In this document: in pieces, positions 1 through 64,000 of the stretch | Position numbering within the stretch: position 1 is the stretch's first letter | Layout of the letters: each line of letters begins with the position of its first letter | Assembly (NCBI GenBank): GCA_001972305.1 | Contig: BDDD01001484.1 | Coordinates: 234,084-298,083 of the forward strand | Source: Cephalotus follicularis | Lineage: Eukaryota > Streptophyta > Magnoliopsida > Oxalidales > Cephalotaceae | Length of the DNA stretch: 64,000 nt | Direction of reading: 5' to 3' | Translations under genes and position numbers: made by a program | Notes under the pieces: model-generated | Database searches by the model: none | Seen by the model: the letters and a program-made list of their open reading frames with translations, nothing else | Told to the model about the DNA's origin: nothing

Positions 1-536
1 TGTGATTGCCGATGAGGTAGCTTCTCGATCGAGGTTCACCTAGTGTAGTGTTGAGCTCGTGATTGTCGACGGGGGTGGGCTTGGTTAGCCCCTCATTCGA
101 GGTTATGTAGTAAGGCGCGCCAACGTATGATTTGTCGGGGGAGGAGTGCTTGCGTATCCCTTCTACCGATGTTCATGTGGTGCTCTGGAAGTGGGTATCT
201 ATATTGAGTATATGAGGGATGTATTCAATCCTGTAGCCCATGACCTCGTTGATAGAACGGCAACGGAGTTTGTTATGTATGCTACCGAGGTGGTTTTGGG
301 TATGGAAGTGTGTGAGTCGATTGTGCATGTGACTGCTTGTGATTGATACAGTACCAGTAGTCCCCTTGTGAATTTTTGATCCTTAGAGTTGATCTTTTGT
401 TGATCCTTGGATCCTTGGCATGTCCTGATATATATAAACTGTTGTTTATCTTCTTTCCTTGAGGTCAGTCATTGAGTTGGTAGCTCTGACGTCTCTTCGG
501 ACTTTCTTTTCGTTGTTATGTTGCAGATGCACTGAG
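1..536. other. Unassigned left edge
   Basis: I recognise no gene or LTR terminus here. A short open frame lies at 146-346 on the plus strand with no family resemblance I can name. A pyrimidine-rich stretch ending in TTGCAG lies at about 500-526, just before recognisable gypsy pol coding starts. It could be a 3' splice site or chance. This may be older retroelement sequence belonging to E1, but that is a guess. Confidence 0.3.
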
Positions 537-1395
537 TTGCAAGACAATGATTGCTGGTGCGATGGTTTCACAGTGGAGACTATTAGAGGATTTTCAAAGA
601 TGGAATATGTTCATGGTTTCCATAGGAGTTATTGTGGCTAATCTTAGCGCACAACCGAAACTTCTTGATCGTATTATGAATGCATAGTTCAGTGACACGG
701 AATTGTGGAACATTCATGAGAATTTAGATCCTGACTCTGAATTCTCCATACATTCGGATGGAATATTGAGTTTCCAAGGAAGGAAATGTGTTCCGGGTGA
801 CGAGAGCATAAGAGATGAGCTATTGCAATGAGCTCATAAATCACAGTACAGTGTTCATCCTGGTAACTCTAAGATATGGCATGATATGAAGAAAAACTAA
901 TGGTTGAGTGGTATGAAAAGAGATATTACTGAATATGTGGCAAGATGTTTGACTTGTCAGAGAGTCAAGGCAGAACATCAGAAACCTGCCGAATTGTTAT
1001 AGTCATTACCAGTGGTTGAATGGGAGTGGGAATATGTGACCATGGACTTTGTGTTAGGATTGCCAAGGTCACAGAATTGTCATGAGGTGCTGTGGTTTGT
1101 TGTGGACAGACTCACTAAGTCTGCTCACTTTCTTCCGATGAACATGACCTATTCCATCGAGAAGTTAGCTCGACTGTACATTCGAGAGATTGTAAGATTG
1201 CATGGAGTGTTGGTCAGTATTATTTGTGACCGTGATGCAAGGTTTACTTCCAGGTTCTGGAAGAAGTTCCAAGCAGCTATGGGGATGACCTTGAGTTTAG
1301 TACTGCATTTTATCCACAAACTGATGGGTAGTCCGAGCGTACCATTCAAACACTAGAAGATATGCTACGGACTTGTGTTATTGATTTTTCTTGAA

Positions 1396-1649
1396 TTTGG
1401 GAGGATCATCTTCCGCTTATTGAATTCTCCCACAAAAACAGTTATCATTCTAGCATTGGGATGGCTCCTTATGAAGCCTTGTACGAAAGGAAATGTAGAT
1501 CGCCTATATGAAGGGATGAAGTGGGTGAAAGGCAAGTGTTGGGACCGGATATTGTTTGGGAGGATCATCTTCCGCTTATTGAATTCTCCCACAAAAACAG
1601 TTATCATTCTAGCATTGGGATGGCTCCTTATGAAGCCTTGTACGAAAGG
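1396..1649 (+). repeat. 159-bp tandem duplication inside E1 integrase
   Basis: The block starting TTTGGGAGGATC at 1396 restarts at 1555, a shift of 159 bp. The second copy is identical as far as I can read. It is interrupted at 1649 by E2 and finishes at 10747-10815, after which normal integrase sequence follows. The duplication is therefore in the E1 gene and the SIRE element landed in its second copy. Confidence 0.9.
1645..1649. other. Target-site duplication AAAGG (left copy) of E2
   Basis: AAAGG directly precedes the TG end of the SIRE LTR at 1650 and is repeated at 10747-10751 directly after the CA end at 10746. Five base pairs is the usual length for these elements, and E1 coding is continuous if one copy is removed. 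Confidence 0.9.
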
Positions 1650-2331
1650 TGAAATTAAAACACTCTTGCAATATACAAGAGGGGGGGTGAATTGAATATT
1701 GAGGAATGTGCGGAAATTTAAAAACTTTAAATGTAAAGAGATAAGGAAAGAAAAACTTCTCCGAGTTTTAGAGTGGTTCGGCTAACTCTTGCCTACGTCC
1801 ACTTTTCCCAAGGGAGCTCCTTGAGTTTCCACTAGCTCGATTTGATTAAGGCAGCAAATCGTTACACCTTACAATTTCGTGATTGACCTCAATCACAAGA
1901 CTTTGACCTCAAAGCCTTATAGGAATCTCCTCTTTTACAAGTAAATGTGAAAAGTGTTTACAATAACCTCTTAAGTAGGTTGATGTGAATATGTAACCCT
2001 TGGTGAGAATTTAGAGGGGAGTGAACCCTTGTAAGGTGTTTGATTGATTTGCACCCGGAACCCAAAATCAAGTGTAAGGTGGTTTGCTTTGATTTGTACC
2101 CGTAAGCCAAAAATTAAAGGTTGCTAGTGGTATCTAGTGGAATCTCAAGGGGTTCTTGAGAAAGTGGACGTAGGCACGGATTTTGGCGAACCACTATAAA
2201 TTCGTTTGTACACTCTCTTTCCCTTATCTCTTTAATTTACTTATTCTTGTGTTCTTGTTTATGTTCATTCTTAATTTGTTTATTCGGCAAACAAATTTAC
2301 TTGTTATTTAGGTTGCCATATAGGTCCCAAC
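1650..2331. repeat. Head-to-head pair of copia LTR ends
   Basis: 1650 to about 1990 is the 3' end of a SIRE LTR on the minus strand, close to 4488-4820. About 1990-2331 is the 3' end of a related copia LTR on the plus strand, ending CAACA at 2331. The two are partly complementary: the stretch at about 1773-1806 pairs with about 2163-2200, and about 1735-1755 pairs with 2216-2236. The shared motif is the GTGGACGTAGGC and CGAACCACT block. No matching target duplication surrounds this 682-bp unit alone. Confidence 0.75.
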
Positions 2332-3921
2332 AATGACGGTGACAAAATATCAAGCAAGGTTCATGGAGCTAGCCAGAGATTCACCTTATCTGGTAGCTAA
2401 TGGAGTGAAGAAGATACGGAGGTTCCCGAGAGGTCTACGGCCGGATCTTCGATCAAGAATTAAAGTTATGGAATTGGGGACTTTTATGGAGGTTTCATAG
2501 AAAGCTAGACTACTGGAGAGCATATCCAGTGAAGACTGGGCTGAGAAAGCTCACGCACAACAGAATAAACAGATTCCTACACAATCCAGACCAGCATCGT
2601 CAAAATGGCAAGATGGTGGTTCTCGGACAAAGTCATCCAAGAACAAATCTCAACAGACAGCTTCACAGGGTTCTCCCAGCCAAGGGAGTAATGCTAGATC
2701 CAGAGGTTTCTATTATTGTGGTCTCACGGGACACCAACAGAAAGATTACTGGAGGTTCAATGGCTGGTGCTTGAGGTGTGGGTCACCTGGACATTCGGTG
2801 GAAGACTGTCCAAAGAGTTTAGCTACAGTGCCTACTGTGCCAGGAAGTAGTTGTGCTGCGGCAGCAGGACCGTCATAGAGGAAGGACATCGGCAAGGGCG
2901 TCCCAAAAGGTAGAGTTTTTGTACTTGCTCAGACAGAGGTTCTAGAGTTGACTTCCATTGTTGGAGGTACTCTGTATATATATGGTTTTTATGCTAGAGT
3001 GTTGATGGGTTCTGGAGCATCGCATTCTTTTATATATGCACGTTTTGCATCTTGGTTAGATGTCACCCCTGACTGCATATCATATATGCTTGATGTGAGT
3101 ACACCGACTGGGACTTCTATGTACACTGACTCGATATATAAGAGTTGTGAGATGTCTATGGCAGGCATTTCTTTGTATGCAGATTTGATAGTACTGCCTA
3201 TCCGTGACTTCAATGTTATACTGGGATGGATTGGCTATCAGCACACCGTGCTTGCATCGATTGTTATAATAAAACTGTGGATTTTTGTCTACCCAACGGA
3301 ACGACATTCCAGTTCAAGGGAGACAAAGTGTTCTCGACACTGATCATATCCTTTATTCGAGCATCGAAGTATCTAGACAAGGGATGCGAGGGATACCTGG
3401 CTTATGTAATTGATCGACGAAAAGAGAAGGGTTTGAGCATGCAGGAGATTCCAGTTGTGTGTGAATTTTCGGATGTATTTCCTGATGAGTTGGGGTCTTT
3501 AACACCGAGGAGGAGTATGGAGTTCGTTACTGATCTTTTTCCTGGAGCGGCTCCTATCTCTAAATCACCTTATTGGATGGCTCCTGCCGAGTTACGATAG
3601 CTGAAATTACAGTTACAAGACCTGATTGATAAGGGTTTTTTAGACCTAGTGTTTCTCCGTGTGGTGCGCCTGTGTTATTTGTTAAGAAGAAGGATGGATC
3701 GATGAGGCTTTGCATCGACTACAGAATGTTGAACAAGGCAACTATCAGGAACAAGTATCCTTTACCCCACATCAAGGATTTGTTTGACTAGTTCCAATGA
3801 TCAAGGGTGTTTTCCAAGCTCGATTTGACTTCGGGTTATCACCAACTGAGAGTAAAGGAAGGAGACATTGAGAAGACTACCTTTCAGACACGGTATGGTT
3901 ATTACGAGTTCTTGGTGATGC
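2332..3921 (+). pseudogene. E3: Tekay-type gag-protease-RT fragment
   Basis: The fragment starts abruptly inside gag, directly after a copia LTR end, and stops inside RT at 3921 where LTR E4 begins. Order: gag C-terminal domain; two zinc knuckles (the first degraded, FYYCGLTGHQQKDY; the second intact, CLRCGSPGHSVEDC); protease; RT N-terminal half with [15 protein letters not shown]. The protease active site reads GSGAS at 3008-3022 where the family has DSGAS, so the catalytic aspartate is lost. A 1-nt loss near 3222 shifts frame, and stops occur at about 2500, 2876 and 3598. Very close to E8, E12 and E13. Confidence 0.88.
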
Positions 3922-4487
3922 TGTAATGGCCCGCATTAACTTTGGATAAATTGATATTTGGGCTTGGGGGAAGAATTTTTTTTCTCCTTGGTTGTGTTGG
4001 ATTGGGCTTCTCCTTCTTGGTTAAGTGTTTGTTGGCTTTGGGCTTGGTGGAGGCCCAATGGTTGCCTATGGTTTGTGTATGTGGTTAAGTTATAAGAGAG
4101 GTTTAGTTGGTGTTGGGAGATGTGCCAATCTTGCTTTAAAAGTTTGCGGCAGACATCTTATCACGTCGGAAGAAGCAGTTGGGAGAGTGATACTTCATCT
4201 TTCATCTTCTTCTTTGTCTTTCTTCTGAAGCTTTGAGCGTTGTTTGAGGTTGGAACTTTCTTTCACCCGTCTACACGTCTAACAGGTGAGTGTTCTCCTC
4301 AGTACGTTTTGTTGCATCGCATGGTTGGTGCAGGCACGATCGTGAGGCCGAGGAAGAGCTTCACCTTGGTTTTCATGGTTATATGTGGTTCTTGAAAAAC
4401 TTTAGAGATGTTGTTCATGGTAGCTAAGCGTTGTTGTGTGTTGGTCTTGCAGAGGAAGATCTAGGCTCGGAGCCCGCGCAACAAGGG
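3922..4487 (+). mobile_element. E4: 5' part of an unclassified gypsy-like LTR
   Basis: It begins TGTAATGGCCCGC at 3922 in the middle of the RT of E3, as gypsy LTRs of the TGTAACGCCC type do. It contains no pol. A donor-like AACAG/GTGAGTG lies at about 4290. It is cut at 4487 by the end of a SIRE LTR. The LTR 3' end is absent from this strand, so the family cannot be named. Confidence 0.55.
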
Positions 4488-5013
4488 TGAAATAAACACT
4501 CTTGCAATATACAAGAGGGGGGGTGAATTGAATATTGACGTAAATATCGGGAATTTAAAAACTTTAAATTTAAAGAGTGAAGGGAAAGAAAAACTTCTCC
4601 AAATTTAGAGTGGTTCGGCTAACTCTTGCCTACGTCCACTTTTCCCAAGGGAGCTCCTTGATTTTCCACTATCTCGAATTGATTATGGCAGCAATTCGTT
4701 ACACCTTACAATTTCGTGATTGACCTCAATCACAAGACCTTGACGTCAAGACCTTAGAGGATTCTCCTCTTTTACAAGTAATTGTGAAAGTGTTTACAAG
4801 TTAACCTCTCAAATAGGTTTGATATGGCTAATACAGATCACAATGTGAAACACTCAGAAAAACTCAAAAGATAAAGCTTAGAAGCCTTTTAGAACACTAT
4901 AGAGCACTTTGAGCTTTTTGGCAATAGAATGCTTGAATATGATATTTCTCTTGATGTTGTATAATTCTTGTTGAATTGATGTAGTTAAGTAGTTCTTCTG
5001 AGGTTTGAGTCAT

Positions 5014-5024
5014 CCTTATATAGG
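5014..5024 (-). promoter_or_regulatory. TATA box in SIRE LTR
   Basis: On the minus strand the sequence reads CCTATATAAGG, a good plant TATA box. It lies about 750 bp into the LTR and upstream of the LTR 3' region, as expected for the U3/R boundary. The related LTR E11 has a matching box at 28194-28205. Confidence 0.7.
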
Positions 5025-5114
5025 CAGAAAAGATTTGTAGCCGTTGCATAATTCATGGAAGCTTTTGATTTTAAAATGTGTTAGTGCAACTTTGAATTTT
5101 TGTCTCTGCTGACA

Positions 5115-5640
5115 TAAAGACGTCGATGTCTTTAGAAAGGCGTCGATTTCTTTGGTAGTTTCTAGCCGTTGTAAGTGCATTTACTAGCCGTTCCATGTTT
5201 CCCGGGTCAATGCATTTAAAAAGACGTCGATGTCTTTTAAAAGGCGTCGATGTCATTTCTGGGAATTTGTCTAGGCATCTGAATCTTTGAGCATCACATC
5301 GACTTCTTCTATAGGGGTCGATGTCTTTTCTGGGTTTTCCAGATTGGTCTAGAAAGACGTCGATGTCTATGGAAAGGGATCGACTTCTTTGCATGGACGT
5401 GGATGTCTTCATGAACAAGCATCGATGTCATCACTCGACATTATCCTGTAACTTTGGTACCTCAAGACGTCGATGTCTTTTGTACGGACGTCGATGTCTT
5501 TGCTTTAGGGATCGATGTCTTCACTAAAATTTGACCTGTAACTTCTGGCACTAAAGACGTCGATGTCTTCTTGAAAGGGATCGATGTCTTTTGTACGAAT
5601 GTCGATGTCTTTTTCTTGAAGGTCGATGTCTTTGCCCTGC
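5115..5640. repeat. TCGA-palindrome array, SIRE LTR
   Basis: About 17 copies of a degenerate palindrome AAGACGTCGATGTCTTT occur in 525 bp. Measured centre-to-centre spacings within runs are 20, 20, 20, 20, 22, then 21, 21, then 21, 21, 21. Runs are separated by 40-70 bp of ordinary sequence. Read on the minus strand this gives a repetitive KDIDVF-like peptide that is a by-product of the array. Confidence 0.9.
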
Positions 5641-5770
5641 AGAAGATATCTTTGCCCTGTAGAAGATTTTTGCCTTTTGTGGAACTTTGCTAATATCTTG
5701 CACATCAAGTAAACTTGTTAAATGCAAATATGTTATCATCAAAACTAGGATTGAGACTAAATCGTCAACA

Positions 5771-6115
5771 ATCTCCCCCTTTTTGATGATGACAAAAATT
5801 TGCTCAAAAAGGCATAAACATAAGTAATGTCAAATAAAACATAAGAGAATACCAATATAGTTATCTTATAAAGTAAGCAATGTTCATGAGAATGTTCCAT
5901 TTGAATGTGCAATATCAATTAGCTACAATATCAATTAGCTATGAGTTTTGCTTTTGAGAGCTCTTTCTCCCTATTAGTTATAAACTCTAACATTTTGAGC
6001 CTTTTCTCCCCTTTAATTAAAAACAAATGCAACAATGCTTCTCATGCTTTTGACCCTATTTCTCCCCCTTTTTTGTATAGCATCAAAAAGGTAGAAATCA
6101 TTAGCTCCCCCTTAA
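5771..6115 (-). promoter_or_regulatory. Cluster of polypurine tracts before the 3' LTR
   Basis: Minus-strand purine tracts of the type AAAAAGGGGGAGA lie at about 5771-5785, 6000-6015, 6060-6075 and 6105-6115. The one touching the LTR is the expected plus-strand primer. Multiple such tracts are a described feature of the SIRE (sirevirus) lineage. Confidence 0.75.
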
Positions 6116-6117
6116 TA

Positions 6118-6414
6118 AAAGCAAGGGTAAAAATATGAACATAAGCATTAATGCACAAAATATCAAAATATCGGCAATAAACATAATTGAGAAAACATAT
6201 GATCATTAACCAAAAATACATTCATAAAACCATATCATAAACATAATCACAATTTCATAAAATGTATAAACACCATTTCATAAACACAATCATAAAAACA
6301 CATAATTTCATTAACAAACTTTGTCCTTACAAAAATTCATAAAAACATAACATCTAGGTTCATTGCAACCAAAAACACAGAACAACAATAAATAAAAACA
6401 GCAGCAACAAGCAA
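6118..6414. other. AT-rich 3' untranslated stretch of E2
   Basis: A-rich sequence with repeated CATAA words lies between the third ORF and the polypurine cluster. I see no coding capacity or site I can name. Confidence 0.5.
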
Positions 6415-7771
6415 TCAAGAAGCAGCAGGAGGGGCATCGGAATCGGAGTCATCGCCCGAAGTCTCTTCGCAAGTATCAATAGTCTTGGAAGCCGCGAGTT
6501 TTCATTCCAACCTTTTGAGACGCCTCCTTGTGACTTTTAGGTCATAGTAGATGGTGTCATCGATGTTATCGAAGTCGGACCGAATCGTCACATGATCCTT
6601 TTCCAAGATATTGAGCCGCGAGTTGACTTGCTCAAATTTTTCTTCAAGCGAAGCTTGCACAGAATCAAATCTAGAGTGCATAAACTCCATCATCCTATCA
6701 AAATCAGTGGAGGATGAGGGTCCTTGAGCTTGAGCCGGTTGAGCTTCTTCGTGAGCTTCCCATGGAGGGTTCTCCTCTTGTTCTTCTCGCTCAATCCTTT
6801 GCACTTGATCAACTTTGGGGCAATAAGTCCAAATGCCTCCCTGCTTTTTCCAACCATCCTATTGAGAGTGCTCTTGTTATAGGTGTCCTCCTTCTTTAAC
6901 TTTGTTCCAACTTCTCCTTCAAGCTGAACATGGTGATGTTGAAAGATTTTGGTGAGAATGGATCCGAACGGGGGAACGGATTTCTTTTGTGAGAATGCTC
7001 TCACCATGGTTTTGAGCATGAGAAGGGGAAAACAAAATTCGATCTTAGAGAGGATGCACCACATAAGGAATGATTGCATCCGGGATAGCTTGGCACACCC
7101 ACCACCGGTGGGAAGAAGTTAATGCACAATGAGATGGTGGAGGAGCCTATGATCAACTGACAATCTATTTGTGGTCAGTGCCATATTAGGATGTATGTTT
7201 GGATCGTTAGGGTATAGAATCGACAAAATTTGATTACGGTGAAACCCCTCAACCTCCGGCCATTTTTTATGCTCAAAATGTACAAGCCGGTGTGTGGAAT
7301 ATGGAGGATAGAGGCTAGAATCCTAGCATCTAGAAAGATACGCTGCCCTTTGACAATAGAGGAGAGAGCAAACTCCTCATTAGGGCTGGATACTATCCTA
7401 AGATTCATGTAAAATTCCTTGACCAATTTTATATAAAAAGGGTCCTGGATTTGTACAAGGGGAAGAAGGTGTAAAACCTCAAGCCAAGAAACGAAAGAAA
7501 ACTCACTAGAACAGAAGGCAAGATCAATGTTTCTGCCTCCCATTACACGTTTGTCCACAAACATGACATTTCTCAAGGGGATATGCTCTTCGGATTCAGA
7601 ATCCGATTGGAGAGAAGGGTTAGGGGAAGGCTCCCTAATGTCAAGCCTTTGCCTTTTATCGGATTTCTTAGGCTGGGAAGAAGATGCAGCCTTCTTATGG
7701 GCAGTTCTTTTTGACCTAACCATATTATCAAACACCTGGTGAGCACAACAGAAAGACACAAAGAATGACAA
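6415..7771 (-). pseudogene. E2: third ORF in the env position of a SIRE element (broken)
   Basis: The reading starts at 7771 or at an inner methionine near 7720 (MVRSKRTAHKK). It has a basic, nuclear-signal-like N-terminus with serine-rich acidic stretches, then a domain with PLVQIQDPFY, VKEFYMNLR and VKGQRIFLDARIL. This resembles the domain widely annotated in plants as putative plant transposon protein. The C-terminal part (6804-6502) is heptad-like and predicted coiled coil, followed by an acidic tail ending at 6415. At least two frameshifts and a stop near 6502 break it. It lies between pol and the 3' LTR on the same strand, where SIRE1 carries its env-like ORF. No signal peptide or membrane segment is visible, so an envelope role is not supported. 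Confidence 0.7.
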
Positions 7772-7924
7772 AAAAATAGTTGGATTAGAGGATATGAAAA
7801 CGGTTTTTGATGTTGAGGAAGGATTCAGAAGATGGTTTTTGAAATACTAGAACAATTTTTTGAAAGAAAACCAGAGAGAAAAAAAAATTTGAGATGCTCA
7901 GAATAGGGTTAAAGTGAGAAATGA

Positions 7925-8215
7925 GCATGAGATCGACGTTTTTATGAAGAGGTCGATTTCTGGGTTAAAGACGTCGACGTGATTCTAAAGACGTCGACGC
8001 GTTCTTTAAAAAGAACGAAGGAAATCGATTCTGAAAATGCTGCGTTTTGAAAAGCATCAACGCGTTCCTAAAGTAGTCGACGTGTTTTAAAGAGATCGAT
8101 GTTTTGTGAAAGAGATCGACGTGATTTCATAAAACATAGAATTTTGCAGAAAAGAAGTCGACGTGTTTTTGTAAAACATAGAATTTTGCCGAAAAGAAGT
8201 CGACGTTTTTATAAA
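7925..8215. repeat. TCGA-palindrome array in the internal region of E2
   Basis: About ten sites (ATCGACG, GTCGACG and variants) lie between the third ORF and the end of pol, outside any LTR. Spacings of 20, 20, 19 and 20 bp can be measured within runs, the same as in the LTR array. Confidence 0.85.
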
Positions 8216-8339
8216 AACAGAACACATAAACAAGCAAAAACAGAACACTAACCAAAAATCAATCATCACATCAAATATGCATTCAATTAAATCAACCATT
8301 TAAACAAATAAACATCATTCAAGCTCACATAAACCTAAT

Positions 8340-10544
8340 TATCTTCTAAACTTAGAAAAAGAGTTTTCATCTAAGGGTTTTGTGAAAATATCCGCCACTC
8401 ATTTTTCGGTGGGAATATACTCTAAAACAATGTCTCCACTTTCTACATGTTCTCTTAAGAAGTGGTATCTAATGTCAATGTGCTTTGTCCTAGAATGATG
8501 AACTGGGTTCTTAGCTAGGCAAATGCTACTAGTATTATCACATTTAATAGAGACATCCTTTACACAAATACCATAATCAACTAATTGTTGCTTTTGCCAA
8601 AGGATTTGTGCACAACAACTACCTACAGCAATATATTCAGCTTCGGTGGTAGATAAAGCTACTGAATTTTGCTTTTTACTAAACCAAGAGACAAGCCTGC
8701 TCCCTAGGTATTGGCATGAGCCACTAGTGCTCTTGCGGTCAACTTTATAACCACCAAAGTCGGCATCCGAGTAAGAATGTAAATCAAAATTAGAGTCTCG
8801 GGAATACCACAAGCCTAATGTAGGTGTGTATGCAAGATATTTAAAAATACGTTTCACAGCAAACAAATGGGATTCCTTTGGATTAGATTGAAATGGGGCA
8901 CACAAGCACACACTAAACAAAATATCGGGTCTACTTGTAGAGGTGCTCATAGGAGTCTTGCTTGTTTTAGCATTCTCCATTCCAAACTTCTTGAGAATAT
9001 CCTTTATGTATTTTGTTTGGTTGATGAAGATCCCATCTTTGTTTTATGTGACTTGTAGTCCAAGAAAGAAGTTGAGCTCTCCCACTCATTTCAAATTCAG
9101 ATTTCATGGTATTTGAAAATTCCTTGCACAAAGAGTCATTAGTAGATCCAAAGATAATATCATCAACATATATTTCAACAATAAGTAAATCATTACCTTT
9201 AGATTTTGTAAAAAGTGTAATATCGACATTTCCTCGTTTAAAATCATTTTCAATTAAAAACTTTGTCAATCTCTCATACCAAGCACGAGGGGCTTGTTTG
9301 AGTCCATATAAAGCTTTGTTTAATTTGAAAACATGATTTGGAAAGTGAGGATCCTCAAAACCTTGAGGTTGTTCAACATAAACTTCTTCTTTTATAAAAC
9401 CATTTAAAAAGGCACTTTTCACATCCATTTGATATAACTTGAAATTATTAAAGCAAGCAAATGCAATTAATAGACGAATGGATTCTAGTCTAGCAACCGG
9501 TGCATATGTCTCATCATAGTCTATTCCTTCTTCTTGTGAGTAGCCTTGGGCAACTAATCTAGCCTTGTTTCTAATGATGATCCATTGATTATCCATTTTG
9601 TTTCTAAAAACCCATTTAGTTCCTATAACCGAATGGTCCTTTGGTCTAGGTACTAAAAACCAAACTTTGTTTCTTTCAAATTGGTTTAGCTCTTCTTGCA
9701 TAGCTACAATCCAATTTTCATCTTTTTCGGCTTCTACGAAGTCTTTGGGTTCTAGGTGAGAAAGGAATGCAACATAGTTACAAGTGTTTGCACTAGACCT
9801 AGTCCTAATACCTTGTTGAATGTTACCAATGATAGCTTCATGAGGGTGGTCTCTAACTACCTTGTAAGTCTTATCTATAAGTTCTTTTTGGTGACTTTCC
9901 TTAGGTTCTATATCTAGGTCCTCCGAAGGTTCATGAAATTCTATGCTATCATGCATATGTGAACTTGAATCATGCAACTCATCAAAGACAACATGCATAG
10001 ATTCTTCTACTAGTAGTGTACGTTTATTGAAACACCTATAAGCTCTACTAGTAAGGGAGTATCCAAGAAATATACCTTCATCCGCTTTGGAGTCAAACTT
10101 ACCAAGTTGATCTTTTCCATTGTTGTGTATGAAGCATTTACATCCGAAGGCACGAAAGTAACTAATGTTAGGCTTTCTCTCATTCCATAACTTGTATGGA
10201 GTCTTTTTGAGAATTGGCCTTATTGATGTTCTATTTAAAATATAACATGCGGTGTTTGTGGCTTCGGCCCAAAAATACTTTGGTAAATCATTTTCGCAAA
10301 GCATAGTTCTAGTCATTTCTTCTAATGTTCTATTTCTCTTTTCAACTACTCCATTTTGTTGAGGAGTCCTAGGGGTTGAAAATTCATGTTTAAAACCATT
10401 TTTAATGCAATAATCATCAAAAATATTATTTTCGAATTCTTTGCCATGATCACTTCTAATTTTCAAAATAGAAAGTCCTTTTTCTTTTTGAACAATTTTA
10501 CAAAAATTGGCAAAGAATGTAAACGTTTCACTTTTATGTGCCAA
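8340..10544 (-). pseudogene. E2: SIRE pol (integrase C-terminal half, RT, RNase H)
   Basis: The reading begins inside the integrase core. The second aspartate (SDHGKEF) and the glutamate (VVEKRNRTL) of the DDE triad are present, but the first aspartate and all upstream gag, protease and integrase N-terminus are missing. Then follow RT (MDVKSAFLNG; YVDDIIFGST catalytic box near 9140-9170) and RNase H (SYSDADFGG; STTEAEYIAV). A frameshift lies near 8975-9060. An in-frame deletion of some 35 residues joins MSTS to TSRPDI near 8925. A stop replaces the residue after PTEK at 8399. The motifs match copia SIRE. Non-functional. Confidence 0.9.
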
Positions 10545-10746
10545 AAAATAAACCCATGTGTACCTAGTATAGAGCAGTTAATTCTGTTACAAAAGGAGTC
10601 GATGCTATTGTAAAGGAGTCGACTTCTTTTTCTGCAGAATGGTTTTAGACTTTGATATTCAACTTGTAATTCCTTGCACATCAAGTAACTTAGTTAGATG
10701 CAAATATGTTATCATCAAAACAAGGATTGAGACTTAATCGTCAACA
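10545..10746 (-). mobile_element. E2: truncated 5' LTR fused to integrase
   Basis: On the minus strand the LTR begins TGTTGACGATTAAG at 10746, runs about 180 bp including two TCGA sites 20 bp apart (10598-10622), then passes at about 10560 into integrase coding. The rest of the LTR, the primer site, gag and protease have been deleted. Confidence 0.85.
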
Positions 10747-11377
10747 AAAGGAAATGTAGATCGCCTATATGAAGGGATGAAGTGGGTGAAAGGCAAGTGT
10801 TGGGACCGGATATTGTGCAGGAGACTACCGACAAAGTTGATATAATCAGGAAAAGGTTGCTCACTGCACATAGTCGGCAAAAGCGGTATGCCGATAGGAG
10901 GAGAAGAAAGTTAGAGTTTGAGAAGAGAGATCATGTTTTTCTGAGAATCTCGCCTTTGAAAGGGATACACGGATTTGGTCAGAAAGGAAAAGTAGGTCCC
11001 CGATTTATCAGACCGTATGAGATCCTAGAGCGACTTGGGGGAGTAGCATATCAAATCTCACTACCGCCCAACTTATCGAATGTACATAATGTATCCATGT
11101 TACAGAAATACGTACCTGATTCATCTCATGTGTTGAGCTATGATCCTTGATTTATAAGTGATAATCTATCATATGAAGAATAACCTATGCGAATTCTGGA
11201 CAAAAAGGAGAAAGTTCTGAGGAATAAGATTATTCCTATGCTGAAGGAACTATGGCAGTTTCATAGAGCTGAAGAAGCTACATGGGAACGTGAAGCTGGC
11301 ATGATAGAAACATTCCCTCATTTATTAGAAATGTAATGACTAAATTCGAGGATGAGTTTTCTATAAAGATGGGGGAA
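10747..11377 (+). pseudogene. E1: integrase C-terminus and chromodomain (continuation)
   Basis: This continues E1 after the SIRE insertion. It shows the integrase C-terminal GPY/F-like module (GQKGKVGPRFIRPYEIL), the VHNVSMLQKY segment, then a chromodomain-like tail (RILDKKEKVLRNKII and ATWEREAGMIETFP). Chromodomains are thought to target these elements to heterochromatin. Stops lie at 11148-11150 and 11182 in the linker. The reading ends near 11337, followed by a short 3' UTR and the polypurine tract at 11365-11377. The chromodomain supports placement in the chromovirus Tekay/Del lineage. Confidence 0.85.
11365..11377 (+). promoter_or_regulatory. Polypurine tract of E1
   Basis: AAAGATGGGGGAA directly precedes the TG of the 3' LTR at 11378, as required for plus-strand DNA priming. 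Confidence 0.8.
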
Positions 11378-11943
11378 TGTAATAACCGCAATTTTAAATT
11401 CAATGTATATTGTACAATTGATGAATAAAATATACATTGACTTGGAATTAATGCTTAATTGCCATTTTGATTGAGCTAATTGTGGTTATTAAATTGTTTG
11501 AGGACTTAATTGAATGAAAATTAGACTAAATTAAACTAATTTGAAAGTTGGTTGAATATGGTTATGAAATCAGAAATTTTGGCGCTTGACAGTCAACTGT
11601 CGCAGAGCAACAGTCGACTGGTCGACTCGTAAAGGGACAGTCGACTGTTAGAGGAAACAATCGACTGGGATAGCTCAGACAGGTGTCTATGCATGGCGAT
11701 TGAAAAATGAGCAAGGCGTGAATCATTGGACAGGTGTTTTGCGACAAATGAACGTGGCACAAACGTGTCACCAGCTGCTCACAATGGATGACTTAGTGTC
11801 TTTTGTGTGTCCTGAGCTCTGTAAACTTCAATAAGAAACAAAAATGACAAGAAAACAGTGAAGAGCGAGAGAGAAGAAAATGCTGAGAACCTGAGTTAAA
11901 GAGTTTAGACAAATTCCTTGAATGAATTCGTATATATCTGTTT
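11378..11943 (+). mobile_element. E1: 3' LTR, truncated
   Basis: The LTR starts TGTAATAACCGC. At 11585-11670 it carries several copies of CAGTCGACTG, the second type of TCGA palindrome, which also occurs in E8 and E16. It is lost at about 11944, where Athila LTR sequence begins. Confidence 0.8.
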
Positions 11944-12393
11944 TTGATCAGTTTTGTAGTATATAAACAATACATGGCCGGCCAAATTAAAAAGAGAGTA
12001 GGTAGAGAGGCTGTAGAACCCTAATTTTTCTTTATCAATTTAGTTTTGTTTCACAATGTTTAGTAGCTAAACTTTTTAAGGTTTTGGGGAAGAACAAAGC
12101 CTAGATTGTTATTGTTTCAATTCCATCAATAAAAATCCTTGAATATTTGATTTGTTCTTCAATATTTCTGCCTTCTGAAGAACAAATCAAATATTCAAGG
12201 ATTTTTATTGATGGAATTGAAACAATAACAATCTAGGCTTTGTTCTTCCCCAAAACCGTAAAAAGTTTAGCTACTAAACATTGTGAAACAAAACTAAATT
12301 GATAAAGAAAAATTAAAGTTCTACAACCTCTGTACCTACTCTTTTTATAATTTGGCTGGCCATGTATTGTTTGTATACTACAAAACTGATCAA
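11944..12393. repeat. Foldback: 218-bp inverted repeat with 14-bp spacer
   Basis: The left arm 11944-12161 is the near-exact reverse complement of the right arm 12176-12393, and the spacer is 12162-12175. Both arms are the 3' terminal part of the Athila LTR. The right arm is in the orientation of E5. The left arm is reversed and keeps the last 14 LTR bases that the right arm has lost. Confidence 0.9.
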
Positions 12394-12969
12394 GAACGGA
12401 AATAAAGCAATCCTAGTTACAAAATCTGGCAAAAAATCTAACTTTCTATTTCTGCTGCAGAGGAAGGCGTCGACTTCTTTTGAAAGACGTTGATGTCTTC
12501 TTGTAAAAGTCGTGTTTTGCTGAGTTGCGCTTGAAAGATGTCGAGCCCTAAGCAGAAAGACGTCGATGACTTTTACTCTAAATTTCACAGGTCGAATTTG
12601 CACAAAGGCGTCGATCCCTATGATGAAAGACGTCGATCCCTTTCTCATAGCTCCCTAAGGTAAGTTGCATTTTCCAGAAAAGACTTCGATCCTTAAAGAA
12701 AGACGTCGACGCTTTTGATGTAAACCCAGAAAAGACATCGCGGTGTATGATAGACATCGACGTGTTTACTCTGTTTTCTGCCGAATTTGTTCATTCTTCA
12801 ATCTTTACTCTTTCAAGCTTCAATTTACACAACTTTGGGTAGTATTCTTGCACTTTAGTCATTTAGCACTTATATCTGAAAATCAACATAACACAACCAA
12901 AGTAGTCTATTCCAAGCATAAAAATATCACAAATAACGCATTAAAAACAACACATTTATATGCTAAACA
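12176..12969 (-). mobile_element. E5: Athila 3' LTR
   Basis: This 794-bp LTR on the minus strand starts TGTTTAGCATAT at 12969, next to a polypurine tract, and ends at 12176 lacking its last 14 bases compared with the copy at 16518-17218. Sites of the TCGA array fill 12465-12765. Confidence 0.85.
12465..12765. repeat. TCGA-palindrome array, Athila 3' LTR
   Basis: About nine sites of the AAGACGTCGA type occur. Measured spacings are 20 (12469), 22 (12606) and 20 (12686). The same array is present in the other Athila LTR at 16610-16925. Confidence 0.85.
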
Positions 12970-13458
12970 AATACCCCCATACTTAGGCTTTGCTTGTCCT
13001 CAAGAAAACCAAATGGAAAACTAAAACAAGAAAACACACACAAACACCAAAAATAAAAACTGAAAACACAAACAAAAACAAAAACCTAACTCACTTTCAT
13101 AGGAATCACGATTGCATTTAGCTTATGCAACAAGCCGTTAAACCCTTAGGTGGCCCTAGTGGATGAGTTTTGTCTCGTGAGTGTTTTCCAAGCGAATAAA
13201 CACACAAAATTCAGTTCATCAAAACTTTGAAAACAGGTAAAATGTATCTATACTCATTCCTTTTCTTTTCCTTGAAAACAAAATTTTTATTATCTCCTAT
13301 GGGGTTTTCTATTATCTCTAAGCATATCAACACCTATTCCTACTTTCAAAATTAAAATAAACTAGAAACACACTAAAGAAAAGAAAAGATGCATGATCAC
13401 ACAAATATAAGAAACAATGTAATAAAATAAAGAGCAAAGGGGTAGGGTTAACCGAATA
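12970..13458 (-). other. E5 3' untranslated region with polypurine tract
   Basis: On the minus strand the sequence after pol is non-coding and ends in GAGGACAAGCAAAG and a tract AGTATGGGGG (about 12973-12983), the standard Athila arrangement just before the 3' LTR. Athila elements often carry an extra ORF here, but none is visible. Confidence 0.7.
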
Positions 13459-16400
13459 TCATAATGGAGGATCATAAAGAGGCTCATGCAAGGCCATGGC
13501 CTCTTTCATCGGTGCAGCTGGAATCTCTAAAAATTTCTTCAATCTTTGCACATTTACTTTGAACACATCTTCAATATCTGGCTTACATATCTCAAAAACA
13601 CCATGTGAGAAAACATTTTTAACAATATAAGGACCATCCCAACGAGACCTCAATTTGCCAGGAAACAAATGTAAACGTGAATTATATAAAAGAACCTTGT
13701 CTCCTACTTCAAAATTTTTACGTAAAATCCGCGCATCATGAAAAGCCTTGGTCTTTTCTTTGGAAATCTTTGCATTGTCATATGCGTCATTTCGAATTTC
13801 TTCTAACTCAGATAATTGAAGCGCACGATGACTACCCGCAATGGAACGATCAAAATTAAATTGCTTTATAGCCCAAAATGCTCGATGTTCCAATTCCACA
13901 GGAAGATGACAAGCTTTACCATACACAAGACAGTAAGGAGATTGACCAAGGTCAGTTTTGAAAGCGATTCAATAAGCTCATAAAGCATCCACAAGTCGCG
14001 TGGACCAATCCTTTCTATTGGGTTTAACTGTTTTTTCGAGAATTTGCTTGATTTGGCGATTAGATACCTCAACTTGCCCACTCGTTTGGGGATGATATGG
14101 TGTGGCAAGCTTGTGAGTGATCTCATACCTTTTCATAAGGGCTTCAAACAAACGATTGCAAAAATGAGTAACTCTATCACTGATAATGGCACACGGGGTG
14201 CAAAAACGAGAAAAAATATGTCCCTTGAGAAATTTAACAACAACGGAGTTGTCATTGATTCGACAAGGAATCGCATCAATCCACTTTGAAACATAATCAA
14301 CAGCTAGAAGGATGTATAAATTCCCAAATGAATTGGGAAATGGACCCATAAAATCAATACCCCAAACATCAAAGATCTCAACCGTGAAAATCGGTGTCAA
14401 AGGCATCATATTTCGTTTCGTCACACGGCCTAAAGCTTGACACGAAGCACAAGCCTGACAGTACTGAAATGCATCTTTAAAAATAGTCGGCCAATAAAAA
14501 CCACATTGTAAAACCTTAGCCGCTGTCTTGGTCGGGCCGAAATGACCACCACATGCTTGATCATGACAAAATGATAAAACGGAACGATGCTCATGATCAG
14601 GAACACAACTTCGCAAAATTAAATCCGGACATGCTTTGAAAAGATAAAGATCATCCCAATAAAAATGTTTCTCTTGCGACAGAAACCTATGCCTAACTTG
14701 AGCTGACCAATCCGAGGGTACACTTCCCATAACGAGATAATTAACTATGTCCGCATACCATGGTTCGCTCTCAACGCGCATAATCTGCTCATCAGGAAAA
14801 CTCTCATTAATCAGACCATGGACCTCGAGTGTGTTGGGAAGTCGGGAGAGATGGTCGGCTACCAAATTCTCAGTTCCTTTTTTGTCTCGAATTTCAACGT
14901 CAAACTCTTGAAGGAGCAGAACCCACCGAATAAGACGCGCTTTTGCATCTTTTTTACTCATGAGATGCCGAATCGTAGCATGATCAGTATACACGATGAC
15001 ATGAGATCCTAAAAGATATGAACGAAATTTCTCTGGTCGTGTAATTCAATTGCACATCGGAAAGGGTCCTACTTGCATAATAAATGACGTGAGGTAGTTT
15101 ATTCATTCTTTGACCGAGAACAGCTCCAATGGCACTATCGGAAGCGTCGCACATGATCTCAAAAGGGTCAGTCCAAATTGGTGCCTGAATGATAGGAGCG
15201 AAAGTGGCTCCTTCTTTAAGCGGTTAAATGCTACAAGGCACTCATCAGAGAAAACAAAATCTTGATCTTTCTAAAGGAGCGAAGTCAATGGGCGTGCTAC
15301 CTTGCTAAAATCCTTGATGAACCTTCGATAAAAACCACCATGTCCGAGGAATGCTCGGATATCTTTCACATTACGAGGTGGAGGCAAATGCTTGATGACT
15401 TCAATTTTTGCTTTATCTACTTGAATTCCATCTTTTGACACTGTATGTCCAAGAACGATCCCCTTCTTCACCATGAAATTGCACTTTCCCCAATTAAGCA
15501 CCAAATTCTTCTCTCGACTTCTTTCGAGTACTAACTTTAGGTGATGAAGGCATTGAGAAAAGGAGGAACCATGTACCGAAAAGTCATCCATAAATACTTC
15601 AAGAAAGTCTTCCACCATGTCAGAGAAAATACTCATCATGCACCTTTGGAAGGTGGCGGGAGCATTGCAAAGGCCAAACGGCATGGGTCGGTAAGCAAAT
15701 GTTCCGAAAGGGCATGTGAACGTGGTTTTCTCTTGATCTTGCGGAGCGATGAGGATTTGATTGTATACGGAGTACCCATCTAGAAAACAGTAATACTCGT
15801 GACCAGCTAACCTATCTAGCATTTGATCGATAAAAGGAAGAGGAAAATGATCCTTCCAGGTTGCTGTATTCAACTTTTGGTAGTCAATGCACACCCTCCA
15901 TCCGGTTTGGATTTTCGTAGGAAGTAAGTCATCAGTGGAGGATTGCACTACCATTACTCCAGACTTCTTTGGGACATCATGGACTGGACTTACCCATTGA
16001 CTATCCGAAATGGGGTAGATGATCCCATTGTCCAGCCACTTCAAGATTTCTTTTTGTATGGCTTCTTTCATCAAGGGATTTGCTCTTCACTGAGGTTCTC
16101 AAGAAGGTTTGGATCCTTCTATGAGATTTATTCGATGCTCGCAAATAGAAGGGCTAATTCCTTTGATGTCGGCCATCGTCCAACCAATTGCCTCTTTATT
16201 TTCTTTGAGAAGGTCAATAACCTCCTCTTCCTGACTAGGAGTAAGATCAAATGAAATGATAACAGGAAGAGTTTGGTTGTCACCTAGAAACGAGTATTTT
16301 AATGTAGAGGGCAATTCTTTGAGTTCAAGTTTCGGAGGCTCCTTAATTGATGGTTTAGGCAAGGATGTGGACAATGGTCCCACTGGCTCTAATGGCTGCA

Positions 16401-16517
16401 TACTAAACGCATCAACGAAATCACCTCCATCGACATCCTCTAAATCCCGCATGCAATCATTAAAATTTCCATCAAAATCAATGTTATATATATTTTCAGG
16501 TACAAGAGCAAAAGAGC
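13459..16517 (-). pseudogene. E5: Athila pol (RT, RNase H, integrase), 5'-truncated
   Basis: The reading begins at 16517, where it abuts an inverted LTR, so gag and protease are absent. In order: a pre-RT segment (KEAIGWTMADIKGI); RT with the Athila-style catalytic box FMDDFSVHG (about 15580-15605); damaged RNase H (about 15270-14995); integrase with HHCC zinc finger ([11 protein letters not shown]) and core residues [18 protein letters not shown] and [10 protein letters not shown], so the DDE triad is readable; and a C-terminal part beginning MYGKACHLP. Frameshifts lie near 16090, 15265, 15030 and 13980. The lineage call rests on these motifs. Confidence 0.9.
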
Positions 16518-16609
16518 CCAAGTGCATGAATACTACCCAAAGTTGTGCAAATTGGAGCTTGAAAGAGTAGAGATTGAAGAATTGACAAATTCTACAGAAA
16601 CAGAGTGAA

Positions 16610-16925
16610 AAGCATCGATATCTTTCGTAAGGATCGATGTCTTTTCTGGGTTTATAGTTCTGGGTTTATAGTAAACACATCGATGTCTTTTGGTGCGGAT
16701 CGATGTCCTTTCTGGAATTGCAGCCTACCTTTAAATGCTATGAGTAAGACATCGTTGTCTTTCGCTAAACGCATCGATGTCTTTCTGCAAATTCGTCCTG
16801 TGAATTTTTTATCAAAACACATCGATGCCTTTCATCAAAAGGATCGATGTTCATTATGCGCATCTCAGCAAAACACAATTTTTTACAAAACACGTCGACC
16901 TTCAACCAAAGGCATCGAGGTCTTC
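16610..16925. repeat. TCGA-palindrome array, second Athila LTR
   Basis: About eleven degenerate sites occur, with measured spacings of 19, 20 and 22 bp within pairs (16617, 16680, 16823). Orthologous to 12465-12765. Confidence 0.85.
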
Positions 16926-17007
16926 TTCTGCAGCCGAAATAGAAAGTTAGATTTCTTGCCAGATTTTGTAACCAGGATTGATTTATTTCAATTTTTGATC
17001 AGTTATG

Positions 17008-17020
17008 TAGTATAAAAACA
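17008..17020 (+). promoter_or_regulatory. TATA-like box in Athila LTR
   Basis: GTAGTATAAAAAC lies in a block conserved in all three Athila LTR copies (GTAGTATATAAAC at 11956-11968). Its position about 200 bp before the LTR end fits a promoter. Confidence 0.5.
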
Positions 17021-17218
17021 ATGCAAGGCCAGCCAAATTGAAGAGAGAGGCTGGTAGAAACCTTATTTTCTTTTTTATCAATTCTAGTTTGTTTTACAAT
17101 GTTTAGTAGCTAAACTCTTCAAAGTTTTAGGGAAGAACAAGCCTAGATTGTTATTGTTTCAATTCAATCAATAAAAATCCTTGAATATTTTATTTGCTCT
17201 TCGATATTTCTGCCTTCA

Positions 17219-17616
17219 CACACACTTTTTCTGTCTGATTAAAATCCATAAACATCTTGTCGGTGAAGCTGAAAGTTGGTGAATACGTGATGCTTTATTC
17301 AATCAACGCAGTCTACTCATACGGTTTGTCACAACGAACACACTTCGTATAGACCTAGCATGACTACCCATACGTCTTGTCATCACCGTCGCACTCCGTA
17401 TCGACCTAGCTGCCTCTGGTTATCAAGGTTTAATCGTTCAATTAAATGGAATTGTTCAATAAAATCTACGGTGAGTTTCTATACCCTAAAAACGCTTTCT
17501 AATTATATATTTTCTTCACTTCTATTCATTGTTTTGATTCGTTTTAAAATTACATGCTTTATTTCTTGGTATTTCGAATTTAGTGTTTTTAACTCCCGAA
17601 TTCAGTGTTTTCATCA
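17219..17616. other. Unassigned stretch after the Athila LTR
   Basis: About 400 bp without coding capacity. There is no primer site directly after the LTR end at 17218. Two similar blocks with the word ACGTCTTGTCATCA or ACGGTTTGTCACAA occur near 17318 and 17372. It could be a leader of a divergent Athila copy or target DNA. Confidence 0.3.
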
Positions 17617-19740
17617 GATCCATGAAAACTGCCGGTGCATTAGTAAGTCCTAACAGCGTCACTAGAAACTCATAATGCCCATATCAAGTACGGAAAGTAG
17701 TTTTAGGCACCTCTTCATCCTTTATCCAAAGCTGATGATATCCCGATCTCAAATAAATTTTAGAGAAATACCGAGCACCTTCGAGTTGATAAAACAAGTC
17801 ATCAATCCTAGGCAAAGGGTATTTATTCCGAACAGTAATCCGATTCAACTCTCTGTAGTCTATGCATAGCCTCATAGACCCATCATTCTTCTTCATAAAA
17901 TGAACTGGAGCACCCTACAGCGAAACACTAGGCCAAATGAAACCCCGATCCAACAGCTTTTACCATTGTTCCTTTAGTTCCTGTAACTCAAGTGGTGCCA
18001 TCCTATATGGTGCTTTAGATATAGGTGCAACTCCAAGAATGAGCTCAATGGTAAACTCCACTTTCCATTACGGTGGTAAACCCGGTAACTCCTCCAGAAA
18101 CACATCTGCAATCTCTCGAACCACAGGATAGTCGTCAAGGTGAGGCTCAACCTTTGAGACATCCTTCACAACAACTAAGAAACCCTCAGCGCCATTAGCC
18201 ACCAACTTCCAAGCCTTCAAAGCAGAAATAACCTTCACTTCTTTTCTCGACTGTGAACCTTGATAAAAAAAATCAGGTCTATCCACATCCCCAAACAGAA
18301 TCCTCCGAGCGTGACAGTCAATCATAGCTCGATGGTGAACCAACCAATTCATACCCAGAATCATATCAAAGTCATACATATCAATAGGTAGAAGATCCGT
18401 ATCATGAATCCGGTCATGAAAAACAAGAGGGAAAGCATAAAAACAATCAGATATCACAACAGATGTCCCCGTAAGGGTCGAAAGAACCAGAGCTGAATCA
18501 GGAAAATGTGAAGGCATACTAAGATGCCGAACAAAGGACCTCGCTACAACCGGGTGGGTTGATCTGGTATCATATAAAACATAAGCTGTACGGATACCAA
18601 AAGAAACAAAACCTGAAACCGTACCTGGTGCATTAGCATCCTGCTATGTCATGATAGCAAAAACACGACCTCCCATATTGCGCTGTCCAGATTCTTCATT
18701 GTTCCCCCTACTATCCTTCACACGAGGATCAGGACAATCTATCACAAAGTGCCTTTCCTGTCCACATACAAAACAGGCCCCGATGGCCTTATAGCACACT
18801 CCTACTGGATGCTGTCTACCACAGGTATCACTTGGCAATCTGAACATCCCCAGCTTCCTGTGTCTGCTTTTGATCATTATCGAGCTGTCACTGTCCTCGA
18901 TCATCATTCCTCCTTCCTCGTTTTCCATTTCAATTCTTGCCATGCTATCCAGAACCTTGCCTTAGAGAATCTCCCCTATTTCTCTTCTTATCATTTTCCT
19001 GCCGAGCTGCTTGGAAGTCTAGCCTTTCCAGTTCTATATTCTTTGCTGCATTAGCCACTTAAGAAACATCAGCAAACCTGGTATTAATCAGCTTACCCCT
19101 AAGCTGATAGTGCAGCTTCCACTTGAACTTCTCAACTTGCTCCAGTGTTGTCCCCGCTGCGGACCCAGCAAAACTAGAAAGCCTAGTGAAACGGGTCAGA
19201 AACTCTGTGACCGATTCTCCATCCTTCTGCCTTGTATTTATGAAATCCCTGGCATAAGCCTCTTGATCAGCAGCGGGAAAATACTGCTGATAGAAGACTT
19301 CATAAAACTCCAACCAGGTCAAAGCATCAATGTAGTTACCACCCTTAGCCAAACCCAAAGTCTTCCGCCACTTCTGAGCATCACCCTCAAGCTTGTAAGC
19401 AACTAACCTAACCTTCTGCTCGTCAACACAACCAAGCACATCAAAGATCTTGTCCATATGCACAATCCAATGCTCAGCTACCACAGGAGTCACGGCTGAG
19501 CTCAAAGACTGCGGCCTCTGTTTTTGGAACCGCTCAAGCTAGATATAAACAGGTGTATCAGTCCTGCCCCCAGTTTCCCTTCCCAACTGAACATCAGCTG
19601 GACCATTCTCCTCAGCAACTGGCTCCCTACGGCCTTGTTCCTGATTCTGCTGATCCATCACATGTCGTACCTCCTGAGCGACTGCCTGAACTACTAATTC
19701 TTCCATAGAGGGCACATTTCGGACTTTCTGAGCCTCGGCT
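17617..19740 (-). pseudogene. E6: Tekay-type gag-protease-RT fragment (E16 family)
   Basis: On the minus strand from 19740: gag (capsid-like segment EAYARDFINTRQKDGES near 19215), zinc-knuckle region (CFVCGQERHFVIDC near 18740), protease, then the RT N-terminus ([10 protein letters not shown]). It stops at 17617 inside RT. The protease active site reads DTR (18563-18571) where E16 has DTG, so it is inactive. Several stops and frameshifts occur. It lacks its start, because LTR end E7 begins at 19741 inside gag. The closest relative in the window is E16. Confidence 0.85.
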
Positions 19741-20729
19741 TGTCACACCCCAAACTGTGAGGGTAAACCTCCACGACTCGACGCATGAGATTCCATCAAT
19801 TAAATCAATTCAGCCTTATCATATATGAGTCATACTCCAAAAAGTGCAATAAATTAAAAACTTTAAATCAAAGGCATAATACAACAGCGGAATAATCAAT
19901 CCATATAAAAACTAACTCTTGAAATCTCCCAAAATTTCGGCATGAAGTATTCGTTTATCGGACTAAACTCCCTGTAAAGAAAAACACATTTTATAACTTG
20001 GGCTCAGCCCTTAACATCCACACTCTCGAAGGAGGAATCAGCAGTTTATCACAATATATGGACCCATCCATTTCCTTTACATCAACACACATAAATCAAG
20101 CGTTGCCACAAGCCGACAGGTCAAATACAGAAATAAACCATGTATCTTTATAATAACCATATACATATCCATATTCAACATTTGCCCATTTACAAACACC
20201 ACGTGTATACAAAGTAGGTCAGAGGAAATGTAAATCCTTACCATGCGATTTAACCTTGCTGGTCACTACTGCGCGTCACTTAGACCTGAACCTGACCCAT
20301 TACATTACAATACAATGCAATGGGTCAGCAACCCGAAGGTTGTGTAGGATACACATATGCAAGGTACATATAGGAGTGCAGCAGATAAGTATGCCATATG
20401 AGGTGTATGTACAATATGAGAGATATATGCGCAAAATTCGATATAAATCCTGCTTTGAAATCTAGCTTTTAGATACTTGCCACTTTCATCAATGTCCATA
20501 TCATTCTAAAATCCTTTCAAGCATATTGGCTCTTCTTGGCCTTCTCTGCCTAGGTAACAGACTAGGCGCTCTTGGCATCCTAGGCAGAAGTCCTCATTCC
20601 ACTGGCAGATTAGAGCAGCCTCCATAAGTAAAACAGGGAAGAGAAGATGGACATTCTCTAACACAGGTCTCTCTAGCTATAGTCACCATCAATGTCCATA
20701 TACCATTACCATCCGGACCATTACAAACT
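19741..20729 (-). mobile_element. E7: gypsy LTR 3' end, minus strand
   Basis: On the minus strand this ends GGGGTGTGACA at 19741, the LTR end shared by the Tekay families here. It contains a version of the conserved 3' region, including the GGGCTGAGCCC block (about 19999-20009) and the GCTTCCGC-like word. The start is missing because E8 begins at 20730. No internal region follows on either side. Confidence 0.7.
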
Positions 20730-20884
20730 TGTAATGCTCAGAATTTTCACACGTTGTGATATTTGATTTCCAAATGTTATCTTATTATTGAATTAATGAG
20801 AATGATGAATTTCCCGGTTAAAATGTTGATTCTAAATCAATTAAAGTACTTAGAAGTGTGATTGCTTAGTAAGTACACCAAAAA

Positions 20885-21990
20885 TAGTCGACTGGTACGT
20901 TAGACCAGCCGACTGGTCAACTGTGAATTGGAACGGTCGACTGGTGGGATGAACCAGTCGAATGGCCAACTGTCAAGCCACATGGCAACGAACTGCCAGG
21001 CGAACAGTCGGCTATTGGGAAAGGACAACCGACTGGATTATGCTCTATTTTGTTGCATTTGACGAGATCACATGCAACAACTGACAAGAGCATCTTTCAC
21101 GCGCCATCTGAGGCCAGATAAAATGTGTAGGACATGCACACAACTGTTGGAACCTGTAAAGACTGAAGGGAAGAGTGGGAGTGACATGTGTGTGTGCATG
21201 CAAGTGATGGAGGGGAGATAATGGCATTTAGTGCCATGCAACGGGCTAAGAGAAAGAAATGGCATAAAAACACTCTCCCCCTTCGCCTCTCTCACCCAGC
21301 ATCCGAACAAAAGGAAAACACTGTGAGAATTTGGGAGGAGAAAGGAGGAAGAGAGATATTGTCCAACAATTGAACCAAGAAGGAAAGCTAGGAGGAGACA
21401 TATTCGAGCTATTGGACCTGGTAGGACTTACTGTGGAGCTCAACAACGCTACTGTTCATACTAAAAGAGGTGGACTTACAGATTACTAACTTGGAATCAA
21501 AAGGTAGGGGAAGTTATGTTGTATTTGAGCTCAAAATTACTGAATGTTATGAGATCGGTTGCTTGTTTGTATGAGCTGTGATGTTCTGTTGATATGTCAT
21601 GGTTACTACTGGTTTTTCGAATGCCATGCTTACTGTTGAGAATTATTGCGTTTATGTACATGCATGTTGAGTTTTATCTTGGTATTAAATTGCTGGACAA
21701 TATGCATGGTATTGTTGTGTTCTATGAACCTTTTAAGAACAGTTGATTGATATTCTGTCTTATGAATGTACGTGGGTTGCTTGCAATGATCCGTTTGGGG
21801 TAATATTTTGGATTGCATGCAACTAGTTTCCCAGAATAGTCGACTGTCAAAGGAAGACAGCCGATTGCTCAACCGAAACAGTCGACTGTTGAAGGATAAT
21901 ATATGACTGTCTGATGAACAAGTCAACTGGTAGAAGGAACCAACCAACTACTCATGTACTGATTACCCAGAATATCCGACTGGCAAAGGA
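20885..21990. repeat. CAGTCGACTG palindrome clusters in E8 LTR
   Basis: Two clusters lie at 20885-21045 and 21838-21990. Spacings of 21 bp separate TCGA/CCGA centres near 20890, 20937 and 21840. Arms are CTG/CAG rather than the GTCTT/AAGAC of the SIRE type. Confidence 0.8.
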
Positions 21991-22897
21991 TCCAGCTGAC
22001 TGCCAAGCTGTTGTTTGGTTCTCTCTTGCTTAAAACGATGCGCGATGATCCCGACTCCGTTTAGGATGCATTAGAACATTTGTATGCATTGCATATGTAC
22101 TGTTTATTGCCTGTATATTGACTGGTTATAAACTGTTTGTGATTTCTAGATTACTACGATAATTTAGAAATGCATATGAAACTGAAAATAACTCTCTTGA
22201 GTACTAAAATATATAATTGATAAAAACGCATTTTCGAACAACTGGGGAAAGCGATTTTCGCCCACTGAATCTGTTTAAAAGAATTTTCTACTACTGAAAA
22301 TGCATATTTCGAATGTTTATGACCTTCAAAAAAATTTTGAAATGAACTGCTTGTTGTCGGTCTAAACGATCACTACCGTACTGTTTACTGGACTATTTAC
22401 TATATTGATTCACTGTGTTGCTCTATGAATTTAGTGTGGTTGTGCTTAAGCCATACTAGTTGCGTGGCGGGAACTGCCAGCGATGACTAGTGGCAGGGTT
22501 GACCTAAGGGCCGAGAGTTGGCTGGGTGACTCACTGTACTTTACTGTTGTCTTGGTTGGTTGCCTGGAGAAGGGACCGAAGTGGGAGTGCAACGTGGGCC
22601 CAGGAGTTGGTGGCGTTGTACATACTGACTTCCTATTTGTGGTCCCTTTGTGGACTTACTGTACTGTTTACTGGTCCTATTCGGACATTACAGTGCCTGT
22701 GATATAGCTCTGGCTGGGTTACTACTGTACTGTTATTGCATACATATATTTTATATATGTTTCTACTGATATTTTACCACACTGTTAAATTATATATTTT
22801 TTCATATATATAAACTTGTAATTTTTACTGCTCCGCATCATCTACGCATACATCACATGACATGCACGTAATTTTGGTCCCGAACTACCTTTATAAC

Positions 22898-22922
22898 TTA
22901 GCCAAGTGAGGACAAAGGCTAA
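22898..22922 (+). promoter_or_regulatory. Conserved LTR stem-loop, E8 copy
   Basis: TTAGCC, 13 nt, GGCTAA, followed by CCCCCTA. The element is shared with E12-E15. Confidence 0.7.
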
Positions 22923-23332
22923 CCCCCTACTTTACAAATTGATGCAGTGGACCGGTTGGACCAGCTTGGACGAAGAACAAGCCTTTATCTTAGTTGTTGT
23001 TGGCTTTATGTTCTTTCGGATTGTAATAAGCTATTTTGTTTTAAGGATACTGATGTACTATACTGATGGTTATCTGTTGTATTTTACTTTTGGGTTAATG
23101 TACTGCGATCACACTCTATTTTGTGGGCTTTTAACTATGACAGACATGTATTTGGTAACGTGTAGTATGGGATGCAAGTTACGTGTTTTTTAGCTTATGA
23201 GTTTTAATGCTTCCGCAACTGATATCTTGTTTGAAAAGTTTAAATTTTATGGTATTTGTATAAGTTGAATCTTTATGTTAATTTCCTTTACCGCCTCTAT
23301 GTGCATTTCTGGAAATCGGGGCGTGACAAGAG

Positions 23333-23344
23333 TGGTATCAGAGC
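23333..23344 (+). promoter_or_regulatory. Primer-binding site of E8 (tRNA-iMet)
   Basis: TGGTATCAGAGC starts 5 bp after the LTR end and is complementary to the 3' end of plant initiator tRNA-Met. Confidence 0.9.
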
Positions 23345-23440
23345 ATATTCCATATATGCTTAGCTAGGATTTTTTCCTTGGCAATTCATGAATTGTTTTC
23401 CTAAAGTCGTGACTAATCTTCATCCTTCTTATAGGAACCA

Positions 23441-25674
23441 ATGGACCTAAGGAGAACACCTTGTAGGGCTAGAGCTATTGGAGCCAATGCCCATGATGAA
23501 GCAAATGTTTCGCAAGGGATGAATGTCCCCCAGGATGATAGAGATCCGATGACCAGAATTGCGGATTATTTTTAGCAACAGATGGCCTTTAATATGGCCA
23601 ATGCGGAGGAGATGCGCCAGTATTATGCACAAGCTCGGCCGCAACATAGAGCTCCTGACCATTGCCCGGGAGAGGATGGTAACCAGTTTGGGAGGGACAA
23701 TGAAAGGTTCATGAGGAAGAATCCACCCAATTTATAAGGGGAACTTGATGCCACCGTTGTTGTGAGATGGCTGCAGGATTTGGAAAAAAATATTTGAAGT
23801 GATGGACTTTACTGACAATCAAAAACCGAAGTTTGCTGTATATCGTCTATGGGGTGAGGCCACTCATTGGTGGGAGATGGTCAAAGCAAAGTGGGAATCT
23901 CAGAGACTTGGCAGCACTTAGGGCAGATTCCAGACATTGTTCTTGGAGACCTATGCTCCACGGATTTTACAAGAGCGACGAGAGACGGAGCTCTTAGAGT
24001 TACGATAGGGAGAAATGACGGTGGCTGAGTATCAAGAAAGGTTCATGGAGGTATCCAGACATTCACCCTATCTGGTAGCTAACGAAGTGAAGAAGATACG
24101 GAGATTTCTGAGAGGTCTGCGGCCAGATCTTCAATCAAGAATTAGAGCTATGGAACTGGGGACTTTTGTGGAGGTTGCACAAAAAGCAAGATTATTGGAG
24201 ACCGTATACAGTGAAGACCGAGCTGAGAGAGCTCGTCGACAACAAAATAAATAGAGTCCTACATAATCCAGACCAGCATCGTCGAAATGGCAAGATGGTG
24301 GTTCTCCTATGAAGTCGTCTAAGAACAAATCTCAGCAGACAGCTTCACAGCGTTCTCCCAGCAAAGGGAGTAATGCTAGATCCGGAGGTTGTTATTATTG
24401 TGGTCGCACGAGACACCAACAGAAAGATTGCTGGAGGTTTAACGACTGGTGCTTGAGGTGCGGGGCACCTGGTCACTCGGTGAAGGACTGTCCAAAGAGT
24501 TCAGCTACAGTGCCTACTGGGCCATAAAGTAGTAGTGGTGTGGCGACGGGACTGTCACAAAGGAAGGACACCGACAAGGGCATCGCAAAAGGTAGAGTTT
24601 TTATACTTGCTCAGACAGAGGTTCTAGAGTCTACTGCCGTGGTTGGAGGTACTCTGTATATATATGGTTTTTCTGCTAGAGTATTGATGGATTGTGGAGC
24701 ATCGCATTCTTTTATATCTACACGTTTTGCATCTTGTTTAGATGTCACCCCTGACTGCATGTCATATATGCTTGATGTGAGTACACCGACTTGGACTTCT
24801 ATGTATACTGATTCGATGTATAGGAGTTGTGAGATGTCCATGGGAGGCATTTCGTTGTATGCAGATTTGATAGTACTACCTATCCGTGACTTCGATGTTA
24901 TACTGGGGATGGAGTGGCTATCAGCACACCGTACTCGCATGGATTGTTACAATAAAACTGTGAATTTTTGTCTACCCGACGGAATGACATTTTAGTTCTG
25001 GGGAAACAAAGGGTTCTCCACATCGATCATATCCTTTATTCGAGCATTGAAGTATCTAGAGAAGAGATGCGAGGGATACCTGGCTTATGTGATTGATCGA
25101 AGGAAAGAGAAGGGTTTGATCTTGGAGAAAATTCCAGTTGTTTGTGAATTTTTGGATGTATTTCCTGATGACTTAGGATCTTTACCACCAAAAAGAAGTA
25201 TGGAGTTCGTTATTGATCTTGTTCCTGGTAGGGCTTCTGTCTCTAAATCACCTTATCGGATGGCTCCTGTAGAGTTGCGAGAGCTGAAGTTACAGTTACA
25301 AGACCTGATTTATAAGGGTTTTGTTAGACCCAGTGTTTCTCCGTGGGGTGCGCCTGTGTTATTTGTCAAGAAGAAAGATGGATCGATGAGACTTTGCATT
25401 GACTACAGAATGTTGAACAAGGCAACTATCTAGAACAAGTATCTTTACCCCATATCAAGGAATTGTTTGACCAGTTGAAAGGATCAAGGGTGTTTTCCAA
25501 GCTCGATTTGAGATCAGGATATCACCAATTGAGAGTAAGGGAAGGAGACATTGAGAAGACTGCCTTCCAAAAATGGTATGGTCATTACGAGTTCTTGGTG
25601 ATGCCTTTTGGTGTTACCAATTCACCAGTAGCTTTCATGTCATTGATGAATGGCGTATTCCGGCCATACCTGGA
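23441..25674 (+). pseudogene. E8: Tekay-type gag-protease-RT, 3'-truncated
   Basis: The start ATG at 23441 follows the leader. Gag spans to about 24600 with zinc knuckles CYYCGRTRHQQKDC (G to R in the first) and CLRCGAPGHSVKDC. The protease active site reads DCG at 24690-24698 instead of DSG. RT begins near 25250 ([28 protein letters not shown]) and ends at 25674, before the catalytic YVDD-type box. Damage includes stops at 23571, 24006 and 24252 (all CAG-to-TAG type), a frameshift in an A run near 23788 and another near 25440. Gag and pol would have shared one frame. Confidence 0.88.
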
Positions 25675-25828
25675 TGAAATAATAAAAAGAGTTCTTGCAA
25701 TATACAAGTCATTACGAGTTCTTGGTGATGCCTTTTGGTGTTACCAATTCACCAGTAGCTTTCATGTCATTGATGAATGGCGTATTCCGGCCATACCTGG
25801 ATGAAATAATAAAAAGAGTTCTTGCAAT
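25581..25828. repeat. 127-bp tandem duplication with a SIRE LTR relic
   Basis: 25581-25707 is repeated at 25708-25828 without a difference I can see. Each unit holds RT coding followed by TGAAATAATAAAAAGAGTTC, the outer end of a SIRE LTR as at 27698. A SIRE insertion at 25675 was almost wholly lost, leaving 34 bp, and the block was then duplicated. Confidence 0.85.
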
Positions 25829-26776
25829 CTCCTCCGTGGATCAAGAAGCTATCCTGAGTCCGTCTAAGGTACTTCAGAATCCCCTTGACTACTTCCCAGT
25901 GTTTTTCACCTAGATAGGACTGAAAACAGCTTGCCAATCCTAGGGCGTGTGCCACATCAGGCCTAGTACATAGCATGGCGTACACGATCAACCCCACAGA
26001 TGAAGCATATAGCTGTCGACTCATGCATGTCCTCTCCTTTGGAGTTTGCAGTGCCATCCGCTTGGAGAGGTGAATTCCTTTCCCAATGGGCACTAGGCCA
26101 CGTTTGGAATTCGCCATACGAAATCGCTTTAGCACTTTGCTGATGTACTGGCTTTGGGAGAGGCCAGGCAACCTATTAGATCTTTCCCTGAAAATCCTTA
26201 TACCTAGTATATAGGATGCCTCTCCCAAATCCTTCATGGAGAAGTTCTTGGCTAACCATACTTTTATGGACTACAACATCCCTACATCATTCCCAATGAG
26301 TAGGATGTCATCCACATAAAGTACAAAGAAAGTGATACAGGAGTTTTCTTTTTTCTGGTAGACACATGGGTCATCTACGTTCTTGATGAACCCGAAAGAC
26401 TTTACGGCCTCGTTAAAATGGATGTTCCATCTACAAGATGCTTACTTAAGGCCATAGATTAACCTTTGGAGTTTGCATACCATATGCGGAGACTCCTTGG
26501 ATGTGAACCCCTCGGGTTGGGACATATAAATGTCCTCTTCAAGACGCCCATTCAAAAAAGCAGTCTTGACATCCATCTATCATATCTCATAATCATAATG
26601 AGTGGCAATAGCAATAAAAATCCGAATGGATTTGAGCATCGCGACTGGTGAGAAAGTCTCGGTATAGTCGACACCATGTCTTTTCCTATACCCTTCCGCA
26701 ACCAATCGCGCTCTATATGTCTCAATATTTCCATCAGAGCCAATCTTCTTCTTGAAGATCTATTTGCAACCGATAG
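25829..26776 (-). pseudogene. E9: Ty1/copia RT fragment
   Basis: On the minus strand: the RT N-terminus (VDYTETFSPVAMLKSI), [10 protein letters not shown], catalytic box YVDDILLIGND (about 26295-26330), then the connection to RNase H (YILGIRIFRERSNRL and RPDVAHALG). One stop near 26445 and frameshifts near 26240. There is no integrase, RNase H core or LTR. The motifs differ from SIRE pol E2 and suggest another copia lineage. Both edges are abrupt. Confidence 0.85.
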
Positions 26777-27690
26777 TGTCACACCCCGAACCGTGAGAAA
26801 ACCCCCATGATCCGACACGTGATCACCGTTCATTCAATCTATAAATTTAAAACTTTGAATCAAAGTCATGCAAGCGGAATAATCAACTCATAAATATTCT
26901 AACTCTTAGAATTTCCCAAAAATTGGACATGATGTATTTGTTTAACGTACTACGCCCCCTGTAAAGAAAAACACATTTTATATATTGGGCTCAGCCCTCA
27001 GCAAACCACACTCTCGTTGGAGGAATCAAAAGTTTATAAATAGGCTCAGGCCTCAGCAACCACAACTTAACTCATAGTTATCTCAAGTGATGAACTCATG
27101 CATATCCAATACATCAACACACATTTCTTAAGCACCGCCACATGTCGGCAGGTCAATAACTGAAATAAAACATGATTATAGATTGTCTCTTATACATTAA
27201 ACCCTTTTAGGCCAACTCATATAGGCAAAATAAAATCTAAATATTAAATCATAATATACCTTAGACATCCCATCCGTCTCGGTCTATCTCATTGCAATCC
27301 TTCACATGTGCCTGACCCATTCCATTACAATGAAATGGGTCAGCGACAAATAGTCGGGTAGGTATATTATATGGTATGCATGCAATAGTATAACAGTATG
27401 CAATGCATGCATCAGTGTAACATTGTATAGTATAACCGTATGCCATGTGATGCAACAGTATAATAATATGTATGCATGGCATGACATATATATATGAATG
27501 ACAATTGCGGACAGCTTCAGTATACCAACCGTCCCTAAGCGGTGATATACTTAGCTGGTCCTAATCGCATCAAAGGCCATAGGCCTGCAGACACTCCGTA
27601 AACAATCAATAATCATGCATAGGAACAAACAATCCTTAGGTCTGGGTACTACTCTACCCCTCTAGCCCGAGATAGTACTTCCACCGAATA
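26777..27690 (-). mobile_element. E10: gypsy LTR 3' end, minus strand
   Basis: The minus strand ends CGGGGTGTGACA at 26777. Homologous to E7 in the first few hundred bases, including GGGCTGAGCCC (about 26986-26996). It has no internal region and its right end is lost near E11. Confidence 0.65.
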
Positions 27691-27697
27691 CCTAATT

Positions 27698-28370
27698 AAA
27701 ATAATAAAAAGAGTTCTTGAAATATACAAGAGGGGGGTGAATTGAATATTAACACAAATACTACTAAATAAAAACTTTTAAAGTAAAGAGAGTAGGGATA
27801 GAAAGATTCTCTGTTTTAGAGTGGTTCGGCTAACTCTTGCCTACGTCCACTTTTTTCCAAGGGAGCTCCTTCAATTTCCACTAGCTCGAATTGATTAAGG
27901 AAGCAATTCGTTACACCTCACAGTTTTTGTGATTGACCTCAATCACTTGATCTTGACCTCAAGACCTTTTGAGGATTCACTCTCCTCTTTTACAAGTTTG
28001 TAATGTGTTTACAATGTACCCTCTCAGTAGGTTTGGCTTACAATAAAGAACAAGAGAGAATTACAAAGAAAACCAGAAGGTAAAGCTATGGGCTTTTTGG
28101 AGAAACACAAGAACACTTTGAGATTGTAGAATGTAGCTTGCTTGATTGCCTGATTACTTTGTTTCTTGATGTTTTCTGAAGCCTTGGACCCTCCTTTATA
28201 TAGCCAAACAATCCATGTATCTGTTGCTTAAATCATGGAGATTTTGAAATGAAAAACTGATGACAATATGTAAACTCTGTTATGTAGCCGTTGGAGTAAA
28301 GACATTGATGTCGTTTGATAAGTGTCAATGTCTTCATCAGTTAACTAGCCGTTGCTAGCATTCAGTGGTA
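27698..28370 (-). mobile_element. E11: SIRE LTR fragment
   Basis: This is the minus-strand 3' part of a SIRE LTR, homologous to 4488-5200, with the CTCTTGTATATT end, the GTGGACGTAGGC block and a TATA box (GGCTATATAAAGG, 28194-28205). It is lost near 28370 after one degenerate TCGA-array pair (GACATTGATGTC). Confidence 0.8.
28194..28205 (-). promoter_or_regulatory. TATA box in E11
   Basis: The minus strand reads GGCTATATAAAGG, matching the position of the box at 5014-5024 in the other SIRE LTR. Confidence 0.65.
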
Positions 28371-29262
28371 CTGGATTTTCATTGATCTAGTGGGACTTAT
28401 ACCGAGAAATGGCATGTATGATTCGAGTAGGCATCGAAAATTAAAAATGTATGTTTGTTTATTCAAAATTATATTAGATATATTTTTGAATGTGATATGC
28501 ATGATGGTAAGGGTATTGCACATGACCTAGATTTCTGTTTCTTGTGTGGATGTTCAATTCGCTTTATTAATTTTATTGGGTTTGTAATTTGGTGGCCTGC
28601 GAGCACCTTAATTTCTTAGTTTTGATTCCTCTCTAGGATAGATTCTTTTCTTTAAAAATTAAATGTAAATTTTATTATAAAGCTTTGTAAGAAAAAGGAG
28701 GAGAATCGATGGAGAGAGGAAGATAAAGAAAGTTCCAAGACCAAGATGAAGGCCATGGATGCATGGTATTCTTTTTAATAAAGTAGTATTAAATAGTTCA
28801 CCTAATAGACCCAGTGATCACATTGGCTCGTGTGAATCACTATAGAGTTGTCCCTAGCCTAACCATGTTTTATGTTGTACTTAGGATGCATGTGTTAGAC
28901 AATTGGTCCAATAACATCCTTGCATGTAAGCCGTAATTAATTGAATTTGGCTAAGATAACCAATGAATTAATTAATGGATCAGCTTAATTAAAATGTGAG
29001 ACCTAAATCCCTCCAATGATGTAATAATTAGTCTTAACGCCAGGGACACTAAGAGTGACCCGACGTGGCCTTCCATAGTTCTCGTTGAGTGGCATTGGGA
29101 GATTGTGGATTTGTTAGCTAAAGCTAAGGTCTGCGGTCTGTTTAGTGTCATGTCAACGTCAGTATTAGATACTGGAAGGAAATCACAATGTTTTGCACTT
29201 GGACACTTAAACGTGTGGGTGTCAAAACATGTGTATCACTTTGAGGATTGTGGGTGTAGACT
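28371..29262. other. Unassigned stretch
   Basis: AT-rich sequence with no ORF, LTR terminus or repeat I can name, lying between a truncated SIRE LTR and the start of E12. The right half (about 29030-29260) has the look of a copia LTR or leader, but I cannot support that further. It is the likeliest place for pre-insertion DNA in this half of the window. Confidence 0.3.
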
Positions 29263-29444
29263 TGTAACGCCCAAGATTTTCCTATGTTGTAATTTCACAA
29301 TGTAATGCGTCCTTATTGTGGAATTAATAAAAGAATGGATTTCCAAGACCTTAATGATGTTTTCCAAACTCTAATAAAGTGGATTTTAGAGTAAAAATGT
29401 TCAAGGAATGTTAAAAGGGTGGGATGACGTTGTTTTGGAGGAAA

Positions 29445-30650
29445 CCCGTCGACGCCTTTCGAAGCACATCGACGTCCTTGAAGCAAAGGGGCGCACGTAA
29501 CTGCATGTACATGCACGTTGATACAGGCAAGGACATCGACGCCCTTGTGTAAAAGGGGAAAAAACATCGACGTCTTTGAAAAAACGTCGATGCATAAACA
29601 TCGAATGTCAGGCACGTTACTCCAGTGACAAGATAACGTGCGAGGGGGCATTATCCATGAATCTTAACATGCCGATTGTGACGTGTTGAGCATGCACTAT
29701 GGTACCCTGCACTGCTAGGACTGAAATGGCAGAAGTGGCAAGGCATGTGAGAGCATGCAATGGCCTTGGCAGCAAAAGGGGAGACACCAGGTGCACCATG
29801 CAACCAGGTATGGGGAAGGTGTGAAGAAGAGGGGATTCTGGCATTGGTGCAGAAGGAAACAAACTCCAACCAACATAAAACACCATTCTCTGCGTAAAAT
29901 GAAGGAAGAGAAAAACAAGAAAAAGGAAAACACAAAGAAACAGTGAGGAGAGATAAAGGTTTCCACCATTGTTGAACTTTGGTTGGAGCTTGGAACTTGG
30001 AGCTGGTGGCTTGCAGCAACAGGACGGACCTGGAGGGGCTGCTGTGACCAGTTTGGAACGCAAAGAGGTAGACTTTCTTGCTCCTAACTTGGAACAAAAG
30101 GTAGGGGAAGCTATAACTGTAATCTTGAGATTAATGTCCATGCATGGACTATGATTTTGGTGTATAAATTGCATGAATACTGAATTGATTTTGCTCACTG
30201 GATTAATGCCATGTTATGCTAGATATGTGATATGTATCTACATGTTGGTTCCCCGCCTTGATTACATTTTGTTTTGCATGTATATCGGTTGTAAGAGCTA
30301 CTGTCTGTAATTTCGTGAGGAAAAAGACGACTGCTCCTCGAAAAACGTCGACGCCTTTTAAGTACATCGACGTCTTTGGGTTTTTGCTTGGTTACTTATG
30401 TGAAACAGATCGACGTCTTTGGAAAGACATTGTCGCCTTAGGTTATCTGTTTGGGTTTTGACGTATTACACGTCGATGCCTAGGGTTCCTACCCTAACGC
30501 GTCGACGCCATAAGCAATACACTAACGTTTTAAGGTTCCAGACCTTGAGCGTCGATGCGTATAAAATGGACATCGATGTCTTTAAACAGTAGGAAACCCT
30601 GACACTAAGGACTTGGACATCGACGTTGATTGATAAAGACATCGACGTCT
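29445..30650. repeat. TCGA-palindrome arrays in E12 LTR
   Basis: Two clusters (29445-29600 and 30340-30650) of GTCGACG, ATCGACG and variants flanked by CTTT and AAAG. Measured pair spacings are 20 (29448), 20 (29570) and 19 (30345). Confidence 0.85.
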
Positions 30651-31088
30651 TTTGGCACTGTTTGGAGGTTCCCTTATCTAACGATGCGAAACGATCCCGA
30701 TTCCTGTTAGGGTGCATTTGAGCACTTGTATGCATTGCATATACACTCTTTACTGCCTGTTTGGTTACTGTTTGTAAATCATTTATGATTTCTAAATTTG
30801 TGATGTTTAGAAATGCATATGTGGACTCAGAATGTGCTATTTTGAGTATGAAATATGTATTGGTTAATAACGTATTTTCAAACGAACTGGTAAACAATTT
30901 ACACTACTAATTTGTTAAAAGGTATTTTACTACCGAAATTACATATTTCAATTATTTATTACTTTCAGAAATATTTGAAAACGAACTGCCTGTTGTCAAT
31001 CTAAACGATCACCACTGTACTGTTTACTACACAGTTTACTGTTTGATTCACTGGTTGCTCTGTGAATTTCTATGTGGTTGTGCTTGAG

Positions 31089-31129
31089 CCACTGGTTGCA
31101 TGGCGGAGGCTGCCAGCGCCGGCCAGTGG
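31089..31129 (+). promoter_or_regulatory. Paired CCACTGG/CCAGTGG stem in E12 LTR
   Basis: Seven-base inverted repeat at 31089-31095 and 31123-31129 enclosing a GC-rich loop. The same position is ACTAG/CTAGT in E8 and ACTGG/CTAGT in E13, so pairing is retained. Confidence 0.6.
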
Positions 31130-31534
31130 TAGCATTGACCTTTGGGTCAGGAGTTGGCTGGGTGACTCACTGTACTGTACTGTTGCCTCACTCGGTTGCC
31201 TGGAGTAGGGACCGGAGTGGGAGTGTAGCGTGGGGCCAAGAGTTGGCGGCGTTACACATACTGCCTGCCTGTTGTGGTCCTCTTACGGACTTACTGTACT
31301 GCCTGTTGGTCCTTTTCGGACATTTCTATGCCTGTTGATGTAGGTCTGGCCGGGTTACAACTATACTGTTCTTGCATACATATATCTTCTTATATATGTA
31401 CCCACTGTTATTTTACGGTACTGCTAAGTATATATATATTTCTCATATATATATAATGGTATTTCCTGCACTGCATCTTTATGCATACATTACATGATAT
31501 GCATCTAATGTTGATCCCGAGATGCTTTTATGAC

Positions 31535-31559
31535 TTAGCCGAGCGAGGACAAAGGCTAA
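31535..31559 (+). promoter_or_regulatory. Conserved LTR stem-loop, E12 copy
   Basis: TTAGCC, 13 nt with one change from the E13 copy, GGCTAA. Confidence 0.7.
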
Positions 31560-31933
31560 CCCCCTACTTTATAGATTGATGCAGTGGACCGGTTGGACTG
31601 GCATGGATGAAGAACAAGTTGTTGTTTCGTTCTTGGTTTTACTTATTCTCCTGTTTTGTAATAAACTGGGTGTTTTTTAAGGACTAATGTACTATACTTA
31701 TGGTTTTGTTAATGATGGGATTTAATATTGTACTGTGATCACGCTCTGTTTTTTCGGCTTTTAACAATGACGGACTTGTTTTGGGTAGCGTGCATTATGG
31801 GATGCACGTTACGAGTTTTCAACTTATGAATCTTATGCTTCGGCACTGACATCTTGTTTACATAAGCTGTATTTATATGTTAATTGCCTTTACCGCATTA
31901 ATGTTGTCTCCCGAAATGGGGGCGTGACAAAAG

Positions 31934-31945
31934 TGGTATCAGAGC
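31934..31945 (+). promoter_or_regulatory. Primer-binding site of E12 (tRNA-iMet)
   Basis: TGGTATCAGAGC, 5 bp after the LTR end. Confidence 0.9.
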
Positions 31946-32041
31946 ATATTCCATATATGCTTAGCTAGGATACTTTCCTTGGCAATTAATGAATTGTTTT
32001 CCTAACGTCGTGACTGACCGTCATCCTTCTCATAGGAACCA

Positions 32042-35000
32042 ATGGACCGAAGGAGAACACACGCTAGGGCTAGAGCTGTTGGAGCCAATGCCCCTGAGGA
32101 AGCGAACGTTCCACAAGGGTTGAATGTTCCCCAAGATGACAGAGATCCGATGGCCCTAATTGCGGACTATTTTCAGCAACAGATGGCCTTTAATAGGGCT
32201 AATATGGAGGAGATGCGCCAGTACAACACGAAAGCTCGACCGCAACATAGGGCTTCCGACCACTGCCTGGGGGGTGGATGGTAACCCGACTGGGAGAGAT
32301 ATTGAAAAGTTCATGAGGTTGAATCCACCCAGTTTCCGGGGGAACTTGATACTACTGTTGCTGAGACATGGCTGCGGGACCTGGAGAAAATCTTTGAAGT
32401 GATGGACTGTACTGACACTCAAAAGCTGAAGTTTGCAGTGTACCGCCTATGGGGTGAGGCCACTCATTGGTGGGAAATGGCCAAAGCAAAATGGGAATCA
32501 CAGATACTGGACAACACTTGGGACAGATTCCAGACGGAGTTCTTGGGGGCTTATGTTCCGCGTATTGAGCAAGAGTGACGAGAGACGGAGCTCTTGGAGT
32601 TGCGACAGGGAGAGATGACTGTGGCTGAGTATCAAGCAAGGTTCATGGAGCTGGCTAGACATTCACCTTATCTGCTAGCTGATGAAGCGAAGAAGATACG
32701 AAGATTCCTGAGAGGTCTGCGACCGGATCTTCGGTCAAGGATTAGAGCTATGGAGCTGGGGACTTTTGTGGAGGTTGCTCAGAAAGCAAGACTGTTGGAG
32801 ACAATATCCAGTGAAGACCGGGCGGAGAGAGCTCGCGCCCAGCAAAGTAAACAGAGTCCTACACAGTCCCGACCGGCATCGTCAAAATGGCAAGATGGTG
32901 GTTCTCTGACAAAGTCATCTAAGAACAAGTCTCAACAGACAGCTTCACAGGGTACTCCCAGCCAAGGGAGTAATGCTAGATCCGGAGGTTGCTATTATTG
33001 TGGTCGTACAGGCCACCAGCAGAAAGATTGCTAGAGGTTCAATGGTTGGTGCCTGAGGTGCGGGGCACCTGGTCACTCAGTAAAGAACTATCCGAAGAGT
33101 TCTACTACAGCGCCTACTGGGCCGGGGAGTAGTGGTGGTGCAACGGTGGGACCATCATAGAGGAAGGACACCGGCAAGGGTATCGCAAAATGTAGAGTTT
33201 TTGTACTTGCTCAGACAGAGGTTCCAGAATCGACTTCTGTTGTTGGAGGTACTCTGTACATATATGGTTTTTCTGCTAGAGTATTGATGGATTCTGGAGC
33301 ATCGCATTCTTTTATATCTGCACGTTTTGCATCTTGCTTCGATGTCACCCCTGACTGCATGTCATATATACTTGACGTGAGTACACCGACCGAGACTTCA
33401 ATGTACACTGACTTCGTATATAGAGGTTGTGAGATGTCTATGGCAGGCATTCCCTTGTATGCAGATTTGATAGTGCTGCCTATCCGTGACTTCGATGTTA
33501 TATTGGGGATGGATTGGCTATGAACTGAAATTGCAGTTGCAAGATCTGATCGATAAGGGTTTTATTCGACCTAGTGTTTCTCCGTGGGGTGCGCCTGTAC
33601 TGTTTGTCAAGAAGAAAGATGGGTCGATGAGACTCTGCATCGACTACAGAATGTTGAACAAGGCAACTATCAAGAACAAGTATCCTTTACCCCACATCGA
33701 GGAGTTGTTTGACCAGTTGCAAGGATCAAGGGTATTTTCCAAGCTCGACCTGAGGTCAGGTTGTCACCAACTGAGAGTAAGGGAAGGAGACATTGAGAAG
33801 ACTGCGTTCCGGACACGGTATGGTCATTACGAGTTCTTGGTGGTGCCGTTTGGTGTTACCAATGCACCAACAGCTTTTATGTCATTGATGAATGACGTAT
33901 TCCGACCATACTTGGACCAATTTGTTGTGGTATTTATCGATGACATACTGGTATATTCAAGTAGTGAGGAGGAGCACACTCATCATCTGAGGCTAGTATT
34001 GCAAGTTCTCAGAGAATATCAGCTGTACGCCAAGTTTGGCAAGTGTGAATTCTTTCTTGATCATGTGATCTTTCTCGGTCACATCGTAACTGGGGAAGGC
34101 TTGAGAGTGGATCCGACAAAGACTGAAGTGGTAAGAGACTGGCCACAACCGACGAACGTGACGGAGGTGCGCAGTTTCCTTGGACTGGTAGGGTATTACA
34201 GGATGTTCATCCAGATCTTTTCAAGGATAGCCGAGCCCCTGACTAGACTGGCCCAGAAGAAGACCCCTTTTGTCTGGGACGAAGACTGTGAAGCTAGCTT
34301 CCGTGAACTGAAGGATTGGTTAGTTTCTGCTCCTGTCTTGGCATTACCTGATGGTAATTAGGGCTTTGCGGTCTACAGTGATGCATCATGTAGGGGTTTG
34401 GGCTGTGTATTGATGCAGCGAGGCAGAGTGATTGCATATGCATCCAGGAAGCTAAAGCCGTTTGAAGAAAACTACCTGACTCATGACCTCGAACTTGCAG
34501 CTATTATCTTCGCCCTTCAGAAATGGAGGCACTATCTTTATGGGGCGCAGTTTTAGATCTTTACCGATCATAAGAGTTTGAGGTACCTGTTTTGTCAGGA
34601 CACACTGTACATGAGGTAGCGCAGGTGGGTAGAATTTTTTAATGATTATGATTGTAGTGTTCAGTACCACTCGGGGAAAGCGAATGTAGTCGTTGATGCC
34701 TTGAGTCGCAAGGCTATGGTTGCCAGTGCGATGGTGTCGCAATGGAAGATGTTAGAAGACTTCCAAGAGTGGTCTCTGTTCAATCAGTCACCGGGAATCT
34801 TTGTGACCGACATGCGAGTACAGCCTGTGTTACTGGATCACATCAGGGATGCACAACCACACGATCCAGAGTTGCAACAAATTCAGGAAAACCTGGACTC
34901 GGAATCCAATTTTCGAGTACATGCTGATTGTATTCTTAGATTTCGGGGACGTGAGTGTCTTCCGAATGAACCAGGGTTGAAGAATGAGTTACTTCGCGGG

Positions 35001-35852
35001 GCTCATAAATCTCTGTACAACATTCACCCTGGTAGCACTAAAATGTATCAAGATATGAAGAAGACTTACTGGTGGCCTGGCATGAAACGAGAGATCACCG
35101 AGTATAAGGCAAGGTGTTTAACTTTCCAGACAATCAAGGCTGAGCACCAAAGACTGGTAGGTATGCTACAGCCTTTACCAATTCCAGAGTGGAAGTGGAA
35201 CATGTTACAATGGATTTTGTTTTGGGTTTTCCTTTGACTCAGAACCGTCACAACGCCGTGTGGGTTGTCGTGGATAGACTCACCAAATCATCCCACTTTC
35301 TGCCTACACACGTTACCGGTTCTCCGAGCAAGCTAGCTCATTTGTATGTGAAGGAGATAGTGAGGATACACGGTGTTCCAGTCAGTATCGTATGTGATAG
35401 AGATGCCATCTTCACTTCCAACTTCTGGAAGAGGTTTCAGACAACTTTCGGGACGAAGTTAAATCTGAGTACTACCTTCCACCCTCATACCGATGGCCAG
35501 TCTGAGCGTACCATCCAGACCTTGGAGGATATGCTACGGGCTTGCATTATTGACTTTGCTGGTACTTGGGAGGATCACATTCCTTTGATACAGTTCTCTT
35601 TTAATAAAATCTATCATTCCAGTATCGGCATGGCACCGTTTGAAGCACTGTATGGGAGGAAGTGCAGATCTCCTGTATGTTGGGATGAGGTCGGGGAGCG
35701 ACCTTTACTCGGGACTGAATTAGTGGAGGAAACTTCGGAAAAGATTAGGATGATCAAAAAGAAGCTGCTTGCTTCTCAGAGCTGGCGGAAGAGCTATACG
35801 GACAGTGTCAAGAGGAGGCCTTTGACCTTCAGTGTGGGCGATCATGTGTTCG
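32042..35852 (+). pseudogene. E12: Tekay-type gag-protease-RT-RNase H-integrase, split by E13
   Basis: Gag starts at ATG 32042. A 1-nt gain near 32272 and a 1-nt loss near 32330 cancel out, so most of gag stays in frame. Stops lie at 32576, 33032 and 33158. The first zinc knuckle is intact and the second has lost its last cysteine (SVKNY). The protease keeps DSGAS (about 33291). A deletion of about 360 bp at 33521 removes the protease-RT linker and shifts frame. RT has FIDDILVYS (about 33940-33965). RNase H (33990-34600) has stops at 34359 and 34552. Integrase follows with both aspartates and the glutamate (SERTIQ, 35504) intact. A frameshift lies near 35195. Cut at 35852 in the integrase C-terminus and resumes at 44941. 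Confidence 0.9.
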
Positions 35853-36924
35853 TATAACACCCAGAAATTTCATGTGTTGTAATTTCACAACGTAAATGTA
35901 CTTTATTTGTGGAATTAATAAAATGATGGATTTTTCGAATTTGATGATGTTTTCCCAAACTCTGATGATGTAGAATTTGGAATCCAATTGTTAGAGGGAT
36001 GTTAAAAGTGTAGTTTGGTTAAATGGCACAGTTTTGAGGTTAAAGCACCGACCCCTGGACTTATCGCGTTGACGCTTAAGCCATTGAAACGCACGTTTAA
36101 ACTCAACACACAAGCACCAATGCCTGCATGTAAACATCGACGCTTTGAGGCGTGCTCTGCGTACACATAAACAACTCAAAGACATGGCGCACGAAGGTAT
36201 GTTCAAGCCACTCTTCAGGCGCCTCAGCTGCATTTCAAGACATGTTAACCATGCAGCAAGGCTTTGGGCATGCACCAAAACTTGTCCATAGCCTTGGTCA
36301 TGCAAATGGTTAGTGTCACCTCCACCTGCAATGACAGAATGTTATGAAGAAAACAACAAGACCTGGAAAAGGAAAAAAAAATGGGAAAAGGAGCCTAGGA
36401 GGTGTATGCAGTAAACCAGAGACGGGGAGAGGTGTGTTACCAGCATAAAGCACCTCCCACTCTATCCTACTTCTTGCTGGAACATCTGGGACAAGAGAAA
36501 GGAGGGACACAGTGAGGATTCATAGTGAGAAAGCTCAAACTCCATTGTTGAGCAAAGGAAGCTTGGAGCTTGCACACCAACTGCTAGGACGAACCAGGGA
36601 GCCTTGAAGTCGTACCTGGGACTCAAAGTGACTGGTAGGCTACTAAAAGAGGTGGACTTTCGGCTTCTAACTTGAGGCAAGAGGTAGGGGAAGCCATAAT
36701 TGTATTTTGTGTTCAATACTTAGTGTTTGTTCAGTGATGTTCATGCATGAATTTCATGGTTTGATGATCCGTATTTTGTCACTGAAATGATTCTACCTTG
36801 TACTGGGTGTGTCACATGATATTGCATGACCGTTTTCTGTGCTTTATACCTGTTGGAATGCATGTTATATGCATGGAAATGTCACTGTTTAGCCATGTCG
36901 TGAGGTAGAAGATGACCCCTGCTT

Positions 36925-37110
36925 GAAACCGTCGATGACTAAGTAATGACCGTTGATGCTTAATACTCTGAACTGCGTTTTATATGTCGCATTGCGCTAA
37001 ACGTCGACATCTAAGGGAGGAGGTATCGACGCCCAGACACTGAAAGCGCTGACGCTAAGGGACTAAACGACGACGCTTAAGGCACATAAGCGTCGATGCC
37101 TGAGGAATAA
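36925..37110. repeat. TCGA-type array in E13 LTR
   Basis: Sites such as CGTCGACATCTAAG, AGCGTCGATGCC and CCGTCGATGACTAAG. The typical arm is CGCTTAA rather than GTCTTT. The 3' LTR copy is at 43425-43625, where several sites are closer to the GTCGACGCTTAA consensus. Confidence 0.8.
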
Positions 37111-38008
37111 ACGCCGACCCTTTAGAGTCCTGTTTGGACAGTTTTACGATTTTGATGCCCGACGATCCCATTTCGCTTAGGATGCATTAGAGCATTTGTA
37201 TGCATTGCATATGCATTACTTACTGCCTGTTCTTGACTGTCTATAGATTGACTATGATTTCTAAGTATCGTTACTTTAGAAATGCTTATATGAGTTGGAA
37301 CTATTATGTTGAAAACGAAAATATAAGATGAGTGTTATTATATTTTTGAACATATTGGGGAAGCAATTTCCGCTTACTGAAACTGTTTAAAAGTATTTCT
37401 GTTACTGAATATGTATATTTCAAATGTTTATAACCTTCAAAAACCTTTTGAAATGAACTGACTGTGGTCGATCTAAACGATCACTACTGTACTGTTACTG
37501 CACTGTCTACTGTTTGACGCATTGTTTTCTCTATGAAATTCTATGTGATTGTGCTTGAGCCACTGGTTGCATGGCGGAGGCTGCCAGCGCCGGCTAGTGG
37601 TAGGGTTGACCTAGGGGCCAGGAGTATGGCTGGGTGACTCACTGTACTATACTGTTGCCTCGCTCGGCCGCCTAGAGTAGGGACCAGAGTGGGAGTGTAG
37701 CGTGGGGCCAGGAGTTGGCGGCGTTACATATACTGCCTGATTGTTGTGGTCCTTATGGACATACTGTACTGTCTGTTGGTCATTTTCGGACATTACTGTG
37801 ACTGTGGATGTGATACTGGCTGGATCACTACTGTACTGTTCTTGCATACATATATTTTCTTATATAAGTACCCACTGATATTTTATTGTATTGCTAAAAT
37901 ATATATATTCCTCATATATATATGTAAACTGGTATTTCCTGCACTGCATCTTTCATGCATACATTACATGACATGTATCTAATGTTGACCCCGAGCTACT
38001 TTTATGAC

Positions 38009-38033
38009 TTAGCCGAGTGAGGACAAAGGCTAA
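38009..38033 (+). promoter_or_regulatory. Conserved LTR stem-loop, E13 5' copy
   Basis: TTAGCC, GAGTGAGGACAAA loop, GGCTAA. The 3' LTR copy at 44515-44539 is identical. Confidence 0.7.
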
Positions 38034-38438
38034 TCCCCTACTTTAAAGATTGATGCAGTGGACCGGTGCTGGACTGGCAGGGACAAAGAACAAGTTGTTA
38101 TGATGTTTTGTTCTGGGTTTTACTTCCTCATGTTTTGTAGTAAACCGAGCTTGTTTATGGACCAATGTGTTGTACTTATGGTTTTGTTAATGATGGGATT
38201 TAACCTTGTATTGTGATCACGCTCCGTTTTGTGGGCTATTATCAATGACAGACTTGTTTTGGGTAGCGTGTAGTATGGGATGCACGCTACGAGTTTACAG
38301 CTTATGAATTTTTATGCTTCCGCAACTGACATCTTGCTTCAAAGGTTAGATTTTATGGTTTTTACATGAGCTGTATTTATGTGTTAATTGCCTTACCGCT
38401 TTAATATTGCCTTGTCGATAAACGGGGTGTGACAACAG

Positions 38439-38450
38439 TGGTATCAGAGC
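38439..38450 (+). promoter_or_regulatory. Primer-binding site of E13 (tRNA-iMet)
   Basis: TGGTATCAGAGC, 5 bp after the LTR end. Confidence 0.9.
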
Positions 38451-38546
38451 ATATTCCGTATATGCTTAGCTAGGACATTTTCTTTGGCAATTAATGAATT
38501 GTTTTCCTAAAGTCATGACTAACCGTCAACCTTCTTATAGGGACCA

Positions 38547-39670
38547 ATAGACCGAAGGAGAGCACGTGCTAGGGCTAGAGCTGTTGGAGCTAATGCCCTG
38601 AGGAAGCAAACATTCCACAACGGATGAATATTCCCCAAGATGACAGAGATCCGATGGCCCGTATTGCGGACTATTTTCAACAATAGATGGCCTTTAATAG
38701 GGCTAATGCAGAGGAGATGCGCCAGTACTACGCGCAAGCTCGACCGTAACATAGGGCTCCCGATCACTGCCTGGGGGAGGATGGTAACCAGTTTGGGAGA
38801 GACATTGAAAAGATCATGAGGCTGAATCTGCCCAGGTTTTGGGGGGAACTTGCTGCTACTGTTGCTGAAAGATGGGTACAGGACCTGGAGAAAATCTTTG
38901 AAGTGATGGACTGTACTGACACTCAAAAGCTGAAGTTTGCTGTGTACCGCCTATGGGGTGAGGCCCCTCATTGGTGGGAAATGGTCAAGGCAAAATGGGA
39001 ATCACAGAGACTGGACAGCACTTGGGACAGATTCCAGACGGAGTTCTTGGAGACTTATGTTTCGTGTATTTTGCAAGAGCTACGAGAGACGGAGCTCTTG
39101 GAGTTGCGACATGGGGAGATGACTGTGGCTGAATATCAAGAAAGGTTCATGGAGCTGGCCAGACACTCACCTTATCTAGAAGCTGATGAAGAGAAGAAGA
39201 TTCGGAGATTCCTGAGAGGTTTGCGACCGGATCTTCGTTCGAGAATTAGGGCTATGGAACTAGGGACTTTTGTGGAGGTTACTCAGAAAGCAAGACTGTT
39301 GGAGATGATATCCAGCGAATATCGGGCTGAGAGAGCTCGCGCACAACAGAGTAAACAGAGTCCTACACAGTCCCGACCGACATCATCCAAATGGCAAGAT
39401 GGTGGATCTCCGACGAAGTCGTCAAAGATAATGTCTCAACAGACAGCTTCACAGGTTACTCCTAGCCAAGGGAGTAATGCTAGATCCGGAGGTTGCTATT
39501 ATTGTGGTCGTACAGGCCACCAACAAAAAGATTGCTGGAGGTTCAATGGTTGGTGCTTGAGGTGCGGGGCACCTGGTCATTCAGTGAAGGACTGTCCGAA
39601 GAGTTCTGCTACAGCGCCTACTGGGCCGGGGAGTAGTAGTGGTGCGGCGGCGGGATCGTCACAGAGGAAG
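38547..39670 (+). pseudogene. E13: gag
   Basis: Gag forms the particle that packages element RNA. The start codon is ATA at 38547 where its relatives have ATG. A 1-nt loss near 38593 shifts frame, and stops TAG 38684 and TAA 38747 follow, both explicable as C-to-T changes in glutamine codons. From 38816 the frame is open for some 300 codons: capsid-like region, conserved RFMELARHSPYL segment, then zinc knuckles CYYCGRTGHQQKDC and CLRCGAPGHSVKDC (39494-39594), both complete. A 1-nt loss near 39685 disconnects it from protease. Without these lesions gag and pol share one frame, as in the relatives. Confidence 0.9.
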
Positions 39671-42600
39671 GACACTGGCAAGGCATCGCAAAAGGTAGAG
39701 TTTTTGTACTTGCTCAGACAGAGGTTCTAGAGTCGACTTCTGTAGTTGGAGGTACTCTGTATATATATGGTTATTCTGCTAGAGTATTGATGGATTCTGG
39801 AGCGTCGCATTCTTTTATATTTGCACGTTTTGCATCTTGCTTAGATGTTACCCCTGACTGCATGTCATACATACTTGATGTGAGTACACCGACCGAGGCT
39901 TCTATGTATACTGATTCGATATATAGGAGTTGTGAGATGTCTATGGCAGGCATTCCCTTGTATGCAGATTTGATAGTGCTGCCTATCCGTGACTTCGATG
40001 TTATATTGGGGATGGATTGGCTATCAGCACACCGTGCTTGTATGGATTTCTATAATAAAACTGTGGATTTGTGTCTGTACGACGGAATGACATTTCAGTT
40101 CAAGGGAGACAAAGGGTTCTCGACACCGATCATATCCTTTATTCGAGCATCGAGATACCTAGAGGAGGGATGCGAGGGATATTTGGCCTATGTGATTGAT
40201 CGGAGGAAAGAGAAAAGTTTGAGCTTGGAGGAAATTCCAGTCATGTACGAATTTCCAGATGTATTTCTTGATGACTTGGGATCTTTGCCACCGAAAAGAA
40301 ATATGGAGTTTGTTATCGATCTTATACCAGGTACAGCTCCTATTTCTAAAGCACCATATAGAATGGCCCCTGCAAAATTGAGGGAACTGAAATTGCAGTT
40401 GCAAGATCTGATCGATAAGGGTTTTATTCGACCTAGTGTTTCTCCGTGGGGTGCGCCTGTACTGTTTGTCAAGAAGAAGGATGGGTCGATGAGGCTCTGC
40501 ACCGACTACAGAATGTTGAACAAGGCAACTATCAAGAACAAGTATCCTTTACCCCGCATCGAGGAGTTGTTTGACCAGTTGCAAGGATCAAGGGTGTTTT
40601 CCAACCTCGACTTGAGGTCAGGATATCACCAACTGAGAGTAAGGGAAGGAGACATTGAGAAGACTGCCTTTCGGTCACGGTATGGTTGTTACGAGTTCTT
40701 GGTGATGCCGTTTGGTGTTACCAATGCACCGACAGCTTTTATGTCATTGATGAATGACGTATTCTGACCATACCTGGACCAGTTTGTTGTGGTATTTATC
40801 GATGACATACTGGTATATTCGAGGAGTGAGGAGGAGCACGCGCATCATCTGAGGCTAGTATTGCAAGTTCTCAGAGAACATCGGTTGTACGTAAAGTTCG
40901 GCAAGTGTGAGTTCTGGCTTGATCATGTGATCTTCCTTGGTCACATCGTGTCTGGGGAAGGCTTGACGGTGGATCCGTCAAAGACTGAAGTGGTACGAGA
41001 CTGGCCACAACCGAAGAATGTGACAGATGCACAGTTTCCTTGGATTGGCAGGGTATTATAGGAGGTTCATCCAGAACTTTTCAAGGATAGCCGAGCCCTT
41101 GACTAGACTGATCCAGAAGAAGACCCCTTTTGTCTGGGACGAAGACTATGAAGCTAGTTTCTGTGAACTGAAGGATCGGTTAGTTTCCGCTCCTGTCTTG
41201 GCATTACCTGATGGTAATGAGGGCTTTGCAGTCTACAGTGATGCATCAGGTAAGGGTTTGGGTTGTGTATTGATGCAGCGAGGCAGAGTGATTGCATATG
41301 CCTCGAGGAAGCTAAAGCCATATGAAGAAAACTACCCGACTCATGACCTGGAACTTGCGGCTATTATCTTCGCCCTTCAGAAGTGGAGGCACTATCTTTA
41401 TGGGGCGTAGTTTGAGATCTTTACCGATCACAAGAGTTTGAGGTACCTGTTTTGTCAGGACACACTGAACATGAGAGAGCACAGGTGGGTAGAATTCTTT
41501 AATGATTACGATTGCAGTGTTCAGTACCACCTGGGGAAAGCGAATGTAGTCGTTGATGCCTTGAGCCGCAAGGCTATGGTTGCCAGTGCAATGGTGTCAC
41601 AATGTAAGATGTTAGAAGACTTCCAAGAGTGGTCTCCGTTCAATCAGTCACCGGGAATCTTTGTGGTTGACATGCGAGTATAGCCTGTGTTACTGGATCA
41701 CATCAGGGATGCACAACCACACGATCCGGAGTTGCAACGAATTCGGGAGAAACTAGACTCGGATTCTGATTTTTGAGTGCATGCTGATGGTATTCTGAGA
41801 TATCGGGGACGTGTGTGTCTTCCGAATGAACCAGGGTTGAAGAATGAGTTACTTCGCAGGGCTCATAAATCTTTGTACAACATCCATCCTGGTAACACTA
41901 AAATGTATCAGGATATGAAGAAAACTTACTGGTTGCCTAGCATGAAACGAGATATCGCCGACTATGTGGCAAGGTGTTTGACTTGCCAGACAGTTAAGGC
42001 CGAACAGCAGAGACCAGCAAGTTTGCTACAACCTTTACCGATTCCAGAGTGGAAATGGGAACATGTTATGATGGATTTTATTTCGGGTTTCCCTCTCACT
42101 CGGAACCGTCACAACGTCGTGTGGGTTGTCATGGATAGACTCACTAAATCAGCACACTTTCTGCCTACACACGTTACTGATTCTGCGAGCAAGCTAGCTC
42201 GTTTGTATGTGAAGGAGATAGTGAGGCTACACGGTGTTCCAGTCAGCATTGTATGTGATAGAGATTCCATCTTCACTTCCAACTTCTGGAAGAGATTTCA
42301 GACAGCTTTCGGGACGAAGGAGAACCTGAGCACTGCCTTCCACCCTCAGACCGATGGGCAGTCTAAGCGTACCATCCAGACCTTGGAGGATATGCTGCGG
42401 GCTTGCATTATTGATTTTGCTGGTACCTGGGAGGATAACATTTCTTTGATAGAGTTCTCTTATAATAACAGCTATTATTCCAGTATCGGCATGGCACCGT
42501 TTGAAGCACTGTATGGGAGGAAGTACAGATCTCCTGTATGTTGGGATGAGGTCGGGGAGCGACCTTTACTCGGGACTGAGTTAGTGGAGGAAACTTCGGA

Positions 42601-43035
42601 AAAGATCAGGATGATCAAAAGGAAGCTGCTTGCTGCTCAGAGACGGCAGAAGAGCTATGTGGACAGTGTCAAGAGGAGGCCTTTGACCTTCAGTGTGGGA
42701 GATCATGTGTTCTTAAAGGTCTCACCATGGAAGGGCGTGCAAAGGTTTGGGAGAAAGGGAAAATTAGCTCCTCGCTACATTGGTCCTTTCAAGATTTTTG
42801 AGAGAGTTGGGGAGGTAGCCTACCAGCTTGCCTTACCTCCTGCACTGTCAAATGTGCACGACGTCTTTCATGTATCTATGCTGAGGAGATATATCCCGGA
42901 CCCATCACATGTCCAGGATCATGATACTATTCCGATGCAAGCTGATCTATCTTGTGAGGAGTTGCCTTAACGGATCCTAGATTGGAAGACGCAGATTTTG
43001 AGGAACCGAGCCATCTCCATGGTCAAGGTTCAATG
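39671..43035 (+). pseudogene. E13: protease-RT-RNase H-integrase, chromodomain truncated
   Basis: The protease DSGAS is intact (39792-39806). RT spans about 40330-40990 with FIDDILVYS at 40795-40821. RNase H (41100-41560) has [11 protein letters not shown]. Integrase (41780-42700) has HHCC and two aspartates (MDF, about 42073; CDRDS, about 42255), but the catalytic glutamate is lysine: the codon at 42365-42367 is AAG in SKRTIQ. The GPY/F module is present. The chromodomain begins (RILDWKTQIL) and is cut at 43035 by the truncated 3' LTR. Stops: TGA 40765, TAG 41408, TAG 41681, TGA 41774, TAA 42968. A 2-nt loss near 41033 is the only frameshift after protease. It is the most complete element here, but not functional. 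Confidence 0.92.
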
Positions 43036-44940
43036 GCAAAACTCCATTGTTGAGCAAAGGAAGCTTGGAGCTTGCACACCAACTGCTAGGACGAACCAGG
43101 GAGCCTTCAAGCCGTACCTGGGACTCAAAGTGACTGGTAGGATACTAAAAGAGGTGGACTTTTGGCTTCTAACTTGAGGCCAGAGGTAGGGGAAGCCATA
43201 ATTGTATTTTGTGTTCAATACTTAGTGTTTGTTCAGTGATGTTCATGCATTAATTTCATGGTTGGATGATCCGTATTTAGTCACTGAAATGATTCTACCT
43301 TGTACTGGGTGTGTCACAGGATATTGCATGACCGTTTCTTGTGCTTTATACCTGTTGGAATACATGTTATATGCATGGAAATGTCACTGTTTAGCCATGT
43401 CGTGAGGTAGAAGACGACCCCTTCTTGAAACCGTCGATGACTAAGTAATGACCGTCGACGCTTAATACTGTGAACTGCGTTATATATATCGAATTGTGCT
43501 AAACGTCGACGTCTAAGGGAGGAGGTATCGACACCCAGACACTGAAAGCGCTGACGCTAAAGGACTAAACGGCGACGCTTAAGGCACATAAGCGTCGACG
43601 CCTTAGGAATAAACACCGACGCTTTAGAGTCCTGTTTGGACAGTTTTACGGTTTTGATGCCCGACGATCCCGTTTCGCTTAGGATGCATTAGAGCATTTG
43701 TATGCATTGCATATGCATTACTTACTGCTTGTTCTTGACTGTCTATAGATTGACTATGATTTCTAAGCATCGTTACTTTAGAAATGCTTATATGAGTTGG
43801 AACTATTATGTTGAAAACGAAAATATAAGATGAGTGTTATTATATTTTCGAACATATTGGGGAAGCAATTTCCGCTTACTGAAACTGTTTAAAAGTATTT
43901 CTGCTACTGAATATGTATATTTCAAATGTTTATAACCTTCGAAAACATTTTGAAATGAACTAACTATTGTCGATCTAAGCGATCACTACTGTACTGTTAC
44001 TGCACTGTCTACTGTTTGACGCACTGTTTGCTTTGTGAAATTCTATGTGATTGTGCTTGAGCCACTGGTTGCATGGCGGAGGCTGCCAACGCTGACTAGT
44101 GGTAGGGTTGACCTAGGGGCCAGGAGTATGGCTGGGTGACTCACTGTACTGTACTGTTGCCTCGCTCGGTCGGCTGGAGTAGGGACCGGGGTGGGAGTGT
44201 AGCGTGGGGCCAGGAGTTGGCGGCGTTACATATACTGCCTGACTGTTGTGGTCCTTATGGACATACTGTACTGCCTGTTGGTCCTTTTCGGACATTACTG
44301 TGACTGTGGATGTGATCCTGGCTGGATCACTACTGTACTGTTCTTCCATACATATATTTTCTTATACATGTACTTACTGATATTTTACTGCACTGCTAAA
44401 ATATATATATTCCTCGTATATATATATATATAAACTGGTATTTCCTGCACTGCATCTTTCATGCATACATTACATGACATGCATCTAATGTTGACCCTGA
44501 GCTACTTTTATGACTTAGCCGAGTGAGGACAAAGGCTAACCCCCTACTTTAAAGATTGATGCAGTGGACCAGTACTGGACTGGAAGGGACAAAGAACAAG
44601 TTGTTATGATGTTTTGTTCTGGGTTTTACTTCCTCATGTTTTGTAGTAAACCGAGCTTGTTTATGGACCAATGTGTTGTGCTTATGGTTTTGTTAATGAT
44701 GGGATTTAACCTTGTATTCTGATCACGCTCCGTTTTGTGGGCTATTAGCAATGACGGACTTGTTTTGGGTAGCGTGTAGTATGGGATGCACGCTACGAGT
44801 TTATAGCTTATGAATTTTTATGCTTTCGCAACTGACATCTTGCTTCAAAGTTTAAATTTTACGGTTTTTACATGAGCTGTAATTATGTGTTAATTGCCTT
44901 ACCGCTTTAATATTGCCTTCTCGATAAACATGGTGTGACA
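43036..44940 (+). mobile_element. E13: 3' LTR, 5'-truncated
   Basis: It starts within the LTR at a position equal to 36536 of the 5' LTR, so about 680 bp of LTR, the polypurine tract and the end of pol are deleted. CAAACTCC is present at both edges of the deletion. It ends GGTGTGACA at 44940 and E12 coding resumes at once. Contains the TCGA-type array (43425-43625), a donor-like GTAGGGG (about 43182) and the stem-loop (44515-44539). Confidence 0.9.
44515..44539 (+). promoter_or_regulatory. Conserved LTR stem-loop, E13 3' copy
   Basis: Identical to the copy at 38009-38033. Confidence 0.7.
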
Positions 44941-45163
44941 AGGTCTCTCCATGGAAAGGCGTACAAAGGTTTGGGAAAAAGGGAAAATTAGCTCCACGCT
45001 ACATTGGTCCTTTTGATATTTTGGAGAGAGTTGGGGAGGTAGCTTACCAGCTTGCCTTACCTCCTGCACTGTCAAATGTGCACGACGTTTTTCATATATC
45101 TATGCTGAGGAGATATATCCCGGACCCATCACATGTCCTGGATTATGATACTGTTCCGGTACG
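44941..45163 (+). pseudogene. E12: integrase C-terminus (continuation)
   Basis: The reading resumes two to four codons after the break at 35852: the GPY/F-like module (GKKGKLAPRYIGPFDILE) and the VHDVFHISMLRRYIPDPSHV segment. It ends near 45163, where LTR sequence of E14 takes over, so the chromodomain, 3' UTR and 3' LTR of E12 are missing. Confidence 0.85.
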
Positions 45164-45319
45164 AGATACTATTATTGAATTTATGGGAATGGCATAATTT
45201 TTGACCTAGGTGATGCTTTCCAAAACTTAAAAGGTTAGATTTTGGAAGAGGGAATGATTGGGATAATAAAGAAATTATAAATGATGCAATTAGAGGCAAA
45301 ATGATGCAGTTTTGGGCTA

Positions 45320-46780
45320 AACGCGTCGATGTCTTTTTAAAGACGTCGACGCCTATGGGAGCGAAGGGCGCACGCACATGCATGAACATGCACGTCGATG
45401 CAGACAAAGGCATCGACGCCCTTGTATGAAAGAGGAAAAGACATCGACGTCTAGAGAAGACGTCGACGTCTTTGAGAAGAATATCACTCACGTTATGAAC
45501 TGACAGACTAACGTGCAAGGGAAGGGAATCCAAGGCCTTTGCAGGCACCAGATGCAACGTGTTGTGCATGCTGAAATGTTACCAGCCATGCAACAGAACG
45601 TGTCCTCAACCTAGTGCATGCAAAGGGCACACATCTTCATCTGCAAATGAAGAAAACAAAGAGGAAAAGATCAAAAAAGAAAGAAAAAAACAGGGAGAGA
45701 AGGGAATGGGGAAATGGAACCTGCAAATGCATGCAACGGGAATAGTGAAAAGGGGAGAGAGTTCTCTAGCATAAATGCTCTCTCTTCCCCGCTAGTTTGA
45801 TTAAACACCTGAGTGTTGAGGAGAACAGTGAGGAGAGATAAACACTTCCTCCATTGTTGAACCAGTGGAGCTTGGGAGCTTGGAGCTGAAAGCTTGCAGC
45901 AACGGGACAACCTTGAAGCTGCTGTGACCATTTCCTGGAACACAAAGAGGTGGACTTACACAGTTTCTAACTTGAAACCAGAGGTAGAAGAATTATATGT
46001 ACATATTTGAGTTCAAAGTTAATGTGTTGCCATGAATGAATTGCATGAATTTCATGCTTGTTGGGAGTCGAACTAAATGCTTGGTTGTTGATATGAACGC
46101 CTGTTGGTGAAGATCATGCATGCATGTTGATTTCTGGGTGAATCCCATGCTTGATTGTATGTGCATAAGGGTTGAGTACCCCTGTTTGTGGATAGAAGGA
46201 AAGAGACAGTGTTCTGGGCTCTTAAAACGTCGATGCTCTGGTGGTAAGCATCGATGTCTTTGTGCGATGAGGCAATAGACGTCGATGTCTTAGTGAAGCG
46301 TCGATGTCTATTTCAAACATTTGCAGAATGCAATGTTATCTTCTGGACTTTATGGATTTCTGGTGGGTTGATGATCTGGTTATATATGTGGATAACCTGT
46401 TGTGCATATTACACTTTGGCTAATGTATCTGGAATTGCATGCGTGGATGGAGGATGTTTCTTCATTGTAAATGGAGATTGGACGAATTGATACCTGCTGG
46501 TACCACTTAAACATCGATGTCTATGGAAGGCATCGACGTCTTTGGTTGCTGTGCACTAAGTCTTGTTCATAACGCGAGAACGTGTTAAGGTTCCTACCTT
46601 AAACGTCGACGCGCTGTGATGAACATCGACGCCCAAAGGATTTTGACCTATAAGCATCGACGCCTATAGAAAGACGTCGACGCGATTGGTATTGTTGCAA
46701 GCACTGACCTTGAAGGTGAACCTCGACGCTTTTGGGGCAATGGACATCGACGCGTTGAGGAAAGACATCGACGTCTTTCC
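45320..46780. repeat. TCGA-palindrome arrays in E14 LTR
   Basis: Three clusters at 45320-45475, 46225-46330 and 46510-46780. Measured spacings are 20 (45327) and 19 (45442). Pairs have the form TCGATGTCTTT...AAAGACGTCGA. The 3' LTR copy of the first cluster is at 50118-50275. Confidence 0.85.
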
Positions 46781-47203
46781 TCCTGGTTGTATTGTACAAA
46801 TATATTTTCCAAAAATCACCATGAAAATGATTTCAAATGTTTGGAATTATGTATACAAAAAATAAGTATTGTACAAAAAGGGCTGGTTATACATTGTGAA
46901 TAAATGTAATGTTGTCAAGTATTTTATACATAATAATTTACTTGGAAATGGACTGTGACGGAAATGTATATTTTCCAAAAGAATTGCGAAACGGTTTCAC
47001 ATAATTAAAATTATGTTACACGGACATGAGTATTTTTGAAAGATCGGAGAACATTTTAATGTATTGTTTTCAAGTATTTTATGATACACTAAAAGTACTT
47101 GAAAAGGATTGAAAAGGGACCCTTGTATTTTTTGGGGCAAAATATATATATGTTTCAAGAATTTATACTTATAAATTACTTCAAAAGGAATGTGAAATTC
47201 TGA

Positions 47204-47535
47204 TAACTACTAAACTCTGTTGTGTGAGTAGCTGAAACTGTAATTTGTGTTAAAAGGACTGATGCCCATTAAGGATGTTTTGATTGCAAGTATTCATTTT
47301 GTTAATTGCTTGTGATGGCTTGTTTGGGTTACTAAACTCTGTTGAGTGAGTAGCCAGGAACTCTACTACTGAGGTATGTTGGGAAAGTAGTTGGAGATTC
47401 CATATACGGTAGCCACTAAACTCTGTTGAATAAGTGGCTAGGGTTTCCCACGAAATGGTTACTGAGCTCTGTTGGGCAAGTAGCTAGGGACTCCCATTTG
47501 GTTGCTAAGCACTGTTGTGTAAGTAACCGGTTGTT
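47204..47535 (+). repeat. Degenerate tandem repeat of stem-loops in E14 LTR
   Basis: Five units of about 31 nt lie near 47208, 47329, 47405, 47456 and 47501, each with a core CTAAACTCTGTTG-like loop. The outer arms pair: GGTTACT/AGTAGCC, TAGCCACT/AGTGGCTA, TGGTTACT/AGTAGCTA and GGTTGCT/AGTAACC. Arm changes are matched or G-U tolerated. Confidence 0.7.
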
Positions 47536-47764
47536 GAGCCTGGGTGTCAACAACTTTGATCTGGCTTGATGGGTCCTTAGAGACCTGATTGTTTTATCTG
47601 ACCCCTTCGGGGATTGACTCGTACCTGTGATAATGTAACCCTCGGGTGAAACCTGCTTGTGGATATGTATATATATTCATGTATATCCTGTGTTACTTAT
47701 GTACTGCATCATGAATGCATTCATTTCATGTCATTCATTACTTGATCCCAAAATGTATTTATAC

Positions 47765-47789
47765 TTAGCCGAGTGAGGACAAAGGCTAA
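47765..47789 (+). promoter_or_regulatory. Conserved LTR stem-loop, E14 copy
   Basis: TTAGCC, GAGTGAGGACAAA, GGCTAA, then CCCCCCTA. Confidence 0.7.
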
Positions 47790-48258
47790 CCCCCCTACTA
47801 TTTTAGATTGACGGAGACAGTTGGACAAGTGCGGTTAAGGCCGATTTGGGAGCTGCTATTTGAAGGTTGTTTAAGCTGATTATGTATTATGATAATCCTA
47901 CTCATGTTGGAGAGGATGGTAACTTGTACTTGTTCAATTTGGATAATTTTGTATCTGGGTTTTGGAATGATGTTTGGGTTTTGATTTATAAATGTGAACT
48001 TCTTTTAGGGAGTTGTTTATGATTAAAATGAAGGTTAATTCACGCTCCGTTTCGTGAGCAATTAACAATGATGTTGTTTTATTGTAACACGTAGTATGGG
48101 ATGCTTGTTACGTTGTTAGTTTGGCTTATATTCGAAGGCTTCCGCAACTGATATATCTGTTTTAAAAGGTTTAAATTTATCGTAAAATTTGATAAGCCGA
48201 ATTATTTATGTTAATTTCTACCATTTGTACGTTGTTTGGAAAACGGGGTGTGACAAGA

Positions 48259-48270
48259 TGGTATCAGAGC
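48259..48270 (+). promoter_or_regulatory. Primer-binding site of E14 (tRNA-iMet)
   Basis: TGGTATCAGAGC, 4 bp after the LTR end. Confidence 0.9.
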
Positions 48271-48368
48271 ATATATCCACTATATGCCTCGCTTGGATAA
48301 GTTCCTTGGCAATTAACGAATTGTTTCCTTGAGATGACTACTAATGACATCTTTTCCATATAGGAACA

Positions 48369-49538
48369 ATGGACAGAAGGAGAACACGTGCGAGAGCTAG
48401 AGCCGCTGAGGCCAATGCCCCCGGGGCGGCGAATGTTCCGCAAGGGGTGGATGTTCCCCATGATGACAGAGATCCGTTGGTGCGCATTGCGAATTACTTT
48501 CAACAGCAAATGGCCTTTAATATGGCTAATGCGGAGGAGATGCGCCGACACTACGCGCAAGCTCAACCCCGACATACAGCTCCTACCTAGCATGACCATG
48601 AAGATGGGAACTCTTTTGGGAAAGGGTTAGAGAGATTCATAAGGCGGAATCCTCCTAGCTTCCGAGGAGAGCTAGATACTACTATTGCAGAAAGATGGTT
48701 GCAAGATCTGGAGAAGATCTTGGAAGTTATGGATTGTACCGAAAACCAGAAGCTGAAATTTGCTATCTACAGGTTATGGGGCGAAGCCATCCACTGGTGG
48801 GAGATGGTCAAGACAAAGTGGGAGTCAACCGGACTCGATAGTACATGGGAGAGATTCCAGAGGGAATTCCTTGATACCTATGTTCCTCGTATCGAGCAAG
48901 AATGAAGAGAGACAGAACTTCTAGAGCTGAGACAAGGAGAAATGACCGTGGCTGAATACCAAGCCAAATTTATGGAGCTTGCCAGACACTCCACCTATCT
49001 AGTGGCGGATGAGGAAAAGAAAATTCGGAGGTTCCTGAGGGGTCTGTGACCGGACCTTCGGTCAAGGATTAGAGCTATGGAGTTGGGAACTTTTGTGGAG
49101 GTTGCCCAAAAAGCAAGATTGCTGAAAAGCATAGCAAGTGAAGACCGCGCCGAGAGGGCTCGTACACAACAGAGCAACCAAACTTCCAAGCAATCTAGGT
49201 CGGCTTCATCTAAGTGGCAAAGTAGTGATTCTTCGACAAAGTCAACAAAGAATGAATCCCAGCAAACTGCTAATTGGGGAACTCCTAGCCAGTGGAGTAA
49301 TGCTAGGATGGGAATCTGTCCCCATTGTGACCGCAAGGGCCATCAACCGGAGGATTGCTGGTGGAAAAATGGAGCATGTATGAAGTGTGGAGCACCTGAC
49401 CATTTAAGAAGGGATTGTCCGATGAAGCAGGTGACGGTGCCCACTGGACCTGCAGGTGATGGTGGTGCTACAGCTGGACCTTCACAGCGGAGAGATACCA
49501 GCAAGGGCATCATGAGAGGTACTTTTTACTATCTATGA
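48369..49538 (+). pseudogene. E14: gag, the only gene of this element
   Basis: One reading frame from ATG 48369 to the stop at 49536-49538 (about 390 codons), with no frameshift. Three internal stops break it: TAG 48588, TGA 48903 and TGA 49047. The last two are C-to-T changes in arginine codons by comparison with its relatives. It has the conserved MTVAEYQAKFMELARHS segment and two complete zinc knuckles, CPHCDRKGHQPEDC and CMKCGAPDHLRRDC, which are more diverged than in E12 and E13. The frame ends in TFYYL just after the DTSKGI segment that leads into protease in its relatives. No protease, RT or integrase follows before the 3' LTR. Confidence 0.88.
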
Positions 49539-49914
49539 TGCATTGTTTTATCATATATTGAAATTGTTCTTGATTTATCTGGTGATCAAAGTCATGATTG
49601 AGCGAACGTTATGGTGTTAACCTTCGAAGGCTAAACTAGTAAGTACAAGGATAAATGAACGCTGATGTAGCAGTCTAGCGAATGATCGAATGGTTGTTCG
49701 AACGATCGAGAGAATGAACGACCATCGCTTAGGTCAACTCTCGTGGATGAAACTTCGAGAGAAGTCAAGATCGTTGAGAAGGGGTTACTTGGGGCACGAG
49801 GCCGACAGGAAAGTTATGCCAATAACATGAAGAGAAGATTAAGGATTGATACCCTTAATCGTCCGAAGTATGTTAAGGAAATTTGAGGACGAATTTCTTT
49901 GAAGGAGGGTGGAT
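49539..49914 (+). other. E14 3' untranslated region and polypurine tract
   Basis: 376 bp between the gag stop and the 3' LTR. It is rich in GAACGATCGA-like words at 49640-49720 and has no coding capacity. It ends in GAAGGAGGGTGGAT (49901-49914), the polypurine tract. The stretch before it (GAGGACGAATTTCTTT) is the usual end of the 3' UTR after pol in such elements, so the pol deletion appears clean at its right edge. Confidence 0.75.
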
Positions 49915-50941
49915 TGTAACGCCCGAGATTTTTGCACAATGTAATATTTCAATTTTATTGAAATACTATTGTTGAATTTATGGGAATGGCATAATTTTTG
50001 ACCTAGGTGATGCTTTCCAAAACTTAAAAGGTTAGATTTTGGAAGAGGGAATGATTGGGATAATAAAGAAATTCTAAATGATGCAATTAGAGGCAAAATG
50101 ATGCAGTTTTGGGCTAAACGCGTCGATGTCTTTTTAAAGACGTCGATGCCTATGGGAGCGAAGGGCGCACGCACATGCATGAACATGCACGTCGATGCAG
50201 ACAAAGGCATCGACGCCCTTGTATGAAAGAGGAAAAGACATCGACGTCTAGAGAAGACGTCGACGTCGTTGAGAAGAATATCACTCGCGTTATGAACTGA
50301 CAGACTAACGTGCAAGGGAAGGGAATCCAAGGCCTTTGCAGGCACCAGATGCAACGTGTTGTGCATGCTGGAATGTTACCAGCCATGCAACAGAACGTGT
50401 CCTCAACCTTGTGCATGCAAAGGGCACACATCTTCATCTGCAAATGTGGAAAACAAAGAGGAAAAGATCAAAAAAGAAAGAACAAAACGGGGAGAGAAGG
50501 GAATGGGGAAATGGAACCTGCAAATGCATGCAACGGGAATAGTGAAAAGGGGAGAGAGTTCTCTAGCATAAATGCTCTCTCTTCCCCGCTAGTTTGATTA
50601 AACACCTGAGTGTTGAGGAGAACAGTGAGGAGAGATAAACACTTCCTCAATTGTTGAACCAATGGAGCTTGGGACCTTGGAGCTGAAAGCTTGCAGCAAC
50701 GGGACAACCTTGAAGCTGCTGTGACCAATTCCTCGAACACAAAGAGGTGGACTTACAAGGTTTCTAACTTGAAACCAGAGGTAGGGGAATTATATGTACA
50801 TATTTGAGTTCAAAGTTAATGTGTTGCCATGAATTAAATGCATGAATTGCATGCTTGCTAGGCGTTGAACTAAATGCTTGGTTGATGATATGAATGCCTG
50901 TTGGTGAAGATCATGCATGCATGTTGATTTCTGGGTGAATC
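49915..50941 (+). mobile_element. E14: 3' LTR, interrupted by E15
   Basis: Starts TGTAACGCCC and follows the 5' LTR closely up to GGTGAATC at 50941, equal to 46144 of the 5' LTR. E15 is inserted there and the remainder is outside the window or lost. Confidence 0.9.
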
Positions 50942-51109
50942 TGTAACGCCCGGTATTTTCGTTTTTCTAATATTTCGTTTTAAGATGTAATCTTATGTTG
51001 AATTAATGAAAATGTTGGAGACTTAGACCTCAATAATGTTACCAAACCCTAATTATTGTTTTGGGGAAAGAAATGTGCATGATAAACCAAAAACGGCGCA
51101 GTTTTGGGG

Positions 51110-52445
51110 CAAACGCGTCGATGCCTTTGGAAAGACGTCGACGCCTATGGAAGCAAAGGCACACGTGAATGCATGTACATGCACGTCGATGTAGGTAAAG
51201 ACATCGACACCTTCTGGTGAAAAAAAAGGAAAAGACATCGACGTCTAAGGAAAGACGTCGACGCCTTTGTAAAGAACATCAATCACGTTAAACACTGACA
51301 GAGTAACATGCAATGGAAAATTTTGAGGCATCATCCAGACGCCTCTAGGCACGGGAAGGAGACGTGTTGATCATGCACAATGGCCTCCTGCCCTGCATGA
51401 CTGAAGATGGCAACAAGTGCTACCATGCATGCAACCTGTAAATAAAGCAGGAGAAGAAAACAAAATGAAAATGAAGAATTCTGGGATAGAGGGAGAGAAC
51501 ACGAGAGTGTTCATTGAATGCAAGGAGAAAAAGGATGGGGGAGCCATATGCCTAAGAACAACCCCTCCCCACCTCTCTCTCTCCTTTAAAACACCAAAGG
51601 AAACAAAGTGAGTAAAACCAGTGAGTGGGAGAAAGAGAGAGCCACCATTGTTGAGCTTGACTTGGAGCCAGAGACTTGGAGCTCGTGGATTGCAGTTGCC
51701 GAGAGGATCTTGGAGCTGCTGTGGCCAGAACCTTGGAACTCAAAGAGGTGGACTTTCCAGTTCCTAACTTGGAACAACAAGGTAGGGGAAAGTGATAACC
51801 TTATACATGCATTTTGGGTTTTAAGTTAGTGAATACCATGATGAATTGCATGATTATGGATGAATTGTGATCCTGGACTTGTTGTGATAACCACTGTGAT
51901 GTACGGAGTAAACATGCATGTGCAAATTACATGAGTATTTGAACTGGTTCATGTAATGGATGATTTTGATAATAGCCTGATGTGTTAAAACTATGGAGAA
52001 AATGTTCTGGGTTGGATAAACGTCGACGTCTATATATAGACGTCGATGTCTTCGCGTACGTATGGAAAAGACATCGATGTTTGAGTAAAAGCATCGATAC
52101 CTTTTCTGGGTAATCATAGAACTGTATTGTTTACTGCAGATGGCGAATTAGCCACTTGGGATTACATGTTTGATTACGAATTGACGTTCTGGTTACATAT
52201 CCTGATAACCAGTAGCTTTTCTTACGCCTTGACAGGGTGAGTTTCGCTTATATGAGGATTTAGGGGCTGGATTCTTCCCTCTAGAATTGAGAATTGTGAA
52301 CTGATACCTTCTGGCATCATAAAGACATCGATGTCTTTGGAAAGGCATCGACGTCTTTGGTCCAAAAGTGCCTGGGAATCACTGTACGAGGGGTTGACGC
52401 CTTAGGGTAAAGACGTCGACGCCCCGGGAATAGACATTGACGCCT
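51110..52445. repeat. TCGA-palindrome arrays in E15 LTR
   Basis: Three clusters with measured pair spacings of 20 each at 51118, 51239, 52022 and 52327. These are the cleanest examples of the TCGACGTCTTTGGAAAGACG type in the window. Confidence 0.88.
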
Positions 52446-53220
52446 ATCCCCCTGTTTAATGGAATTTCACTTGAATGGGACCCACCAGACCCGAAACGAC
52501 TCTAGAAACAATCCTAGATACATTCTGAGTATATGTTTGCATTATTACTGTGATTTGCATTATGGTTGATTTCTAAAAAGTGTTAACCATTTTGAAAAGC
52601 TTGTATGATTATTATGATCTTTATTGTATGAAAATGTATATTTGTCAACATATGAATATATATTTTTTAGAAATGACTGGGGAAAGTATTTTCCAAAGAC
52701 GGAGAAATGTTTTAAAGGAATGGCTATACCATCAAATAGTATTGTTTTAAGTTTTATAACTTATTACAACCTGTGACGGAGTTTTATATTTTAAACAAAT
52801 ATATTTGATCAAGTAATTATAGTTATTGCTTGACTTGTATTGTACGGTGTTTGTGCTTGTTGATTATTAGCCGCTGTGCTAGTAACCCGCTGTTGGCTTA
52901 GCCGCCGTGCTAAGAAACATACGGAGGACTTGCTTCAAACCGTTCGCAAACGGGGATTGGAGTAAGAGTGCATGACGTTGGGGCCAGGAGGTGGCGACGG
53001 TTATGATGACTGGTTTGTCTGGTTCCTTTTGGGACATACTTGCTGCTTGTGTTGATATAGCCTTATGAGGTTATACCTGTACTGTGAGCATGCATATATT
53101 TTTATATGTATATACGGAGATAAAATTACTGTGAAAATTACATGTCATACTGCATCATAATGCATTCATTCATGATACTCATTATCATATGACTCAAACT
53201 ATATCTATGAGTTTATTCAC

Positions 53221-53245
53221 TTAGCCGAGTGAGGACAAAGGCTAA
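53221..53245 (+). promoter_or_regulatory. Conserved LTR stem-loop, E15 copy
   Basis: TTAGCC, GAGTGAGGACAAA, GGCTAA, then CCCCTA. Confidence 0.7.
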
Positions 53246-53637
53246 CCCCTACTGTAACAGATTGACAGAGTGGATATGAGATGGAGCATGCATGGAGACT
53301 TAAAGAGAAGACTGAGTTGTGTCTCTTATTTCTTGTACTGAGTTAATGAACATTGGTCATGTATTTGGATTATTGTAACATGGGTTATTTGTTATCCTGT
53401 ACTGTTTATCACACTCCGTTTTGGGCGATCGACTATGATGTTGGGTTTTATATAAACTTGTTGGGTATCACGTAGTATGGGATGCGTGATACATATTTAA
53501 ATTCAGCTTATATCATGTTATTGCTTCCGCTGTTGAAGATTTTGTTTATATGTTTTATCGCATGAGCTGAATTATATTGTGTTGATTGCCTTACCGCTTT
53601 AATGTTGACCTCTTGGGAACAACGGGGTGTGACAACG

Positions 53638-53649
53638 TGGTATCAAAGC
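53638..53649 (+). promoter_or_regulatory. Primer-binding site of E15 (tRNA-iMet, one mismatch)
   Basis: TGGTATCAAAGC differs from the other copies by G to A at the ninth base. Confidence 0.85.
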
Positions 53650-53744
53650 ATATTCCATATATGCTTAGCTAGGATACTTTCCTTGGCAATCAATAAATTG
53701 TTTCCTAAAGTCGTGACTAGCCATCATCCTTCTTATAGGAACAA

Positions 53745-56490
53745 ATGGACCGAAGGAGAACACGTGGTAGGGCTAGAGCCGTTGGAGCCAATGCCCCTGA
53801 GGAAGCGAATATGCCATAAGGAGTGAATGTTCCCCAAGATGATAGGGAAACGATTACCCGGATTGCGGATTACTTCCAGCAATAGATGGCCTTTAATATG
53901 GCTAATGCAGAGGAGATGCGCCAGTACTACGCGCAAGCTCGGCCGCAACATAGAGCTCCCGATCACTGCCCGGGAGAGGATAGTAGTCAGTTTGGGAGGG
54001 ATATCGAAATGTTTATGAGACAGAATCCACCCAGATTCCGGGGTGAACTGGATGCTACACTTTCTGAAAGATGGCTTCAAGACTTAGAGAAGATCTTTGA
54101 AGTGATGGACTGTACCGACACTCAGAAATTGAAGTTTTCCATGTACTGTCTATGGGGAGAGGCCACTCACTGGTGGGAAATGGTCAAAGCCAGGTGGGAG
54201 TCAACTGGACTCGATGCTACATGGCAGAGATTCCAAACAGAGTTCCTCGATTCCTATGTACCCCGGATTGAGCAAGAACGGAGGGAGACAAAGCTTCTTG
54301 AGTTACGTCAATGAGAGATGACTATGGCCGAATACAAGGCCAGGTTTACGGAGCTAGCCAGACATTCACCTTATCTGGTAGCCGGCGAAGTGAAAAAGAT
54401 ACGGAGGTTTCTGAAGGGATTGCGACCGGATCTTCGGTCGAGGATTAGGGCTATGGAGCTGGGTACTTTTTCATAGGTCGCTCAAAAGGCGAGGCTGCTG
54501 GAGAGCATATCCAGTGAGGACCGAGCAGAGAGGGCCAGAGCACAACAAAATAAACAAAGCCCAACGAGACCAGCTTCTTCAAAATGGCAAGGCAGAGGTT
54601 CTCTGACTAAATCATCGAAGAACAGATCTGGACAGACTGCCACACAGGGTACTCCTAGTCAGGGGAGTAATGCAGGAACTGAAGCTTGTTATCACTGTGG
54701 TCGTAAAGGCCACATACAAAAAGATTTCTGGAGGATGAACGGATTGTGTTTGAGGTGTGGGGCATCTGGCCATTCCATGAGAGATTGCCCGAAGAGTCAG
54801 GCTACAGCACCTACTCGACCAGCTAGTAGCAACGGGGCCGCAGCGGGGCCTTCACAGCGAAGGGACACCGGTAAGGGCATTGCGAAAGGTAGAGTTTTTA
54901 CCCTTTCACAGACAGAGGTTCCGGATTCTACCTCGGTCATTAGAGGTACACTGTATATTTATGGTTTTTCTGCTAAAGTGTTGATGGACCCTAGAGCATC
55001 ACATTCTTTTATTTCCTCATAATTTGCATCATACTTAGATGTAACACCCAATTGTATGCTATACACCTTGGATGTGAGCACACCTGCTGGAGTTTCCATG
55101 TATACAGATACTGTATAGTGGTGTTGTGAGATGTCTGTGGCAGGCATTTCCTTGTATGCGAATTTGATAGTATTGCCCATCCGCGACTTTGATGTCATTT
55201 TAGGGATGGATTGGCTGTCAGCACATCATGCTTATATGGACTGCTACAGCAAGACGGTTGATTTTCGTCTGCCTGATGGTACCGTTTTCCAGTTTAAGGG
55301 AGACAAGGGGTTTTCCACACCGGTTATATCCTTTATCCGTGCGTCGAGGTATCTCGAGAAAGGGTGCGAAGGATATCTTGCTTATGTAATTGACCGGAGG
55401 AAAGAGAAGGGTTTGAGCCTGGAGGAAATTCCAATGGTGTGTGAATTTTTAGATGTATTTCCTGATGACTTGGGATCTTTGCCACCAAAGAAGAATATGG
55501 AGTTTGTTAACGATCTTATACTAGGTACAGCTCCAATTTCTAAAGCACTGTATAGAATGGCTCATGCAGAATTGAAGGAACTGAAATTGTAGTTACAAGA
55601 TCTGATCGATAAGGGTTTTATTCGACCCAGTGTTTCTCCGTGGGGTGCACCTGTACTGTTTGTCAAGAAAAAGGATGGGTCGATGAGGTTCTGCATCGAC
55701 TACAGAATGTTGAACAAGGCAACTATAAAGAACAAGTATCCTTTACCCCACATCGAGGATTTGTTTGATCAGTTGCAAGGGGAGAGAGTATTCTCGAAGC
55801 TTGATTTGAGGTCAGGCTATCACCAGTTGAGGGTGAGGGAAGGAGATATTTAGAAGACTGCTTTCCAGACAAGATACGGTCACTACGAGTTCCTTGTGAT
55901 GCCTTTTGGTGTTACCAATGCACCAGCTGCGTTCATGTCATTAATGAACGATGTGTTTCGACCGTACCTGGATCAGTTTGTCGTTGTGTTTATTGACGAC
56001 GTACTAGTATACTCAAGGAGTGAGGAGGAGCATGCTTGCCATCTGAGGTTGGTTTTGCAGATTCTCCGAGAGCAGCAGCTGTACGCCAAATTCAGTAAGT
56101 GTAAATTTTGGCTTGATCGTGTGATCTTTCTTGGTCACATTGTATCTGAAGAGGGTTTGGCGGTGGATCCGTCGAAGACAGTGGTGGTATGAGATTGGCC
56201 ACAGCCGAAGAACGTAACGGAGGTACGCAGTTTTCTTGGCTTGGCGAGATATTACAGGAGGTTCATCCAGAACTTTTCAAGGATAGCCGAGCCCTTGACT
56301 AGACTGACCCAGAAGACCACCTTGTTTGTCTGGGATGAAGATTGTGAAGCTACTTTCCATGAACTGAAGGATCGGTTGGTTTCCGCTCCTATCTTGGCAT
56401 TTCCCGAGGGTAATGAGGGCTTTGTAGTCTATAGTGATGCATCGGGTAAGGGCTTGGGTTGCGTGTTGATGCAACGAGGAAGAGGGATCG
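53745..56490 (+). pseudogene. E15: Tekay-type gag-protease-RT-RNase H, cut by E16
   Basis: A single frame of about 915 codons from ATG 53745 with no frameshift, interrupted only by nine stops (53817, 53883, 54312, 54474, 55020, 55116, 55590, 55851, 56190). This shows directly that gag and pol form one polyprotein frame. Zinc knuckle one is degraded at its last cysteine (KDFW) and knuckle two is complete (CLRCGASGHSMRDC). The protease active site reads DPR at 54987-54995 instead of DSG. RT spans 55600-56200 with FIDDVLVYS. The N-terminus of RNase H ([11 protein letters not shown]) is present. The frame ends at 56490 where the LTR of E16 starts. Confidence 0.9.
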
Positions 56491-59176
56491 TGTAATACCC
56501 TGTTTGTTCGTATGTGTTTTTACGGACTTTTTATGTTTTCGTTTCGGGCTTTTAAATTGTTTAATGTTAAAAGTCCGGTTGCCCTTTTGTTTTGGGCCAT
56601 TGACATCAGCCTGAATTTTTTTGGATGTGTTAATGCTATGTTGGGTTTGGTCCTTATTTACTTAGTTATTATCCAACTTATTTTTTTAACTCAATTACTT
56701 TCTTTTATTTTATTTCTTTTAATTCCTTTATTTCTTTCCTTTCTTATTTTCTTCTTTCTTTCCTATTCTTCCCTCTCCTCTCCCGAACTCTCTCATTCCC
56801 TCATTACTTTCACAAGGCAACCATATTCTTCTTCCTTATCAACCTGATTTTGTCCCATTTATTTCCTTATCTTTCCCTCAATATTCTCTTCTTTCCCGTT
56901 TTGGTTGCCTTTTGCTATTTATGTGAGACAATGCCAATGAGTCAGCTATCTCCTTTTGTCCTTTGCTGCTGCCGAACCTGCTGTGTCTTAGGGGCTGTGA
57001 TTTCTGTGTCTTCTTACTCCATTAATAAGGTTAGTCTCATCAAAGCTCAATTCAGAGATTGTGTTATTGTTATTTGTATGGCATTGCCAAAACTTTGAGT
57101 GTATGTTTTCTTTCCATTGATTCTATCAACAGCTGTGTTCTTCTTCAGTTAGAGTCGCCATTGCAGGTTAGTTGTTGCCTTACTGTGATGGTTATGTTGT
57201 TAGTTTTACCAAGGATTCGTTTTGGGCATGTATGGGTTCCTAGAGATGGTTTTGTTTTGGTTTCTGCATACTTGAATTTCCTGTCAAATAAATCCTTTGG
57301 TTGTAACGATCTGTAGACACCTAGGAAGTGTTAAATAATCTGGTTTTGATGCATGTGATCAGAATAAGTGGATAGAATTGGAGTTATACACATGCATGAT
57401 ATGGTTCAAATTTCTGTCACCTTAAATAGAATTGTTGTCAATATGTCTCTGTCAAATTCAGTGTTATAACATTGTTTTACATGCCATGTAAGGTTGTTTT
57501 AATGTTGGTAATCTTCTGGTGTTGAAAAATCCGAGTTTTGGCAACTAGATTGCACAAAACTGCACTAAACTGTTGTTCTATCACACAGAGCAGTCGGCTG
57601 CCCATATGAACAGTCGGCTGTTTGGTTTGAGTAGTCGGCTGTCTTGTGCGAACAGTCGACTGTTTTGTGTTGAGTAATCGGCTGGACCCCTGATTCAGTC
57701 GACTGCCTCCAGTCCAGATTATATAGTCAACTGGCCCTGTTGTGTAGTCGACTGCCACTCCTTGAACAGTCGACTGGATCCCTGAAACAGTCGGCTGGTT
57801 GTCCTGTAGCTTTCTGTTTTCATCCGTTCACTCTTCCGATGATTCCGGGTCTGTTTTAAACATCATTATGATTCTGTTTTATGCCCAAAATGAATTTTGG
57901 ACCCTTATTTGAATATTGTTATGTTGTATAGATTATTGTGCTACGTGAGGCAAATTAAGTTTACCGGATATTCGTAAGTTAGTCTGTGATCGCATAAGGT
58001 ACGGATCTTCGTTTCTTGATACACTCTTACTGATTTTATTAGAGTGCAAATTCAGTTATGTTTTGAGAATAAAATACGGATTCTTGTTTTAGTTATCATT
58101 CGGTTTCATCTGAATTGAATATGTTTTGTTTTAATGAGATTCTGCTCTTTGCTACTATCTTCGATTTTAGCGAAATAAAATCAGTTTTGGACATCTGAAT
58201 TATTTGAAATGAATTCAATTTTATGATATGTTATATTTGGCTTTATGAACTAAGTATATTTGCATAACTTGAAATAAATTCAGTTAATATTTTACGGAAA
58301 TGAATGTTTTTCTGGCTCAATGAATTCAGCTGTGTTATGTTATGAAATGTTATGCAAATGTCTCTTTATTGTGAAAATTAAAAAGTTTCCTTTTTTATTA
58401 TGAAAGTATATGTTATGCAAAACTATATCGTTTGAGAACGATTTGCGGCGTCTCTCTGGGATATCCTTGGATAGGATTTGTGATAGAGGCGTATGGATCG
58501 ATCCTAGTTATATGTTTTGGGATATGTTATGATATGGGAATTGTATGTGTAGTGCCGTACACTGCAATTCTATTTGGCAATGTGGATGTCGCGAATCCCT
58601 TGTTACTATGTGTTTCTGATATGTTATGGGTTTTGGTGCTTAGTTATGGAACCTATGTTTTGGAAAGGTATGCTTTATGGTTTCAAAGTTATGAACTTGG
58701 TTTACATGTTTTGCCGTGGGCATTTACAAAGTATGTTTAAACTATTTTATTGCTTAAGATTTCTGCTTTAAAGTACTTTTGAAATCTTCTTGCTTTAAAA
58801 TATCGTTTACTGTTTTACATTATATATCCGTACTGAGGTTTGCTCAGCCGCGTTTTTGTTTCCATGCGGCAGGTTATCAGGAGCGACGGGGCAATGTGTG
58901 ATGAGAGTGACTCCCTTATGTCTGAGGATCATCTAGGAGCTGATCCCTTTTGTGTTTATGTGGTCATAGTGGGACCCGTTTAATAAACAATATGTTCATT
59001 TTAATTTATGACTTTTGGATTATGAATAAGTTTCAGTTTATGATCAGTTTTGGTATGTTATCAGATATGTTTGAACCATCATGTTTTTAATGAAGGTGAA
59101 CCTTTCCAGTATGATATGTTATGTTAAGTTCTGTAATTTGCACCTGTAGTGACTCCCACAGCTCGGGGGTGTTACA
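56491..59176 (+). mobile_element. E16: 5' LTR
   Basis: A 2686-bp LTR from TGTAATACCC to GGGGGTGTTACA, inserted in the RNase H of E15. The left part (56640-56900) is a pyrimidine-rich T/C stretch that creates meaningless hydrophobic reading frames. CAGTCGGCTG or CAGTCGACTG sites fill 57588-57795. It lacks the TTAGCC stem-loop. E6 and E17 belong to the same or a sister family. Confidence 0.85.
57588..57795. repeat. CAGTCGACTG-type array in E16 LTR
   Basis: Nine to ten sites with measured spacings of 20, 21, 21 and 22 from 57590, and 21 near 57772. About half have a GTCGGC core instead of GTCGAC. Confidence 0.88.
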
Positions 59177-59181
59177 GTTTA

Positions 59182-59193
59182 TGGTATCAGAGA
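59182..59193 (+). promoter_or_regulatory. Primer-binding site of E16 (tRNA-iMet-like)
   Basis: TGGTATCAGAGA starts 6 bp after the LTR end and matches the other sites in 11 of 12 bases. Confidence 0.8.
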
Positions 59194-59346
59194 ATAGGCT
59201 TTGTTCCTTAGAAGACCTAACTAGGTTTGACCTGTGAGCTTGGGTAGACTGGGGTTAGAGCTGTTCCGTTATGGCCTTTTTGATATGTTTTCTGTTTTGA
59301 TTTTTTTGTTTCGGTTTGATATCTCGTGTTTCGGTTTCCTTCGTAG

Positions 59347-61904
59347 ATGGTACGTACAGGAAACACTCCTCAGAGAACTGCACCAGCTAGGGCTTGAAAT
59401 GAAGTCAGAAACGAGCCTTCTGTGGAAGAATTGGTTCGTCAGGCAGTGGCTCAGGAAGTGAATCGTGTAATGCAACAATAGAATCGGGAACAAGTTGCTG
59501 AGGAGAATGCTCCGGCAGAGGTTCAAGTGGGTATGGAAACTGGGGATAGGCTTGGCACACCTACTCATGTTTGGCTTGACCGGTTTCAGAAACAGAGGCC
59601 GCAGTCCTTCAGTTCGGCTATGACACCCGTGGAAGCCGAACACTGGATAGCACACATGGAGAAGATTTTTAATGTTCTGAGGTGTGATGATCAGTAGAAG
59701 GTAAGGTTGGCGGCTTAAAAACTCGAAGGAGACGCCCAGAAGTGGTGGAATACTTTGAATTTGGCTAAGGGTGAAGGTTATGCGGATGCTCTGTTATTGT
59801 CTGAGTTCCGAGAAGTCTTCTATCAGCAGTATTTCCCCACTGCTGATAAGGAGGCCTATGCCAGGGAATTTGTTAATACCAGGCAGAGGGATGGAGAAAC
59901 AGTTTCGGAGTTCTTGGCCCGTTTCACCAGATTGGCTGGGTTTGCTGGATCCGCGACGGGGTCAGCATCGGAGCAAACTGAAAAGTTCAAGTGGAAGTTG
60001 CATTACCAGTTGAGGGGAAAGCTGATAAACTCCAAGTTTGTGGATGTAGCTGAAGTTGCAAATGCTGCGAAAAACATTGAATTGGAGAGATTGGACTTCC
60101 AGGCAGCACGTCAGGAAGGGGATAAAAAGCGGAATAGGAATGAACAAGATTCTGGACAGCAGAGCAAGGGTCAAGACAGTTCATGGAACAGGGGCAGAGG
60201 AGGTAAACAATGTAAGAGAGATCACAAGCAGAATAAAGATGGTGATCAACAGCGTCAGCAAGGAAATGATCTGAAAAATCCACAGGGAGTTGGTGGGGGT
60301 AACCCCCATGTTCAGATTACTAAATGTTATACTTGTGGTAGGTATCATCCAGTCGGTACCTGTTATAAATTCAGTGGGGCCTATTTTGTGTGTGGACAGA
60401 TGAGACACTTCGCGAAGGATTTTCAGGATCCTCGTGCTAAGGAAAGGAAGGGTAATGGTGCGGATGCTGGGCAGCACAACGTGGGAGGCCGAGTCTTTGC
60501 AATTACTACTCATCAGGCAGCTAATGCTCCAGGTACGGTTTCGGGTTTTATTTCTGTTGGTAACCGTAGAGCTTATGTGTTATATGATACTGGATCGACG
60601 CACTCGGTTGTAATGAGATCTTCTGTTCGGCATCTTGGGATGCCTTCGCGGTTGTTGGATCCAGCTTTGGTTCTTTCTACCCCTATGGGGACATCTGTTC
60701 TGATATCTGAGTGTTTTTATGCTTACCCACTTGTTTTCGATAATCGGATTCGTGATGCGGATCTTTTTCCTATGGATATGTATGATTTCGATATGATTCT
60801 GGGTATGGATTGGTTGGACCGCCATCGGGCTACGATTGATTGTCATGCTCGGAGGGTTTTGTTTGGAGATGTGGATCGACCTGATTTTATTTATCAGGGT
60901 ACATGCCCTATGAAAGATGTTAAGATCATATCTGTTATGGAAGCTCAGAAGTTAGTAGCTAAGGGCACCGAAGGGTTTCTAGCAGTTGTGAAGGATGTCT
61001 CAAGGGTCGAGCCTCGCCTTGAGGATTATCCTGTGGTTAGGGAGTTTTCTGATGTGTTTCCGGAGGAGTTACCGGGTTTGCCACCGCAACGGGAAGTGGA
61101 GTTTACCATTGAGCTCATTCTTGGGGTGGGACCTATATCTAAAGCACCTTATAGGATGGCACCACTTGAGTTGCAAGAGATGAAAGAGCAGTTGCAAGAG
61201 TTGTTAGATCGGGGTTTTATCCGGTGGAGTGTTTCGCTGTGGGGAGCTCCGGTTTTGTTTGTGAAGAAGAAGGACGGATCTAAGAGACTGTGTATTGACT
61301 ACAGAGAACTAAATCGAATCACTATTCGTAATAAATACCTTTTGCCTAGGATTGATGACCTATTTGATCAACTCCAAGGTGCATGGTATTTTTCTAAGAT
61401 CGGTTTGAGATCTGGATATCATCAGTTGCGGATAAAAGATGAAGATGTGCCTAAGACCGCTTTCCGCACACGGTATGGGCATTATGAATTTTTGGTGATG
61501 CCATTTGGGCTTACGAATGCACCGGCAGTTTTCATGGACCTAATGAATCGGGTTTTTCATGAGTTTCCGGATCGGTTTGTGATTGTGTTCATCGATGACA
61601 TCCTTGTGTATTCGAAATTGAAGGAAGAACATGAAGATCAACTTCGTATAGTGCTTGTTATTCTGAGGAAGAATCAGCTATATGCAAAGTTCTGGAAATG
61701 TGAGTTCTGGTTGGAACAGGTGGCGTTTTTAGGCCATGTGGTTACAGCGGAAGGGATTACTGTGGATCCTGCTAAGGTTGAAGCTATTACTAAATGGCCG
61801 AGACCTACTACAGTATCAGAGGTTAGAAGCTTTTCGGGTTTAGCTGGTTACTATAGGCGGTTCGTGGAAGGCTTCTCCTCCATAGCCTTGCCACTGACTC
61901 AGCT
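59347..61904 (+). pseudogene. E16: Tekay-type gag-protease-RT, cut by E17
   Basis: One frame from ATG 59347, preceded immediately by TTCCTTCGTAG, a good 3' splice-site context. Four stops lie in gag (59395, 59479, 59695, 59716). After 59719 the frame is open through RT, over 700 codons. Zinc knuckle one is [13 protein letters not shown]. Knuckle two has lost its first and last cysteines ([14 protein letters not shown]). The protease DTGS is intact (60586-60597). RT spans about 61140-61800 with FIDDILVYS near 61588. The frame ends at 61904 at the start of RNase H, where a minus-strand LTR begins. It has the fewest lesions in pol and is probably among the youngest insertions. Confidence 0.9.
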
Positions 61905-63045
61905 TGTAACACCCCCGGTTCGGGATCGAGGGATCACCCCCGATTCTGACTCGGGTTGTCACACAAAACAGAGCTAAAAACATATCAAGATCTTAATCTT
62001 TAATCATCATAAATACGTGGTTGTTCTAAAAGCCTGTAAACATGTATCATGAAACATAAACTGAATCTAAAACATAATCTGAAAACTTTGTCATAAATCA
62101 AAATTCACAATACTAGGTCTATACACGACCATAACACCACTAAAAACATAATCAGATCAAACTCCTAGATGATCCTCTGACATAGGGTAACTCTCTCATC
62201 ACACTTGCCCATGCTGTCCCTGAAAACCTGCCGCATAAAAAACAAAAAAAACGCGACTGAGCAAACCTCAGTACAGATATAGAGTCATAAAATAGTTTAC
62301 GAAACAAATCAATTATGAAACAACATAAATACGAACCAAAACATACACGAATCAAAACAGATACAGTTACGAAACAAAACAGAACAGTTACGAATCATAA
62401 CAGAAAGAAACAAAACTGTATCCGAAACAAAGCAGTTTACCAAAACGAAACAGTATCTGAAACAGAGCAATATCATACTCAAATACAGTATCTGAAACCA
62501 ACACGATACGGTACAAAGCATTTCACGAAACGAAACACTTTACGAAACAGAATAGAACAATTTACGGAGCAAAAGAAAACAGTTTCTAAATAGTATAAAA
62601 CAAACAGATTTCGGAACAAAACCAAATAAACAGTAAACGATAACGATAACGATAAAAGCAGTAAGATTTCAAAGTTAACTCAAAATAGAAATCTTAAGCA
62701 ATAAATCAGTTTAAACATTCTTTGAGGTCACATAGGAACTTTCATAAAAACAAAATTCATAACTTTCAAAACATACACGAAAGCTTTCAAAAGTTACACG
62801 AAACTTTTCAAAACATAAGTTCCAAAACCCATAACATATAACCAAGTTCATAGCTTTGAAAACATAAAGTATACATTTCCAAAACATAGGTTCCATAACT
62901 TTCAAAACGTATAACAAACCTTTCAAAACATAAGTTCCATACTGAGCCACATAACATATCACATAACGTGATCACATCTGATCACATATGGCAAGGGAGT
63001 AGCTAATTCCACATGCCCACTAGAATTGAAGTGTATGGCACTACA
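61905..63045 (-). mobile_element. E17: LTR 3' end, minus strand
   Basis: The minus strand ends GGGGGTGTTACA at 61905, as in the E16 LTR, and a block near 62150-62280 matches 58830-58950 of E16. It lacks an LTR start, being cut by E18 at 63046 at a point equal to about 58553 of E16. It is longer than the matching E16 part because of repeat expansion at 62300-62945. Confidence 0.8.
62300..62945. repeat. Degenerate minisatellite-like expansion in E17 LTR
   Basis: Two parts. 62300-62640 is built of ACGAAACAGAA-like words. 62720-62945 is built of TTTCAAAACATAAGTTCC-like units of roughly 30 bp. The E16 LTR has a short version of the second part (58590-58740). Confidence 0.65.
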
Positions 63046-64000
63046 TGTAAGGACCCAAATTTTCCATGTAAGATATTATATATGATTGCTCATGTGTTTA
63101 TCGGCAGATAATTTAAGGGACCCGTAGTATGACCCTACGCTCGGGGAGTACGGGGGTTCCGCTCCCCGGTGAGCCGACAGTTACACTTAAAGCGTCGACG
63201 CTTTAGGTGAGAGTCGATCTCCTAATTTTGAACGTCGACGCGTTGAAGTTATATGAGTCAGTTGACTTAAAGCACCGACGCTTAGAAATAAAGAGTCGAC
63301 GCTTTAGTCGGGATTGAGGTGAAAAAGTCAGGTTAAACCCTTAGGCGCCGACGCTTAGAAGGAAACGGTCGACGCTTTGAGCTGCAGAAAAAAGGTAAAA
63401 TCTGAATTTTTGGCATTTGAGAGTAGAATTCTCTAATTGGGGACATGTGGCAGGCCAGGGGAAGATGCTATAAGGTATTATCTGGGGATCTAACAAGTGT
63501 AACACTTGGATTGGATTAAATTTGGTCACATGGGCTGCCAAAATAAACAATTGAATGTGTGAGAAGAGGGAAGAAACTTATCCAAGAAGCCATCCCTCTA
63601 TTTAATGGCAAGAAAGCTTGATGTCAGTCATTTTGGGCTGAGAAAGAGAGTATTTCTGCAGATAGTGAAGTAGAGAATTCGTGGTGATCAAAAGGGAAGG
63701 AAATTCTAGAGCTAAAGTAAGGAAATTCTATACCCACTATTGTTAAAAAACTTCCTCTGTTTTGCTCTTAAGTATGCAGCAGATTGTTCAATCAATAACT
63801 TGTTCAATTCTCAATGGATTTGTGAATGGTTGGATGTTCTGGAAACTCTGAAATGTCTTCTTTAAATGTTATGCTTTGCATATTTCAAGATTTTATCGTT
63901 TTCTTGATGGAATTCCAAGTTTTAAATTGTTGTTCAGTCACTGTTCTATTCCTGGATTATGCAGTAGCTTATTTAAATCATATCTCATTCGTTTCTTGAT
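63046..64000 (+). mobile_element. E18: 5' part of an LTR running off the window
   Basis: Starts TGTAAGGACCCAAA inside E17. Contains a GC-rich block with CGGGGAG/CTCCCCG pairing (63142-63163) and TCGA-type sites (63190-63385). No coding sequence is reached, so the lineage is unknown, but the TGTAA start fits gypsy. Confidence 0.6.
63190..63385. repeat. AAAGCGTCGACGCTTTA-type array in E18
   Basis: Seven or eight sites in four pairs. Spacings from centre to centre are 19 (63195), 21 (63270) and 21 (63345). Arms are GCTTT/AAAGC, a third arm type. Confidence 0.85.

Follow-up and report, generated by a model that had tools for sequence, protein, structure and literature searches.

Retrotransposon content of the window

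The DNA analysed here, called the window, is a stretch of 64,000 nucleotides from Cephalotus follicularis (assembly GCA_001972305.1, contig BDDD01001484.1, positions 234,084-298,083 of the forward strand). It is plant DNA densely packed with LTR-retrotransposons, and the features that concern us are compiled in Table 1. A gag piece from the window has 19 relatives among public proteins, all 19 from Cephalotus follicularis and many with about 80% identity over 30-48% of the query. A Pfam scan of 30 distinct ORF pieces returned, above the curated cut-offs, only gag (including the zinc knuckle), protease, reverse transcriptase, RNase H and integrase-type domains; several of the scanned ORFs had no match at all.

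The copia element, SIRE, has a pol of the RVT_2 family, while the pol of the gypsy elements is RVT_1, and the reverse transcriptases of the two gypsy lineages, Athila-type and Tekay-type, are 40% identical. The Athila label is provisionally assigned from domain content and lineage hallmarks. Tekay is likewise an assumed label, chosen by domain content, LTR length and lineage hallmarks, since Pfam found no chromodomain in the scanned ORF pieces. Tekay-type LTRs (families T0 to T4) end at what are presumably primer sites of the initiator-tRNA type. In SIRE, we recognised the letters of the polypurine tract (PPT), and of a polyC stretch towards the 3' side of the LTR, from what we take to be Sirevirus hallmarks. 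The ORFs at the env position of SIRE (6693-7846, minus strand) are, judging by that position, probably env; two successive pieces match Transposase_32 in Pfam, at scores that stay under the curated cut-off.

Table 1. Palindrome arrays and associated features of the window. The main motif and its two variants are designated d1, d2 and d3.
Feature	Position	Strand	Basis or remarks
SIRE LTR TATA box, CTATATAAGG	5014..5023	-	about 100 bp downstream of last palindrome centre
SIRE LTR array A, 17 palindromes, d1 (AAAGACRTCGAYGTCTTT), upstream half of LTR	5115..5640	-	counts and matrix scan
SIRE polypurine tract and LTR start (TGTTGAC)	5770..5784	-	
SIRE array B, 10 scan hits, d1, between pol end and env-position ORFs	7925..8215	-	
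SIRE pol piece (integrase end, SH3_retrovirus, RVT_2)	8967..10577	-	Pfam
Two-site doublet (AAAGGAGTCGA...) beside SIRE pol piece	10590..10630	.	
Array D, d2 (CAGTCGACTG) sites	11585..11670	+	about 450 bp downstream of gypsy integrase-end ORF SH3_Tf2-1 (10773-11147)
Athila-type LTR array E, 10 sites, d1, five doublets	12460..12775	-	TATA-like box 121 bp downstream
Athila-type pol pieces (RNase H, integrase, RVT_1)	13978..16086	-	Pfam
Athila-type LTR array F, 10 sites, d1, five doublets	16605..16925	+	TATA-like box 93 bp downstream
Tekay-type T0 LTR arrays, d2	20880..22010	+	upstream of LTR block common to T0/T1/T2
Tekay-type T2 LTR array H1, d1	29440..29610	+	matrix scan
Tekay-type T2 LTR array H2, d1	30330..30660	+	last palindrome 41 bp before T0/T1/T2 block
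Tekay-type T1 LTR array, d3	36925..37125	+	
T1 array, second LTR copy	43405..43630	+	LTRs 95% identical
Tekay-type T3 LTR array J1, d1	45320..45475	+	copy 50115-50270 in 97% identical segment
Tekay-type T3 LTR arrays J2 and J3, d1	46220..46790	+	matrix scan
Tekay-type T4 LTR array M1, d1	51085..51275	+	matrix scan
Tekay-type T4 LTR arrays M2 and M3, d1	52015..52450	+	matrix scan
Array K, d2, 10 scan hits	57585..57800	+	upstream of further gypsy element
Array L, d3, six scan hits	63185..63385	+	TATA-like box 97 bp downstream

Array F is oriented opposite to the Athila-type pol pieces and therefore represents a different insertion of that family. The gypsy element downstream of array K has a primer site at 59182 and a 67% identical reverse transcriptase. 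TATA-like boxes stand 100, 93 and 97 bp past arrays A, F and L and 121 bp past array E; none was found within 200 bp of the arrays of T0 to T4, and array K has none.

Some rearrangements were also observed. Near 12176, two Athila-type LTR ends join tail to tail in an inverted junction (11941-12893). SIRE-type LTR fragments at 1645-1984 and 27715-28335 are 82-90% identical to each other and to 4483-4823, and after the second comes a d1 doublet (28305/28325) with centres TTGA and TCAA, as expected from CpG decay. A copy of a Tekay-type pol end (44940-45158, 93% to 42716-42934) immediately follows the end of an LTR, a tandem duplication of 127 bp, matching at 100%, is located next to a gypsy pol region (25581-25828), and A-rich tandem repeats of 17-22 bp (ACGAATCAAAACAGAACAGTT and others) cluster at 62347-62817, upstream of array L.

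A TCGA-centred palindrome with a spacing of about 20 bp

The window contains 280 TCGA tetramers. Base composition alone would give 233, and in 200 shuffles that preserve dinucleotides within 1-kb blocks the mean is 173.6 and the maximum 207. The excess is more evident in their arrangement: 55 pairs are 19-22 bp apart, compared to a mean of 2.1 and a maximum of 6 in the same number of shuffles. The register of about 20 bp described in the initial annotation thus exceeds its dinucleotide-shuffled controls within the 64-kb window. The 122 TCGAs of the 18 stretches listed as arrays, which include a few lying between clusters, share the strong flanking consensus AAAGACRTCGAYGTCTTT, and the 148 outside the arrays share none; ten TCGAs in second LTR copies were excluded from both sets. 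With a symmetric matrix whose centre was softened, 100 positions score at least 12 bits, compared to 1.3 in 60 shuffles, the scan matrices having been trained on these same arrays.

The count of about 17 palindromes previously given for array A agrees with ours, 17 TCGAs between 5123 and 5623; the matrix scan likewise yields 17 sites in 5115-5640, omitting 5435 and adding a TGGA-centred site at 5400. These sites had been described as palindromes, which holds for the 18-bp consensus and much less for individual copies: in this first array, strict palindromy is limited to 4 bp at 14 of the 17 TCGAs, mostly because one flank carries CG and the other TG.

Most sites form doublets of about 20 bp from centre to centre. 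A neighbour at 19-22 bp is present for 87 of 97 d1 sites (25/27 in SIRE, 20/20 in the Athila-type element, and 42/50 in the Tekay-type elements). Among the 95 neighbour spacings of 14 arrays (two each from SIRE, the Athila-type element and T2, three each from T3 and T4, and one each from T1 and L), 52 measure 19-22 bp and none falls at 8-17 or 25-28 bp; further clusters appear at about 31, 40-43 and 46-53 bp, and the distances between all pairs also peak at about 70-73 bp. It had been proposed that this spacing places the sites on one face of the helix. Two helical turns do fit the doublet, but beyond it the 41 spacings of at least 24 bp show weak phasing (uncorrected Rayleigh p 0.02-0.03), so the register is accounted for equally well by dense packing of 18-bp sites and by alignment along the helix. 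The arrays at 45.3 and 50.1 kb are not independent because they lie in 97% identical copies, and neither are those at 36.9 and 43.4 kb, which lie in 95% identical copies.

The ratio of observed to expected CpG exceeds the 0.67 of the window in 11 of 12 array stretches (0.69-2.67, with array K at only 0.69) and is below it (0.56) in the second block of T0. In the SIRE arrays A and B, for which the comparison is the CpG island formed by clusters of Sirevirus repeated motifs, it reaches 1.30 and 2.67 at a G+C content of only 43% and 37%. Searches outside the window, one by protein and one by pattern in viral contigs, gave no matches, and an array-derived peptide gave no protein candidate.

Dialects under one spacing rule

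As the initial annotation stated, the design recurs in one copia lineage and at least two gypsy lineages, which are distinguished by RVT_2 and RVT_1 and, within gypsy, by the identity level given above. The same motif is nevertheless not found at all the places it listed. The main form, d1, is carried by SIRE, the Athila-type element, and the Tekay-type families T2, T3 and T4. The sites at 11.6, 20.9-22.0 and 57.6-57.8 kb (arrays D, T0 and K) have the form CAGTCGACTG, d2, and those at 36.9/43.4 and 63.2 kb (T1 and array L) have a form like GCGTCGACGC, d3, which grades into the main motif, since many d3 matches are d1 sites. At 11 bits, the d2 matrix finds 27 matches compared to 3.9 in 60 shuffles, and the d3 matrix 78 compared to 2.0; at 8 bits, d2 gives 48 compared to 26.5, and weak d2 matches are singly unreliable. 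The spacings of array K are 20, 21, 21, 22, 21, 28, 21, 22 and 21 bp, one of its matches (57678, 8.8 bits) being weak.

The LTRs of T0, T1 and T2 can be aligned at 76-81% downstream of the array, as well as over about 55-70 bp upstream of it, while the array block itself cannot. Despite their different dialects, the three have their last palindrome 40-41 bp before the common aligned block, the T0 site used in this comparison being weak (9.9 bits). The dialects of the motif do not follow the relatedness of the elements, and the spacing rule is constant.

Conservation of the sites

Strong selection had been suggested as one explanation for the recurrence of the motif, and the cores of the three Tekay-type families that carry d1 are in agreement with it: at five sites of T2, T3 and T4, three-way identity of the 8-bp core is 90%, compared to 58% outside, and none of 212 slid masks is as high. 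The flanks of the palindrome beyond this core are not clearly better kept than the linkers in two of the three pairs. The same test fails for the Athila-type arrays E and F, in which the 8-bp core is not better kept than the linkers (50/72 compared to 103/142, with 180 of 318 slid masks being as good). These two arrays keep all 10 site positions, most of their changes fall at bases near TCGA, and TCGA itself is unchanged at 37 of 40 positions, although the scan by which the sites were chosen favours TCGA. When sites were picked by their outer bases only (58 sites at 8 bits), 51 had the central CG, and 23 and 22 had the flanking CpGs.

Within single insertions, the two LTRs of T1, which are 95% identical with the array included, show no reduced divergence in the array (15/201 compared to 71/1697 elsewhere). 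The LTR pair of T3 has fewer changes in the array than in the remainder (2/158 compared to 28/824), so a decay of arrays after insertion rests on T1. The left and right half-sites do not covary at six of eight offsets, with weak covariation at offsets 5 and 6 (p 0.02 and 0.05). Half-sites that vary independently at most offsets favour protein contacts over base pairing.

Comparison with known motif arrays

The initial annotation knew of no named element of this kind. The SIRE arrays, however, match the layout published in 2010 for the repeated motifs (RM boxes) of Sireviruses, including the cluster that precedes env, as that layout is given in the sections of the paper relevant here (PMC2829016). 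SIRE has the RVT_2 pol, the PPT with the LTR start at 5770, and the polyC stretch of a Ty1/copia Sirevirus, PPT and polyC being signals that this source names for Sireviruses (PMC2829016). In both systems, many palindromes (at least eight copies in RM boxes, 17 in array A) occupy the upstream half of a copia LTR, a TATA box follows shortly after the last of them (in SIRE about 100 bp past its centre), and a second cluster, here array B, precedes env, which in SIRE is assigned by position. Two features differ. Most Sirevirus copies are stated to begin 200-400 bp past the junction of PPT and LTR (PMC2829016), whereas the first palindrome of SIRE is found at 147 bp. The published core is CGG-CCG, and Tnd-1 (ACAATCGATTGT) is given as its sole exception among the motifs in that text; the core here is TCGA within GACRTCGAYGTC, although the motifs of Tnd-1 and of Vitis (CGGTCGACCG) are also TCGA-centred, as in our arrays (PMC2829016). 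Because the core differs, we claim only a likeness in layout and not strict membership among the RM boxes.

The gypsy arrays are not RM boxes, as their carriers have an RVT_1 gypsy pol and include no Sirevirus, but they may work like RM boxes. The relevant sections of the 2010 paper call the motif specific to Sireviruses among the Ty1/copia elements studied (PMC2829016), whereas here the palindrome also occurs in gypsy elements, with a doublet rule of about 20 bp and several dialects. The Sirevirus layout was already known; what is new is that gypsy lineages share the palindrome, in multiple dialects and with one spacing rule.

VANDALs are DNA transposons. In Arabidopsis, the target arrays of their VANC proteins resemble ours, according to the parts of two reports that bear on them, in being dense short motifs of noncoding regions, often in tandem, and in diverging between related elements (PMC5735166, PMC10398659). 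They differ in that VANDALs encode the protein that binds the motif, no such protein having been found here among the ORF pieces scanned with Pfam, and in that the VANC motif is YAGTATTAY, the word palindrome being absent from the 2017 text (PMC5735166). In maize, a CACCGGACNNNGTCCGGTG palindrome shared by Copia elements and Helitrons gives a precedent for sharing across superfamilies within one genome; the available description concerns structured regions and gives neither a spacing rule nor a gypsy lineage (PMC10760457). Among titles and the openings of abstracts, mostly outside the subscription literature, none was found to report a palindrome array common to copia and gypsy LTRs.

Origin of the shared arrays

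If the array had arisen once and then moved from copia to gypsy LTRs or the reverse, through recombination or gene conversion, followed by local amplification, a segment of shared ancestry would explain the identical motif without parallel acquisition. We evaluated this possibility in the linkers, with the palindromes masked and shuffled linkers as the control, after dropping two of the 12 arrays (H1 and J1), which are homologous to M1. Eleven linker 7-mers are common to the three lineages, compared to 3.9 in shuffles (reached in 2 of 200), as are forty 6-mers, compared to 30.2 (5 of 200); SIRE and the Athila-type element share 38 7-mers, compared to 26.3 (6 of 200), and one shuffle in 200 attains the mean of the ten best alignments between linkers. 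The best single alignment, by contrast, is reached by 13 of 200, no linker 8-mer is common to all three lineages, and Athila-type and Tekay-type linkers show no excess of common 7-mers (76 of 200). A second common linker motif, TCTGGCA, occurs four times where 0.06 are expected, the best of 993 7-mers, two of the four occurrences being in the related arrays E and F. Outside the masked comparison, two long matches stand out: SIRE 5528-5602 with T4 52292-52369 (80% over 79 columns, of which about 27 bp precede the doublet) and SIRE 5487-5587 with array F at 16748-16850 (72% over 103). In both matches, however, the two LTRs run in opposite senses, an arrangement not expected from template switching between sense RNAs. 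Also in favour of transfer are tandem repeats of 90, 42 and 14 bp within arrays A, B and F and nearest-neighbour units, which belong to the same lineage in 51 of 97 cases, compared to 36 expected and a maximum of 49 in 300 label shuffles, and the unalignable array blocks between the otherwise alignable LTRs of T0, T1 and T2 look like the outcome of module replacement. Transfer would still need later change, given the differing dialects under one spacing rule, and we regard it as a rather unlikely account of the whole. As far as the sequences can tell, the lineages seem mostly to use one motif in parallel, and some exchange or a small accessory motif may be involved in addition.

Two other explanations dispense with a binding protein. 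The palindromes could be maintained, or exposed, as secondary structure of RNA or DNA, mainly as sources or targets of silencing small RNAs; all four arrays that were folded are indeed more stable as RNA than dinucleotide shuffles (z -4.1 to -5.8), as expected of palindrome clusters, and the relevant parts of the maize studies report small-RNA hotspots on Sirevirus palindromes (PMC5311732, PMC10760457). Structure alone, however, would not predict a common 18-bp sequence, a nearly fixed TCGA, or a register of 19-22 bp, the half-sites do not compensate for each other at six of eight offsets, and active families would be expected to lose a silencing target rather than retain it, all of which makes this explanation very improbable. 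Still less credible are neutral minisatellites generated by slippage, with the palindromes incidental: the arrays do contain several short tandem repeats, but units of the same array are only slightly more alike (6.5 mismatches in 20) than units of different lineages (7.0), the cores of T2, T3 and T4 are conserved, and E and F have retained every site position.

Proposed role of the arrays as docking sites for a dimeric protein

We therefore favour, with a probability of roughly 0.6, the reading in which the arrays are selected docking sites in U3 for a putative dimeric protein, used in parallel by unrelated elements. In agreement with it, units of different lineages are nearly as alike as units of one array, and one 18-mer is identical in SIRE, T2 and T3. 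On the basis of this one 64-kb window, the array is real and shows signs of selection, and it is most likely regulatory. The sequences show the motif, its spacing, its position in the LTR or before env, its presence in several lineages, the conserved cores of three families, and half-sites that are mostly independent; the protein, its dimeric binding, and the activation or protection of a promoter are what we infer from it. The arrays would be regulatory regions upstream of the promoter, in which each palindrome docks a putative homodimer through two independent half-site contacts around TCGA, and two dimers about 20 bp apart would make up a doublet. Doublets would recur before the promoter, often 42-53 bp apart. 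SIRE, the Athila-type gypsy element, and several Tekay-type families would share, in parallel, one factor or members of one factor family, and related elements may change dialect yet retain the spacing rule. The arrays would grow partly through local tandem duplication, and selection would retain them in active elements and let them decay after a copy has inserted. Since the carriers do not all belong to one element family, the host most likely encodes the putative factor.

Auxin-response factors, whose sites have outward TGTC halves, were considered and set aside as candidates. Within the doublet, TGTC and GACA would be separated by 8 bp, a gap that does not match the inverted-repeat spacing of these factors, and many of the halves read CGTC.

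A bolder extension of the docking reading, which we consider doubtful, is a cis-regulatory password that crosses superfamilies, with a few dialects and a fixed doublet spacing, read by a fast-changing family of dimeric proteins with which LTR lineages would switch in step. Its readers would be host activators, or anti-silencing proteins given in trans by one element. If unrelated lineages do converge on one palindrome and one spacing, the arrays would be a case of dialect switching, with related elements that differ in motif and share the layout, in which the co-evolution of elements and reader proteins becomes testable. The factor that reads them could then be a common control point for much of the mobile DNA of this genome, and it could be sought by a simple pull-down.
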